In this document: positions 1 through 46,245 of the stretch, in pieces
How positions within the stretch are numbered: the first letter of the stretch is position 1
Layout of the letters: every line of letters starts with the position of its first letter
DNA from: Pseudomonadota bacterium
GTDB taxonomy: Bacteria; Desulfobacterota; Syntrophorhabdia; Syntrophorhabdales; Syntrophorhabdaceae
NCBI GenBank assembly: GCA_026388315.1
Contig: JAPLKA010000085.1
Span: forward strand, 1 to 46,245
Reading direction: 5' to 3'
DNA: 46,245 nucleotides
Notes under the pieces: generated by a model
Seen by the model: only the letters and a program-made list of their open reading frames with translations
What the model was told of the DNA's origin: nothing
Databases searched by the model: none
Made by a program: the position numbers and the translations under genes

Positions 1-444
1 AAAAGTGTGTTGAGTTATTTGGATAATGATGGTATTGTACTGCAAATACCCACTTCTATTAAGGAAAAAAAGATTGGGGTGGTAAGCCAGACCACACAGG
101 ATAAAGAAACCTTTATCAACGTCGTTCGGGGTCGAATAGAAGGGGTCGAAGAGCTAAGAGTTTACAATACAATATGTCAAAGCACCGAAGTACGGCAGGA
201 TGAGGCGGCCATGCTGGCCTCAGGGGTAGATATAATGCTGATCGTTGGTGGAAAAAACAGCTCGAATACGACGAAGCTTTACAATGTGGTAAAAAAAGTG
301 CAACCGATTACATACCACATTGAGACTGAAAAAGATATGATGCCTGAATGGTTTTTGGGCGCGAACAAGGTTGGCATAACAGGGGGAGCCTCTACCCCGG
401 ATCATATTTTAGATATAGTGGAGAGGCGGGTAAAAAATCTTTAG
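1..444 (+). CDS. ispH: 4-hydroxy-3-methylbut-2-enyl diphosphate reductase, C-terminal part (5' end outside window)
   Basis: IspH (LytB) is the [4Fe-4S] enzyme of the last step of the MEP isoprenoid pathway, making IPP and DMAPP from HMBPP in the cytosol. The frame is open from base 1, so only about the last 147 residues are present. Visible family signatures are the VVSQTTQ segment, the NTIC segment carrying an iron-ligand cysteine, the VGGKNSSNT substrate-binding motif and a late GGASTP motif. The stop is at 442-444 and rpsA begins 9 bases later, so the two are probably co-transcribed; IspH and S1 are also adjacent or fused in other anaerobes. Two further isoprenoid genes, dxs and a prenyl synthase, lie in this window on the other strand. 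Confidence 0.95.
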   Translation, partial: KSVLSYLDNDGIVLQIPTSIKEKKIGVVSQTTQDKETFINVVRGRIEGVEELRVYNTICQSTEVRQDEAAMLASGVDIMLIVGGKNSSNTTKLYNVVKKVQPITYHIETEKDMMPEWFLGANKVGITGGASTPDHILDIVERRVKNL

Positions 445-453
445 GGGGCTCAC

Positions 454-2181
454 ATGTTAGATACCGGCGAAACGGGAGTACAAAAAGAAAAAACTCAAGA
501 GGAGATGAGGGCGCTCTATGAGACTTCCATGAAGAGCCTGCAAGACGGTAATATCTTAAAGGGAAAAATCCTCAACATCAATGGTGACACCGTTATTGTG
601 GATGTTGGGTTAAAGTCTGAAGGTAAGATCTCCATAAATGAATTTATCAGCAAATTAGGTGAGTCAAAGGTCCAGGTAGGCGATGAAGTTGAGGTAATGA
701 TTGTTGGAAGGGAAAGAGAGTTTGGGCTGCTTCTCCTCTCAAAGCAAAGGGTCGATTTTATCAGAACATGGCAAAAGATAAACAAATCCTTTGAAGAAGG
801 AACTCACGTTGACGGAGATATTGTTTCGGAAGTAAAGGGTGGCTTTTCGGTAGATATAGGCGTTAACGCCTTCCTCCCCATATCTCAGGTAGATATTAAA
901 CCCGTAAAAAATGCCTCTTCCTTCGTCGGCAGACATCTAAGGTTCAAGGTTATCAAGGTGAACCAGCGAAAAGGGAACGTCATCGTTTCAAGAAGAATGT
1001 TTATGGAGGAAGAAAGAGATAAAAAGAAAAGCGAGTTCTGGAAAAATACCAAAAAGGATCAGGTCCTTTACGGTTTTGTACGAAATATAACCGACTATGG
1101 TGTCTTCATAGATCTTGGCGGGGTTGATGGTTTTCTCTATCTCAACGAAATCACATGGGGCAGGATCACACATCCAAAAGAATATTTAAGGGTCGGCGAT
1201 GAGGTAAAGGTCAAAGTATTGGAGGCAGACGCAGAAAAAGAGAAAGTGTCTGTTAGCATAAAACAACTCAAACCAGACCCATGGCTTAAGGTAGAGGAAA
1301 AGTATCCGATAGAGGAAAAGGTAAAAGGCAAGATTGTAGGGATTGTTGACTATGGGGTTTTCGTGGAACTCGAGCAGGGCGTGGAAGGGCTCCTTCACAT
1401 CAGTGAGATGAGTTGGGACAGAAGGATTAAAAATCCGGGCAAAATTGTAAAAAAGGGTGAATGGATCGAGCTCGTTGTTCTCGGAATAGATAAGGAGAAA
1501 AAACGAATTTCTCTGGGCCTGAAGCAACTATTGCCCGACCCATGGGATGAGCTTGCCCAAGAGTATCCTGTTGGATCGATAATTGAGGGAAGAGTAAAAA
1601 ACATTACTGATTTCGGTATGTTCATCGGAATCGGAAACGGAATAGATGGTCTGGTTCACATGTCGGAAGTCTCATGGTCAAGGAGAAAAAAGGCTGTTTC
1701 CGATACCTATAAAAAAGGAGCAACGTTAGAAGCCCTTGTTATTAATATAGACAAAGGACAGAAAAAGTTTTCCCTGAGCATCAAACAATTAATCGAAGAC
1801 CCGTGGATTGGTCTCACAAGCCGCTATCACGTAGGGGATATTGCTGACGGTTACATAACAAGTTTAACCGATTTCGGCATTTTTGTTGAGATAGAAAACG
1901 GCATAGAAGGTCTTATCCACATATCAGAGGTAGACGAAGCAAAGGGGAGACACCCTTCCGAGTTTTTTAAAATTGATGATAAGGTAAGGGCCATGGTTCT
2001 CAACATAGACGAGAGAAATAAGAGGATTGGCTTGAGCATCAAGGCAATAAAGAAAATTGAAGATGACAGAACAATAGAAACATATACCAGGGAAGAAGGT
2101 TCCCTCTCAACGCTCGGGGATTTTTTTGAACAGGCAACAAAAAAGGACAACGCAGAAACCACCGAAAAGCCTGGAGAGTAA
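454..2181 (+). CDS. rpsA: 30S ribosomal protein S1
   Basis: This is the RNA-binding S1 protein that helps load mRNA on the 30S subunit. The 575-residue product has about six consecutive S1 (OB-fold) repeats, roughly at residues 36-104, 120-186, 204-272, 289-359, 376-446 and 463-532. The last four share the recurring pattern of a ...DYGVFV/DFGMFI... strand and a later GL.H.SE segment. Length is close to the usual 550-580 residues of proteobacterial S1. The ATG follows a GGGGG-containing Shine-Dalgarno stretch directly after the ispH stop. The stop TAA at 2179-2181 lies one base before the likely GTG start of the next gene, so translational coupling is probable. Confidence 0.96.
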   Translation: MLDTGETGVQKEKTQEEMRALYETSMKSLQDGNILKGKILNINGDTVIVDVGLKSEGKISINEFISKLGESKVQVGDEVEVMIVGREREFGLLLLSKQRVDFIRTWQKINKSFEEGTHVDGDIVSEVKGGFSVDIGVNAFLPISQVDIKPVKNASSFVGRHLRFKVIKVNQRKGNVIVSRRMFMEEERDKKKSEFWKNTKKDQVLYGFVRNITDYGVFIDLGGVDGFLYLNEITWGRITHPKEYLRVGDEVKVKVLEADAEKEKVSVSIKQLKPDPWLKVEEKYPIEEKVKGKIVGIVDYGVFVELEQGVEGLLHISEMSWDRRIKNPGKIVKKGEWIELVVLGIDKEKKRISLGLKQLLPDPWDELAQEYPVGSIIEGRVKNITDFGMFIGIGNGIDGLVHMSEVSWSRRKKAVSDTYKKGATLEALVINIDKGQKKFSLSIKQLIEDPWIGLTSRYHVGDIADGYITSLTDFGIFVEIENGIEGLIHISEVDEAKGRHPSEFFKIDDKVRAMVLNIDERNKRIGLSIKAIKKIEDDRTIETYTREEGSLSTLGDFFEQATKKDNAETTEKPGE

Positions 2182-2182
2182 A

Positions 2183-2359
2183 GTGCCTATCAAGAAAGAA
2201 CTACTCGATATACTCTGCTGCCCTAAATGTAAGGGTGATATTAGTCTCAACGAATCGCAGGACGGTCTTATATGTGATGCCTGTAAATTGGTGTACCCCA
2301 TCAAGGACGACATACCGATAATGCTTATCGATGAAGCCATCAGCATTGCTTCCAAATAG
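2183..2359 (+). CDS. Trm112 family protein (YcaR-like small zinc protein)
   Basis: A 58-residue Trm112-family protein. In bacteria these small zinc-ribbon proteins are of uncertain role; eukaryotic and archaeal Trm112 activates methyltransferases. It starts PIKKELLDILCCPKC and ends with a PI.DDIPIML segment, which is the family pattern. Two CxxC-type pairs (CCPKC near residue 12 and CDAC near residue 30) could bind zinc. The frame is open further upstream, to an ATG at 2126 inside rpsA, but I chose the GTG at 2183: it has GGAGAG just upstream, gives the standard family N-terminus, and avoids a 56-base overlap with rpsA. In related genomes such genes often neighbour LPS genes, as here with the next acyltransferase. 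Confidence 0.85.
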   Translation: MPIKKELLDILCCPKCKGDISLNESQDGLICDACKLVYPIKDDIPIMLIDEAISIASK

Positions 2360-2365
2360 ATACAG

Positions 2366-3247
2366 GTGCTTACAGACCTCCTCCTTATTCTCGCACTAAA
2401 GCTTTTCCAACAATTCGTTCGTATCTTGCCGGAAAGGGGCCAGCAGGGGGTTGGCGTTTTTTTTGGAAGGATTGCCTTTTACGTCCTGAAAAAAAGGCGA
2501 ACCATCGCTATCACCAACATAAAAAGGGTTTTCAGCAATTCAGATGTTTCCTGGCAGAAGCACACCGCAAAAAAATGTTTCGAAAATATGGGGACCAACT
2601 TTATTGAACTTCTCCTTGTCCCATATCTTTCAAGGGCAGAATACAGTCTGCGTTTCAGCATAGACGACAGGCAGTTCGCAGATGAAGCGTTAAGGACGCA
2701 CAGGGGGCTCATAGCCCTTGTATTCCATTATGCCAACTGGGAAATTATGGGTATTACATCACGCTTTTTCGAAAACGATGTTATCGCACTTGCACGCCCG
2801 CTAAAAAAACACGTAAAGTTGAACAACTTTCTCAACAGCCTGAGAATATCAACGGGTCTTAAAATTCTCCCCAATATCAATACCAGCAGGGACATCATGC
2901 GCTGCCTTAAAGAAGACAATATAATAGCAATACTTGCTGACCAGAGGGAAAAAAGATCAAGGGGAGTTTTTGTTGAGCTTTTTGGCGAAAAGGTCCCCAC
3001 CTCAAGAGGGATTGCCATGATAGGCATGAAAACGGGCGCGCCTGTTACCCCTTTTTATTTGGTACGCAAAGGATTCCTAAGGTACACACTGGTTTGTGGT
3101 AAGCCAATAGATATGGAAAGAAAGGGGAATATCGAAGAATTGATCCACAAAAATACAAGGAAAATAAATGCATTCCTCGAAACTATCATACTCAAGCATC
3201 CTGAAGAATGGTTCTGGGTACATAGGCGTTGGGGGAGAAACACGTAA
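2366..3247 (+). CDS. Lipid A biosynthesis acyltransferase (LpxL/HtrB family)
   Basis: A membrane-bound acyltransferase that adds a secondary acyl chain to Kdo-lipid A precursors, or a related lysophospholipid acyltransferase. The 293-residue protein has a hydrophobic N-terminal segment (about residues 3-20), the catalytic HX4E motif as HYANWE (His121, Glu126), a later LADQREKRSRGVFVELFG block and a C-terminal EEWFWVHRRW motif, all typical of LpxL/LpxM/HtrB. The GTG start at 2366 is six bases after the Trm112 stop; the Shine-Dalgarno sequence is weak. With the Kdo-kinase-like gene next door it points to an LPS-bearing outer membrane. Which acyl position it modifies cannot be told from the sequence. 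Confidence 0.88.
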   Translation: MLTDLLLILALKLFQQFVRILPERGQQGVGVFFGRIAFYVLKKRRTIAITNIKRVFSNSDVSWQKHTAKKCFENMGTNFIELLLVPYLSRAEYSLRFSIDDRQFADEALRTHRGLIALVFHYANWEIMGITSRFFENDVIALARPLKKHVKLNNFLNSLRISTGLKILPNINTSRDIMRCLKEDNIIAILADQREKRSRGVFVELFGEKVPTSRGIAMIGMKTGAPVTPFYLVRKGFLRYTLVCGKPIDMERKGNIEELIHKNTRKINAFLETIILKHPEEWFWVHRRWGRNT

Positions 3248-3265
3248 AGGCAGTCAAAAGAAGTC

Positions 3266-3345
3266 GATAGTGAATAGTGAATAGTCGAAAACCAAGAATC
3301 AAAAATCGAAAAAACAGAAAATATCAACTGCAAACTGCAAACTCT
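3266..3345. repeat. Semi-tandem intergenic repeat patch
   Basis: Between two convergent genes (3248-3364) the sequence is low-complexity and made of short imperfect repeats: GTGAATAGTGAATAGTCG at 3270-3287, and the 8-base unit ACTGCAAA twice near 3329-3344. The GTGAATAG word recurs in other gaps of this window (41732 and 41752, plus inverted copies at 41785 and 41799). I see no gene or clear terminator hairpin here. Confidence 0.55.
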
Positions 3346-3364
3346 AAGTGCGTCCGGCGTCAAA

Positions 3365-4156
3365 CTATTTGTCTTTGCTTCTATACAGGAACGAGTCTAA
3401 AAACCAGCCTGTTTTGTCAAAAAACCTCATAGTTTTCAGACGTTTCTTCATAAGCGGCAGCACGTCATATCCGGAAAGTCTCTTATAGCTTTTCAAAAAA
3501 AGTATCTTTTCTTTAACGCTCACATTACCATATCCGCTCTTTGCCATCTTTTCTACATACCTGTTGAGTCTCCAGAACATGCGCACCATATCTTTTTTTG
3601 TTATTGGCCCAATGCGGGCCTTATCGAAATCGAGGAATTTCATGTCATTATTGTGTGTAATCAATACGTTGTTAAGGTGCAGGTCGGGATGATAGGCCCC
3701 AACCCTTTCGAGGTCATACATATGGCCGGCAAGTGTCTTGATGATCTTTGACCTTGTCCCGGGCTCAGCTTTTGAAAAAAAATCCAACAGGCTTATCGCA
3801 TCTTCTTCAAATACCGTAAGGAGATACGGGATTTTCATTGCGCCACATGTTTCAATTATTGCACAGTAGGGCTCAACAACAGGGAATCCCACTTTTTTTA
3901 AATAATAAATAATCTCCAGCTCCTTTATGGCCCTTTTCCCGGAAAAAAAATAATCCTTTGTGAACCCCCTTAATAAACCGCCGTGTATATATTTTCTGCA
4001 CGCTATTCTTTTGCCGCCTACTGTTAGTACTTTTATGGAGTCTCTCCCTTTACCTTCCAGCACATCTGCCTTCAAAAAGGCATCTATCAGGACAGAGGGC
4101 TCAACTGCCCCATCCTGCAAGTAAAGATGAAACTTTCCATATGTATCCTTTTTCAA
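3365..4156 (-). CDS. LPS kinase family protein (KdkA/WaaP-like, 3-deoxy-manno-octulosonate kinase type)
   Basis: A small protein-kinase-fold enzyme that probably phosphorylates Kdo or a core heptose of LPS at the inner membrane. The 263-residue protein carries the kinase catalytic loop HPDLHLNNVL (Asp158, Asn163) and the metal-binding segment FLDFDKAR (Asp176) in place of DFG. The N-terminal part has a glycine-rich hairpin, an RKYIHGG segment and a probable helix-C glutamate. This pattern fits the Kdo/WaaP family (about 230-270 residues). It is convergent with the LpxL-like gene, so cell-envelope genes cluster here. The exact acceptor sugar is unknown. Confidence 0.75.
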   Translation of the reverse strand: MKKDTYGKFHLYLQDGAVEPSVLIDAFLKADVLEGKGRDSIKVLTVGGKRIACRKYIHGGLLRGFTKDYFFSGKRAIKELEIIYYLKKVGFPVVEPYCAIIETCGAMKIPYLLTVFEEDAISLLDFFSKAEPGTRSKIIKTLAGHMYDLERVGAYHPDLHLNNVLITHNNDMKFLDFDKARIGPITKKDMVRMFWRLNRYVEKMAKSGYGNVSVKEKILFLKSYKRLSGYDVLPLMKKRLKTMRFFDKTGWFLDSFLYRSKDK

Positions 4157-4177
4157 GCCGTGTCCTCCCTTGACTCC

Positions 4178-4696
4178 CTACTTCTTGTAATCACGCGATT
4201 TTATGCAGAGCTCCTCTATCTGCAGGATGATGTCCTGCCGTTCTTTTTCGCTCGTTTCACGGATAATCTTTCCCGGTGTTCCCATAACTAAGGAGTTTGG
4301 CGGAATGTAAGCCCCGGCGGTTACCACACTGCCCGCCCCGATAATAGAGCCCCTTGAAACAACGGCCCCATCGAGCACTATAGCGCCTATCCCTACCAGA
4401 ACATGTGAATAAATATGGGCGCCGTGAACAACAACCCTATGGCTTATGAGGGCTTCGTCTTCGATCAACACAGGGTATTTTTCGGGCGCTTCAAGGAGCG
4501 CCAGGTCTAAAACAGCCGCCCTTCTGCCTACCCGGATCTGGGCGCTGTCTGCCCTTAATACTGCCATGGGCCAGATGCTTGCGCCTTCTTCAATAACCAC
4601 ATCCCCGATTATGCGTGCAGAAAAGTCTACATAGGCATCCCGGTGAATCTGCGGTTTCCTGTCTTTATAGGGCGTTATAAAACTTCTCATATTCAT
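4178..4696 (-). CDS. Gamma-carbonic-anhydrase-like hexapeptide protein, first zinc His replaced
   Basis: A left-handed beta-helix protein of the gamma-carbonic anhydrase/YrdA/PaaY group (172 residues; usual 170-190). Hexapeptide repeats run through about residues 28-140, and the family Arg and Asp are seen in LRADSAQIRVG. Of the three expected zinc histidines, two align (His86 in ISHRVVV and His91 in VVHGAH), but the first, normally in a QDGSVLH-type segment, is Glu69 here (LDLALLEA). Activity as a carbonic anhydrase is therefore doubtful; a 2-His-1-Glu site or a structural/thioesterase role is possible. It is transcribed divergently from the endonuclease-Q-like gene and ends 21 bases before the LPS-kinase start, so the two minus-strand genes may form one unit. 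Confidence 0.8.
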   Translation of the reverse strand: MNMRSFITPYKDRKPQIHRDAYVDFSARIIGDVVIEEGASIWPMAVLRADSAQIRVGRRAAVLDLALLEAPEKYPVLIEDEALISHRVVVHGAHIYSHVLVGIGAIVLDGAVVSRGSIIGAGSVVTAGAYIPPNSLVMGTPGKIIRETSEKERQDIILQIEELCIKSRDYKK

Positions 4697-4745
4697 GTAT
4701 TTTCTTTATATCTCCCTGAAACTTTACCATAATTGTGCCCGTCTG

Positions 4746-4754
4746 TGCTATAAT
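4746..4754 (+). promoter_or_regulatory. Extended -10 promoter for the endonuclease-Q-like gene
   Basis: The sequence TGCTATAAT matches the extended -10 element (TGnTATAAT) exactly. It lies about 46 bases upstream of the ATG at 4800, and transcription would start near 4761. No good -35 hexamer is seen, as is common with extended -10 promoters. Confidence 0.5.
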
Positions 4755-4799
4755 TACCACGGTTCATTTGTATTATCAAAGTCGTCTATTATACTAACT

Positions 4800-6083
4800 A
4801 TGCGATTTATTGCAGACCTCCATATCCATTCAAAATATTCAAGGGCCACCAGCAAGGATATGACCCCTGAGGCGCTATGGAAATGGGCCCAGCTAAAAGG
4901 CATAACAGTTGTGGGCACAGGCGATTTTACCCATCCTGCATGGTTTCAGGAGTTGAGGGAAAAGGTTGAGCCGACAGACAACGGGTTGTTCAGACTGAAA
5001 AAGGAATATGAGACAAACGATGTCCCCGATTCGTGTAAGTCAGATGTCTTTTTTATGCTTTCCTCCGAGATCAGCTCCATCTACAGCAAAAACGGAAGAA
5101 CACGGAAGATACATTCCATAGTTCTTGTCCCCGACTTTGCCGATGTTGTAAAAATCCAAACAGCGCTTTCAAAAATAGGAAACATAAGGTCCGACGGGAG
5201 ACCCATACTCGGCCTCGACGCTAAAATGCTTCTGAAGATTGTTATGGATATGTGCCCTCATGCCATGGTCATACCTGCCCATGCATGGACCCCCCACTTT
5301 TCCGTATTCGGTGCCGTATCAGGATTCGATTCTCTTGAGGAATGCTATGAGGAACTCACCCCGCATGTTTCAGCCATTGAAACGGGGCTTTCCTCAGACC
5401 CGCCCATGAACTGGAGGCTTTCGGCACTTGATCGTATAACATTAATTTCGAACTCTGATGCCCATTCGCCGTCCAAAATAGGGAGAGAGGCAAATATCTT
5501 CGATACAGAGTTATCCTATGCGGCCATAACAGACGCTGTTAAGACAAGAGAGGGTTTTCTCGGCACCATAGAGTTTTTTCCCGAAGAAGGGAAATACCAC
5601 TATGACGGGCACAGAACATGCGGCGTCAATTTCTCCCCAAGGGACACAGTAAAGCACAACTACCTCTGCCCTGTGTGCGGAAGAAAGGTTACCGTAGGCG
5701 TTATGCACAGGGTTGACAAGCTTGCGGACAGGGAAGACGGCTTTAAACTGGAAGACGCACCGCATTTTTACTCCACGGTCCCCTTACCTGAAATCCTCGG
5801 GGAGACCCTTGATGTGGGTGCAAGCAGTAAAGCAGTAGACAAAGAATACCGGAAACTCCTCCACAGCCTCGGCAATGAATTCAAAATCCTCATGGACGTT
5901 CCCCTTGACAACATTGAAAGTGCAGGTACGCCTCTTATCAGAGAGGCTATATCGCGCGTGCGTTCCGGTAATGTCCATATTACGCCGGGCTTTGACGGTG
6001 AGTATGGTAAAGTTAAAATCTTTGAAGAGGCTGAGCGGACGAAAATTAAGCTTGTTAAAACTTTACAAAATAGTTATCCTTAA
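4800..6083 (+). CDS. Endonuclease Q-like PHP-domain nuclease
   Basis: It resembles the EndoQ family, which in Thermococcales and some bacteria nicks DNA 5' of deaminated bases (hypoxanthine, uracil) and abasic sites. The 427-residue protein starts with the PHP metal motif MRFIADLHIHSKYS and has later metal-site motifs GTGDFTHP, SSEIS, IPAHAWTP and SNSDAHSP. It then has a zinc-finger-like cysteine set (Cys274, CPVCG at 290-294) and the C-terminal part typical of EndoQ. I chose the ATG at 4800 because the family begins directly at this motif; the open frame upstream adds about 35 residues without similarity. A PIN/NYN-like gene follows 19 bases downstream, so the pair may act in nucleic-acid repair or turnover. 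The alternative is the broader PHP family of unknown substrate. Confidence 0.8.
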   Translation: MRFIADLHIHSKYSRATSKDMTPEALWKWAQLKGITVVGTGDFTHPAWFQELREKVEPTDNGLFRLKKEYETNDVPDSCKSDVFFMLSSEISSIYSKNGRTRKIHSIVLVPDFADVVKIQTALSKIGNIRSDGRPILGLDAKMLLKIVMDMCPHAMVIPAHAWTPHFSVFGAVSGFDSLEECYEELTPHVSAIETGLSSDPPMNWRLSALDRITLISNSDAHSPSKIGREANIFDTELSYAAITDAVKTREGFLGTIEFFPEEGKYHYDGHRTCGVNFSPRDTVKHNYLCPVCGRKVTVGVMHRVDKLADREDGFKLEDAPHFYSTVPLPEILGETLDVGASSKAVDKEYRKLLHSLGNEFKILMDVPLDNIESAGTPLIREAISRVRSGNVHITPGFDGEYGKVKIFEEAERTKIKLVKTLQNSYP

Positions 6084-6102
6084 AACATAAAAGGCGCTTT
6101 GA

Positions 6103-6705
6103 ATGAAACGAATACTTTTAATTGATTTTGAAAATGTACAGAAACTTGATTTTGAACTTATCGATCTCACAGATACTGAGATTGTAATCTTTGTCGGTAA
6201 ATCCCAGAACAGGATCCCCTTCCCCGTTGTTGAAAAGACTCAAACCCTCGGTGAACGGGTTAAATGGCTTAAAATAGCCGGTGACGGTAAAAACAATCTT
6301 GATTTTCACATCGCTTTTGAATTGGGTTGCTTATGTGAAAGGCTTAAAAAAGACATCGAATTGATCATACTTTCCATGGACAGCGGATACGACTCGCTAA
6401 TGAGGTACATAAACGATTCGGGCATACCCATAAAAAGAATTTCAAACCTTGCCGAACTGGCCGACAGCAAAAAACAGCTCCCCACCTCAAGGTTTACCGG
6501 CCTCGTGGTTTCAAATCTAAAGAAAATCGATAATCAGAAACGTCCAAGAACCGGGGGGACGTTAAAGAAACATGTTGAGTCATTATTAAGAGACAGGGCA
6601 AGCGCAAACGAAATTGATCTGATAATCGAAGAGATGTTCATTGCCGGACTGCTGACACAAACGAGCAATCGGCTGAAATATGACCTTGATCCTCCCAAGG
6701 AATAA
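6103..6705 (+). CDS. PIN/NYN-like domain protein (PIN7 type)
   Basis: A 200-residue protein with a Rossmann-like PIN/NYN nuclease fold at residues 1-125. Asp8 and Glu10 in LLIDFENV, the acidic segment around AGDGKNNLDFHIA, and MDSGYDSLM carry the acidic residues expected of the metal site. A basic linker (about residues 126-155) leads to a C-terminal helical segment (about 156-195) that may be a winged-helix or OST-HTH-like module. It probably cleaves or binds RNA; the substrate is unknown. It lies 19 bases after the EndoQ-like gene on the same strand. Confidence 0.65.
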   Translation: MKRILLIDFENVQKLDFELIDLTDTEIVIFVGKSQNRIPFPVVEKTQTLGERVKWLKIAGDGKNNLDFHIAFELGCLCERLKKDIELIILSMDSGYDSLMRYINDSGIPIKRISNLAELADSKKQLPTSRFTGLVVSNLKKIDNQKRPRTGGTLKKHVESLLRDRASANEIDLIIEEMFIAGLLTQTSNRLKYDLDPPKE

Positions 6706-7006
6706 AAGACAAGCACAAAGGTTTTGTCAAAACCCTTCTAAATATTCAGTGTAGCCAAGCTCCTCACGCACCCGCTTTAGAAATACGCTTTAAGTCTTTG
6801 AAAAGCGATAACATAGAATTATCATGATCGCAATATACTTTTTTGTAAAAATAATCTTTATACAAGAGAGGAACATATGACATGTTTTTACAAAATCATC
6901 TCAGTAATTTGGTTTTGTTACAGTTGTTATCTTTTTCTGTATGTTTTTTGTTCATGAATATTGGTTTTAGATTGTATATAATGTACTGTAAGGAAATTTA
7001 CACAAT
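6706..7006. other. AT-rich intergenic stretch with a possible promoter
   Basis: Three hundred bases without a gene, followed by the sensory-gene block. A TATAAT hexamer at 6977-6982 lies 24 bases before the next ATG, with no good -35 at the right distance. I see no other structure. Confidence 0.35.
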
Positions 7007-7387
7007 ATGGATAATAAAAAAAAGATATCCAAACCCTCCAAAAGCAATTCAAAAACGATAACCAATTTACAAAACACCGCATTTTTTGATTTAATAAACT
7101 CTTCGACTGACATCATTTTTCTCAAGGATACAAGTCTGCGCTATGCGCTGGTAAACAAACCCTATTCAATGCTTATCAATCGAGAACCGAATGATATCGT
7201 TGGTAAAACAGATTATGGTCTATGGCCACGAGATGTTGCAGATAAATTCAGTGAAATTGACAGGAAACTAAATACCTTTGATGAAAAAATCGTAGATCAC
7301 ATAATAATAAACGGAGTTGTTTATGAAATCTCTTCGCCCCCTGTTATGATTACCTCTAAAACAGAAAGGCATTGGAGGGTTTATTAA
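7007..7387 (+). CDS. PAS-domain protein, N-terminal piece of a frameshifted sensor
   Basis: The 126 residues contain a Lys-rich start and one PAS domain (about 28-120) that begins FFDLINSSTDIIFLKD and should end in the usual G-GGF-(I/R)-DV strand. Instead it runs into HWRVY and stops. The missing PAS ending (KGIGGFIKDVSNLH) is encoded one frame away, from about 7362. Removing a single A from the AAAA run at 7358-7361 joins this piece in frame to the gene at 7392-9365. It is therefore the N-terminus of one larger multi-PAS LuxR-type protein, split by a frameshift or a sequencing error. Confidence 0.7.
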   Translation: MDNKKKISKPSKSNSKTITNLQNTAFFDLINSSTDIIFLKDTSLRYALVNKPYSMLINREPNDIVGKTDYGLWPRDVADKFSEIDRKLNTFDEKIVDHIIINGVVYEISSPPVMITSKTERHWRVY

Positions 7388-7391
7388 AGAT

Positions 7392-9365
7392 GTGAGCAAT
7401 CTTCACGCCTTCAGAGAACAACTGGAAAATGCCGAAAAGCAGTATATAGAATTCATAAATTTTCTCCCTTTTATTGTGGTAGAAATTGATTTTGAAGGTA
7501 AAGTAAAATTTGCAAACGAATATGCCTTTGATTTTTTTGGATATACCGAAGAAGACGTAAAATATGGCGTTAATGTTTTCCAACTATTGATTCCAGAACA
7601 TCACGCCATGGCCCTTGAAAACATTGCCAAAGCAGCTAAAGGCGAAACAAAAATCCCTTACGAGTATACAGCCCGAAAAAGGGACGGCACTATGTGCCAT
7701 TTGGTCCTGCACCATTATCCTGTTTTGAGGGAAAATAAGCTTCAGGGCTTATTACTCGCCGCAATGGATATTACTAAACGAAAAGAGCATGAAGAAACAC
7801 TTCGGATGAATGAGGAGAAATACCGCAGCATTTTCGAAAACGCAGTAGAAGGCATCTTCCAGACTACACCGGATGGACGATATCTAAGTGTAAATCCTGC
7901 TCTTGCAAAAATGTACGGCTACGAATCTCCCGAAGAGATGATGATGTTTGTTGCCAATATCGAGGAACGAATCTGCGCAGATCCTCAAGATTGTACGAAA
8001 TTCAAGGAATCGTTGAATGAAAACGGCTTCATATTAGGGTTTGAAACACAACTAAAGAAGAAGGATGCAAGTCAAATCTGGGTATCGTTGAATGCTTGGA
8101 CGGTAAGAAACATGGATGACTCGGCACGCTACTATGAGGGCACCGTCGAAGATATCACCCAAAGAAAAAATTCCGAAGACAAACTTATCGAAAGCGAACG
8201 GAAATTCCGCGCCATTTTTGACCAGACGTTTCAGTTTATTGGTCTTATGGCGCTTGATGGAACATTACTTAATGCGAACAAGGCCGCATTGAATTTAATT
8301 GGTGTTGCCGAATCAGATGTGCTATTCAAACCTTTTTGGGATACACCGTGGTGGACCCACTCACCCGGTCTTCGGGAAGAACTCCGAAGTGCAGTGAAAG
8401 AGGCGGCAAACGGAAAGCTTGTTCAATTTGAGGCCACTCATATGGCGGTGGACGGCACTTTCCATTATATCGATTTTTCTTTAAAACCCGCAAGCGACGA
8501 GAATGGGGATATTGTTTTCCTTATACCCGAGGGGAGAGACATTACCAAACGAAAAGAGGCTGAAAAAAAACTTCGCGAATCTGAGGCAGGTTTTCGCGCT
8601 CTCCTTGAAGCCATGCAGGATCTCGTGTTCCTGATCGATAAAGAAGGAAGATATATCAGTATTGCATCCATAAACTCTGATCTTCTATGTAAGCCGGCGG
8701 AGGATTTGATTGGGAAAACTTTTCACGATATATACCCTATTAAAACAGCCGATTTTTTCTTAAAAAGCATACGCCGTTCTATCAAAACAAAAAAAACAAT
8801 CAATATTGAGTATCAAGAAAAAATAGATGGGACGGATCATTGGTTTATGACGGCAATTTCACCGATGACACAATCATCGGTCATATGGGTAGGCCGCGAT
8901 ATCACTGAATACAAAAATCTTGAAGAAGAATTACGTACAAAAACGACCAGTCTCGAAGAAGCAAACGCAGCGCTGAAAGCCCTGGTCAGACACATAGAAG
9001 AAACTAAGCGAGAGATCGAAGAGAATATTCTCATCAACGTTAATACGCTTGTTCAACCATATATTGAAAAGATGCAGCGCCTCGGCTTAAATCTAATGCA
9101 AAAGACATTTATTGATATAATACAAACTAATTTACACAACATAATCTCGCCATTTTTAAAGAATATAGGTCGTTTTGGTTTAACCCCGTCAGAGATGAGC
9201 ATCGCACGATTGATCAGAGATGGCAGAGCAACAAAAGAGATCGCGGAATTATTGCACGTATCTCCGCGTGCAGTTGAAGTCCATAGATACAACATCAGAA
9301 AAAAATTGAATATAAATAAAAATAAAATCAACCTGCGCTCGTTTTTGCTTTCAAAAGACTACTAA
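7392..9365 (+). CDS. Multi-PAS protein with C-terminal LuxR-type HTH (main piece of a frameshifted gene)
   Basis: A predicted cytoplasmic sensor-regulator. It has four more PAS domains, about residues 16-130, 140-258, 268-388 and 395-505, each ending in an ITKRK/ITQRK/ITEYK type junction. A coiled-coil linker (about 505-560) leads to a LuxR/GerE HTH (about 595-650; GLTPSEMSIARLIRDG...IAELLHVSPRAVEVHR). No transmembrane segment or kinase domain is seen, so ligand or redox sensing by PAS may directly control DNA binding. The GTG at 7392 is probably not the real start: homologous PAS sequence continues upstream in this frame and into the piece at 7007. As it stands, expression of the full protein would need a +1 shift near 7361. 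Confidence 0.75.
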   Translation: MSNLHAFREQLENAEKQYIEFINFLPFIVVEIDFEGKVKFANEYAFDFFGYTEEDVKYGVNVFQLLIPEHHAMALENIAKAAKGETKIPYEYTARKRDGTMCHLVLHHYPVLRENKLQGLLLAAMDITKRKEHEETLRMNEEKYRSIFENAVEGIFQTTPDGRYLSVNPALAKMYGYESPEEMMMFVANIEERICADPQDCTKFKESLNENGFILGFETQLKKKDASQIWVSLNAWTVRNMDDSARYYEGTVEDITQRKNSEDKLIESERKFRAIFDQTFQFIGLMALDGTLLNANKAALNLIGVAESDVLFKPFWDTPWWTHSPGLREELRSAVKEAANGKLVQFEATHMAVDGTFHYIDFSLKPASDENGDIVFLIPEGRDITKRKEAEKKLRESEAGFRALLEAMQDLVFLIDKEGRYISIASINSDLLCKPAEDLIGKTFHDIYPIKTADFFLKSIRRSIKTKKTINIEYQEKIDGTDHWFMTAISPMTQSSVIWVGRDITEYKNLEEELRTKTTSLEEANAALKALVRHIEETKREIEENILINVNTLVQPYIEKMQRLGLNLMQKTFIDIIQTNLHNIISPFLKNIGRFGLTPSEMSIARLIRDGRATKEIAELLHVSPRAVEVHRYNIRKKLNINKNKINLRSFLLSKDY

Positions 9366-9567
9366 TATATCATAATGTAGTATATAGATAATTAAATTAT
9401 ATACATTTTCTTCTGTTTCTGTATTATATAAAAGATCCTCAAAGGTAGAATAAATTGGGACTTTTCTATAAATGAACACAAATGATACTAAAGTGGTTTT
9501 CTACTGTAGTTATTATTGCGTGCAAAATTATTTTGGATGTAATTGAATTTACAATGAGTTACTCATA

Positions 9568-10692
9568 ATGAGACACAACGACAAGACAAAAGATCAACCC
9601 ATCAATGAATTGGAAGAAATTAGCCAGAGAGCTGATGAATTAGAGAAATCAGAAATCGGGTGTGCCCAGGCAGCATTGAGAAAGAGCGAGGAGTATTATC
9701 GCTTGCTCGTTAATCTAACCCCCGATATCATTTACCGACTTAACGAAGATGGTAAAATCGAATACATATCTCCCGCGGTTAGACGCCTCGGTTATGAACC
9801 CGAGGAACTTATTGGAACACTTTTCGAAAAAATAGTTCACCCGAGTGACAGGGGGAAAACTTTTAATAAGTTTGTTGAACGGCGTGTGGATGACAAGAGA
9901 ATTCAAAACATGGAGATACGCCTCCTCACAAAAGGGAATAAGGCCCAGGACTGGGCATTTACTCAAAAGATTGTTAAACTTTCTTCGCGGGGACAATGGA
10001 ATGTCCCCGATGCAGAAATGGAATGTCCTGACAAGAGTTTCCTCTATACGCAAGGTATTGCGCGCGATATCACAGAACAAAAACAGGCAGAAGAGGCATT
10101 GAAATTTTCTGAAATTAAATATCGGAGGCTATTTGAGACAGCTACGGACGGGGTATTAATTCTTGATGCAGACACGGGAACAATAAACGACATTAATCCA
10201 TCCCTCCTGAGTATGTTGAATTATACAAAAGAAAACATCATAAGAAAAAAACTCTGTGAGATAGATGCTTTCAAGGACTTTGATAAAAAAAACAAAAGAT
10301 TTGCCGAATTAAAGAAAATTGGACATGTTTCTTGCGACGATCTACACCTCACAACAAAAGATGGAGTACCAATTTCAGCGGAATTTGTATGCAATACATA
10401 TCTGGTTGACAAAGAGAGGGTGGCTCAATGCAATATCCGTAACATCACGGAACGCAAACGGGCCGAGAAGGAACGAGAGAAGCTTATTCTCGAACTCAAA
10501 GATGCCCTTACGCAAATCAAAACCTTAAGTGGATTACTCAATATCTGTTCTTACTGCAAGAAAATATGTAATGACAAGGGGACATGGGAACAAATGGAGA
10601 TTTATATACGAGACCGCTCTGAAGCAGATTTCAGTCATGGCATCTGCCCGGAGTGTGCTAAAAAGATATATCCTCAATACTTTAAAAAATAA
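9568..10692 (+). CDS. PAS-domain sensor protein with C-terminal Cys4 motif
   Basis: A 374-residue soluble protein: a short N-terminal coiled coil (to about 40), PAS1 (about 42-165, YYRLLVNLTPDIIYRL...), PAS2 (about 180-290), a coiled coil (290-320) and a C-terminal tail with CSYC (327-330) and CPEC (360-363) that could bind zinc. This tail, including the segment SEADFSHGICPEC, recurs at the ends of many PAS or response-regulator proteins of anaerobes. No kinase, GGDEF or HTH domain is present, so the output is unknown; it may act through protein contact. It lies between two other PAS sensors on the same strand, with AT-rich gaps of about 200 bases on each side. Confidence 0.75.
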   Translation: MRHNDKTKDQPINELEEISQRADELEKSEIGCAQAALRKSEEYYRLLVNLTPDIIYRLNEDGKIEYISPAVRRLGYEPEELIGTLFEKIVHPSDRGKTFNKFVERRVDDKRIQNMEIRLLTKGNKAQDWAFTQKIVKLSSRGQWNVPDAEMECPDKSFLYTQGIARDITEQKQAEEALKFSEIKYRRLFETATDGVLILDADTGTINDINPSLLSMLNYTKENIIRKKLCEIDAFKDFDKKNKRFAELKKIGHVSCDDLHLTTKDGVPISAEFVCNTYLVDKERVAQCNIRNITERKRAEKEREKLILELKDALTQIKTLSGLLNICSYCKKICNDKGTWEQMEIYIRDRSEADFSHGICPECAKKIYPQYFKK

Positions 10693-10877
10693 CACACTGG
10701 TCAGTTTTTTACCCCCGCCAGATTTGCTCGAAAACCCTAATTTAATTCACAAGCGGCGATTCTCTTTCACGGCTGCGCACGGTAAATTACAAATATTGGG
10801 TTAAATAATACTAATAATATATACGTAGTTTACAGCAGATTATTTGATATGGTTTTGATGCTTACATTTGTTGTAAA

Positions 10878-10889
10878 TTTGTATACAAA
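10878..10889. promoter_or_regulatory. GTATAC-centred palindrome, candidate GntR/FadR-type operator
   Basis: TTTGTATACAAA is a perfect 12-base palindrome 32 bases upstream of the histidine-kinase start. The same core (TTTTGTATACAAAA and TTGTATACAG) flanks the promoter of the catabolic operon at 30205-30274, whose second gene is a GntR/FCD regulator. FCD-type GntR proteins commonly bind short palindromes with GT...AC half-sites. A shared regulator is inferred. Confidence 0.5.
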
Positions 10890-10921
10890 ATCGTGAGTCA
10901 TCGTTAAAGGACCAATACAAA

Positions 10922-13396
10922 TTGCGTAAAAAATTCTTCACTAAAGCGGCACAGCAGCACGCCCCCCCCTGTGCATCGAGAGCAGCCCGTTCTCTTCTGT
11001 GCCGCCCCTTCATATATCTTCTTTTATCCTATATCGTGCTACCTTGCTTCCTGTTGTTTTGTCCCGATGTAATGGCTCAAAAAAGTGAAATAAAATCAAT
11101 TACGGTGGTCATTGATAACGATTATCCGCCATTTTCCTTTCTTAATCCACAAGGGAAACTGCAAGGGATCCTCATAGATGAATGGATGTTATGGGAGAAA
11201 AAGACAGGGATAAGGGCAAATCTTATGGGAATGGATTGGGCTAAATGCCAGGAAATTATAAAACAGGGCAAGGCCGATGTAATCGATACTATTATGTATA
11301 ATGAAGAGCGCGAGAAACTATACGATTTTTCAAAACCCTATGTCAAAATCGAGGTCCCGTTGTTTTATCACAAAAGCGTGAACGACATACAGGATATTGA
11401 CTCGCTGCATGGGTTTGTCATAGGCGTAAAACGGGGAGACAATGTAATTAATGAGTTGAAAAAGAAAAATATCTCGAATCTGCTTGAGTTCAACAGATAT
11501 GAGGAAGTTGTAAAAGCGGCGACAAATAAGAAACTCAGCGTTTTTACCATTGATAAACCTGCTGCCCTCTATTATCTAAATAAATTAGGCATTGAAGACA
11601 AATTCCAGCAAGCCTTTATACTTTATGTAGGTGAATTGCATAGAGCTGTAAAAAAAGGCAGACGGGATCTACTTGGAATAGTTGAAAACGGTTTTTCCCA
11701 AATTAGTGATCACGAAAAAGAGATCATTTCAAGGAAATGGATTGGTTCGTCTAATATCTATCCGTATCTGTCGAATGTACGGTACATCCTTTATGGTTTG
11801 ACGCTTGTCACTCTCATCGCCCTCCACCTTGTGGTCTGGAATTACCTGCTTCAAAAGAAAGTGAGATCAAAGACCCTTGAATTACATGCACTGCTGGAAA
11901 AATATATGATAAGCGAAGAAAAATACCGGAGTATTTTTGAGAATTCCCCTGCAGGAATCTTCCAGACCACACCGGATGGACGATTTATAAATGTTAATCT
12001 CGCCCTTGCACGTATCCATGGATTCGATTCTGTTGATGAGTTCTTGAAAGCAACAGACGGAATGCTTGAGAGATTGCTTGTCGATCACATTTACATGGGG
12101 AAATTAAAAAAAGCCATAATGAAGGCGGATGCCGTCACAAGCCTTGAAACAAGGGTATACAAGAAAGGCGGAGATATGGGCTGGGTTTCGTTGAGCGTTA
12201 GACCTTTTATTGAAAATGGTACGATACTGTATTATGAGGGGATTGTTGAGGATGTTACTCAAGAAAGGCTTGTGGAGATGGAATTCCAAGCAGAAAGAGA
12301 AAGGTTCCGGATTCTTATAGAAAATGCACCGATTGCGTTCGTTATGATTCAAGAGGGCGGAAAAATTTTATATGTGAACCCAAGGTTTATCGAAATATTT
12401 GGATATACATTAGAGGATGTGCCAAACGGAAAAGAATGGTTCAAAAAAGCCTACCCCGAACATAAGAGTAGACATAAGGCAATAGCGGCATGGACAAGTG
12501 ATTTGAAATATGGAAATACAGCGAAGCTTCGAACGCGGACTTTCATAGTAACGTGTAAGGACGGTACACAGAAAACCATAAGATTTGTTCCTGTGAAGTT
12601 GCAAAACGGTGACGATATCATGGTATGCGAAGATATTAGCGAACAGGAAAAACTCCAGTTACAACTTATTCAGTCGCAGAAGATGGAAGCAATGGGCAGG
12701 CTTGTGGCGGGTATAGCACACGATTTTAATAATCTGTTATCAGTTATTGCGGCAGGTTCTGATTTGCTTCTCATGAAAAACGACACCAACAGCCCCTTAT
12801 ATAATAATATTATCCGTATAAAAAATGCATCTGAGCGTGGCGCGCAGCTTGTAAGGCAGCTTTTGACATTCAGTAGGGGAAACTCCTTCCACACGGAAGA
12901 TGTTAACGTAAATGAGATTATTGCTGTCACAAACGATATGTTGTCATTAATACTCGGTAAAAATGTATCATGTCAATTCGATTTACATCCTGATCTTCGA
13001 AGCGTGAATATCAATAAATCCCATTTTGAACAGATTTTATTAAATATTATTACAAACGCTAACGATGCTATGCCCGAAGGGGGAATGATTAAAATAAAAA
13101 CGTATAACAAGCTTATCGATGGATCACATTATTTAGTCAAAACGGGCCTTGCGACTGGTGATTATATTGTTATTCAAATTTCAGACACCGGTACAGGTAT
13201 GGATCAAGACACAGTGGGGCGCATATTCGAACCTTTTTATTCAACAAAGACAACGGGGACAGGACTTGGTTTGTCAACGGTATACGGGATTGTGAAGCAA
13301 TGCCGCGGCAGCATCTCCGTTAAAAGTAAAATAAATTACGGAACAACTTTTGAGATTAATTTGCCAACTATAAACAACGAAAGCATCATAAATTAA
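10922..13396 (+). CDS. Sensor histidine kinase with periplasmic solute-binding domain and two PAS domains
   Basis: A membrane receptor kinase of 824 residues. Order: signal anchor (about 28-50), extracytoplasmic SBP_bac_3-type binding domain (about 57-280, VVIDNDYPPFSF... and DVIDTIMYNEERE), transmembrane helix (about 285-308), PAS1 (330-445), PAS2 (460-575), HisKA with phospho-His in GIAHDFNNLLS, and HATPase with N box NANDAMPEGG, DTGTGMD and TGLGLSTVYGIV. The TTG start at 10922 is preferred because it keeps the signal segment and has AAAGGA about 10 bases upstream; the first internal ATG would delete the export signal. No receiver domain or response regulator follows, so it is an orphan kinase. 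Its ligand may be an amino acid or organic acid. Alternative reading: start a few codons away. Confidence 0.85.
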   Translation: MRKKFFTKAAQQHAPPCASRAARSLLCRPFIYLLLSYIVLPCFLLFCPDVMAQKSEIKSITVVIDNDYPPFSFLNPQGKLQGILIDEWMLWEKKTGIRANLMGMDWAKCQEIIKQGKADVIDTIMYNEEREKLYDFSKPYVKIEVPLFYHKSVNDIQDIDSLHGFVIGVKRGDNVINELKKKNISNLLEFNRYEEVVKAATNKKLSVFTIDKPAALYYLNKLGIEDKFQQAFILYVGELHRAVKKGRRDLLGIVENGFSQISDHEKEIISRKWIGSSNIYPYLSNVRYILYGLTLVTLIALHLVVWNYLLQKKVRSKTLELHALLEKYMISEEKYRSIFENSPAGIFQTTPDGRFINVNLALARIHGFDSVDEFLKATDGMLERLLVDHIYMGKLKKAIMKADAVTSLETRVYKKGGDMGWVSLSVRPFIENGTILYYEGIVEDVTQERLVEMEFQAERERFRILIENAPIAFVMIQEGGKILYVNPRFIEIFGYTLEDVPNGKEWFKKAYPEHKSRHKAIAAWTSDLKYGNTAKLRTRTFIVTCKDGTQKTIRFVPVKLQNGDDIMVCEDISEQEKLQLQLIQSQKMEAMGRLVAGIAHDFNNLLSVIAAGSDLLLMKNDTNSPLYNNIIRIKNASERGAQLVRQLLTFSRGNSFHTEDVNVNEIIAVTNDMLSLILGKNVSCQFDLHPDLRSVNINKSHFEQILLNIITNANDAMPEGGMIKIKTYNKLIDGSHYLVKTGLATGDYIVIQISDTGTGMDQDTVGRIFEPFYSTKTTGTGLGLSTVYGIVKQCRGSISVKSKINYGTTFEINLPTINNESIIN

Positions 13397-13538
13397 ATTA
13401 TAATAAGACCTTTGCACGGTATTTTCCCCTGAATTAACTTGTAACTATATGATATCAGGGGTCAGTGGCAAAAAGTTCACGTTTTGAAAGCGCCCGTTCG
13501 CGGATCTACAAGAATGTCTGGTGGGTATATGGAGGTAA
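13397..13538. other. Short gap with an inverted repeat downstream of the kinase and of selC
   Basis: The convergent kinase and tRNA-Sec genes meet here. CCCCTGA at 13426-13432 pairs with TCAGGGG at 13455-13461. Neither strand has a run of T after the stem, so it is only a weak terminator candidate. Confidence 0.35.
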
Positions 13539-13634
13539 TGGCGGAAGTACATGGGAATCGAACCCACCCAGCAGTTATTCGCCGCTGCACTGGTTTTGAA
13601 GACCAGGAGGCCCACCAGGCGCCTTGGTACTTCC
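13539..13634 (-). tRNA. selC: tRNA-Sec (anticodon TCA)
   Basis: Read on the minus strand, the gene runs from GGAAGTAC to GTACTTCC, then G and an encoded CCA (96 bases). The 8-bp acceptor stem, the anticodon loop CTTCAAA inside a CTGGT/ACCAG stem, and a long variable arm (GCAGCGGCGAATAACTGC) are hallmarks of bacterial selenocysteine tRNA, as is the T arm GGGTGGGTTCGATTCCC. It shows that the organism inserts selenocysteine at UGA. No selA, selB, selD or obvious selenoprotein lies in the window. The promoter is described separately. Confidence 0.95.
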
Positions 13635-13644
13635 GTACAAATAA

Positions 13645-13673
13645 ATAATAGTGAATGCACGGGATAATGTCAA
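13645..13673 (-). promoter_or_regulatory. Sigma-70 promoter of tRNA-Sec
   Basis: On the minus strand TTGACA (13673-13668) and TATTAT (13650-13645) are separated by exactly 17 bases. Transcription would start about 7 bases after the -10, near 13638, only three or four bases before the tRNA 5' end at 13634. The precursor would therefore have almost no leader. Confidence 0.7.
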
Positions 13674-13778
13674 CTATAGAAGCAACAGAGAACGTTGCGC
13701 ATAGTCGAAATTACCAAGTAAGCATTATAGACTAATCAGCAGAATGCAATTTAGAGTTTAAATTCTCAATTACGAAAG

Positions 13779-13811
13779 GCCCGGACAGAGAAGAACGATG
13801 AACTGTCGGGC
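13779..13811 (-). terminator. Hairpin downstream of rpoZ
   Basis: GCCCGGACAG (13779-13788) pairs with CTGTCGGGC (13803-13811), with one bulged G. It lies just past the rpoZ stop on the minus strand. Only a short T stretch follows on that strand (CCTTTCG), so it is a plausible but weak intrinsic terminator. Confidence 0.4.
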
Positions 13812-13825
13812 ATCAACTAAGGTTT

Positions 13826-14083
13826 TTACGGTGCAAAATTGGAAAGCTGATACGGGGCGTCTTTCTTTTCTATCTTTTCTAACTTCTCTATGATTTCTTT
13901 TTTCTCGAAGTAGACAAAATTATCTGCAATCTCCCTGAGGGCCGTAACAACTTCACGGTTTGTTGACCTAACAAGGGGTTTTGACCCTTTCAGGAGCTGT
14001 TTTGCCCTCTTGGCAGAGAGGTGAACGAGTTCAAAACGGTTTTCTACTTTATCCATACAGTCTTCAACGGTTATTCTTGCCAT
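13826..14083 (-). CDS. rpoZ: DNA-directed RNA polymerase subunit omega
   Basis: The small omega subunit, which assists assembly of core RNA polymerase. The 85-residue product has the typical start MARITVEDC, then a [19 protein letters not shown] helix and the [14 protein letters not shown] segment of the family. Its ATG lies within the last codons of gmk (13-base overlap), so translation is coupled. The order yicC-gmk-rpoZ is a conserved bacterial arrangement. Confidence 0.93.
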
Positions 14084-14652
14084 ACTGTCTTCCCCCTTAT
14101 CTTTCCAATTGTGCGTATAAAATCGTTATAAGCTGTTTTGATGTTTTCATTAATTATAGTATAATCGAAAAATCCTTTTTTATCAATCTCTTCTTCTACG
14201 CGTTGCATTCTCATACCTATTTCTTTTTCACCCCTTAAAGAGAGCCTTTTTATCAATTCTTCCCTGGACGGGGGTTCAATAAATATGAGATACGCATAAG
14301 GGTATTGATTCTTTACATTCAAGGCCCCTTTTACATCGATATCGAGAACAATATCCAAACCCCTCTCGAGGGTTTCAAAAACTTCTTTTTTTGGAGTACC
14401 ATAAAGATAGTTGTAAACATTTTCCCATTCAAGAAAACCATTTTTATGTATCATCTCTTTAAAGGTATCGATATCGACAAAATAATAGTCTTTCCCATTT
14501 GTTTCGTTTTGTCGTTTTTCCCTTGTGGTATAGGAGACAGAAAAGGTGCTGTTATGGTCTTCAGCCAAAAACCGCCTTATGAGTGTGCTTTTGCCTGCGC
14601 CTGAAGGCCCCGAAACCACAAATAAATGTCCCTTTTTCTTATCCAATTTCAT
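14071..14652 (-). CDS. gmk: Guanylate kinase
   Basis: Converts GMP and ATP to GDP and ADP. The 193-residue protein has the P-loop GPSGAGKST near residues 15-23, the GMP-binding segment [22 protein letters not shown], and [12 protein letters not shown]. Length is close to the usual 190-210. The ATG at 14652 gives the normal short N-terminus; the Shine-Dalgarno sequence is poor. A hairpin (14665-14682) sits in the leader just upstream. Confidence 0.95.
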
Positions 14653-14664
14653 TTTTTATTTTAC

Positions 14665-14778
14665 CGCAGGCTAAAACCTGCGACTACCCACTTAGCGGAT
14701 AGCGTTCAGCGGATAGTAAAAGCATATTGGGTTTTCCTCCACGCTATGCGCTTCACACTCCACGCTATGCGCTTCACC
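14665..14778. repeat. Hairpin and short tandem repeats between yicC and gmk
   Basis: CGCAGG (14665-14670) pairs with CCTGCG (14677-14682). Farther on, AGCGGATAG occurs twice about 17 bases apart (near 14694 and 14710), and a 21-base unit containing CCACGCTATGCGCTTCAC occurs twice in tandem, near 14739 and 14760. No coding sequence is seen in this gap. The style matches the other repeat-filled gaps of the window. Confidence 0.55.
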
Positions 14779-14791
14779 TTTCACCTTATTA

Positions 14792-15661
14792 CTACTCCAC
14801 ATTTTGTGCCTGCTCCCGCATCTTTTCAATCTCTACCTTTATCTGGACAACCCTCTCGTTGATATAGAGGTCATTGGATTTGCTTCCGATAGTATTTGTC
14901 TCCCGTACCATTTCCTGGATAATAAAATCGAGCTTTCTTCCAGCCGCGTCAGGCGAGCTCAACGTACCTTTAAAATTTTCTATATGCCCTTTCAACCTCA
15001 TAATTTCCTCTGCAATATCAAGACGTTCCATGTATATAGCAAGCTCCTGCAACACCCTTACTTCGTCGATGGAAGTTGATTTCGTAACCTCTATCATCTT
15101 TTCTTTCAGCTTCTCTTCGTGGACTTTAATCGTTAGAGGCCACCTGCCCTCTATTTCGCTGAGGTTGTTCATAATCTTTTTTAAACGTTCCTTCAGGTCT
15201 TTCTGGATAAGCTTTCCTTCTTTAGTCCTTTCTTCGTTCAGCTTTTTAAGCAAATCCTCAAATGACAGCACCAGATTATCTACAGATATGTTGTTATTTT
15301 CCTCGTAGCTCAAGATGTCCCTGAAGGTCAAAATATTTTCTATGGTCAGATCACCCTTTAGGCCATACACGTTCTTCAACACATTTACAAGATCAAGGTA
15401 TTGTTTCACCGCAATCTCATTTATCTTTGGAGTACTCCACTCTCCGCTTATTCTTTCCCATTTCATTGTTATGTCTATCTTGCCTCTTTTTATGTGTTTC
15501 TTTGCCAATTCCCTCAGTTTTTGCTCATAGAGGTAATCTATCTTCGGGAGCTTCAGATTGATTTCAAGATAACGGCTGTTTAATGCCCGCGTCTCACCTG
15601 TAATCTTCCCTGTTTCACATTCCATTTCTGCTTTTGCAAATCCTGTCATGCTCTTTATCAT
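14792..15661 (-). CDS. YicC/YloC family endoribonuclease-like protein
   Basis: The 289-residue protein begins MIKSMTGFAKAE, the invariant YicC start, and has the N-terminal domain with the ALNSRYLEINLKLP segment and the C-terminal DUF1732 part ending in KSNDLYINERVVQIKVEIEKMREQAQNVE (only key parts conserved). YicC proteins from E. coli and Bacillus are reported to act as RNases; in E. coli it is linked to RyhB decay. It is upstream of gmk and rpoZ on the same strand, the usual arrangement, although a 139-base repeat-rich gap separates it from gmk. Confidence 0.9.
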   Translation of the reverse strand: MIKSMTGFAKAEMECETGKITGETRALNSRYLEINLKLPKIDYLYEQKLRELAKKHIKRGKIDITMKWERISGEWSTPKINEIAVKQYLDLVNVLKNVYGLKGDLTIENILTFRDILSYEENNNISVDNLVLSFEDLLKKLNEERTKEGKLIQKDLKERLKKIMNNLSEIEGRWPLTIKVHEEKLKEKMIEVTKSTSIDEVRVLQELAIYMERLDIAEEIMRLKGHIENFKGTLSSPDAAGRKLDFIIQEMVRETNTIGSKSNDLYINERVVQIKVEIEKMREQAQNVE

Positions 15662-15705
15662 GGTTAACTCCCTTGAATGTCGGTATTTAATATCTTCCTA
15701 CCTTC

Positions 15706-16248
15706 TTAACTTCCTAATTCTTCGTACTTTCTTACCTTCTCCTTTAGCGACTCTCTCCACCTGTTTAATAATGAAATAACCTCTTTGCTCCCATAATCAG
15801 GATATGTCCACCCAAGGGGTCTGTAAGTTCCGGCGCTGAAGGTAAGCGTAAGGTCTCCATATATCCCGCTGCCGACGTAGATCCTGTGGGCGTACCCTTT
15901 CGTTGTGGCAAGGACGATATTTTCAAGGGATATATATCCGGGGTCAATATTTACCATCCTTTTACCTTTTAGCGCAAGCACAAGTTCTATGTCATTGGTT
16001 TTTAATTTAATATCAGGAAGCGTATCCCTCCAAAAGAGCGGCTCGAAGAGTATAAATATCCGCGAGAGATTACCACCCATTTCTCTTTCATAATAATCCG
16101 TCTGGGAAAATAGTATGAAAGCCGTTTCTTCCTGAAAATTACCGATTGCGGCCCGAAGCCTTTCCTTTGCATCAAAGAGGGGCCTTTCGTCACTGAAAAT
16201 GATGCTCGTAAAAAACTGAACAGGTTTTGGTGTTTTTACTGTACCCAT
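15706..16248 (-). CDS. DUF4416 family protein
   Basis: A 180-residue protein of unknown function, recognised by its start MGTVKTPKPVQFFTSIIF, the DYYEREMG segment and the C-terminal block with GDLTL and GWTYPDY. I chose the ATG at 16248: the frame is open for 21 more codons, but these fall in the tlyA coding end and do not fit the family start. The gene overlaps tlyA by 13 bases, so it is translated as part of the xseB-ispA-dxs-tlyA set. The family is common in Desulfobacterota and related anaerobes. No function is known to me. Confidence 0.75.
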   Translation of the reverse strand: MGTVKTPKPVQFFTSIIFSDERPLFDAKERLRAAIGNFQEETAFILFSQTDYYEREMGGNLSRIFILFEPLFWRDTLPDIKLKTNDIELVLALKGKRMVNIDPGYISLENIVLATTKGYAHRIYVGSGIYGDLTLTFSAGTYRPLGWTYPDYGSKEVISLLNRWRESLKEKVRKYEELGS

Positions 16249-16967
16249 AGCATGAAATATTCCCTGTTCTTTCTCTCTTTTTCCCTCGGGGCTTCCACAA
16301 TATCGACACATTTCAAACCAAGCGTATGTCCAAATGTCTTCATGCCCTCAATCACCCTCTCGATCTTCTTCTCGTCCTTCACAATACCGCCTTTTCCTAC
16401 TTCAAACCTCCCGACCTCGAACTGTGGTTTTACGAGCGAAACAATATGACCGCCGGCATTGAGAAGGGGCTTTACAACGGGAAGTATCTTTTTGAGTGAG
16501 ATAAAGGATACGTCCATCGTGACGATATCCACCTTTTCACCAATATCATCAAGGGTAAGGTACCGGGCATTAAAATTCTCCTTTACTATTACCCTTCCGT
16601 CATTTCTGAGGCTTTCGTGCAACTGGTGTGTCCCTGCATCAATTGCGTATACACGAAAAGCGCCTGATTTTAAAAGGTAATCGACGAATCCGCCCGTTGA
16701 TGAACCAATATCGACTGCCTTTTTATTCCTTATGCTGATACCAAATGCCTTTATTGCCTTCTCAAGTTTTACTCCACCATAGCCTACATAAGGGATGGGG
16801 TTTTTCCTGATTTTAATGGCAACATCATGAGGCACTTTCATATCAGGCTTGATAACCCGTTCGGTTCCGATGTATATCTCGCCTGCCATGATAAGGATCT
16901 TCGCCCTTTCCCGCGACGGAGCGAGTCCTTGCTTTGCGAGCACTACATCTATACGTTCTTTAACCAC
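16236..16967 (-). CDS. TlyA family RNA methyltransferase
   Basis: Probably a 2'-O-methyltransferase acting on 16S/23S rRNA cytidines. The 243-residue protein has an N-terminal S4 RNA-binding domain (about 3-62, RIDVVLAKQGLAPSRERAK) and an FtsJ-like SAM-binding domain (KAVDIGSSTGGFVDYLL, later VTMDVSFISL and LVKPQFE). Length is slightly under the common 250-270. It overlaps the dxs stop by 19 bases and the DUF4416 start by 13 bases. Some homologues are also annotated as hemolysin A, but the rRNA role is better supported. Confidence 0.9.
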   Translation of the reverse strand: MVKERIDVVLAKQGLAPSRERAKILIMAGEIYIGTERVIKPDMKVPHDVAIKIRKNPIPYVGYGGVKLEKAIKAFGISIRNKKAVDIGSSTGGFVDYLLKSGAFRVYAIDAGTHQLHESLRNDGRVIVKENFNARYLTLDDIGEKVDIVTMDVSFISLKKILPVVKPLLNAGGHIVSLVKPQFEVGRFEVGKGGIVKDEKKIERVIEGMKTFGHTLGLKCVDIVEAPREKERKNREYFMLWVQ

Positions 16968-18814
16968 TGCCGTATTGTACTTTTTATACCTTCCGTGTTG
17001 AGGCCGATCTTTTCTCTCAGCGTGCCCTGAGCGCCATGCAATAGAAACATATCGGGTATGCCAGCCCTCCGGACAACTGCGTCTATTCTTTCTTCTGACA
17101 ACATTTCCATCACTCCGCTCCCAAACCCGCCAATGACAGTATTTTCCTCCACTGTTAAAATCTTTTTTATGGATGTCGCTGTATCAATAAGCATGTCCCT
17201 GTCCATTGGTTTTATAAATCGCCCGTTTATGACCGTGCACCGTATTCCTTCTTCTCCGAGCTCCATAGCAGCCGATAGCGATGGATAAACAGTGTTACCG
17301 CAGGCGATGATTGCAAGGTCATTGCCTTCTTTCAGTTTCTCCCATTTTCCCACGGGGATCTCCGTAAAATCTTTATCCGGCCGGGCGCCCCGGGCCTCAC
17401 CTCTTGGATACCTTATTGCAGCAGGTTTCCCGTAGAGATACGCAGAATAGAGCATCTGCCTCAGCTCATTTCCGTCTTTCGGGGCCATGAGTATCATATT
17501 GGGAATATGCCTGAAATACGTGAGGTCAAAAGCGCCGTGGTGGGTAGGACCATCCTGGCCTACAATGCCGCTCCGGTCAACGGCGAAGACAACGGGAAGT
17601 CCCTGGAGGCACACATCCAATATAATCTGATCATATGCCCTCTGGAGGAAGGTTGAATATATCGCCACAAAAGGCTTTAAACCACCCAGCGCAAGGGCGG
17701 CAGCAAAGGTAACCCCGTGTTGCTCTGCAATACCGATATCGTAAAACCTGTCAGGAAAGCGTTGTGAAAATTTTTCAAGCCCGGTTCCCAAACCCATAGC
17801 AGCAGTAATAGCCATTACCTTATCGTCTCTTTCGGCAAGTTCAATAATCGTATCCCCGAAGATGTCCGTATAGGAAGGCGCCCCATTTTTTGTGGGACTG
17901 CCCGTTTCTATCTCAAAGGTTGAAACACCATGAAACCGGGCAGGATCGTCCTCGGCATGGGTATATCCCCTCCCTTTTTTCGTTACCACATGGACCAGGA
18001 TGGGACCCTTTAACCTCCTGATATTTCTTAACGTTTCGATGAGATAATTGAAATTGTGTCCGTCCACAGGACCAAAATATTGAAATCCAAGCTGTTCAAA
18101 GATAATCCCGGGCGTAATAAATCCCTTGACCGATTCTTCAATGTGTTTTGCAACTTTATATACTGTATCTCCCATCGCAGGGATATTTTTCAGCATCTTC
18201 TTCAACTCTTCCCTAGCGTTGCTTACGAATTCACCTGTCATGATCCTGTTGAGATACGAGGAAAGAGCGCCAATATTTTTCGAAATGGACATTTCATTAT
18301 CATTAAGGATTACAATAATATCGCTTTTCAAATGACCTGCATGGTTTAAAGCCTCGAAAGACATGCCGCCCGTGAGCGAACCATCGCCGATTACTGTAAT
18401 GATCTTGTAGGACTGGTTCATCTTTTTTCTCGCCTCTGCAAGCCCCACGGCTATGGAAATGGAATTGCTGGCGTGACCCGTGTTGAATACGTCGTATATG
18501 CTTTCCTTCCTGCTCGGAAAACCACTCAGTCCGTCGTCCTGCCTGAGTGTTCCGAATTGATCCCTTCTTCCTGTCAGTATTTTGTGTGCGTAGCACTGGT
18601 GGCCCACATCCCATATGATTTTATCAACGGGGGTGTCAAAGACATGGTGGAGCGCAATAGTTAACTCCACAACGCCGAGGCTTGAAGACAAATGCCCGCC
18701 TGTTTTTGAGACTACATCGATAATTAATGTTCGTATTTCATCCGAGAGGATTATGAGTTCAGGGATAGTTAATTTTTTTACATCATCGGGAGAATTGGTG
18801 TTTTCGAGGAACAT
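16949..18814 (-). CDS. dxs: 1-deoxy-D-xylulose-5-phosphate synthase
   Basis: The thiamine-diphosphate enzyme of the first MEP pathway step, from pyruvate and glyceraldehyde 3-phosphate. The 621-residue protein has the N-terminal catalytic His region (GGHLSSSLG, WDVGHQCYAHK), the TPP motif GDGSLTGGMSFEALNHAG, the pyrimidine domain with DIGIAEQHGVTFAAALA and DRSGIVGQDGPTHHG, and a C-terminal transketolase domain. Length matches the family. Start ATG at 18814 shares a base with the ispA stop. Together with ispH at the window start and ispA it covers parts of isoprenoid synthesis. Confidence 0.96.
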   Translation of the reverse strand: MFLENTNSPDDVKKLTIPELIILSDEIRTLIIDVVSKTGGHLSSSLGVVELTIALHHVFDTPVDKIIWDVGHQCYAHKILTGRRDQFGTLRQDDGLSGFPSRKESIYDVFNTGHASNSISIAVGLAEARKKMNQSYKIITVIGDGSLTGGMSFEALNHAGHLKSDIIVILNDNEMSISKNIGALSSYLNRIMTGEFVSNAREELKKMLKNIPAMGDTVYKVAKHIEESVKGFITPGIIFEQLGFQYFGPVDGHNFNYLIETLRNIRRLKGPILVHVVTKKGRGYTHAEDDPARFHGVSTFEIETGSPTKNGAPSYTDIFGDTIIELAERDDKVMAITAAMGLGTGLEKFSQRFPDRFYDIGIAEQHGVTFAAALALGGLKPFVAIYSTFLQRAYDQIILDVCLQGLPVVFAVDRSGIVGQDGPTHHGAFDLTYFRHIPNMILMAPKDGNELRQMLYSAYLYGKPAAIRYPRGEARGARPDKDFTEIPVGKWEKLKEGNDLAIIACGNTVYPSLSAAMELGEEGIRCTVINGRFIKPMDRDMLIDTATSIKKILTVEENTVIGGFGSGVMEMLSEERIDAVVRRAGIPDMFLLHGAQGTLREKIGLNTEGIKSTIRQWLKNV

Positions 18815-19701
18815 CAGGCAACCCTGTTACCCAGGAGCCTCGCGAGGTCTGAGAGTATTATTGCGTTGTCCCCCAAGAATTCTACTGATTTTATAGATTC
18901 TTCTATAAGCTGCTCCAACTTGATTTTCGATGCCATAATGCCATAATGCTTTATATACGTTTGTTTCCCCGTATCTTTTTTAAGCCGCTTTCCCACCAGT
19001 TCTTCATCGCCTTCAGCGTCCAGTATGTCATCCATGATCTGAAAGGCAAGCCCGATACATTCAGCATATTTTGTAAATCTTTTTAGTTCTCGGATCTTTG
19101 AACCTCCCATAATGGCGCCTATCCGCACCGATGCCTTTATCAGTGCCATTGTTTTGTGCATATGTATATAGTTGAGAATATTTTTTGTCCCTTCCTTTCC
19201 GTCATAGAGAACATCCATCACCTGACCACCCACCATGCCATCGGCGCCGGAGGCCGTGGCAATCTCAAAGATAACCTGTTTAAGGACTTTAGGGCTTATG
19301 TTCTCAGTGTAACGGTTGTCGGCCATAATACGGAAGGCCTCGGTTAGCAGTGCATCGCCGGTGAGGACGGCAATGGCATCACCGAATACCTTATGACATG
19401 TGGGCCTTCCACGCCTTATATCGTCATTGTCTATGCTCGGGAGATCATCATGAATGAGCGAGTAGGTGTGTATCATCTCTATCGTACAGGCAATAGGGAG
19501 TAAATCGTCACTCGATTTTCCATTTGCTTCGCATGCTGCAACGGCAAGTATGGGCCTTATCCTCTTGCCATTGGAAAACAGCATGTATTCCATGGCATCA
19601 CGCAACGTACCGGGCGTGGTCTTAAAGGAAGCGAAGATATCCTTTAATGTATTCTCGACAATGATTCGTTTATCATGAAGATATGCTCCAAGCTCCATCA
19701 T
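18814..19701 (-). CDS. ispA: Polyprenyl synthetase (farnesyl/geranylgeranyl diphosphate synthase)
   Basis: Condenses IPP with allylic diphosphates. The 295-residue product has the first Asp-rich motif LIHDDLPSIDND (Asp85-Asp91), the GKRIRP motif for substrate phosphate, and the second Asp-rich motif MDDILD. The size and position between xseB and dxs are those of bacterial IspA. Product chain length cannot be read reliably. The stop overlaps the dxs start by one base and the start overlaps xseB by four, so this is a tightly coupled operon. Confidence 0.93.
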   Translation of the reverse strand: MMELGAYLHDKRIIVENTLKDIFASFKTTPGTLRDAMEYMLFSNGKRIRPILAVAACEANGKSSDDLLPIACTIEMIHTYSLIHDDLPSIDNDDIRRGRPTCHKVFGDAIAVLTGDALLTEAFRIMADNRYTENISPKVLKQVIFEIATASGADGMVGGQVMDVLYDGKEGTKNILNYIHMHKTMALIKASVRIGAIMGGSKIRELKRFTKYAECIGLAFQIMDDILDAEGDEELVGKRLKKDTGKQTYIKHYGIMASKIKLEQLIEESIKSVEFLGDNAIILSDLARLLGNRVA

Positions 19702-19919
19702 ACGTTATCCTGTGGAAAAGGTCTTTTTTCAATTGTACCGTCTTCCTTTTTGATGAGGACCTCCACCTTCTTTTCTATCTCGTCAAGTCTTTTTGAAAGC
19801 TCCCTGGTAAGAGAAAGCCCCTCTTTAAAAAGGCTTAGCGCTTCATCGAGGGAGATGTTCCCTTCATCAAGCGTCTTTACAATCCCTTCCAGTTTTTTCA
19901 AGCCGTCTTCGAACTTCAT
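19698..19919 (-). CDS. xseB: Exodeoxyribonuclease VII small subunit
   Basis: A 73-residue partner of XseA in the single-strand exonuclease ExoVII. The start MKFEDGLKKLEGIVKTLDEG, followed by SLDEALSLFKEGLSLTREL and a coiled-coil tail, is the family pattern. I chose the ATG at 19919; the open frame extends 19 codons upstream in low-complexity AT-rich sequence, which would give an abnormal N-terminus. No xseA lies in the window. First gene of the minus-strand xseB-ispA-dxs-tlyA-DUF4416 set. Confidence 0.88.
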   Translation of the reverse strand: MKFEDGLKKLEGIVKTLDEGNISLDEALSLFKEGLSLTRELSKRLDEIEKKVEVLIKKEDGTIEKRPFPQDNV

Positions 19920-20003
19920 ATTATACTGCCTATTATAAAATTTAAAATTGGAGATTTTCAAGTTGATAATTTGCAATAAACAATGTAATTTTATGAATCA
20001 GCC

Positions 20004-20483
20004 ATGGCAACGCTCGTTATGAAGTTCCCCATCACAAAAGAAGGGTATGGAAACCTGAAAAAGGAGCATGAATACCTGCTCAACACAAAAAGACCGAAAA
20101 TCATTCAGGCTATAGAGGTAGCACGGGAACACGGCGATTTATCAGAAAATGCCGAATACGATGCGGCAAAGGAAGAGTTTCAGTTCCTCCAGAAAAAAGT
20201 TGCAGAACTTGAGGATATGATACGGAATTCCGAAGTTGTTGCTATCAAGAATACAGAGCATGAAAGTGTTGAGTTTGGATGCAACATTACTTTGAAAAAC
20301 CTTGGCACCGATGAAGAGGTGGTGTACCAGTTAGTCGGTCCTTACGAATCAGACATACAAAAAGGAAGGATATCGATGAGTTCCCCCCTCGGGAGGGCGC
20401 TCCTGGGTAAATCTGTTGGTGATGAGATCAATTTCTCAGCGCCAGGTGGCCAGAGGAATTACGAAATAGTCAAAATTATCTGA
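20004..20483 (+). CDS. greA: Transcription elongation factor GreA
   Basis: Rescues backtracked RNA polymerase by stimulating transcript cleavage. The 159-residue protein has an N-terminal coiled coil (about 14-78) with the acidic tip AREHGDLSENAEYDAAKEE and a C-terminal FKBP-like domain with SP(L)GRALLGKSVGDEI. Normal length is 158-160. It is divergent from xseB across an 84-base AT-rich gap. The palindromic repeat element begins right at its stop codon. Confidence 0.95.
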   Translation: MATLVMKFPITKEGYGNLKKEHEYLLNTKRPKIIQAIEVAREHGDLSENAEYDAAKEEFQFLQKKVAELEDMIRNSEVVAIKNTEHESVEFGCNITLKNLGTDEEVVYQLVGPYESDIQKGRISMSSPLGRALLGKSVGDEINFSAPGGQRNYEIVKII

Positions 20484-20607
20484 TACCAATTCGCCTTCAT
20501 TCATATAACTTCGTTGCCTTCGTCGTCATCTCCTCGACGTACTAAAATGTACGCCTCCGTCGCCTCCTCCTTGTCGCCTCGTTCTATCTTTGAATCCGAA
20601 TTGGTAT
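20483..20607. repeat. Palindromic intergenic element with ATACCAATTCG ends (MITE/REP-like)
   Basis: A 125-base element begins with ATACCAATTCG (20483-20493) and ends with the exact reverse complement CGAATTGGTAT (20597-20607). Its centre has a smaller inverted repeat, CGACGTAC...GTACGCCTCCGTCG, and the flanks are rich in CGTC/CCTCCT triplets that pair across the centre. It fills the gap between greA and a convergent ankyrin gene, so it could also end transcription from both sides. It looks like a small non-autonomous mobile repeat; copies elsewhere in the genome cannot be checked here. Confidence 0.6.
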
Positions 20608-20631
20608 GAGCTTCCCCTTCAGCTTTACAAT

Positions 20632-21222
20632 TTATCGCCTCTGATCCCTTCTTTTCATGTTGTTTATTACATTCTCAAGCCTCATCTTTGTTGCAATGTC
20701 CAGGGCAGTCTTGTTTTCTTTATTTGTGATGGTCAAGTCAGCGCCTCTTTCAATGAGAAACGAAGCAATGCCAGTATGCATTCTCGTGCAGGCATTCATA
20801 AGCGGGGTGTTGCCGAATTTATCCTGAATATTCGCGTCAGCCTTATATTCTGCAAGTAATTTCACAATATCTATGTATCCGTTTCTGCTTGCAAGAACAA
20901 GAGGTGTATCACCATTATTATCCTGAACATTTACATCGGCACCCCTTGCCATTAATAATCTGGCGGCCCCCAGATGACCACGTACGCATGCATAGAGGAG
21001 AGGAGTATTGCCAGGCCTGTTCTTTACATTAACCTGCGCCCCGCTATCGATGAGAAGCCGTGCAATATCGGTAAAACCGAACATACACGTTGCGATAAGG
21101 GGTGTTGAGCCATTCGTATCAGTAACATTTACATCTGTGCCCTTTTCCACCAGAACCCGCACACCCTCAAGGTTCCCCCTCTCGCATGTTTTTATTAACA
21201 ATTCAGTAAACTCGTTACTCAT
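20632..21222 (-). CDS. Ankyrin repeat protein
   Basis: The 196-residue protein is made of about five to six ankyrin repeats of 33 residues, with recurring G.TPL..A...G...(I/A)..LL...GAD(V)N pattern from about residue 5 to 180. There is no signal peptide or membrane segment, so it is probably a cytosolic protein-interaction module. The start has CCTCC-complement Shine-Dalgarno (GGAGG) just upstream on the minus strand. Partner and function are unknown. Confidence 0.85.
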   Translation of the reverse strand: MSNEFTELLIKTCERGNLEGVRVLVEKGTDVNVTDTNGSTPLIATCMFGFTDIARLLIDSGAQVNVKNRPGNTPLLYACVRGHLGAARLLMARGADVNVQDNNGDTPLVLASRNGYIDIVKLLAEYKADANIQDKFGNTPLMNACTRMHTGIASFLIERGADLTITNKENKTALDIATKMRLENVINNMKRRDQRR

Positions 21223-21444
21223 ACCCTACCTCCTTTACTATAAATAACCAATCGTCAATCTTCCAAATTACACCTGTCTGCCTCGTCCAAAGCACAGGCA
21301 GGAAAGTTTAATATTGTTCTTTATATATCATACATTATGAATATGGCAAGGGATTAAAAGAAATTTTAATACACCTTTGTTTGTATCTGTCCCGTTTGCA
21401 TGATAGTATTAAGCTGAAAAAAAATATAACAAAAGGAGGTTTGC

Positions 21445-23877
21445 ATGGAAAGAGATGTTGAAGGGTTGCACAAATCTCTTTTAAACAACCTGACTTATAA
21501 CCTTGCGAAGGATATGTATTCAGCCACGACAAGGGATAAATTCAGTTCTGTTGTGCTGTCTGTCAGAGAACTCCTCATTGAACAGTGGATCAACACCCAG
21601 CAACGCTATTACGATGTTAATGCAAAAAGGGTATATTACCTGTCCCTCGAGTTTCTCCTGGGGAGGCTCCTGAGGAACTACGTCATCAATCTTGGGCTTT
21701 CGGATGAATACGGCAAAGCAGTGGATATCCTCGGACTCAGTTACGAAGATGCGCTTGAGCACGAGTGGGATGCAGGATTGGGCAACGGTGGCCTGGGCAG
21801 GCTTGCCGCCTGTTTCCTCGATTCGCTCGCCACACTCCAATATCCGGGCTATGGCTACGGCATTCGTTATGAATATGGCATCTTTTATCAGAAGATAAAG
21901 GATGGTTTTCAAATAGAGGTTCCCGATAACTGGTTGAGATATGGCAATCCCTGGGAGTTCCCCCGGCCTGAGCTTTTATATCCGGTCCGTTTTTATGGAA
22001 AAATTGAGACCATTACAGGTGGTAGCGGCAGATTTCAGATGAAATGGGTAGGCGGCGATGAGGTCATGGCCATGGCCTATGACTATCCTATCCCGGGGTT
22101 TCGTAATAAAACGGTAAATACGCTTCGCCTATGGGCAGCAAAATCAACAAGAGATTTTAACCTTGAATATTTCAACAGCGGAGATTATATCAGGGCTGTT
22201 CAGGATAAAAACAGCAGTGAAGTCATATCAAAAGTGCTTTACCCCAGTGACCAGTACGCTGCCGGTAAAGAACTGAGACTAAAACAGCAGTATTTCTTTG
22301 TAAGCGCCACCCTCAAAGATATTATCAGAAGATATAAAAAATATCATCAGAGTTACAACGAGTTTCCCGAAAATGTAGCTGTCCAGCTTAACGACACCCA
22401 TCCCTCTATTGCTATCCCGGAACTCATGAGGATTTTCGTTGACGATGATGGTCTTGATTGGGACGACGCATGGGAGATAACTTCAAAAACATTTGGTTAC
22501 ACCAACCACACAGTGCTTCCCGAGGCCCTTGAGACATGGTCGGAGGGTCTCTTTGGTTATCTTTTGCCCCGTCACCTGCGGATTATCCAGGAGATGGATA
22601 GGCGGTTTCTAATACAGGTATCAGCACGGTTTCCCGATGAGCCGGAGCGAAAAAACAGAATGGCAATCATCACCGGTGACGGAGAACGGTCTGTCAATAT
22701 GGCCCGGCTCGCAATAATAGGGAGCCACAGCGTTAACGGTGTTTCAGAACTTCATACCGATATCTTGAAACAAAGTGTGTTTAGAGATTTCAACGAAATG
22801 ATGCCGGAAAAGTTCAAGAACGTGACGAACGGTATTACACCGAGGCGCTGGCTTCTCCAGTCTAACCCACACCTGTCCAGCCTCATTACAGATACAATCG
22901 GCGACAAATGGATGACGAATCTCGAAGAGTTAAAAAACCTGGAAGCCTTTGCAGACGATAAAGGGTTCTGCAAAGAATTTCGCCTGATAAAAGAGGCGAA
23001 TAAGGATGAATTATCCGATTATCTTTTTAAAGCCTACTGGCTTTCTTTCCCTTCGGACTACATGCTTGACTGCCAGACAAAACGATTTCATGAATATAAA
23101 CGCCAGTTGTTGAACGTTCTCCATGTTGTTACCATGTACAACAGGATCAGGGAAGGCAGGGTTGACAAAAACCTTACACCAAGGACTGTCCTGTTCTCCG
23201 GAAAATCAGCCCCCGGGTATTTTATCTGTAAACTCATCATCAAGCTCATTCATAATATAAGTGCTGTTGTTGATGCCGATCCGGCAGCACGGGATATGCT
23301 AATGGTAGTTTTTGTTCCCAATTACGACGTAAGCCTTGCACAGCGTATTATGCCTGCGGCAGAACTTTCGGAGCAGATTTCCACTGCCGGATACGAAGCG
23401 TCGGGAACGGGTAATATGAAGTACACCATTAATGGGGCCTTGACTATCGGGACCCTTGACGGTGCAAACGTAGAAATAAGGGAAGAGGTGGGAGACGAAA
23501 ATTTCTTTCTCTTCGGCCTTAAAACAGAAGAGCTTGCAGCGATGCGCGCCTCCTATAATCCTCGTCAATACTATGAGGAGAATAAAGAACTTAAGCAGGC
23601 CATAGACCAGATTTCCGGAGGGTATTTTTCACCGGATATTCCACAGTTATTCCAGCCCATTATAAGCTCTCTCCTCGACCACGACCAGTATTTCGTTTTA
23701 GCGGATTACGCATCTTATATGGAATGTCAGGAAAGGGTAGACAAAACTTATCGCGACAAAGACCGTTGGACAAAGATGGCTGTCCTCAATGTGGCACGAT
23801 CCGGAAAATTCTCAAGCGACAGGGCTATCCGTGAATATGCGGAAACAATCTGGAATATTCTGCCCGTGCCTGTATAG
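21445..23877 (+). CDS. glgP: Glycogen/alpha-glucan phosphorylase
   Basis: Releases glucose 1-phosphate from glycogen or other alpha-1,4-glucans using pyridoxal phosphate. The 810-residue protein is full length (usual 790-840). The PLP lysine lies in EASGTGNMKYTINGA (Lys659), and GLGNGGLGRLAACFLDSLA and VQLNDTHPSIAIPELMR are clear family motifs. ATG 21445 has a perfect AAAAGGAGG Shine-Dalgarno. Two genes downstream is a YihX-like HAD phosphatase, a family known to act on glucose 1-phosphate, so the cluster may control glycogen-derived sugar phosphate. Confidence 0.97.
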   Translation: MERDVEGLHKSLLNNLTYNLAKDMYSATTRDKFSSVVLSVRELLIEQWINTQQRYYDVNAKRVYYLSLEFLLGRLLRNYVINLGLSDEYGKAVDILGLSYEDALEHEWDAGLGNGGLGRLAACFLDSLATLQYPGYGYGIRYEYGIFYQKIKDGFQIEVPDNWLRYGNPWEFPRPELLYPVRFYGKIETITGGSGRFQMKWVGGDEVMAMAYDYPIPGFRNKTVNTLRLWAAKSTRDFNLEYFNSGDYIRAVQDKNSSEVISKVLYPSDQYAAGKELRLKQQYFFVSATLKDIIRRYKKYHQSYNEFPENVAVQLNDTHPSIAIPELMRIFVDDDGLDWDDAWEITSKTFGYTNHTVLPEALETWSEGLFGYLLPRHLRIIQEMDRRFLIQVSARFPDEPERKNRMAIITGDGERSVNMARLAIIGSHSVNGVSELHTDILKQSVFRDFNEMMPEKFKNVTNGITPRRWLLQSNPHLSSLITDTIGDKWMTNLEELKNLEAFADDKGFCKEFRLIKEANKDELSDYLFKAYWLSFPSDYMLDCQTKRFHEYKRQLLNVLHVVTMYNRIREGRVDKNLTPRTVLFSGKSAPGYFICKLIIKLIHNISAVVDADPAARDMLMVVFVPNYDVSLAQRIMPAAELSEQISTAGYEASGTGNMKYTINGALTIGTLDGANVEIREEVGDENFFLFGLKTEELAAMRASYNPRQYYEENKELKQAIDQISGGYFSPDIPQLFQPIISSLLDHDQYFVLADYASYMECQERVDKTYRDKDRWTKMAVLNVARSGKFSSDRAIREYAETIWNILPVPV

Positions 23878-23891
23878 GAAAGACAAAATCT

Positions 23892-24560
23892 ATGGCAGAC
23901 GGTAAAAACAAAATATTCATGCTGGGGGTAGTACACAGGGACGCAGAGGGGCCGAAATTGCTCCTCCAATGGCTTGAACGAATCATGCCCCACATTGTCA
24001 CCCTGGAGTTTTCTCATTACGGGTTAACGTTTAGAAAGAAAAAAGGCAAAGAATATAGAAAAAGGATCAAGGAAGTCCTGACAAAAATTAAGGGGAATAA
24101 CCGGAAATATAACGCAGAAACATTGGCGGATCTCCTCTCCTATGTGGATGTGCCCTATGAATATAAAGTTGTATCTCAATATACAAAAAAACAGAGCGGA
24201 TTATTATATTTAATCGATCTTGATGTCTTTTCATGTCTTAAGCTCAAAAACAGCGAAGAATTGTTCCATCCGGCCAATATTGAGAAACTTCTCTGCAATG
24301 GTAAAGGCCATCACGCCGGGAATGAAAAGGCCATGGCAAAGCTGTTTTTTGAGGGTGGAATCAAGGTTGCTCGCTATACCGAAGAAATGCGCATAAGGGA
24401 CAGGCATATGAGGGATAAAATATCAATACTCACGAGGTCACGTAAGGATAAAAGATTTCTCCACATCTGTGGGTGGCAGCATCTGGAGGACCCCCATAAC
24501 CTGTATACCCCACTGAATCCGGAAAAGGTGTTTATCTATGATAAAACTGTTCGTATTTGA
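23892..24560 (+). CDS. TraB/Tiki/PrgY-like protein
   Basis: A 222-residue protein of the TraB/PrgY/Tiki (EreA/ChaN-like) superfamily. It has two widely spaced GxxH motifs, LGVVH (His15) and CGWQH (His197), and a conserved Glu39 in VTLEFS after a DAEGPKLLLQWLE helix, which is the superfamily layout for a putative metal-dependent hydrolase. There are no membrane segments, unlike PrgY. It follows glgP by 14 bases and overlaps the HAD gene by 23 bases, so the three are co-translated. Substrate is unknown. Confidence 0.6.
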   Translation: MADGKNKIFMLGVVHRDAEGPKLLLQWLERIMPHIVTLEFSHYGLTFRKKKGKEYRKRIKEVLTKIKGNNRKYNAETLADLLSYVDVPYEYKVVSQYTKKQSGLLYLIDLDVFSCLKLKNSEELFHPANIEKLLCNGKGHHAGNEKAMAKLFFEGGIKVARYTEEMRIRDRHMRDKISILTRSRKDKRFLHICGWQHLEDPHNLYTPLNPEKVFIYDKTVRI

Positions 24561-25170
24561 CCTCGGGAACGTGATTCTGCCTTTTGAGCACAGACAGATT
24601 GCAACAAAACTCTATGAAAAATCCAGAGACAAGGCACGGTTTGCATCTGACGAAATATTTACGTTTATGTTTGAAAGAGATAAAGGACTTATTAACGACT
24701 ATGAAACCGGCCAGACGTCTTCAGAAGAATTTTTCAGGCAGCTAAAAGAGCGGTACAAACTTGACATGACCTTTGAAAAATTCAGAGATATATGGAATCC
24801 AATTTTCCAGGAGAACAGGGAGGTCAATGATGCCATATTGTACTTGAAATCAAAGGGTTACCCCATATTCCTCCTGAGCAATACCAATGAACTCCATTTC
24901 TCGTATATTATTGAGCAGTATCCCATCGTACACGTGCTGGACGAATGGATACTTTCCTTTGAGGCAGGCGTGAAAAAGCCGGAGAAGAGAATCTATGAAA
25001 TGATCTTTGAGAAGATGGATGTGGATAAAGACGATGTATTTTACATAGATGACGTTGAGCGGTATGTGGAGGCAGCAAAAGGGTTTGGCATACAGGGGAT
25101 GGTATTTAAAGATGCAGGGCGGTTGTGGAAAGCAATTAATAAAATTGTGGAAGGGAAAGGGGCAGGCTGA
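24538..25170 (+). CDS. HAD family phosphatase, YihX-like
   Basis: A 210-residue HAD-superfamily hydrolase. The nucleophile motif is VFDLGNVILPFE (Asp8), with Gly at the usual second Asp, as in E. coli YihX. It also has LLSNTNELHF (motif II), the Lys in GVKKPEKRIYE (motif III) and YIDDVERYVEAA (motif IV), with a helical cap between motifs I and II. YihX is a glucose-1-phosphate phosphatase, and here the gene lies in an operon with glycogen phosphorylase, which makes glucose 1-phosphate. That substrate is plausible but inferred. It overlaps the preceding gene by 23 bases. Confidence 0.8.
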   Translation: MIKLFVFDLGNVILPFEHRQIATKLYEKSRDKARFASDEIFTFMFERDKGLINDYETGQTSSEEFFRQLKERYKLDMTFEKFRDIWNPIFQENREVNDAILYLKSKGYPIFLLSNTNELHFSYIIEQYPIVHVLDEWILSFEAGVKKPEKRIYEMIFEKMDVDKDDVFYIDDVERYVEAAKGFGIQGMVFKDAGRLWKAINKIVEGKGAG

Positions 25171-25202
25171 AGGTGGAAGGAAAAAGTTGAACAGGTGTTA
25201 GA

Positions 25203-25988
25203 ATGATAAAATATCCGAACATTGACCCGGTAATTATTAAAATTGGCCCTCTCTCCATGAGATGGTACGGCCTCATGTATATTTTTGGCTTTGTCTCCTC
25301 TTATCTCCTTACCCTTTATCAGTTGAAGAAAAAAAAATCCTTAAAGATGGACAAGGCTGCCATTGATGACCTTTATTTTTATCTGATCCTCGGGCTTATT
25401 GTCGGCGCACGGCTCGGTTATGTATTCTTTTACAATCCCGGGTTCTATATTGATAATCCCCTTGAAATATTTGTAGTATGGCATGGAGGGATGTCCTTTC
25501 ATGGCGGACTTATAGGAACTTTCATCGCAGGCTATTTTGTCATAAAAAAATGGCGTCTCAATTTCTTTACCGTGGCAGACCTTCTTGTCCCCACATGTCC
25601 CATTGGCATTGGTTTTGGGAGGCTTGGTAATTTTATAAACGCAGAGCTTTTCGGCAAACCCTCGGATGTGCCATGGGCAATGGTATTCCCCCAGGGAGGA
25701 AATGTGGCAAGGCATCCTTCACAACTCTATGAGGCATCCCTGGAAGGCCTTGTGCTTTTTGTGGTACTGTGGATCTATAAGGACAAGAAAAAACGGGAAG
25801 GCGATGTCTTTGCTCTTTTTCTCATTCTCTATGGAATATTCAGGATATTTTGTGAGTATTTCAGGGAACCTGACCAGCAGGTTGGATATATTCTGAACAT
25901 GTTTACCATGGGCCAGATATTAAGCGGGGCCATGATCCTGGTTGGGTTATTTCTCAAATTCTTCTATCTGCCCGGACGGAAAGCATAA
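25203..25988 (+). CDS. lgt: Prolipoprotein diacylglyceryl transferase
   Basis: Inner-membrane enzyme that moves a diacylglyceryl group from phosphatidylglycerol to the lipobox cysteine of prolipoproteins. The 261-residue protein has about seven hydrophobic segments and the family motifs RWYGLMYIFGF, MSFHGGL, GRLGNFINAELFG (catalytic signature region) and HPSQLYEA. Length is normal. It lies 32 bases after the HAD gene and may be the last gene of that unit; a hairpin with a T-rich tail follows about 110 bases later. Confidence 0.96.
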   Translation: MIKYPNIDPVIIKIGPLSMRWYGLMYIFGFVSSYLLTLYQLKKKKSLKMDKAAIDDLYFYLILGLIVGARLGYVFFYNPGFYIDNPLEIFVVWHGGMSFHGGLIGTFIAGYFVIKKWRLNFFTVADLLVPTCPIGIGFGRLGNFINAELFGKPSDVPWAMVFPQGGNVARHPSQLYEASLEGLVLFVVLWIYKDKKKREGDVFALFLILYGIFRIFCEYFREPDQQVGYILNMFTMGQILSGAMILVGLFLKFFYLPGRKA

Positions 25989-26061
25989 AAACCCGATAGT
26001 CTTCAACAGTTTTTTAACAGGGATAACATCGGATACATACGGATGAGAACCTTGAGCGCTA

Positions 26062-26145
26062 CTGACCCGAATCGTGATACTTCAGCGATTCAGGTCAGAC
26101 ACATCATCCCCTTCGGGGATATTGTGTGTTTATTTTGGTTCTTTC
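26062..26145 (+). terminator. Two hairpins with T-rich tail downstream of lgt
   Basis: CTGACCCGAATCG (26062-26074) pairs with CGATTCAGGTCAG (26086-26098), with one mismatch and an 11-base loop. A second hairpin, ATCCCC-TTC-GGGGAT (26106-26120), can extend through ACACA/TGTGT and is followed by TTTATTTTGGTTC. The second looks like an intrinsic terminator, although it lies about 120 bases past lgt. Confidence 0.55.
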
Positions 26146-26644
26146 TTATTTAAGGTGCACTTCCCGTAGTCTCAGAAAGTGCTTGTTTTTTATGGTAGAA
26201 ATATCTGATCCGACTCCCGCTCATTTTTTCCTCTTCTAAAGAAGTTGTCAAGTATTTGCCATTAGTTCCAAAAAAACAACATTTCAAATATCTACACATC
26301 TTGTTCCTGATTGGATTTAGAAGTTATACAATAAGTCAATAACGTCTCGTTCATGATCACGGCAACGCAATGTTTGCAGTAACGTCCACATACAACCAAA
26401 GAAACAGTCAAAATGGGCGATTTAGCCCACAGACTTGCGGTATCGTCGCATAAAAAGCGAAAAAGAAAGACGGACCTGTCGTAATATGTTGCATAAAACG
26501 CTTTAATCTCCTTGCAGGTGAAACACGCCCGTTGTCATAGCAAGAACATACAAGACAAACCAGATGAAATGTTTTAATATTACGTGAAATAGCAGGGTAT
26601 GTTTTTAAGCATGAAGCCATTATTGAGGATAACATATTGAGATT
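26146..26644. other. AT-rich gene-free stretch upstream of the AraC regulator
   Basis: About 500 bases with no convincing reading frame on either strand. Base composition is AT-rich, and I see no strong inverted repeat or consensus promoter. The 75-residue frame on the minus strand (26408-26635) has no recognisable features and I did not accept it. Confidence 0.5.
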
Positions 26645-27496
26645 ATGAAATGCTCGGATAATACAGATATTGTTAAATTTTCACGTGCCGCCGACCTTGG
26701 TAATCTTGAGTTTCTCCATGCCACGTTTATTTCGCATTCATTCCCCAGGCATACCCATGAAACATTTGCCATAGGGGTCATAGAAAGAGGTGTGCAGGCC
26801 ACATATTATGGCGGCTCAACCCATATTGCCACTCCCAGCGATATTTGTCTTGTAAACCCGGGGGAAGTCCACACAGGATTTTCGCCTCATGAATCCGGAT
26901 GGACATACAGGGTTTTTTACCCTGATGTCTCTTTTCTTAAAAGGGCAGCAGATGCTACTTGTGCACGGGGGCGGCTTCCACATTTCCCGTCACCGGTCAT
27001 CAAAGATCAGCTCCTCTCCCAAAATATCCTCGCTTTCTTGAAATTACTTGAAGAATCAGATATCTCCCTCGAGCGAGAATCGTTCCTCTTGTCCGTTCTG
27101 ACGCACATGATTCGGAGACATGCCGATATGGGAGAAAGTACGAACACATATTTGAAAAAGGAGAGGCGTGCCGTAAAGACAGTGCTGGAGTATCTGGACG
27201 CACATTTTACAGAGAACGTCACGCTCTCTGAGCTTACCGATATTACCAATATAAGTGAGTTTCACCTCTTGCGTCTTTTTCGTGACGAGGTCGGTTTGCC
27301 GCCCCATGCATATCTTATCCAGAAACGCATAAACTATGCCAAAAACATGCTATCCCAGCGCCTTACCATTGCACAGACTGCCCTTGAAACAGGGTTTGCA
27401 GACCAGAGCCATTTTACACGGCGCTTTAAGAAAATCATGGGCATTACCCCCGGGCAATACTGCCACAACAGCAATATCGTACAAGAAAGAAACTGA
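26645..27496 (+). CDS. AraC family transcriptional regulator
   Basis: A 283-residue regulator with an N-terminal cupin-like AraC sensing domain (about 15-165; SFPRHTHETFAIGVIERG and LVNPGEVHTG) and a C-terminal double HTH (about 180-280; LDAHFTENVTLSEL, LLRLFRDEVGLPPHAYL, and TGFADQSHFTRRFKKIMGITPGQY). Effector and targets are unknown. Genes of this subtype often control a neighbouring transporter or metabolic gene; here a GNAT enzyme and an MFS transporter follow on the same strand. Confidence 0.9.
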   Translation: MKCSDNTDIVKFSRAADLGNLEFLHATFISHSFPRHTHETFAIGVIERGVQATYYGGSTHIATPSDICLVNPGEVHTGFSPHESGWTYRVFYPDVSFLKRAADATCARGRLPHFPSPVIKDQLLSQNILAFLKLLEESDISLERESFLLSVLTHMIRRHADMGESTNTYLKKERRAVKTVLEYLDAHFTENVTLSELTDITNISEFHLLRLFRDEVGLPPHAYLIQKRINYAKNMLSQRLTIAQTALETGFADQSHFTRRFKKIMGITPGQYCHNSNIVQERN

Positions 27497-27578
27497 AACT
27501 TTCCTTATAATCCATAAAAGTCATTCGCATGCAGTATTATGCCGGCTATGTGAAGCATCAAAAAAAGGAGGCTTTTTT

Positions 27579-28073
27579 ATGATCAGAAGATGCGGCGATA
27601 CGGATTTTGAAGTAATACTCGACATAATAAACGATGGAGCAAGGGCTTATGAAGGCGTGATACCGGCTGATTGCTGGCACGAGCCGTATATGACGCATGA
27701 AGAATTAAGGTTTGAAATACAGGATGGTGTTCTTTTCTGGGGGTATGAGGAGAAATACGGTCTGAACGCCGTCATGGGTATACAGGATAAAAATGATGCG
27801 ATACTTATCCGTCATGCCTACGTGCGGACAGCAAGGAGAAATCAGGGGATTGGCGAGAAGTTGCTCCGTTTCCACGAACTTCAGACAACCAAGCCAATGC
27901 TTATCGGAACATGGGCAGATGCGCTCTGGGCAATAGCATTCTACAAAAAGCATGGATACCGGCTCCTTGAGACGGAAGAGAAGAACCGGCTGCTGATGCG
28001 ATACTGGACTATCTCAAGGCGACAGGTAGAAACTTCTGTTGTGCTTGCAGATAAGAAATGGACCAGCATATGA
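27579..28073 (+). CDS. GNAT family N-acetyltransferase
   Basis: A 164-residue acetyltransferase-fold protein. It has the early strand FEVILDIINDGARAYEGVIP, the acetyl-CoA loop RRNQGIGEKLL and the late FYKKHGYRLLE motif. I chose the ATG at 27579, which has AAAAGGAGG eight bases upstream; the frame is open a further 81 codons back into the AraC gene but is not coding there. The gene end overlaps the MFS start by 16 bases, so the two are coupled. Substrate is unknown. Confidence 0.85.
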   Translation: MIRRCGDTDFEVILDIINDGARAYEGVIPADCWHEPYMTHEELRFEIQDGVLFWGYEEKYGLNAVMGIQDKNDAILIRHAYVRTARRNQGIGEKLLRFHELQTTKPMLIGTWADALWAIAFYKKHGYRLLETEEKNRLLMRYWTISRRQVETSVVLADKKWTSI

Positions 28074-29299
28074 GCGGGCGAAAAGAGTCCCGGTTTTTTT
28101 ATGGTTACGTACTGGTTATCGCCGGGTTTTTTATTATGGTCGCCATGTACGGCACGCTCTATTCCTTTGGAATTTTTCTTAAGCCAGTACTTGACGAATT
28201 GGGATGGACAAGGACGACCGTCTCAGGGGCATACTCGCTCTGTTTTCTCTTAAGCGGCCTTCTTTCAATGATTTCCGGAAGATTAAGCGACAGATTCGGT
28301 CCGAGAAAGGTCATTTCATGCTCAGGTGTGCTGTTGGGTGCGGGCTACCTTCTGATGTCGAACACGAGTACTGTTCGAGGAATGTACCTCTATTATGGAC
28401 TGCTGGCAGGGGCGGGCATGAGCGGCGGCATCGCCCCGGTGTGCTCTACCATAACAAAATGGTTTATCAGGAGAAGGGGACTTATGACAGGGATCGTGCT
28501 TGCCGGAGTTGGTACGGGAACCCTGATCGTACCCCCTATTGTGAATCTCCTTGTTGCAGGCTACGGCTGGCGCACTTCAATGGCATTGGCAGGGTCCGTT
28601 ACCTTTGTGCTCGTTACAGGTTTGGCCCAGCTTTTTATACAGGACCCGGGTAAAAAAGGGATATTACCATACGGAGCCGAAGGGGCATCAATACAAACCA
28701 TGCAATGCGACATGGCGGGCATTGCCCTGAGAAAGACAATCTGCAATGCCCAGTTATGGATACTATTTGCTATCTATGTTTTCGCCGGATTTTTTATACA
28801 GATTGTTGTCGTGCATATTGCTGCCTATGCCATCTCTCTGGGATTCTCAATGGCTGACAGCGCCTTCCTCTTGTCTATCGTCGGTATCGGCGGCCTGATC
28901 GGAAGGGTTGCGGGTGGGAGCACATCTGATAGGATCGAGGGTAGAGTTATGATGGTAGTTTCCATGGTTTCCATGACAGCCGGATTCATATGGCTTCTGG
29001 TATCAAGCAGGTTATGGATGCTCTCATGCTTTGCTATCCTATTCGGATTTGCATATGGCGAGATATTGTGTATGATGCCGCTTCTTCCCGCCTGGCTCTT
29101 CGGACTACGAAATCACGGCGCAATCCTGGGTATTATTACCTTTGCCAGCACGTTCGGCGGAAGCATCGGCCCTGTAGCAGCGGGGAGGATTTTCGATGTA
29201 ACGGGCAGCTACCGGATGGTATGGATCGTCTGCATTGCCGTCTCAGTTGCCGGTCTGATACTGGCCGTGTTCATTAATAAAGTTCGTGTAAAACTTTGA
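28058..29299 (+). CDS. MFS transporter, monocarboxylate/oxalate-formate antiporter type
   Basis: A 413-residue inner-membrane transporter with about 12 hydrophobic segments. The loop 2-3 signature is GRLSDRFGPRKV and it repeats in the second half as GGSTSDRIEGR. The N-terminal WTRTTVSGAYSLCFLLSGL segment is typical of the OFA/MCT branch, which carries organic acids. The gene overlaps the GNAT gene and lies about 1 kb upstream of the catabolic operon on the same strand. A role in importing that pathway's acid substrate is possible but unproven. Confidence 0.88.
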   Translation: MDQHMSGRKESRFFYGYVLVIAGFFIMVAMYGTLYSFGIFLKPVLDELGWTRTTVSGAYSLCFLLSGLLSMISGRLSDRFGPRKVISCSGVLLGAGYLLMSNTSTVRGMYLYYGLLAGAGMSGGIAPVCSTITKWFIRRRGLMTGIVLAGVGTGTLIVPPIVNLLVAGYGWRTSMALAGSVTFVLVTGLAQLFIQDPGKKGILPYGAEGASIQTMQCDMAGIALRKTICNAQLWILFAIYVFAGFFIQIVVVHIAAYAISLGFSMADSAFLLSIVGIGGLIGRVAGGSTSDRIEGRVMMVVSMVSMTAGFIWLLVSSRLWMLSCFAILFGFAYGEILCMMPLLPAWLFGLRNHGAILGIITFASTFGGSIGPVAAGRIFDVTGSYRMVWIVCIAVSVAGLILAVFINKVRVKL

Positions 29300-29844
29300 G
29301 CAGGCTAAGAGCACTTAATATTAAAATTGGTTGGATCGAAATCCATTCCCGTTTATTGATAACCACATGAAAGCTGCTACATACCGAGCACTGGTCGGGT
29401 TAAGAATTACAATAAATAATGGTTGATCTGGCAAGACAAACAAATCTATTGATAAGCAGGTGTTAGCGATGAATTCCGGTTATCCGCAAGGAGGTTCGTA
29501 AAACCAAGGAACGAATACCAAAATTGGCGGGGTTTCCTTTTAAAAGGGCTGAGAAAGGTAAACAATGTGTAAAATAAGGGACACCCAGAGTTGATTAGCT
29601 CGCAAAAAAATCACGGGTTTCATCTTTATTCCGCCTCGCAAGGTTGCTGCGGGCTTCATGCCATATCTGGCTATGAGTGTCCCATATTTCAGTAATAGCA
29701 CATGAAGTTATATGTGTCAAGCAGCCCTTTTCATATGTCATCTTAAAGTTAAAAGTGAACTCTTGTTCAAGAGAGGCAGTGTACTTTTAACAAAAGCCCT
29801 CATGTTATCAATCATTTCTTCGACCTGGAGGGCATGAGAAAATA
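29300..29844. other. Gene-free stretch with a TGTCCC-ended inverted repeat
   Basis: No full gene is seen. A 120-base unit (29571-29690) is bounded by AAAATAAGGGACACCCAGAG and an inverted near-copy, 16 of 20 positions matching, resembling a REP/MITE-like unit. A 48-codon minus-strand frame (29741 to 29595) passes through it; its residues look protein-like, with a WDTHSQIWHEA segment, but there is no Shine-Dalgarno sequence and I do not recognise it. It may be a gene remnant. Confidence 0.4.
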
Positions 29845-30175
29845 TATTAACCCAACGGCGTTGTGGCCGGAAGAACTTTGCGGCTTCGCCGTTAAACTGT
29901 TATGCGAGTCGCGACTTCGAGTATGTCTTGGGGCCACCCATCTCAGCGCTTCGATGGGTGGCCGCTTGCGGGTGGACAAGTTCGAAAATTGAGTGGATGC
30001 GTTGCGACCCCGCTGTCGACGCGGGATACCCCGCATTACTGGCAAGGGTAAGGAAGCGCAGGGAGCAGGGAGGGTAAGGTTTAATTGCGAACACGGTGAG
30101 CAACAACAGTGTTCCGGCCATACCTTACTGCTCACCCCTTTCCAGAAAGTTTCGCCGCCCGCGAGCCTCTAAATT
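29845..30175. other. GC-rich relic-like segment with attC-like palindrome and a strong hairpin
   Basis: By eye this segment is clearly richer in G+C than its AT-rich surroundings. From 29845 to 29905, TATTAAC-CC-AACGGCG faces CGCCGTT-AAACT-GTTATGC, resembling the core and inner arms of an integron attC site; the AACGGCG/CGCCGTT arms are exact. Then GGCCACCCATC (29932-29942) pairs exactly with GATGGGTGGCC (29953-29963). The overlapping minus-strand frames of 73 and 107 codons show no domain pattern. It looks like transferred or repeat-derived DNA. Confidence 0.35.
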
Positions 30176-30204
30176 GAGTGCAGGGAAGATATTTTTTTGC
30201 TCTA

Positions 30205-30274
30205 TTTTGTATACAAAAATACTTGACAATTATTTTAAGTGATACTATAGTTGATTCATTAAAATTGTATACAG
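30205..30274 (+). promoter_or_regulatory. Operon promoter flanked by two GTATAC palindromes (candidate GntR operators)
   Basis: TTGACA (30223-30228) and TATAGT (30246-30251) are 17 bases apart, a near-consensus sigma-70 promoter with start near 30258. TTTTGTATACAAAA (30205-30218) is a perfect palindrome just upstream of the -35. A second copy, TTGTATACAG (30265-30274, with TGTATACA exact), lies just after the start point. Two sites around a promoter suggest repression with possible looping. The GntR/FCD protein encoded by the second gene of the operon is the obvious candidate. Confidence 0.7.
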
Positions 30275-30291
30275 TATCCAAAGGGGGAACC

Positions 30292-31491
30292 ATGGAAGAT
30301 CACGAGATTTTTAAAAACATTACCGTCCTTTCGCTTGAACAGGCAACGGTCTTGCCGTACCTTTCCTACAGACTTGCCATGGATGGGGCAAACATTATAC
30401 GAATGGAGCACCCTGTCTATGGAGACCCGAACAGAAGGGTAGGCGAAAACAGGCTTAACGAAGACAGGATGTACACGTATTTCCTTACCATTAACTGCAA
30501 CAAAAAGGCCATTACCCTGGATCTGGGTACGCCGGAAGGCAAGGAAATCTTCAGGGATTTGCTTATAAAACTGGATGTTGACATATTTGCCACAAACCAG
30601 CTCCCGAGGAATTATCCAAAGCTCGGCATTGATTACGAAGCAGTAAAATCCATCAAGCCCGATATTATATGGGTGGGCCTTACTGGTTTCGGCCCCGAAA
30701 GTAATGAGGCTGCCTATGACCCCATTCTCCAGGCAAGAAGCGGACTCATGGAAGTCACTGGCGACAAAAACGGTCCTCCGTATGTCCTCGGTGTACCGCT
30801 CCCCGATATGGGCGCCAGCGAACATGCGTACGGGTTGATCATGAAAGCCCTCTATAAGCGGGCAATGACTAAGGAAGGTTCGAGGATCGATGTTTCCATG
30901 TTCCAGAGTACCGTCTCTTGGCTTACCGTCCCCATTACCCAGACAAAATCCTTCAATAAAAAGATCACGAGGAGAGGGAATACCCATGAGTTTTTCGCGC
31001 CCGTAAGCGTCTACAAGACCAAAGACGGGTATGCATATGTTGCCGTCGGGAACGACATCCAGTGGGAAAGGATGCTGAAAATCAGCGGCTTTGAGGGCCT
31101 GGCGAAGCCGGAATATGCACGGAACGAGGGAAGGATAAAGAATGTTGATAATCTGAACAAGGCCGTTGAAGAGGCTACGGTGAAGTATACCATCGATGAA
31201 CTTACTGCCCTGTTCACTAACGCCACCATTCCTATCTCCAAGGTCAACACTATAGAAGAAGTTCTCGAAGACCCCTATATAAAGGATGAAATACTCTCTT
31301 CTACCGATGCAAAGACAGGGACAACGATTTATCTTGCACCGTTACCCCATACAACAAGTTATGTAAAATCTGTGAACAGGAAACTGCCCTTCCCGCCAAG
31401 ATTTGGCGAACAAAACGAAGAGATTTATATGAATACCCTTGGCTACACAAGAGAAAGACTGGACGAATGGAAAACAAAGGGAATAATTTGA
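30292..31491 (+). CDS. Class III (CaiB/BaiF) CoA-transferase, IaaL-like by context
   Basis: Transfers CoA between carboxylic acids without ATP. The 399-residue protein has the family N-terminus (VLSLEQATVLPYLSYRLAMDGAN), the YDPILQARSGLMEVTG motif and a likely catalytic Asp172 in GVPLPDMGASEHA. ATG 30292 with AAGGGGG upstream is preferred over the longer open frame, which would start upstream of the promoter. It is the first gene of the catabolic operon. In the anaerobic indoleacetate pathway of Aromatoleum, a class III enzyme (IaaL, letter from memory) handles phenylsuccinyl-type CoA esters. That role fits the mutase downstream but is inferred. Confidence 0.85.
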   Translation: MEDHEIFKNITVLSLEQATVLPYLSYRLAMDGANIIRMEHPVYGDPNRRVGENRLNEDRMYTYFLTINCNKKAITLDLGTPEGKEIFRDLLIKLDVDIFATNQLPRNYPKLGIDYEAVKSIKPDIIWVGLTGFGPESNEAAYDPILQARSGLMEVTGDKNGPPYVLGVPLPDMGASEHAYGLIMKALYKRAMTKEGSRIDVSMFQSTVSWLTVPITQTKSFNKKITRRGNTHEFFAPVSVYKTKDGYAYVAVGNDIQWERMLKISGFEGLAKPEYARNEGRIKNVDNLNKAVEEATVKYTIDELTALFTNATIPISKVNTIEEVLEDPYIKDEILSSTDAKTGTTIYLAPLPHTTSYVKSVNRKLPFPPRFGEQNEEIYMNTLGYTRERLDEWKTKGII

Positions 31492-31500
31492 GGAGGTCAA

Positions 31501-32217
31501 ATGAATACCCCCGATGAGCAGCCCACTGTGAGGAAAGGGAAATTTTTGAGGGAACAGGTTTATAAAACATTAAAAAATACTATTTTAATCGGTGGTTTAC
31601 AGCCGAAGAAGAGGCTCATTGAAGAAAAACTTGCCGATGAGATGGGGACAAGCAGAACTCCCGTGAGGGAGGCCATACAGAAACTCGAAAAGGAAGGCCT
31701 CATACACAAACTCCCCAGAGGCGGTTATGCGGTAAGCATTGTCACCGATGAGGATATTGAAGAGGTATTCGGAATACGGAGTGTCCTTGAAGGGTATGCA
31801 GGGTATCTTGCCACATCGAGGGCAACAGAAGACGACATAAAGGCATTGGAAGAGATTGTTCAGAAAGAAGAAGAATGCCTCAAAAAGAATAACACGGAAG
31901 AGATTATACAATTAAATACCGAATTTCATGACATATTATACAAAGCAGCAAAAAGCGCTAAACTGTACACTATAATTAACGATCTGAGAGATTGCATTTA
32001 CCGGTACAGGATCATAATTTTCCGTTACAGCGGTATGGCAGAAATATCTATTAATGATCACAAGGACATGATCAACCTCATGAAGGAGAAAAATGCCATG
32101 CAGGTGGAGAAGCTTGTCCGGAAACACATCATAAGGGGAAAGAACCTGATAAAGAAAAAAATCAAAAGAGATGTCATAAAACATGGACTTGGTCAAAAAA
32201 CTTCTTCAGGGAGATGA
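31501..32217 (+). CDS. GntR family transcriptional regulator, FCD (FadR) subfamily
   Basis: A 238-residue regulator with an N-terminal winged helix (about 15-80; LKNTILIGGLQPKKRLIEEKLADEMGTSRTPVREA) and a C-terminal all-helical FCD domain (about 95-215) with acidic and His residues (EFHDILY, DHKDMINLM) that normally hold a metal and bind an organic acid or acyl-CoA effector. It follows the CoA-transferase by 9 bases with a GGAGG Shine-Dalgarno. It is the likely repressor for the GTATAC palindromes at the operon promoter, and perhaps for the similar site before the kinase at 10922. Its coding end overlaps meaB by 35 bases. Confidence 0.9.
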   Translation: MNTPDEQPTVRKGKFLREQVYKTLKNTILIGGLQPKKRLIEEKLADEMGTSRTPVREAIQKLEKEGLIHKLPRGGYAVSIVTDEDIEEVFGIRSVLEGYAGYLATSRATEDDIKALEEIVQKEEECLKKNNTEEIIQLNTEFHDILYKAAKSAKLYTIINDLRDCIYRYRIIIFRYSGMAEISINDHKDMINLMKEKNAMQVEKLVRKHIIRGKNLIKKKIKRDVIKHGLGQKTSSGR

Positions 32218-33121
32218 GAAGAGTGCGGCACGCCTCATCTCTATGGTAGAGGAAGGACGGCCCGAAGGCTTCAAAGCCATTTCGCTTATATATCCCCATA
32301 CCGGTAAAGCACATGTCATTGGTGTTACCGGTGCACCCGGTGCAGGAAAAAGCACCCTGATTGGTAAGCTTGCTATGAGTTTTGTCAGCGAGGGCAAAAA
32401 GATCGGAATCATTGCTGTTGACCCGACAAGCTCAAAAGGTGGCGGGGCACTTCTCGGCGACCGCGTGCGAATGCGGGAAGCCGATAAAACAGGAGGGATC
32501 TTTATAAGATCAATGGCCCACAGGGGATATCCAGGCGGCATTGCAAAGGCAACAATCGGGGCAACGTACGTCCTCGAGGGTCTCGGCAAGGATATTATTA
32601 TGGTGGAAAGTGTCGGTGCCGGCCAGACCGAGATCCAGATATCTGCATTGTGTGATACCGTTATTACTGTTGTAACGTCTGATTACGGGGATGATATTCA
32701 GCTTATGAAGGCAGGGCTTATTGAAATAGGAGATATTGTTGCTGTAAATAAGGCGGACAAGTCAGGGGCGGAAGACACTGTGAGGGACATTTCGATGCAT
32801 ATCGGGGATCGTAAACAGAATGGCTGGAAGATTCCCGTTGTCACAGTCCAGTCAATGAGCGGGGAAGGCGTGGAAGGGCTTAAAAATCACCTTGATGCAC
32901 ATTTTTCTTTTCTCAAGGAAGACGCCTCTGGTATTCAAAAGAAAAAAGCGCGCTTAAAAGCAATGATGCTGTCTCTTTTAAAAGAAGAAATGTGGAATAC
33001 ATTGATGGATAAGTGGAGCAATACCGGTGAGTTTCAAGGTATTGTAGGGCAACTCGAGGATGGAAAGGTGGACCCTTATGCAGCAGTGCACCAGGCATCC
33101 GAAATGATGTTTCGTACATAA
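32183..33121 (+). CDS. meaB: Methylmalonyl-CoA mutase-associated GTPase (MeaB/ArgK family)
   Basis: A G-protein chaperone that guards and reloads B12 in acyl-CoA mutases. The 312-residue protein has Walker A GAPGAGKST (50-58), switch-type DPTSSKGGGALLGDR, the ESVGAGQTE motif and base-recognition NKAD. This matches MeaB of methylmalonyl-CoA mutase operons. The ATG at 32183 lies within the GntR gene's end, giving a 35-base overlap and coupled translation. The mutase subunits are two genes downstream, which makes this mutase the likely client. Confidence 0.92.
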   Translation: MDLVKKLLQGDEKSAARLISMVEEGRPEGFKAISLIYPHTGKAHVIGVTGAPGAGKSTLIGKLAMSFVSEGKKIGIIAVDPTSSKGGGALLGDRVRMREADKTGGIFIRSMAHRGYPGGIAKATIGATYVLEGLGKDIIMVESVGAGQTEIQISALCDTVITVVTSDYGDDIQLMKAGLIEIGDIVAVNKADKSGAEDTVRDISMHIGDRKQNGWKIPVVTVQSMSGEGVEGLKNHLDAHFSFLKEDASGIQKKKARLKAMMLSLLKEEMWNTLMDKWSNTGEFQGIVGQLEDGKVDPYAAVHQASEMMFRT

Positions 33122-33134
33122 CAGATGGTTTGGG

Positions 33135-34277
33135 ATGGATTTTAACTTTACACAGGAACAGATATTTTTCAGGGAACAGGTCGCGAAGGCCCTCAAAGAA
33201 CTTGTTGAGCCACAGGCTTCAACGATAGACAAAGAAGACAGGTTCCCCCATGCATTGTTTAAAAAACTGGGTAGCTTAGGCTACTACGGTGTACGGTACC
33301 CCCAGGAAATCGGTGGCATGGGGGCAGACTGCACCACGTTTACCATTCTTGCTGAAGAGCTTGCCCGTGTCTCCGTAGCCTTTTCAGCCATTGTCACCAT
33401 GCAGTGCCTCATGGGTACGGATTTTATCCACCGCTTTGGCACGAAAGATCACATAGAACGCCTCCTTATTCCTGCCATTAAAGGAGAAAAGATAGCCACC
33501 ATTGCCTTTACCGAGCCGGATTATGGTTCTGATCTAGGGGCAATAAAGACAAAAGCTGTAAAAGAAGGAAATGAGTACGTGATCAGAGGCAGAAAGATGT
33601 GGATCACAAGTGCTGAAGTAGCTGATTTTGTGACTGTTGTTGCTACGGTGGACCCTTCAAAACGCCTCAAGGGCCTCGCCTTTTTCCTTGTTGAGAAGGG
33701 CACACCCGGTTTTTCGGTTGGTCAGAGGATTGATAAGATGTCAGCCAGGGGTTCGGTTACCGGAGAATTGATCTTTGATGAGTGCCGTATTCCTGAGACA
33801 AACCTTCTCGGAGAAGAGGGAAAGGGCGCCCAGTACCTTGAAGGACTTTTAAGCGAAATCAGGGTCATGATTGCGGGGTTGGGGCTCGGGCTTGCCCGGA
33901 GCGCTTATGCCGCCGGGATTAAATATGCTCAGGAACGGGAAGCCTTCGGGAAACCTGTTTCTCAATTCCAGCTCATTCAGGAAAAGATTGCAGAGATGGA
34001 GATGCGCATTAAAAGTACATGGCTTCTTACCTATCATGCAGCATGGCTTAAGGATCATGGCATGCCTGCAAAGAAAGAGGCTGCCATGGCAAAATTATAT
34101 TCCACCGAAACAGCAACGTATGTGGTGGACCAGGTGACAAGGATACACGGGGCATATGGTATTGCAGAGGAATACCATGTTGAGAGGCTATACAGGGATG
34201 CACGTTTTCTCCTCTACGGAGGGGGGACGTCGGAAATATTGAAGACGATTATTGCGAAAGAGTGCCTTAAAACATAA
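33135..34277 (+). CDS. Acyl-CoA dehydrogenase with Gly at the usual catalytic Glu position, IaaF-like by context
   Basis: An FAD-dependent acyl-CoA dehydrogenase-fold protein of 380 residues. It has AFTEPDYGSDLGAIKT and the FAD-contacting KMWITSAEVADFVTV, and a C-terminal RDARFLLYGGGTSEI. In most members this last motif reads YEGTSEI, with Glu as the base; here the position is Gly363. A Glu (241) lies in the helix where isovaleryl- and long-chain enzymes carry their alternative base, offset by one residue. In the proposed pathway it would oxidise, perhaps with decarboxylation, the benzylmalonyl-type CoA made by the mutase. Electron-transfer flavoprotein genes are not in the window. It starts 13 bases after meaB. 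Confidence 0.85.
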   Translation: MDFNFTQEQIFFREQVAKALKELVEPQASTIDKEDRFPHALFKKLGSLGYYGVRYPQEIGGMGADCTTFTILAEELARVSVAFSAIVTMQCLMGTDFIHRFGTKDHIERLLIPAIKGEKIATIAFTEPDYGSDLGAIKTKAVKEGNEYVIRGRKMWITSAEVADFVTVVATVDPSKRLKGLAFFLVEKGTPGFSVGQRIDKMSARGSVTGELIFDECRIPETNLLGEEGKGAQYLEGLLSEIRVMIAGLGLGLARSAYAAGIKYAQEREAFGKPVSQFQLIQEKIAEMEMRIKSTWLLTYHAAWLKDHGMPAKKEAAMAKLYSTETATYVVDQVTRIHGAYGIAEEYHVERLYRDARFLLYGGGTSEILKTIIAKECLKT

Positions 34278-34327
34278 ACCGCTTTGTGCATGGTGCTTTG
34301 TGCATAATGTAAACTTGGAGGAATTTT

Positions 34328-34726
34328 ATGGGAGAGCAGAAAAGGATAAAGGTTTTAATTGCGAAACCGGGACTTGATGGTCACGACAGAGGGGCCAAAG
34401 TAGTCGCCCAGGCCCTTAAGGAGGCAGGAATGGAGGTGATTTATTCCGGTCTCCACAAGACGATAGACCAGATCATTCATATTGCCATCCAGGAGGATGT
34501 GGATGTCATCGGGCTCTCTATCATGTCAGGCGCCCACATCCCGATTACGCAAAAGCTCTTTAAAAGACTTGGTGAAGAGGGGGTTACGGACAAGCTTGTT
34601 TTTGTCGGCGGTGTCATACCCGGGAAGGATATCCCCAGGCTCAAGGGGATAGGAGTTACCGGCGTTTTCCCCGGCGGCGCCCCTCTTGCCGAAACGATAG
34701 AGTTCTTAAAAAATACTGTAAAATAA
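34328..34726 (+). CDS. Acyl-CoA mutase small subunit, cobalamin-binding
   Basis: A 132-residue B12-binding domain, the separate small subunit of a methylmalonyl-CoA-mutase-like enzyme. The DxHxxG motif is GLDGHDRG, with His19 the expected lower axial ligand to cobalt. SIMSGAH and FVGGVIP are the other cofactor-tail contacts. GGAGG lies 8 bases before the ATG. The large subunit follows 23 bases later, so the enzyme is of the split type also seen in archaea, hydroxyisobutyryl-CoA mutase and indoleacetate degraders. Confidence 0.92.
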   Translation: MGEQKRIKVLIAKPGLDGHDRGAKVVAQALKEAGMEVIYSGLHKTIDQIIHIAIQEDVDVIGLSIMSGAHIPITQKLFKRLGEEGVTDKLVFVGGVIPGKDIPRLKGIGVTGVFPGGAPLAETIEFLKNTVK

Positions 34727-34749
34727 GGATATTGCATTAGGAGGAAAAT

Positions 34750-36378
34750 ATGGCTGTTCCACGATACATTAAAGACAAAAAGGATCAGATTCTGGATGTC
34801 ATTCTGGAATCCGGAATCCATGTAAAGCCTTCCTATACACCTGAAGACCTGGAACATATCGGCTTCAATTACGAAAAAGACGTTGCAGACCCGGGAAAAT
34901 ATCCATTTACAAGGGGAATACACCCCATGGGCTACAGGTCGAGGGCATGGACAACACGTCAGTATACCGGTTTCGGAAGCCCGGCGGAGACGAATGAGCG
35001 CTTCCAGCTCATGATTGCCCATGGCCAGACAGGGTTGAATGTTGCCTTTGATCTGCCGACACAGATGGGATATGACTCGGACGATCCCATGGCTGAAGGA
35101 GAAGTGGGACGGGTGGGCATGGCAGTAGATACACTCCGTGACTTTGAAATTGCCTTTAAGAACATACAATTAGACAAGATCGGTGCAGGACTTACTATCA
35201 ATGCCGTGGCATCCATTATGCTTGCCATGTATCAGGCGGTAGCGGAAAAATTCGGGTACGATGCAAAAGTCATATCTGCAACACCTCAGAATGACATATT
35301 GAAAGAGATGATAGGTAGAGGGGCATGGATTTTCCCTGTGGAGCCGGCGGTGAAACTCATCGGTGACACGATCGAGTATTCTATGACCACCATGCCAAAG
35401 ACAAACCCTGTAAGTGTATGCGGGTACCACATCAGAGAATCCGGTGCAACACCGGCCCAGGAAATCGCTTATGCTATCCTCATTGCCAACGCATACATCG
35501 ATAATGTCCTTGCAAGGGGATACGATGTAGATGAATTTGTCGGGAGGTTTTCCTTTAATTTCAATGTGTTCGGCAATATGTGGGAACAGATTGCCAAATT
35601 CAGGGCGGCCCGGAAGCTCTGGGCACGGAATCTGAAAGAGAAATACAATGTAAAAAAGGCACAAAACCTTTTTCTGCGTGGGCTTTTCGGGGGTGGCGGA
35701 TATGGACTCACCAAGGCACAGCCGGAAAACAACATCATGAGAGGGGCATATTATGCGCTCGTAGCTGCCCTGTCAGGTGCACAAACAACGGCATTGTGCA
35801 GTTTTGACGAAGCCTTTACGATTCCAACACCTCATTCAGCGCTTCTCTCGCTCCGCACGCTCCAGCTATTAATGGATGAGATGGGCCTGAGGGATACCGT
35901 TGATCCACTTGCCGGAAGCTACTTCATCGAAACGCTCACAAAAGAGATGGAGCAGAAAATCGAGGAAGAGATGGAAAAGATTGTAAAGTACGGTGGCATC
36001 ACAAAGGCTGTTTCTGATGGGTATATCCAGAGACTTGTTGCACATCAGGCCTTTGAAGTGGAAAAAGGACTTGAATCAGGGGAGCTTCTGAAGGTAGGTG
36101 TCAATATCTATAAAGAGGGTGCCCCCATGGATGTAGAACTCCACGAGTATAACTATGAGACTGCCGAAAAACAGATTGAAAGCCTGCATCAGGTCAAGCG
36201 GGCACGTTCGGAGAGTGATGTGGCACGTACCCTGAAAGAGCTTGAAACTGCAACACTGGAGGGGAAGAATGTGATGCCCCATCTCGTTGAGTGCTGTAAG
36301 GCATATGCAACAGTTGGTGAAATGACGGGCATCTTCAGGCAGGTTTTTGGTGAATTCCAGGAACCAGGGCTGTTTTAG
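34750..36378 (+). CDS. Acyl-CoA mutase large (catalytic) subunit, methylmalonyl-CoA-mutase family
   Basis: The TIM-barrel subunit of a B12-dependent acyl-CoA mutase (542 residues; no B12 domain fused). Aligning by eye with Propionibacterium methylmalonyl-CoA mutase gives one constant offset of 17: Tyr89 becomes Tyr72 (TTRQYTG), Arg207 becomes Arg190 (NDILKEMIGRG), His244 becomes His227 (CGYHIRESG). Tyr and Arg at these sites bind a free carboxylate; isobutyryl- and hydroxyisobutyryl-CoA mutases have other residues. A succinyl-type substrate is therefore predicted, including (2-aminophenyl)succinyl-CoA in the indoleacetate pathway. TPQ replaces the common TIQ beside the active site, and LCSFDEA replaces HTNS-type sequence, so it may not be the ordinary enzyme of propionate metabolism. 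Confidence 0.9.
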   Translation: MAVPRYIKDKKDQILDVILESGIHVKPSYTPEDLEHIGFNYEKDVADPGKYPFTRGIHPMGYRSRAWTTRQYTGFGSPAETNERFQLMIAHGQTGLNVAFDLPTQMGYDSDDPMAEGEVGRVGMAVDTLRDFEIAFKNIQLDKIGAGLTINAVASIMLAMYQAVAEKFGYDAKVISATPQNDILKEMIGRGAWIFPVEPAVKLIGDTIEYSMTTMPKTNPVSVCGYHIRESGATPAQEIAYAILIANAYIDNVLARGYDVDEFVGRFSFNFNVFGNMWEQIAKFRAARKLWARNLKEKYNVKKAQNLFLRGLFGGGGYGLTKAQPENNIMRGAYYALVAALSGAQTTALCSFDEAFTIPTPHSALLSLRTLQLLMDEMGLRDTVDPLAGSYFIETLTKEMEQKIEEEMEKIVKYGGITKAVSDGYIQRLVAHQAFEVEKGLESGELLKVGVNIYKEGAPMDVELHEYNYETAEKQIESLHQVKRARSESDVARTLKELETATLEGKNVMPHLVECCKAYATVGEMTGIFRQVFGEFQEPGLF

Positions 36379-36466
36379 CAACAGGGTTCAAGGGGTCGAG
36401 TGATTTAAAAATGCTTAAGCCCTTGGATCTTGGAACTCTTGAGCCCGAATTGAGTTAGGAGGATAC
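36379..36466. repeat. Repeat-like spacer between mutase and hyuA
   Basis: The 88-base gap holds GGGTTCAAGGGGTCGAG and later CCCTTGGATCTTGGAACTC, which partly pair. It is the same kind of low-complexity spacer seen between other genes of the operon. A GGAGG Shine-Dalgarno sequence ends it. Confidence 0.4.
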
Positions 36467-38569
36467 ATGAGAGACAAATATTACCGGCTGGGCTGCGACA
36501 TCGGCGGAACATTCACCGACTTTGTCCTGCTCAACGATCAAACAGGAGAGATACAAACCGGCAAGTGCCTGACTACACCACAGGACCCCTCCGATGCAGT
36601 TGAAGAAGGGATAAGGGCGCTGGAGGTGACATCACCGGACTTTGTCGGGAAGCTGGACGAATTGATACACGGAACAACCCTTGTCATCAATTCCATCATC
36701 GAGAGAAAGGGAGCCAGAACAGGGCTCATCACGACGAAAGGTTTCAGGGATGTACTGGAGATAGGCCGCGAGATACGCTATGCACCTTACGACATATTCG
36801 CAGAATTTCCCCAACCCCTGATCCCCAGGAGATACCGCATCGAGGTGGATGAAAGGGTCCGCAGCGATGGAACCGTCTTGAAGGCGCTGGATGTGGAAGA
36901 TGCAAAAAAGGCGGTTCGCACCCTGCTTGGCATGGGTGTGGAGTCGATCGCCGTTTGTCTCCTCAATTCCTTTGAGAATCCGTCCCATGAGCTGATGCTC
37001 CAGGAGATCATCGAAAAAGAGGCTCCGGGCATCTCCACATCGATTTCGTACCATGTTCTGCCGCAGATCAAGGAATATGAAAGAACAAGCACCACGGTTA
37101 CCAACGCCTATGTCAAACCCCTTACGGGACGTTATCTGTCCAAACTGGCCGACAGGCTTGATTCTATCGGCTTCAAGGGCAAACTCTTTATCATGCTGAG
37201 CAGCGGCGGTGTTACCTCTGTGGATACAGCGGCGCAGTTTCCGGTAAGGATTATCGAGTCCGGACCTACGGCGGCAGTCATTGCAGGCCAGTACTACGGC
37301 AAACACTTCAATATCCCCGAGATGTTCTGTTTCGATATGGGCGGCACAACGGCCAAGTCTTGTCTGATCCAGAAAGGCGTTGCCAGTGTGGTGCCGACAT
37401 TCGAAGTGGGACGCGTTCAGAGGTTCATGAAGGGAAGCGGGCTCACGATTCAGGTGCCCGTCGTTGACCTGATGGAGATAGGCGCAGGCGGCGGCAGTAT
37501 TGCTAAAATAAGCAAGCTTGGCACCCTTCGGGTTGGCCCGGAAAGCTCCAGTGCAGATCCAGGCCCTATCTGTTACGGAAGGGGAGGTAAAGATCCGTGC
37601 GTGACCGATGCGGACCTCCTGCTGGGTTACCTCGACGAGAAATATTTTCTTGGAGGGACCATGAGCCTCGACAAGGAGGGTGCACGCCGCGGTGTGGAAG
37701 AGAAGATTGCAAAACCGCTCGGTGTTTCCTTTATTCAGGCCCTCTGGGGTATCCATGATCTCATCAACGAAACAATGGCAGCGGCAGCAAAGACGCATAT
37801 CGCCGAAAAGGGCGGGAACCCCAAGATCGTAACGGTTGCCGCTTTTGGAGGGGCAGGTCCGGTCCACGCTTACGGATTGGCCAAAAAACTGGGTGCGCCC
37901 CGGATGCTGATACCGCCAAATGCTGGTGTAGGATCGGCAATGGGTTTCTTCACCGCCCCGCGGGCATTCGATCTCTTGAGGAGCCATAAGGTTCCCCTGA
38001 GTGATGCTGCATTTTCCGATATTGAGGAGATATTCAAAGGACTTGAGGTCGATGCCGGAAAGATACTGAAGAAGGAAGCGGCCGATGACGCCATTACATA
38101 TGAAAGATCCCTGGATATGCGTTTTGTGGGACAGGGCGCAGAAACGAATGTCCAGGCGCCGTCAGGGGATTTCACAAAACTCAAGAAGGCCGATATCAGA
38201 CGCATCTTCGACGATGCCTATGAGAAGCTCTACGGCAGGACCTACCCCGAATCGGAAGTAGAGTTCATCAACTTCAAGGTCAGGGCAAGCCTTCCGGAAC
38301 GGCTCCTCCAGCTTCCAAAACAGAAAAAGAAAAAGGGACAGTCCCTCGATGAGGCCATCAAAGGACAACGTCCTGCATACTCGCCTATCGCAAAAGATTT
38401 TATACCCTATACGGTTTATGACAGATACAAACTCTTTCCGAAGGCCAGGTTTCAGGGGCCAGCCATTATCGAAGAAAAAGAATCAACCCTCATTGTGGGG
38501 GAAGATGCCCGTGTATCGGTAGATGAGTTTGGATTTCTGTGGATTGACCTTAAGGAGGTAGGAAAATGA
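36467..38569 (+). CDS. Hydantoinase A/oxoprolinase-type subunit (HyuA), ATP-dependent
   Basis: The ATP-binding subunit of the HyuA/HyuB class: N-methylhydantoinase, 5-oxoprolinase, caprolactamase and acetone/acetophenone carboxylases. The 700-residue protein has the N-terminal phosphate motif CDIGGTFTDFVL, a second FDMGGTTAKSCL, EIGAGGGSIAKI and FGGAGPVHAYGLAK. With HyuB but no small gamma subunit nearby, ring-opening of a lactam is more likely than carboxylation. In the indoleacetate pathway such an enzyme opens 2-oxoindole-3-acetate to (2-aminophenyl)succinate. The GGAGG site is 8 bases before the ATG. hyuA and hyuB look richer in G+C than the genes before them. Confidence 0.87.
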   Translation: MRDKYYRLGCDIGGTFTDFVLLNDQTGEIQTGKCLTTPQDPSDAVEEGIRALEVTSPDFVGKLDELIHGTTLVINSIIERKGARTGLITTKGFRDVLEIGREIRYAPYDIFAEFPQPLIPRRYRIEVDERVRSDGTVLKALDVEDAKKAVRTLLGMGVESIAVCLLNSFENPSHELMLQEIIEKEAPGISTSISYHVLPQIKEYERTSTTVTNAYVKPLTGRYLSKLADRLDSIGFKGKLFIMLSSGGVTSVDTAAQFPVRIIESGPTAAVIAGQYYGKHFNIPEMFCFDMGGTTAKSCLIQKGVASVVPTFEVGRVQRFMKGSGLTIQVPVVDLMEIGAGGGSIAKISKLGTLRVGPESSSADPGPICYGRGGKDPCVTDADLLLGYLDEKYFLGGTMSLDKEGARRGVEEKIAKPLGVSFIQALWGIHDLINETMAAAAKTHIAEKGGNPKIVTVAAFGGAGPVHAYGLAKKLGAPRMLIPPNAGVGSAMGFFTAPRAFDLLRSHKVPLSDAAFSDIEEIFKGLEVDAGKILKKEAADDAITYERSLDMRFVGQGAETNVQAPSGDFTKLKKADIRRIFDDAYEKLYGRTYPESEVEFINFKVRASLPERLLQLPKQKKKKGQSLDEAIKGQRPAYSPIAKDFIPYTVYDRYKLFPKARFQGPAIIEEKESTLIVGEDARVSVDEFGFLWIDLKEVGK

Positions 38570-40275
38570 AACGTGCGTTTGATCCGATCACGTTAGAGAT
38601 ATTATGGAGAAGGCTGATTTCCATTGTTGACGAGGCGGACGGCAGTGTTGCCCGCACCGCCTTTTCGAGCCTGCTCAGGGATGCCCATGACTATACCTGC
38701 ATGTTTACGGACAGATTGGGCCGGGAACTGGCTCAGGGGAGCTATGCAACCCCCGGACAGTCCGGCGCCATGGCCCTGGGTATAAAGAATCTGGTTAACA
38801 AGTACCCGTTGGAACATTACCAGCCAGGCGATGTATTTATCACGAACGATCCCTGGGCGCTCGCGGGTCATTTGAATGACGTATGTGTTATGAGCCCTAT
38901 ATTTTACAAGGAGCAACTGGTTGCCTTTACGGCAAGCGTATTTCACCATTCCGATATCGGTGGGCGTGTTGCCTCCGACAACCACGATGTTTTTGAGGAA
39001 GGTCTTTTTATTCCCTTCGTAAAGCTATACGACAAGGGAGTCCTCAACGAGTCGGTGCTCGATATGATCAGGTGGAACGTGCGAACCCGCGAGGAGGTGA
39101 TCGGCGATATACGGTCCCAGATCGCAGCGAACCACGTGTGCGGTGAAAAGATACGGCAGATGCTGAAAGAGAGCAACCTTGAAAACCTGGACGATCTGGC
39201 GGATCAGATTATCGGTTTGACCGAAAAAAGCATGAGGGAAGAGATCGAAAAGATCCCCGATGGCCTCTATCATGCTAAAGGCGTAATCGAGCAGATGAAA
39301 GGAAAAGACGATATCATCATCCAGGCGAAGGTCGAGATAAAGGGAAGCGATATCATTGTAAATCTCGACGGTTCTTCCGGTCAGGTAGACTGGGGCGGAA
39401 ACGTTGTTTATAATTTTACCTATGCCTATGTATTTATGGCAATAAAAAGCATGTTTGCCCCGGACATCCCGAACAACGATGGCTGCGCCAGGCCTATACA
39501 GCTTTTTGCCCCTGAAGGAACCGTTGTGAACTGCAAGTTCCCTGCAGCCGTGGCTGCACGGATGGGGGTGGGCCATTTTCTTACTGAGGTCATTTACCGG
39601 GCATTGTCCAATGTTCTACCCAACAGGGTGATCGCAGCTTCCGGCGGTACGCCGGCTGCTATGAACGTATTTTACGGAAGAAGGAAAGACGGGAAGCCGT
39701 GGCACTCCGTGATTATCCGGGGAGGCGGCATGGGCGCAGGCGCGTCCAACGACGGGAACTATGTCTATATCTTCCCGGCCAACGGCGCCAATACGCCTGT
39801 TGAGATATTTGAAAGTGACACCCCGCTTATCGTAGAGAAGAGAGAACTCCTCTCCGATTCAGGCGGCTGCGGCAAGATGAAGGGCGGTCTCGGAAAAAGG
39901 GAAGTCTTCAGGATACCCGACGATCAGTATGCCCCCATGCCCCCGGTTAACCTGGGGATCCAGTCAGGAAGGTATATCTATCCGGCGGAAGGGCTCTTTG
40001 ACGGTAAAACTGGCACAAAGGCCCAGTTTCTGGTCAACGGCGTTCCGGGTAACTCCTATGGATTGACACAGATGAAGCCCGGTGACGTGGTCATCATCGA
40101 CGCCCCCGGCGGCGGAGGATACGGCAAACCTTTTGAGCGCGACCCGGAAATGGTGGTCAGCGACGTCATTGAAGGATATGTGAGCATTGAAAGTGCCATG
40201 AATGATTATGGTGTTGTTATTAGTCCGGTAACCGGAGAAATTGACTGGAAAGAAACAAAGAAGCTGAGAAAGTAG
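38566..40275 (+). CDS. Hydantoinase B/oxoprolinase-type subunit (HyuB)
   Basis: The 569-residue partner of HyuA, overlapping its stop by 4 bases (ATGA), which is strong evidence of a complex. Family motifs are DPITLEILWRRL at the start, LRDAHDYTCMFTD, DVFITNDPWALAGHLNDV (metal and substrate region), HHSDIGGR and a Gly-rich end GDVVIIDAPGGGGYG. Length is typical (520-600). The substrate cannot be read from sequence; the neighbouring molybdenum hydroxylase, which makes cyclic amides from N-heterocycles, supports a lactam such as 2-oxoindole-3-acetate. Confidence 0.87.
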   Translation: MKRAFDPITLEILWRRLISIVDEADGSVARTAFSSLLRDAHDYTCMFTDRLGRELAQGSYATPGQSGAMALGIKNLVNKYPLEHYQPGDVFITNDPWALAGHLNDVCVMSPIFYKEQLVAFTASVFHHSDIGGRVASDNHDVFEEGLFIPFVKLYDKGVLNESVLDMIRWNVRTREEVIGDIRSQIAANHVCGEKIRQMLKESNLENLDDLADQIIGLTEKSMREEIEKIPDGLYHAKGVIEQMKGKDDIIIQAKVEIKGSDIIVNLDGSSGQVDWGGNVVYNFTYAYVFMAIKSMFAPDIPNNDGCARPIQLFAPEGTVVNCKFPAAVAARMGVGHFLTEVIYRALSNVLPNRVIAASGGTPAAMNVFYGRRKDGKPWHSVIIRGGGMGAGASNDGNYVYIFPANGANTPVEIFESDTPLIVEKRELLSDSGGCGKMKGGLGKREVFRIPDDQYAPMPPVNLGIQSGRYIYPAEGLFDGKTGTKAQFLVNGVPGNSYGLTQMKPGDVVIIDAPGGGGYGKPFERDPEMVVSDVIEGYVSIESAMNDYGVVISPVTGEIDWKETKKLRK

Positions 40276-40385
40276 GAAGTTAAGAAAGAAATTAGCTATG
40301 CACAGAATTTTAGTAATTGAGTGAATAAGTAAATGAGTAATTAAAATCACTTAATCACTTAATCACTTATTTACTTGATTACTGT
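40276..40385. repeat. Semi-tandem and palindromic spacer between hyuB and the ligase
   Basis: AGGAAGTTAAGAA appears at the start, and its reverse complement occurs at 15690-15720. Next come GAATAAGTAAATGAGTAAT, three tandem copies of the 8-base unit AATCACTT (about 40350-40375) and TTACTTGATTACT, which together form a long imperfect palindrome. No gene is seen. Confidence 0.5.
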
Positions 40386-40419
40386 AACCGCTGTTTTGAT
40401 AAAGGAGGAAGGAAACGAT

Positions 40420-41724
40420 ATGGAAAGACCATTTGATGCAAAAGTAAAAACAGAGAAGGAGCTCAAAGCGCTTCAGCTTGAGGGTCTGAAATGGACGGTG
40501 GACCATGTTTATAACGGTTCTGGCCATTACCGGAAAAAATTTGACGAAGCTGGTGTAAAGCCGGCGGACATTAAAACGCTGGAAGACTTACGGAAATTGC
40601 CCTTTACTTCCAGCAAAGACCTTCAGGAAGGCTATCCCTTTCCGCTCCTGAGCGTACCCATGGAGAAGGTTGTCCGCATCCATGCATCCAGCGGTACCAC
40701 CGGTAAAAGGAAGGTGCTTTGTTATACCGCAAAAGATGTAGATGACTGGGCGGAGATGTTCGCGCGGTGTTATTCCTATGCAGATTGTACCGTGGAAGAC
40801 AGGATACAGATCGCAGTGGGGTATGGTGTATGGACAGCGGGATGGGGTTTCCAGAACGGCTGCGAACGTTTCGGTGCCATGTCAATCCCCATAGGCCCGG
40901 GCAACACGGATATGCAGTGCCAGTTCCTCGAAGATTTCGGGACAACGGCCATGTGCTGTACTGCGTCCATGGGGCTTCTTATGGCGGAGCTTATCGCAGA
41001 ACGGGGGCTTAAAGGTAAGATTGCTCTGAAAAAGATGATCTTCGGGTCGGAACGCGCCAGTGATGCCATGAGGATGCGAATTTCTGAACTTTCAGGGGTC
41101 AGCTACGACCAACTCTTTGATATTCCCGGTATGACTGAGTTGTACGGACCGGGAACCGGTCTGGACTGCAGGTACCATAAAGGCATTCACCACTGGGCCG
41201 ATTACTACATACTGGAGATTTTGAACCCTGACACACTGGAGCCTGTTCCACCGGGAGAAGTGGGGGAAATGGTGGTAACGACTCTGAAAAAGGAAGCAGC
41301 GCCGCTCATCCGTTACCGGACACGGGACCTGACAAGGATGATACCAGAGCAGTGCCCCTGCGGAAGTATTATGCCCATGCACGACAGGATCCTCGGCAGA
41401 TCCGATGACATGTTTATCTTCAGGGCTGTCAATATTTACCCGAGCCATATCGATCAGATACTGTCCAACATCAAAGGCGTGGGCAGCGAGTATCAGATTG
41501 TCCTTTACCGGAAAGAGGCAGGTGGAAAAGACCACATGACGATCAGGGTCGAGCGGGCCCATGGTGTACAGCACTCTCATGACTCGGATAAGCACACCAG
41601 GAAGGCCACCGAGCACGAAATAAAAAAGCAGGTGTTAGTGAGCTGTGATGTGGAAATTGAGGACTACGGCTCATTACCGCGGTCTGACAGGAAAACAAAA
41701 AGGGTATTTGATAATAGAGACTGA
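40420..41724 (+). CDS. PaaK-like acyl-CoA ligase, AMP-forming (IaaB-like by context)
   Basis: An adenylate-forming ligase of 434 residues, the size of phenylacetate-CoA ligases. It has the P-loop ASSGTTGKRK, IPGMTELYGPG (A5-like), YRTRDLTRM and the C-terminal lid LGRSDDMFIFRAVNIYPS. ATG 40420 has AAAGGAGG upstream; the frame extends 15 codons further but only into the repeat spacer. In Aromatoleum, a ligase of this type (IaaB, from memory) makes indoleacetyl-CoA. Here it lies between HyuAB and the molybdenum hydroxylase. It could instead act on another aryl acid. Confidence 0.9.
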   Translation: MERPFDAKVKTEKELKALQLEGLKWTVDHVYNGSGHYRKKFDEAGVKPADIKTLEDLRKLPFTSSKDLQEGYPFPLLSVPMEKVVRIHASSGTTGKRKVLCYTAKDVDDWAEMFARCYSYADCTVEDRIQIAVGYGVWTAGWGFQNGCERFGAMSIPIGPGNTDMQCQFLEDFGTTAMCCTASMGLLMAELIAERGLKGKIALKKMIFGSERASDAMRMRISELSGVSYDQLFDIPGMTELYGPGTGLDCRYHKGIHHWADYYILEILNPDTLEPVPPGEVGEMVVTTLKKEAAPLIRYRTRDLTRMIPEQCPCGSIMPMHDRILGRSDDMFIFRAVNIYPSHIDQILSNIKGVGSEYQIVLYRKEAGGKDHMTIRVERAHGVQHSHDSDKHTRKATEHEIKKQVLVSCDVEIEDYGSLPRSDRKTKRVFDNRD

Positions 41725-41820
41725 TAAAGACAGTGAATAGTAATAGTAGACAGTGAATAGTTGAAAGGGCAGTCGAGTCTTTTGCTATTCACTATGGACT
41801 ATTCACTAACGGCTGCTCTT
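41725..41820. repeat. Inverted GTGAATAG repeats between ligase and Mo-hydroxylase genes
   Basis: AGTGAATAG occurs at 41732 and 41752, and its exact reverse complement CTATTCACT at 41785 and 41799. The gap can therefore fold as one long hairpin in two registers. The same word is found at 3270. It might reduce read-through or protect RNA ends between the two parts of the operon. Confidence 0.55.
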
Positions 41821-41835
41821 AAAAAGGAGGTTACT

Positions 41836-42810
41836 GTGAGAAGCTTTGAATACCACAAACCGGAGACGGTTCAGGAAGCAGTTGAATTGATGGGCGCCCT
41901 TGATAATGCGAAGTATATTGCCGGCGGGACAGATGTAATGGTGCTTTTCAGGCAGAAGAAGATTGCGCCGGCAAACCTTATTTCTCTGAGGAGTATCAAT
42001 GACCTTGTTTACATTGATGAGCAGGACGGCTTAAAGATCGGAAGTGCCGCGACACTTTCCGCGATTGCGAAGGATGAATTCATCAAACGCTCTTATTCGG
42101 CACTCAATGATGCCGCAACCCGTCTCGGTTCACTTCAGATCCGGAACGTTGCAACGATGGGCGGAAATATATGCAATGCAGCGCCTTCTGCTGATACGGC
42201 ATGTCCTCTTCTTGTTCTTGATGCAAAGGTCATAATTGTTGGGCAAAAAGGGGAGAGGGAGGTGGATATCGATGATTTCTTCCTCGGACCTAATAAAGTA
42301 GCCCTTGAAAAGGGTGAGATTGTAAAAGGTTTTCATATGCCGCAATTTGGAAACAATACGGGCTCTGCCTATATAAAACATACAAGAAGGCAGGCAATGG
42401 ATCTCCCCATGATAGGGGTAGGTGCACGGATAACGATCAAGATCGGCAAAAGCGAGGCGCGCTGCCATGATGCCCTTTGCACTATTGATAACATTTCCAA
42501 CGTGCTTGCACGTCTCCAGGACGAAGAGCTGGAGATTGAGGATGCACGGATAGCCATGGGGGTTGTTGCTCCGAGACCTATACGGGCGAAACAGGCTGAA
42601 GCAGCCCTGAAGGGAAAAGTCGTATCGGAAAAACTCTTCCGAGAAATCGGGGAGATTGCAATGTCAGAAGCCCAGCCAAGGGACAGCATCAGAGGCGAGG
42701 CATGGTACAGGAAGGAAATGGTGAAAGTTCTTGTAAGAAGGGCTCTTATGCGGTCAATCGACAGAATCATCAGGCCGGACGATACAATTTATCCGGAGAG
42801 ATTATGGTAA
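41836..42810 (+). CDS. Molybdenum hydroxylase FAD-binding subunit (xanthine dehydrogenase family)
   Basis: The medium, FAD-carrying subunit of a three-part Mo hydroxylase, 324 residues. FAD contacts are visible in YIAGGTDVMVLF and TMGGNICNAAPSADT, with the CO-dehydrogenase flavoprotein C-terminal domain after about residue 180. I chose the GTG at 41836 because AAAGGAGG precedes it and the family starts here (SFEYHKPETVQEAVEL). The extra 4Fe-4S loop of 4-hydroxybenzoyl-CoA reductase is not seen. It passes electrons from the 2Fe-2S subunit to an acceptor. Confidence 0.9.
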   Translation: MRSFEYHKPETVQEAVELMGALDNAKYIAGGTDVMVLFRQKKIAPANLISLRSINDLVYIDEQDGLKIGSAATLSAIAKDEFIKRSYSALNDAATRLGSLQIRNVATMGGNICNAAPSADTACPLLVLDAKVIIVGQKGEREVDIDDFFLGPNKVALEKGEIVKGFHMPQFGNNTGSAYIKHTRRQAMDLPMIGVGARITIKIGKSEARCHDALCTIDNISNVLARLQDEELEIEDARIAMGVVAPRPIRAKQAEAALKGKVVSEKLFREIGEIAMSEAQPRDSIRGEAWYRKEMVKVLVRRALMRSIDRIIRPDDTIYPERLW

Positions 42811-42884
42811 GGAAACAGTGTTGAGTTGTGAGTGTTGAGTTAAAACATTGAACATAAAACCTTGAACGATATTAGGGGGTAACG
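42811..42884. repeat. Short repeat spacer between FAD and 2Fe-2S subunit genes
   Basis: GTGTTGAGTT occurs twice (about 42819 and 42831), followed by ACATTGAACATAAAACCTTGAACG, a degenerate CTTGAAC-type repeat shown here only in outline. It ends in AGGGGG upstream of the next ATG. No gene is seen. Confidence 0.4.
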
Positions 42885-43352
42885 ATGAAAAAAGAAATAA
42901 CGTTCACTTTAAATAACGAAGTAATGGAGGTAGAAGTTGATCCCGGATGGACACTCCTTTATCTGCTGAGGGAAGTCCTTGAGATGACCGGTACGAAAGA
43001 AGGTTGCGGTTACGGGGAATGCGGCGCCTGTACGGTAATCATAGACGGCCAGGCGGTGAATTCATGCCTGTATCCTGTCATGGAGGCCGAAGGGAGGAAG
43101 GTTACCACCATAGAAGGCGTCATGTCAAAAAGCGGTGAGCTTGACCCCGTCCAGCATGCCTTAGTACAGAACGGCGCTGTTCAATGTGGATTCTGCACAC
43201 CGGGCATGGTTATGTCTGCAAAGGCGCTCCTGGATGAAAAGGAAAAACCGACGGAAGACGATATCAAGGAGAGCATCGAAGGCAATCTCTGCAGGTGCAC
43301 CGGGTATGTCAATATTATCGATGCTATAAAATCTGTTGCAGGCGGGAGGTGA
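42885..43352 (+). CDS. Molybdenum hydroxylase 2Fe-2S subunit
   Basis: The small iron-sulfur subunit of 155 residues. The plant-type cluster ligands are Cys41, 46, 49 and 61 (CGYGECGACT ... C). The second cluster uses Cys102, 105, 137 and 139 (CGFCTPGM ... CRC). All eight ligands are present, so both clusters should form. It carries electrons from the Mo site to the FAD subunit. The stop lies just before the large-subunit ATG at 43355. Confidence 0.95.
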   Translation: MKKEITFTLNNEVMEVEVDPGWTLLYLLREVLEMTGTKEGCGYGECGACTVIIDGQAVNSCLYPVMEAEGRKVTTIEGVMSKSGELDPVQHALVQNGAVQCGFCTPGMVMSAKALLDEKEKPTEDDIKESIEGNLCRCTGYVNIIDAIKSVAGGR

Positions 43353-43354
43353 AT

Positions 43355-45637
43355 ATGAGCGATCTCACAAAAGTAGGACAGAGGATTCCAAAGAAGGATG
43401 CGCCGTTAAAGGTTACCGGCGCTGCGGTATATATACAGGATATGAAAGTACCGGGCATGCTTTATGGCAAGATCCTGTACAGTAAGTACGCCCACGCAAA
43501 AATACTGAAAATAGATACCAGCAAGGCAGAAAAGCTTCCCGGTGTAAGGGCTGTGCTGACCGGTGCAGATGTACCGAACAATTTTAAATTCGGCTTCCTT
43601 AAAGATAACCCGCCGCTGAAGACAGGCAAGGTGTTATCCGCGAGGGATGAAGTCGCAGCCGTTGCTGCCATAAGTACTGAAATAGCAGAAGAGGCGCTTG
43701 ATCTCATCGAGGTAGAGTATGAAGAACTGCCGGGAATTTTCGACCCTCTCGATGCCATGAAAGAAGGGGCGCCGCTGATTCATGAAGAATTCAAGTCGAA
43801 CGTCCTGAAGCTGCCCTGGAAGCTGGTCGCCGGCGATGTGGAAGAAGCGAAAAAGGCATCGGCATATATCGCTGAGGACAGCTTCAGCACTCAATGGGTA
43901 ACGCACTGCTGCCTCGGCACGAGCGGCTGTATCGCTGCTTTTGACATGAACAACAATCTCACCATGTACAGCAACACACAGATACCATCTCTTGCACAGA
44001 ATGACTATTTAGAGGCGCTCAAGACCTTTGGCCTGAAAAACAAACGGGTAAGGATTATTCAGTGCGTCATAGGAGGAGGTTTCGGCAGCAAGCTCGACAC
44101 CTATGCCTATGAATACATCGCCGTCCTGCTTGCCTTGAAGACGAGAAAACCAGTGAAGATCGTTTTCTCAAGAGAAGAAGAATTTTTTGCCACTTCCCCG
44201 CGGCAGTGCACGATCACAAAAATCTCACAGGGATGCGACAAGGACGGACGGCTTACCTTCCGTGAAATGGAGATGGTCCTCGATAACGGTGCCTATACAT
44301 CCTGGGGGTCAACAACGCCTTCGGTTATGATGGTGCCCATCTCATCTCTCTACAAGGTACAGAATATTAAATATGTGGCGAAGTGCGTGTATACAAATAA
44401 CACGTACAGCCAGGCAATGAGGGGTTACGGGAACCCTCAGGCGACCTTCGCAATAGAATCATGTCTGGATCAGCTTGCCGAGAAGGCAGGTATTGACCCC
44501 CTTGAGATCCGTCGCATAAACGCGAACGAACCTGGCGAGATCACGCCGCAGAATTTCAGGATTACCTCCTGCGGGATGAAGGAATGTATCGATGAGGTAG
44601 CAAACAGGCTGGACTGGAAAGGTAAAAGAGGGAAACACAACAGCAGGGGTGTTGGTATGGCAAGCCTCATCCACGTTGGAGGCGCTGCCAGGGTATATAA
44701 GTCTGACGGCTGCGGCACCATCATAAAGGTGGATGACAACGGTAAAGTCGATGTCATTACCGGGTCTTCAGAAATCGGCCAGGGATCAGAGACGATTATT
44801 TCTCAGATTGTTGCAGAGGTGCTCGGTATTAACATCGATGATATTAACGTCATCAATAACGACACCGATGTATGCCCCTGGGATGTGGGGGCACACGCGA
44901 GTAGAACTACCTTCGTGGCGGGTAACTCTGCCCTTGGTGCGGCCAAAAAGATAAAGGCCCAGATAATGGAGGTGGCTGCGAAAAACCTTGGCGAAGACCC
45001 GCAATTACTGGATATCAGAGACGGGGTAGTTTTCTCCATAAAAGACAAAGAAAAGAATATACCACTGTCAAAGGTACTGCGGAAGGTCCATTATTCTCTG
45101 GGCGGCAGGATGCTCGTGGCAGAGAACTTCTATGACCCGCCAAACGAAAACTTCGATCAGAACTTTAAGGGCAACCTTTCCGTTTCTTACGCATACGGTG
45201 CCCACGGGGTCGAGGTTGAGGTAGACAAAGATACCGGCCAGGTAAAGATCCTGAATTATATCGCTGCCCACGACGTAGGAAAGGCCATCAACCCCATGCT
45301 ATTGGAAGGGCAGATTTATGGAGGCGGGCTTCAGGGTATCGGTTATGCCCTTGGAGAACGAATGATCTTCGAAAAAGGGGTTCTTAAGAACGGTAATTTT
45401 CTTGATTATAAGATGCCTACAGCAAAAGATGTACCGCCTGTCCAGGCTGTCATTGTTGAAACAGACGAACAGGCCGGACCTTTCGGTGCAAAAGGCATCG
45501 GGGAACCGGGGCTTGTACCGACTGCACCGGCCATTGCAAACGCCATTTATGACGCCGTCGGGGTACGCATCAAAGACCTGCCCATTACGCCGGAAAAGGT
45601 TCTAAGGGCATTGCAGGAAAAAGGGAAAAGCGCCTGA
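43355..45637 (+). CDS. Molybdenum hydroxylase large subunit (xanthine dehydrogenase family, Mo-cofactor binding)
   Basis: The 760-residue catalytic subunit. It has the N-terminal KVTGAAVYIQDM, Mo-cofactor contacts VIGGGFGSKLD, QAMRGYGNPQ and GSSEIGQGSE, and the catalytic Glu717 in GIGEPGLVPTAPA. I chose the ATG at 43355 after GGGAGGT; the frame is open upstream into the 2Fe-2S gene. Such enzymes hydroxylate a carbon next to ring nitrogen using water. Indoleacetate hydroxylation at C2 to the 2-oxo form is the role proposed from context; nicotinate, quinoline or xanthine-type substrates are alternatives. Confidence 0.92.
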   Translation: MSDLTKVGQRIPKKDAPLKVTGAAVYIQDMKVPGMLYGKILYSKYAHAKILKIDTSKAEKLPGVRAVLTGADVPNNFKFGFLKDNPPLKTGKVLSARDEVAAVAAISTEIAEEALDLIEVEYEELPGIFDPLDAMKEGAPLIHEEFKSNVLKLPWKLVAGDVEEAKKASAYIAEDSFSTQWVTHCCLGTSGCIAAFDMNNNLTMYSNTQIPSLAQNDYLEALKTFGLKNKRVRIIQCVIGGGFGSKLDTYAYEYIAVLLALKTRKPVKIVFSREEEFFATSPRQCTITKISQGCDKDGRLTFREMEMVLDNGAYTSWGSTTPSVMMVPISSLYKVQNIKYVAKCVYTNNTYSQAMRGYGNPQATFAIESCLDQLAEKAGIDPLEIRRINANEPGEITPQNFRITSCGMKECIDEVANRLDWKGKRGKHNSRGVGMASLIHVGGAARVYKSDGCGTIIKVDDNGKVDVITGSSEIGQGSETIISQIVAEVLGINIDDINVINNDTDVCPWDVGAHASRTTFVAGNSALGAAKKIKAQIMEVAAKNLGEDPQLLDIRDGVVFSIKDKEKNIPLSKVLRKVHYSLGGRMLVAENFYDPPNENFDQNFKGNLSVSYAYGAHGVEVEVDKDTGQVKILNYIAAHDVGKAINPMLLEGQIYGGGLQGIGYALGERMIFEKGVLKNGNFLDYKMPTAKDVPPVQAVIVETDEQAGPFGAKGIGEPGLVPTAPAIANAIYDAVGVRIKDLPITPEKVLRALQEKGKSA

Positions 45638-45654
45638 TATTTTCATAGTAAATT

Positions 45655-45695
45655 CAAGGGGTAAGAAAATGTTCCTTGCCCCTTGATTACTTTTT
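45655..45695 (+). terminator. Hairpin terminator at the end of the catabolic operon
   Basis: CAAGGGG (45655-45661) pairs with CCCCTTG (45679-45685) 18 bases after the large-subunit stop. ATTACTTTTTCCC follows, giving a short T run. It is a plausible intrinsic terminator, and also resembles the TTCAAGGGG spacer at 36379. Confidence 0.5.
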
Positions 45696-45747
45696 CCCTT
45701 CCCCTTGTTTTTTTGGTAAATCTATAATATTATTTCAAACGGACAAT

Positions 45748-46170
45748 ATGGAGAAGCTTTTCCCCAGGGGCAAAATACAAAAACTGATTTTCTGGTGTTT
45801 ACTTCTGACTGCCCTGTTCAGCTTTTTTCTTTCCATTATTCTTATCTACAATCATATTTCCTATAAAAACACCATTGCAAAGAAGGCTAAAGACCGTGTG
45901 GTTCGCCATGCCATGGAGGGCGCAAGAGAGATAGACGATATTCTTCAAAAACGCATGTCTGCAGCCCAAAATATCGCTGATGATTTGACAGCCAACAGGC
46001 TCAGCAGGGAAGAGGTTTTAAAAAAAATCAAGGACATAGTTGATGCGAATCCGCACATTCATGGTATTGCCATCGCTTATAAACCGTATGCATATAACCC
46101 AAAAGGACCAGCGGGGGCGAACGCGCAGAAATTTACGGTTTTGACATACAATTTGACTTCCAAACCGTAA
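45748..46170 (+). CDS. Cache-type sensor protein, interrupted or 3'-truncated
   Basis: The 140-residue reading frame starts with an N-terminal transmembrane helix (about 16-36, FWCLLLTALFSFFLSIILIY). A helical extracytoplasmic segment and the start of a Cache/PDC sensor domain follow (IVDANPHIHGIAIAYKPYAYN). It then breaks off into GANAQKFTVLTYN and stops. The stop lies inside a 16-bp perfect inverted repeat (46126-46177). A complete receptor would continue with the rest of Cache and a kinase, GGDEF or chemotaxis domain. ATG 45748 is preferred over an earlier in-frame ATG at 45676 that would lie in the terminator. TATAAT at 45723-45728 may be its -10. Confidence 0.6.
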   Translation: MEKLFPRGKIQKLIFWCLLLTALFSFFLSIILIYNHISYKNTIAKKAKDRVVRHAMEGAREIDDILQKRMSAAQNIADDLTANRLSREEVLKKIKDIVDANPHIHGIAIAYKPYAYNPKGPAGANAQKFTVLTYNLTSKP

Positions 46171-46177
46171 ATTTCTG
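46126..46177. repeat. 16-bp perfect inverted repeat cutting the Cache sensor gene
   Basis: CAGAAATTTACGGTTT (46126-46141) is repeated exactly in reverse complement at 46162-46177 around a 20-base loop. A second pair, TTTTGACA (46139-46146) and TGTCAAAA (46176-46183), overlaps it. The repeat ends the sensor reading frame and may be the end of an inserted element. The last 60 bases of the window contain no gene that I recognise. Confidence 0.5.
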
Positions 46178-46245
46178 TCAAAATATCCCCTGCTCATCTT
46201 CGATGAAATAAGTACCGTTTGGCAGTACGTGTTTGAATGGCAATA

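Follow-up and report, generated by a model that had tools for sequence, protein, structure and literature searches.

GTATAC palindromes around the promoter of a putative indoleacetate operon of Syntrophorhabdaceae as probable operators of the operon's own GntR protein

The window, which is the whole stretch of 46,245 nucleotides analysed here (contig 85 of a 3.8-Mb genome), carries a cluster of twelve genes on the + strand, starting with a CoA-transferase gene followed by a gene for a GntR regulator (P0001). The GTATAC palindromes at the promoter of this cluster are very probably operators of that regulator, which would repress its own operon as well as an unlinked acd2-etf-fixC operon; by analogy, an acid of the pathway may relieve this repression. 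For the anaerobic auxin degradation predicted in the largely uncultured Syntrophorhabdaceae and their relatives, this gives a specific operator, a regulator and a regulon of two operons.

Promoter layout and its conservation

The first-pass annotation had described a near-consensus promoter placed between two GTATAC palindromes, and the sequence is exactly as described. The promoter (TTGACA-17-TATAGT) has 11 of 12 consensus matches and is the top promoter-like site within 28000-46245. The elements are the following:

30205..30218, no strand: putative operator site 1, TTTTGTATACAAAA, a perfect 14-bp palindrome with its centre 11 bp 5' of the -35 hexamer
30223..30228, + strand: -35 hexamer TTGACA, invariant in 19 orthologous promoters
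30246..30251, + strand: -10 hexamer TATAGT, with a 17-bp spacer from the -35 hexamer
30265..30274, no strand: putative operator site 2, TTGTATACAG, one mismatch from palindromic, just 3' of the predicted start
30281..30287, + strand: Shine-Dalgarno AAGGGGG, read from the sequence

Transcription is predicted from the sequence to start at about 30258, so that site 1 would lie at about -53 to -40 and site 2 at about +8 to +17, while the ATG of the CoA-transferase gene is at 30292. The two sites are 58 bp apart, or about 5.5 helical turns.

For comparison, 19 promoters of CoA-transferase/gntR operons of the same order were collected by a GntR protein search of 40 related genomes together with one scan of named genomes, these being MAGs labelled Proteobacteria, delta proteobacterium and Syntrophorhabdaceae. 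Mean column conservation is 0.94 at site 1, 1.0 at the -35 hexamer, 0.97 at the -10 hexamer and 0.97 at site 2, with values elsewhere of 0.62 (spacer), 0.58 (gap between the -10 hexamer and site 2) and 0.42 (upstream DNA). All 19 promoters have the GTATAC core at site 2 and 16 have it at site 1, the three altered copies reading GCATAC (G005 and G016) or GTATAT (G014); G005 and G016 have two overlapping sites downstream.

Regarding chance, TTGTATACAA with at most one mismatch occurs six times in the window against 1.5 expected, a count reached by none of 100 shuffles. Dinucleotide shuffling of the 192-bp region produced a palindrome pair 40-70 bp apart only once in 20,000 rounds, and 200 shuffled versions of the whole window contained no such pair. 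The genome scan that the first-pass annotation had proposed for the palindrome gave a divided answer, as exact copies are in excess (13 vs 5 for the reversed control) and one-mismatch copies are not (176 vs 179); thus, a single motif match says little. This lack of enrichment, together with the ease with which A+T-rich sequence gives GTATAC, is what could be expected if the palindromes were chance products of A+T-rich promoter DNA. However, the shuffle tests and the footprint over 19 promoters leave that explanation with practically no probability, and conservation refutes it for practical purposes. The conservation across orthologous promoters settles that the layout is real.

The GntR protein and the palindromes that accompany it

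The assignment of the operon's second gene to the FCD-type GntR regulators, made in the first-pass annotation, was confirmed by domain searches above the curated cut-offs, with 57.6 bits for PF00392 (cut-off 27) and 81.7 bits for PF07729 (cut-off 24.3):

31501..32217, + strand: GntR/FCD (probably VanR-group) regulator, proposed repressor of its own operon (PF00392, PF07729, Foldseek, contact and metal residues)

The reference for this protein is Atu1419 of Agrobacterium fabrum, a VanR-group FCD repressor crystallised on ATGTATACAT, whose helices 2 and 3 contact DNA through Arg31, Glu34, Ser44, Arg45, Thr46 and Arg49, with Arg45 reading the guanine (PMC7797058). Identical counterparts of the six residues are found in P0001 (R38, E41, S51, R52, T53 and R56) and are kept in all 20 GntR orthologues checked; meanwhile, the only two other FCD proteins of the genome have V or P at the R52 position. 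All of the top 11 Foldseek hits of the GntR model are Atu1419 chains, the model itself being moderate (mean pLDDT 73.4, built with four sequences). The FCD domain has six helices in the VanR group and seven in the FadR group, and the model has six long helices and one short helix (170-175), the latter in a low-confidence stretch. By residue alignment, N139, H143, H187 and H209 would form the Asp/Asn and three His metal-ligand set of the FCD domain, a set kept in all 20 orthologues with either N or D beside the three His, and R93 aligns with the citrate-binding Arg86 of Atu1419.

The orthologues that have moved away from the operon provide a separate view of the palindromes. In four relatives (G019, G024, G025 and G027), the gntR orthologue stands alone in another neighbourhood. 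The lone genes of G025 and G027 have TTGTATACAG or CTGTATACAG just 3' of a TTGACA/TATATA-type promoter, and those of G019 and G024 have a degenerate ATATAC palindrome, TATATACAATT, just 5' of TTGACA. Consequently, the palindrome follows the regulator and not the CoA-transferase. Where an auxin-type operon was found in these four relatives, its regulator is a paralogue, and the lone gntR product may therefore respond to something other than an indoleacetate metabolite in some relatives. The stand-alone genes are located at L108 7589-8305, L109 7805-8629, L148 5018-5725 and L153 5012-5758, with trpS adjoining in two of them.

Targeted searches of the genome for further members of the regulon led to a second candidate target, unlinked to the operon of the window:

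G000:C82:37724-42100 (L103 2225-6597): acd2-etfB-etfA-fixC-like operon (acyl-CoA dehydrogenase, ETF beta, ETF alpha and FixC-like protein), with TTGTATACAA over the -10 box

All 18 genomes with a separate promoter for acd2 have the exact TTGTATACAA over its -10 box, as opposed to none of the six with acd2 embedded in a larger operon. In sister genera, acd2, etf and fixC belong to one operon with the CoA-transferase, MeaB, the mutase, the Hyu pair and a gntR paralogue. This arrangement, a single unit in some genera and two units with a common operator in others, is as a common regulon predicts. One genome counts against the GntR reading, namely G001 (86% complete), where the acd2 operator is present and no gntR orthologue was detected.

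A wider regulon was considered and set aside. Three other copies of TTGTATACAA lie 5' of a NuoE operon, of genes for an ABC transporter of the branched-chain amino-acid type and of a BcrA-like ATPase gene, respectively; they are regarded as chance or lineage-specific in view of their poor conservation. The NuoE-operon site recurs intact in a second member of the genus, a third member and one further relative each have it with one mismatch, the ABC-transporter site has one mismatch in one congener, and the BcrA-like ATPase site is absent even from the congener examined. It follows that conservation is not general to such motif matches. The remaining exact genomic copies are inside genes or have no clear target.

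Mode of repression and alternative readings

Autoregulation by the operon's GntR protein, as the first-pass annotation had suggested, is well supported at the sequence level by the promoter footprint, the contact residues, the relocated gntR promoters and the conserved second target operon. The putative operator is located at the promoter that would transcribe gntR (30205-30274), and gntR starts 9 bp after the CoA-transferase gene and is thus expected to be co-transcribed with it. Being the second gene of the operon that it would repress, it would form a negative autoregulatory circuit. The placement of the sites also fits the repression put forward in the same annotation, as site 1 abuts the -35 hexamer, site 2 is just 3' of the predicted start and the acd2 palindrome overlaps the -10 box. 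A GntR dimer on each site could block RNA polymerase by exclusion or stalling, with site 2 acting at promoter clearance, and the same protein would repress the acd2-etf-fixC operon through the one palindrome covering its -10 box. For derepression, the metal-ligand set and R93 argue by analogy for a free carboxylic acid rather than a CoA ester. An acid of the pathway may bind the putative metal-containing FCD pocket, free carboxylates like indoleacetate or (2-aminophenyl)succinate being the likeliest candidates. The identity of this ligand is proposed by analogy only.

Three other readings of the two sites can be compared with autorepression. Site 1 could be an activation site, where GntR or its ligand-bound form at about -46 touches the polymerase at the -35 hexamer and site 2 represses, making the protein a dual regulator. 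The distance from the site 1 centre to the -35 hexamer would suit such a contact, being nearly rigid (10-11 bp in all promoters with an intact site 1 but one, which has 13) when compared to the 14-19 bp between the -10 hexamer and site 2. However, an activator should be superfluous with hexamers already near consensus, the one site of the second target operon covers the -10 box, a position where only repression is likely, and most characterised FCD proteins are repressors, making a dual role improbable. It was also considered whether a tetrameric GntR joins both sites by looping the DNA. Such a loop has been proposed for Atu1419, the closest structural relative and a tetramer seen looping sites 190 bp apart (PMC7797058). 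Here the sites are only 58 bp apart, requiring a very short loop, and a spacing that varies between 53 and 60 bp among relatives keeps no helical phase, making a phased tetramer loop quite unlikely.

The palindromes might instead be bound by another regulator of the organism, since the binding of the GntR protein to them is inferred and most of the 13 exact genomic copies are at unrelated genes. Against this, the palindromes accompany the relocated gntR orthologues, the two other FCD proteins of the genome lack the reading arginine and the three further copies that precede genes show poor conservation or none, which makes a foreign regulator very improbable. Repression by the operon's GntR protein is therefore kept as the preferred reading.

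Pathway and related systems

The genes that accompany gntR in the cluster are listed below:

30292..31491, + strand: family III CoA-transferase (IaaL-like), first gene (PF02515, E 6e-78)
32183..33121, + strand: MeaB-like mutase-associated GTPase, with a 35-bp overlap with the gntR end (PF03308, TIGR00750)
33135..34277, + strand: acyl-CoA dehydrogenase (IaaF-like), with GGG replacing the YEG motif (GGG motif of the IaaF subclass, PMC8360864)
34328..34726, + strand: B12-binding small subunit of an acyl-CoA mutase (IaaGH-like; TIGR00640)
34750..36378, + strand: large subunit of the acyl-CoA mutase (IaaGH-like; TIGR00641)
36467..38569, + strand: hydantoinase A/oxoprolinase-type subunit (PF01968)
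38566..40275, + strand: hydantoinase B/oxoprolinase-type subunit (PF02538)
40375..41724, + strand: PaaK-type aryl-CoA ligase (IaaB-like; TIGR02155 below cut-off)
41761..45637, + strand: xanthine dehydrogenase-family molybdenum hydroxylase, three subunits (domain searches)

An IaaL-type CoA-transferase, an IaaGH mutase, an IaaF with the GGG motif that marks this subclass of acyl-CoA dehydrogenases (PMC8360864) and a CoA ligase are thus found together at the domain and motif level, suggesting that the operon is likely dedicated to anaerobic indoleacetate (iaa) degradation. The same domains and motif liken it to the iaa cluster of Aromatoleum aromaticum (regulators IaaQ and IaaR), with which it has in common the CoA-transferase, B12 mutase, GGG-motif acyl-CoA dehydrogenase and CoA ligase. 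ETF genes have been reported in the iaa operons of strict anaerobes, in agreement with the second operon here, and in A. aromaticum ETF does not accept the electrons of the IaaF-type dehydrogenase (PMC8360864). The acd2-etf-fixC operon is a candidate for the electron-transfer arm of the pathway, and the putative common operator, by tying this unlinked operon to the pathway, bears on how IaaF-type dehydrogenases pass on their electrons.

The proposed circuit is of a well-known kind and a fairly ordinary self-controlling switch, in which a VanR-group FCD repressor acts on its own catabolic operon through GTATAC operators. Literature searches combining the motif and GntR found only Atu1419, and found no paper on GntR control of anaerobic indoleacetate degradation. 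Atu1419 (PDB 6z74, 6za0, 6za3, 6za7 and 6zab) and the regulator of the window have in common, besides the probable fold group and the six identical DNA-contact residues, the Asn/His/His/His metal site, a 10-bp operator of the form nnGTATACnn, with palindromes placed within or near promoters, their own gene's among them, and the role of a catabolic repressor of an aromatic pathway, for P0001 a proposed one. Nevertheless, they share about 23% identity by structural alignment, the outer operator bases are TT..AA here and not AT..AT, the pathway of Atu1419 is that of hydroxycinnamates while an indoleacetate-type one is predicted here, and the sites differ in separation (190 bp against 58 bp). McbR/YncC of E. 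coli and PmiR of Pseudomonas aeruginosa are the closest solved relatives by sequence and also rank high in the fold search; they belong to other pathways and have other ligands.

NanR of E. coli, a GntR/FCD protein with a (GGTATA)3 operator, is similar in being a repressor of a catabolic operon with clustered GTATA words at the promoter, which resemble the arrays of overlapping GTATACA units in sister genera. However, its operator is made of direct repeats and not of separate 10-bp palindromes as here, and P0001, whose HTH domain begins near residue 17, has no equivalent of the 32-residue N-terminal extension through which NanR achieves cooperativity (PMC8012715).

In the arrays of the sister lineages, overlapping GTATAC palindromes with a 7-bp offset lie 5' of the CoA-transferase gene (L111 at about 5770-5815 in G011, L149 upstream of 14064 on the - strand, L110 at 7291, L152 at 2396, L027 at 208-224 and L028 in G016), the longest being AGTATACAGTATACAGTATACAGTATACAGTATT in G011. 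In four array lineages, the recognition helix of the operon's gntR paralogue reads SR[V/I]PVRE or SR[V/I]PIRE and not SRTPVRE, the latter being kept in G005 and G016. It is conceivable, though rather doubtful, that the iaa regulators of the order use an evolving operator code, with separate GTATAC sites in most genera and palindromes overlapping in 7-bp steps, read by an altered-helix paralogue, in the sister lineages. If true, such a code would imply that FCD dimers stack cooperatively along the DNA like a filament, which to our knowledge has not been described as a binding mode for 10-bp FCD palindromes.

Some further elements of the window were noted outside the operon. An AraC-type regulator, an overlapping GNAT-like frame and an oxalate/lactate-type MFS transporter lie upstream of it on the same strand (26645-29299), possibly as a separate catabolic unit. 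The gap of about 900 bp 5' of the operon includes a strong hairpin, GGCCACCCATC...GATGGGTGGCC, at 29932-29963, which has no U tract and whose stretch has a z-score of -2.3. In addition, a tRNA-Sec gene is present at 13543-13634 on the - strand (Rfam RF01852, 72.6 bits), and the organism therefore probably makes selenoproteins.

Follow-up and report, generated by a model that had tools for sequence, protein, structure and literature searches.

A GGG-type acyl-CoA dehydrogenase in an iaa-type operon is probably an accessory IaaF paralogue

Introduction

The window, by which we mean the whole stretch of DNA analyzed (46,245 nucleotides), encodes an acyl-CoA dehydrogenase of 380 amino acids, ACAD1 (33135..34277, + strand), in which the usual catalytic Glu of the active-site loop appears to be missing. 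This raises the question of which reaction such an enzyme catalyzes and whether another residue serves as its general base. The original prediction proposed a substrate with its own carboxylate, such as a benzylmalonyl-CoA, that is decarboxylated during oxidation and needs a different base, for which Glu241 was considered.

The lack of the Glu was already explained in print, because all enzymes of the IaaF subclass possess GGG instead of YEG and the mechanism proposed for IaaF is base-free, the loss of the 2-carboxylate taking the place of proton abstraction (PMC8360864; this and the other papers cited are used from the parts of their text available to us). IaaF of A. aromaticum converts benzylmalonyl-CoA to cinnamoyl-CoA and CO2 (PMC8360864), and a benzylmalonyl-CoA dehydrogenase without the Glu is mentioned again in PMC11659651. 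PMC8360864 was the only primary study of IaaF that turned up when we searched for the residue or for a link to FixABCX, the pathway papers of 2012 and 2016 being outside the scope of the search. No mention of Glu241 was found in the available part of PMC8360864.

The active-site loop and fold of ACAD1

The reading frame of ACAD1 is open, and the N-terminal, middle and C-terminal Pfam domains of acyl-CoA dehydrogenases were all detected above their cut-offs. The active-site loop reads YGGGTSEI, with YGGGTSE at residues 361-367. When ACAD1 was aligned pairwise with solved acyl-CoA dehydrogenases using HMMER, D-A-R-F-L-L-Y-G-G-G-T-S-E matched D-A-K-I-T-E-I-Y-E-G-T-S-E without a gap; Tyr-Glu-Gly of the solved enzymes corresponded to Gly362-Gly363-Gly364, and Tyr361 was new, the residue elsewhere being Ile. 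Thus nothing is inserted in the loop, and Gly363 occupies the position of the base. The catalytic Glu is indeed missing from ACAD1, as originally predicted, and the residue numbers given at that time, including Gly363 and Glu241, were correct.

The GGG motif was kept in 90 of the 137 acyl-CoA dehydrogenases that we gathered. Further, ACAD1 is under purifying selection (dN/dS of ~0.1 in comparison with L140; dN 0.018 and dS 0.19 in comparison with the copy of G286). The motif is therefore not a sequencing accident. Gly363 by itself does not identify such an enzyme: we rejected the GGG motif alone as a diagnosis, as PDB entry 3oib likewise reads GGG, but there it is accompanied by a Glu at position 242.

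The predicted model of ACAD1 was confident (mean pLDDT 94.7), with helix G at residues 231-267. In the PDB, it matched human SCAD best, with 379 residues aligned at an rmsd of 1.3 and a Z of 55.8. Glutaryl-CoA dehydrogenase, which is also a decarboxylating acyl-CoA dehydrogenase, has the same fold (3mpi, Z 52.9; 1siq, Z 49.8). However, it keeps the Glu of YEG, which is Gly363 in ACAD1, and loses the gamma- rather than the alpha-carboxylate (PMC8360864); the score of ACAD1 against its model NF045552 was 270 bits, with a cut-off of 470. ACAD1 also fell short of 3-sulfinopropanoyl-CoA desulfinase (NF042439, 238 bits, cut-off 600). Its best NCBIfam match, acryloyl-CoA reductase AcrC (NF042972), scored 367 bits, far below the cut-off of 640.

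The operon around ACAD1

The genes of the operon span 30265 to 45637 and share the + strand. ACAD1 is preceded by a family III CoA-transferase (30265..31491; Pfam PF02515), which is IaaL-like, a candidate phenylsuccinyl-CoA transferase and the first gene of the operon in relatives, by a GntR-family regulator (31501..32217) and by a MeaB-type GTPase, a mutase chaperone (32183..33121; NCBIfam TIGR00750 above cut-off). It is followed by the small, B12-binding subunit (34328..34726; TIGR00640 above cut-off, PF02310) and the large subunit (34750..36378; TIGR00641 above cut-off, PF01642) of an IaaGH-type mutase, the latter being the gene that co-occurs with the GGG motif (see below). Next are the IaaC/E-like hydantoinase/oxoprolinase A (36467..38569; PF01968, PF05378) and hydantoinase B (38566..40275; PF02538), which we take to correspond to IaaC/E. 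A phenylacetate-CoA-ligase-like gene (40375..41724; PF14535) is IaaB-like and a candidate indoleacetate-CoA ligase, its score against TIGR02155 being 402 bits, below the cut-off of 646. Further downstream are genes for xanthine-dehydrogenase-type FAD (41761..42810), [2Fe-2S] (42885..43352; PF01799) and Mo catalytic subunits (43295..45637, start codon uncertain; PF20256, PF02738, PF01315).

The genes described for the iaa pathway encode the CoA ligase IaaB, the phenylsuccinyl-CoA transferase IaaL, the mutase IaaGH and the dehydrogenase IaaF (PMC8360864), and the gene set of the window matches this pathway. ACAD1 resembles IaaF of A. aromaticum in the replacement of YEG by GGG in the active-site loop, in sharing its operon with a mutase, a CoA-transferase and a ligase, all assigned here at the family level, and in the alpha-carboxyacyl-CoA expected as substrate. 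The gene order of the A. aromaticum operon differs from that of the iaa-type operons of Burkholderiales examined here.

Elsewhere in the window, at 7392-13396, three large ORFs, all on one strand, look like sensors or signalling proteins in which sensory domains recur.

Co-occurrence of the GGG motif with the mutase

We searched 395 genomes of the window's phylum with a degenerate DNA pattern for RFLL[YF]GGGT. The pattern matched 51 genomes; read backwards, it matched none of the same 395. The iaa-type mutase, called as a large subunit close to that of the window (E at most 1e-185), was present in 77. Motif and mutase occurred together in 49 genomes, the motif alone in two (G023 and G375), the mutase alone in 28 and neither in 316 (Fisher p 7e-40, uncorrected for kinship). 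As far as searches show, within the literature covered, this co-occurrence has not been reported before. In 19 of the 28 mutase-only genomes, a GGG enzyme was present whose flanking letters fell outside the pattern, and an enzyme of the GGG clade was found in 68 of the 77 mutase-bearing genomes. At the thresholds used, it was not found in nine, of which three (G142, G159 and G223) yielded only rows outside the clade and six (G078, G113, G238, G239, G259 and G355) yielded no match at the cut-off; five of these nine genomes are less than 90% complete and four are 90-97% complete.

The same pattern matched none of 399 Burkholderiales genomes, because their copies read RFTLIGGGT. The mutase was detected in five of the 399 (E at most 1e-190), and all five possessed an RFTLIGGGT enzyme. 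Its gene is flanked by hydantoinase B and the mutase, except in L171, where it lies beside the mutase at the end of the contig.

In a tree of 76 representatives, 52 GGG rows formed one branch (support 100/99) that holds the copies of the window, Burkholderiales, the same phylum and Chloroflexi; the IaaF sequences of A. aromaticum and Ferroglobus were not among the rows. The tree omits loci without a full-length protein, rows at least 83% identical to those chosen, and the distant rows of L050 and L053-L062. Two VGGG rows, one from a Massilia plasmid (L148) and the other from G142 (L200), were sister to the GGG branch (100/97). Neither was counted in the clade, as both lack Arg336.

The VGGG dehydrogenase of the Massilia putida plasmid NZ_CP019037.1 (L148:11971-13116) is followed by genes for ETF subunits. 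GAG variants (YGAG with Asp241) were observed beside Mo-hydroxylase genes in three loci titled Chloroflexi or Anaerolineae (L026:11193-12335, L034 and L035), and those of L026 and L034 adjoin a GGG copy.

ACAD1 might be an ordinary beta-oxidation dehydrogenase that lost its base by chance, and its family and its fold, closest to that of human SCAD, are indeed ordinary. However, the operon, the presence of GGG throughout the clade, the tie to the mutase and the purifying selection all argue against this explanation, which we find hardly credible. In contrast, the iaa-type operon and the match of the clade to published IaaF, a link that runs through motif, operon and description, together lend good support to the substrate class and the decarboxylation. 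The proposal of a benzylmalonyl-CoA-like substrate that is decarboxylated was thus strengthened, given the complete iaa-type operon and the same reaction in the characterized IaaF (PMC8360864). By analogy, ACAD1, with the motif, operon, clade and mutase co-occurrence observed here, would catalyze the same reaction as A. aromaticum IaaF.

Glu241 and the alternative base

Other members of the family that have no Glu in the loop (3oib, 2pg0, row L212 and the YGG rows) possess a Glu at position 242. Position 242 directly precedes the conserved Arg, and we take it to be equivalent to the helix-G Glu of IVD and LCAD. In ACAD1, the corresponding sequence is LSEIR, in which Glu241 is followed by Ile242 and Arg243; Glu241 is therefore one residue off the alternative-base position, as had been noted originally, and the Glu directly before the conserved Arg that marks isovaleryl- and long-chain-type enzymes is replaced by Ile. 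The human enzymes use a helix-G Glu as the base (Glu254 in IVD and Glu291 in LCAD; PMC11153573). Thus, isovaleryl-CoA and long-chain acyl-CoA dehydrogenases resemble ACAD1 in the absence of the loop Glu but differ in the residue at 242.

Clade membership was defined by the glycines or alanines of the loop together with Arg336, and these positions, including Arg336 in 122/122, are fixed by construction among the 122 distinct clade rows, one of which (L185) is a gap-bridged chimera. Position 241 was Glu in 112 rows and Asp in seven, with single rows carrying Gln, Ile or Val; it was acidic in 119 of the 122 rows compared with 3 of the 51 outside the clade. An earlier set, compiled without the Arg336 rule, gave 95/98 inside and 0/45 outside. 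Position 242 was Ile (70 rows) or Val (52 rows) in the entire clade. Further, Arg54, Tyr55, Asp332 and Arg336 were clade-fixed in 30 of 30 representatives. With no Glu at 363 and Ile or Val at 242, the IaaF clade therefore possesses neither of the two known bases.

Glu241 may nevertheless be a relocated base if helix G is slightly turned and its carboxylate reaches C2, oxidation preceding decarboxylation as in glutaryl-CoA dehydrogenase. The acidic residue that distinguishes the clade from outside rows, and the Glu next door at 242 in other Glu-less relatives, are consistent with this explanation. However, the residue is naturally Gln in L029, which lies within a full iaa operon, and Ile or Val in L119 and L120, whose genomes both carry the mutase (72-73%), with none nearby. 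These natural replacements argue against an obligatory base at Glu241. In addition, residue 241 points ~100 degrees away from residue 242 on an ideal helix, and deprotonation at C2 is unneeded for an alpha-carboxylated substrate. We thus consider a relocated base quite improbable. The need for a different base, as originally proposed, is not supported by these distributions, nor by the published proposal, which dispenses with a base altogether. As judged from the aligned rows, Glu241 is a signature of the clade, and its role is probably in the pocket or electrostatic rather than that of a general base. It is a conserved and easily mutated residue.

A second GGG dehydrogenase, ACAD2

The genome of the window encodes a second GGG acyl-CoA dehydrogenase, ACAD2 (L094:11638-12786, contig G000:C82), which is 51% identical to ACAD1. 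It follows rpoD and is succeeded by EtfB, EtfA, a FixC-like FAD protein and a FixX-like ferredoxin (L094:11638-16249 for the group); rpoD was named by reading its ORF, and FixC- and FixX-like denote NCBIfam matches under the curated cut-offs.

Of the 17 genomes of the window's order that we examined, 16 carry the iaa-type mutase. ACAD2 was present in all 16, and both ACAD1 and ACAD2 were absent from the mutase-less G380. ACAD1 was present in only five of the 16 (G000, G286, G245, G324 and G201). In 14 of the 16, ACAD2 is preceded by rpoD, and in G201 and G324 it lies beside ACAD1 in the operon. EtfBA follows ACAD2 in 15 of the 16 genomes, the exception being G324. Twelve of the 14 loci with rpoD also have FixC and FixX; of the other two, the contig of G286 ends before them, and L139 has none within 8 kb. 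As far as searches show, this distribution of ACAD1 and ACAD2 in the order and the pairing of ACAD2 with ETF are likewise new with respect to the literature searched. ACAD2 has no mutase beside it in 14 of the 16 genomes, and a mutase-independent function was rejected, as all 16 have the mutase elsewhere.

Eight of the 11 genomes without ACAD1 have a closed operon, in which 30-71 bases separate MeaB or GntR from the small mutase subunit. G266 retains an ACAD1 remnant (L152:8489-8713, G266:C84) exactly between MeaB and the small mutase subunit, consisting of the first 76 residues (51% identity) with one stop. In G306 and G342, the mutase pair stood alone in the stretch examined. Full iaa operons thus exist without ACAD1, which is therefore unneeded there and may do something else. 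In this order, ACAD2 by itself evidently suffices for the pathway, and ACAD1 is therefore best regarded as an accessory paralogue of IaaF. The close relatives amount to a natural experiment: an iaa-type operon is kept whether ACAD1 is intact, decayed or absent, and ACAD2 is kept by all 16 genomes.

Conversely, ACAD2 was also present in 19 of 20 genomes with ACAD1 (15/15 plus G000, G286, G245 and G324; G201, apparently the genome of L021, was counted once). The exception was G023, where ACAD1 lies at the very end of a contig. Where the two genes are adjacent, ACAD2 starts 10-15 bases past the stop codon of ACAD1 (10 loci) or 40 bases past it (L143). An open frame of 804 residues in L023 was rejected as an ACAD1-ACAD2 fusion, as the two parts are joined by a run of N, which marks an assembly gap.

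G807, the genome of L014, possesses two ACAD2-like genes (88% and 76%) and an ACAD1 in which AGG replaces GGG.

This distribution also bears on the possibility that ACAD2 is the true IaaF of the order and that ACAD1 acts on another alpha-carboxyacyl-CoA or on the other enantiomer. The presence of ACAD2 in every mutase-bearing genome and the retention of both paralogues in 19 of 20 genomes favor this explanation. Further, benzylmalonyl-CoA racemizes spontaneously, and the IaaF that was assayed is enantiospecific (PMC8360864). However, ACAD1 adjoins the same mutase genes wherever its context is visible, and we regard this alternative as possible but rather unlikely.

Proposed reaction and electron route

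We conclude that ACAD1 probably takes part in the anaerobic degradation of indoleacetate as a decarboxylating dehydrogenase of the IaaF type, accessory to ACAD2. The mutase would make (2-aminobenzyl)malonyl-CoA, the 2-aminobenzyl substrate being that of the pathway by publication only. In ACAD1, FAD would then accept the hydride from C3 as the carboxylate at C2 is expelled as CO2, which would yield 2-aminocinnamoyl-CoA. There would be no proton to remove from C2, which would account for the replacement of Glu363 and Tyr362 by glycines; these would give the carboxylate room and block plain deprotonation. Glu241 may tune the pocket, for example by pushing electrostatically against the carboxylate or by contacting the 2-amino group. 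The likeliest exit for the electrons would be the EtfBA-FixCX encoded beside ACAD2.

The re-oxidant of IaaF was unknown in 2021; the ETF of A. aromaticum did not react with IaaF, and ETF genes are present in the iaa operons of some strict anaerobes (PMC8360864). The rejection of that ETF by IaaF counts against the electron route proposed here. In contrast to A. aromaticum, which reportedly has a single, non-bifurcating ETF, the genome of the window has two GGG paralogues, the second with EtfBA-FixCX genes. ACAD2 and EtfBA-FixCX are a concrete, expressible candidate for the re-oxidant and a testable lead. The new element is that ACAD1 looks like a second copy that can be dispensed with, next to the more universal ACAD2, which has its own electron-carrier genes.

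In a more far-reaching version, indoleacetate would be oxidized in this order by a two-dehydrogenase system, in which ACAD1 depends on ACAD2, the two forming a mixed tetramer or a pair that splits the enantiomers, EtfBA-FixCX delivers the electrons to quinone, and Glu241 helps to expel CO2 by electrostatic strain without taking a proton. If true, this would solve the re-oxidation of IaaF in strict anaerobes. We consider this version unlikely.

In L158 (G342:C41), the stretch that encodes the iaa-type mutase also contains a second mutase with MeaB and an acyl-CoA dehydrogenase (35% identical) that is accompanied by EtfB, EtfA, FixC and FixX.
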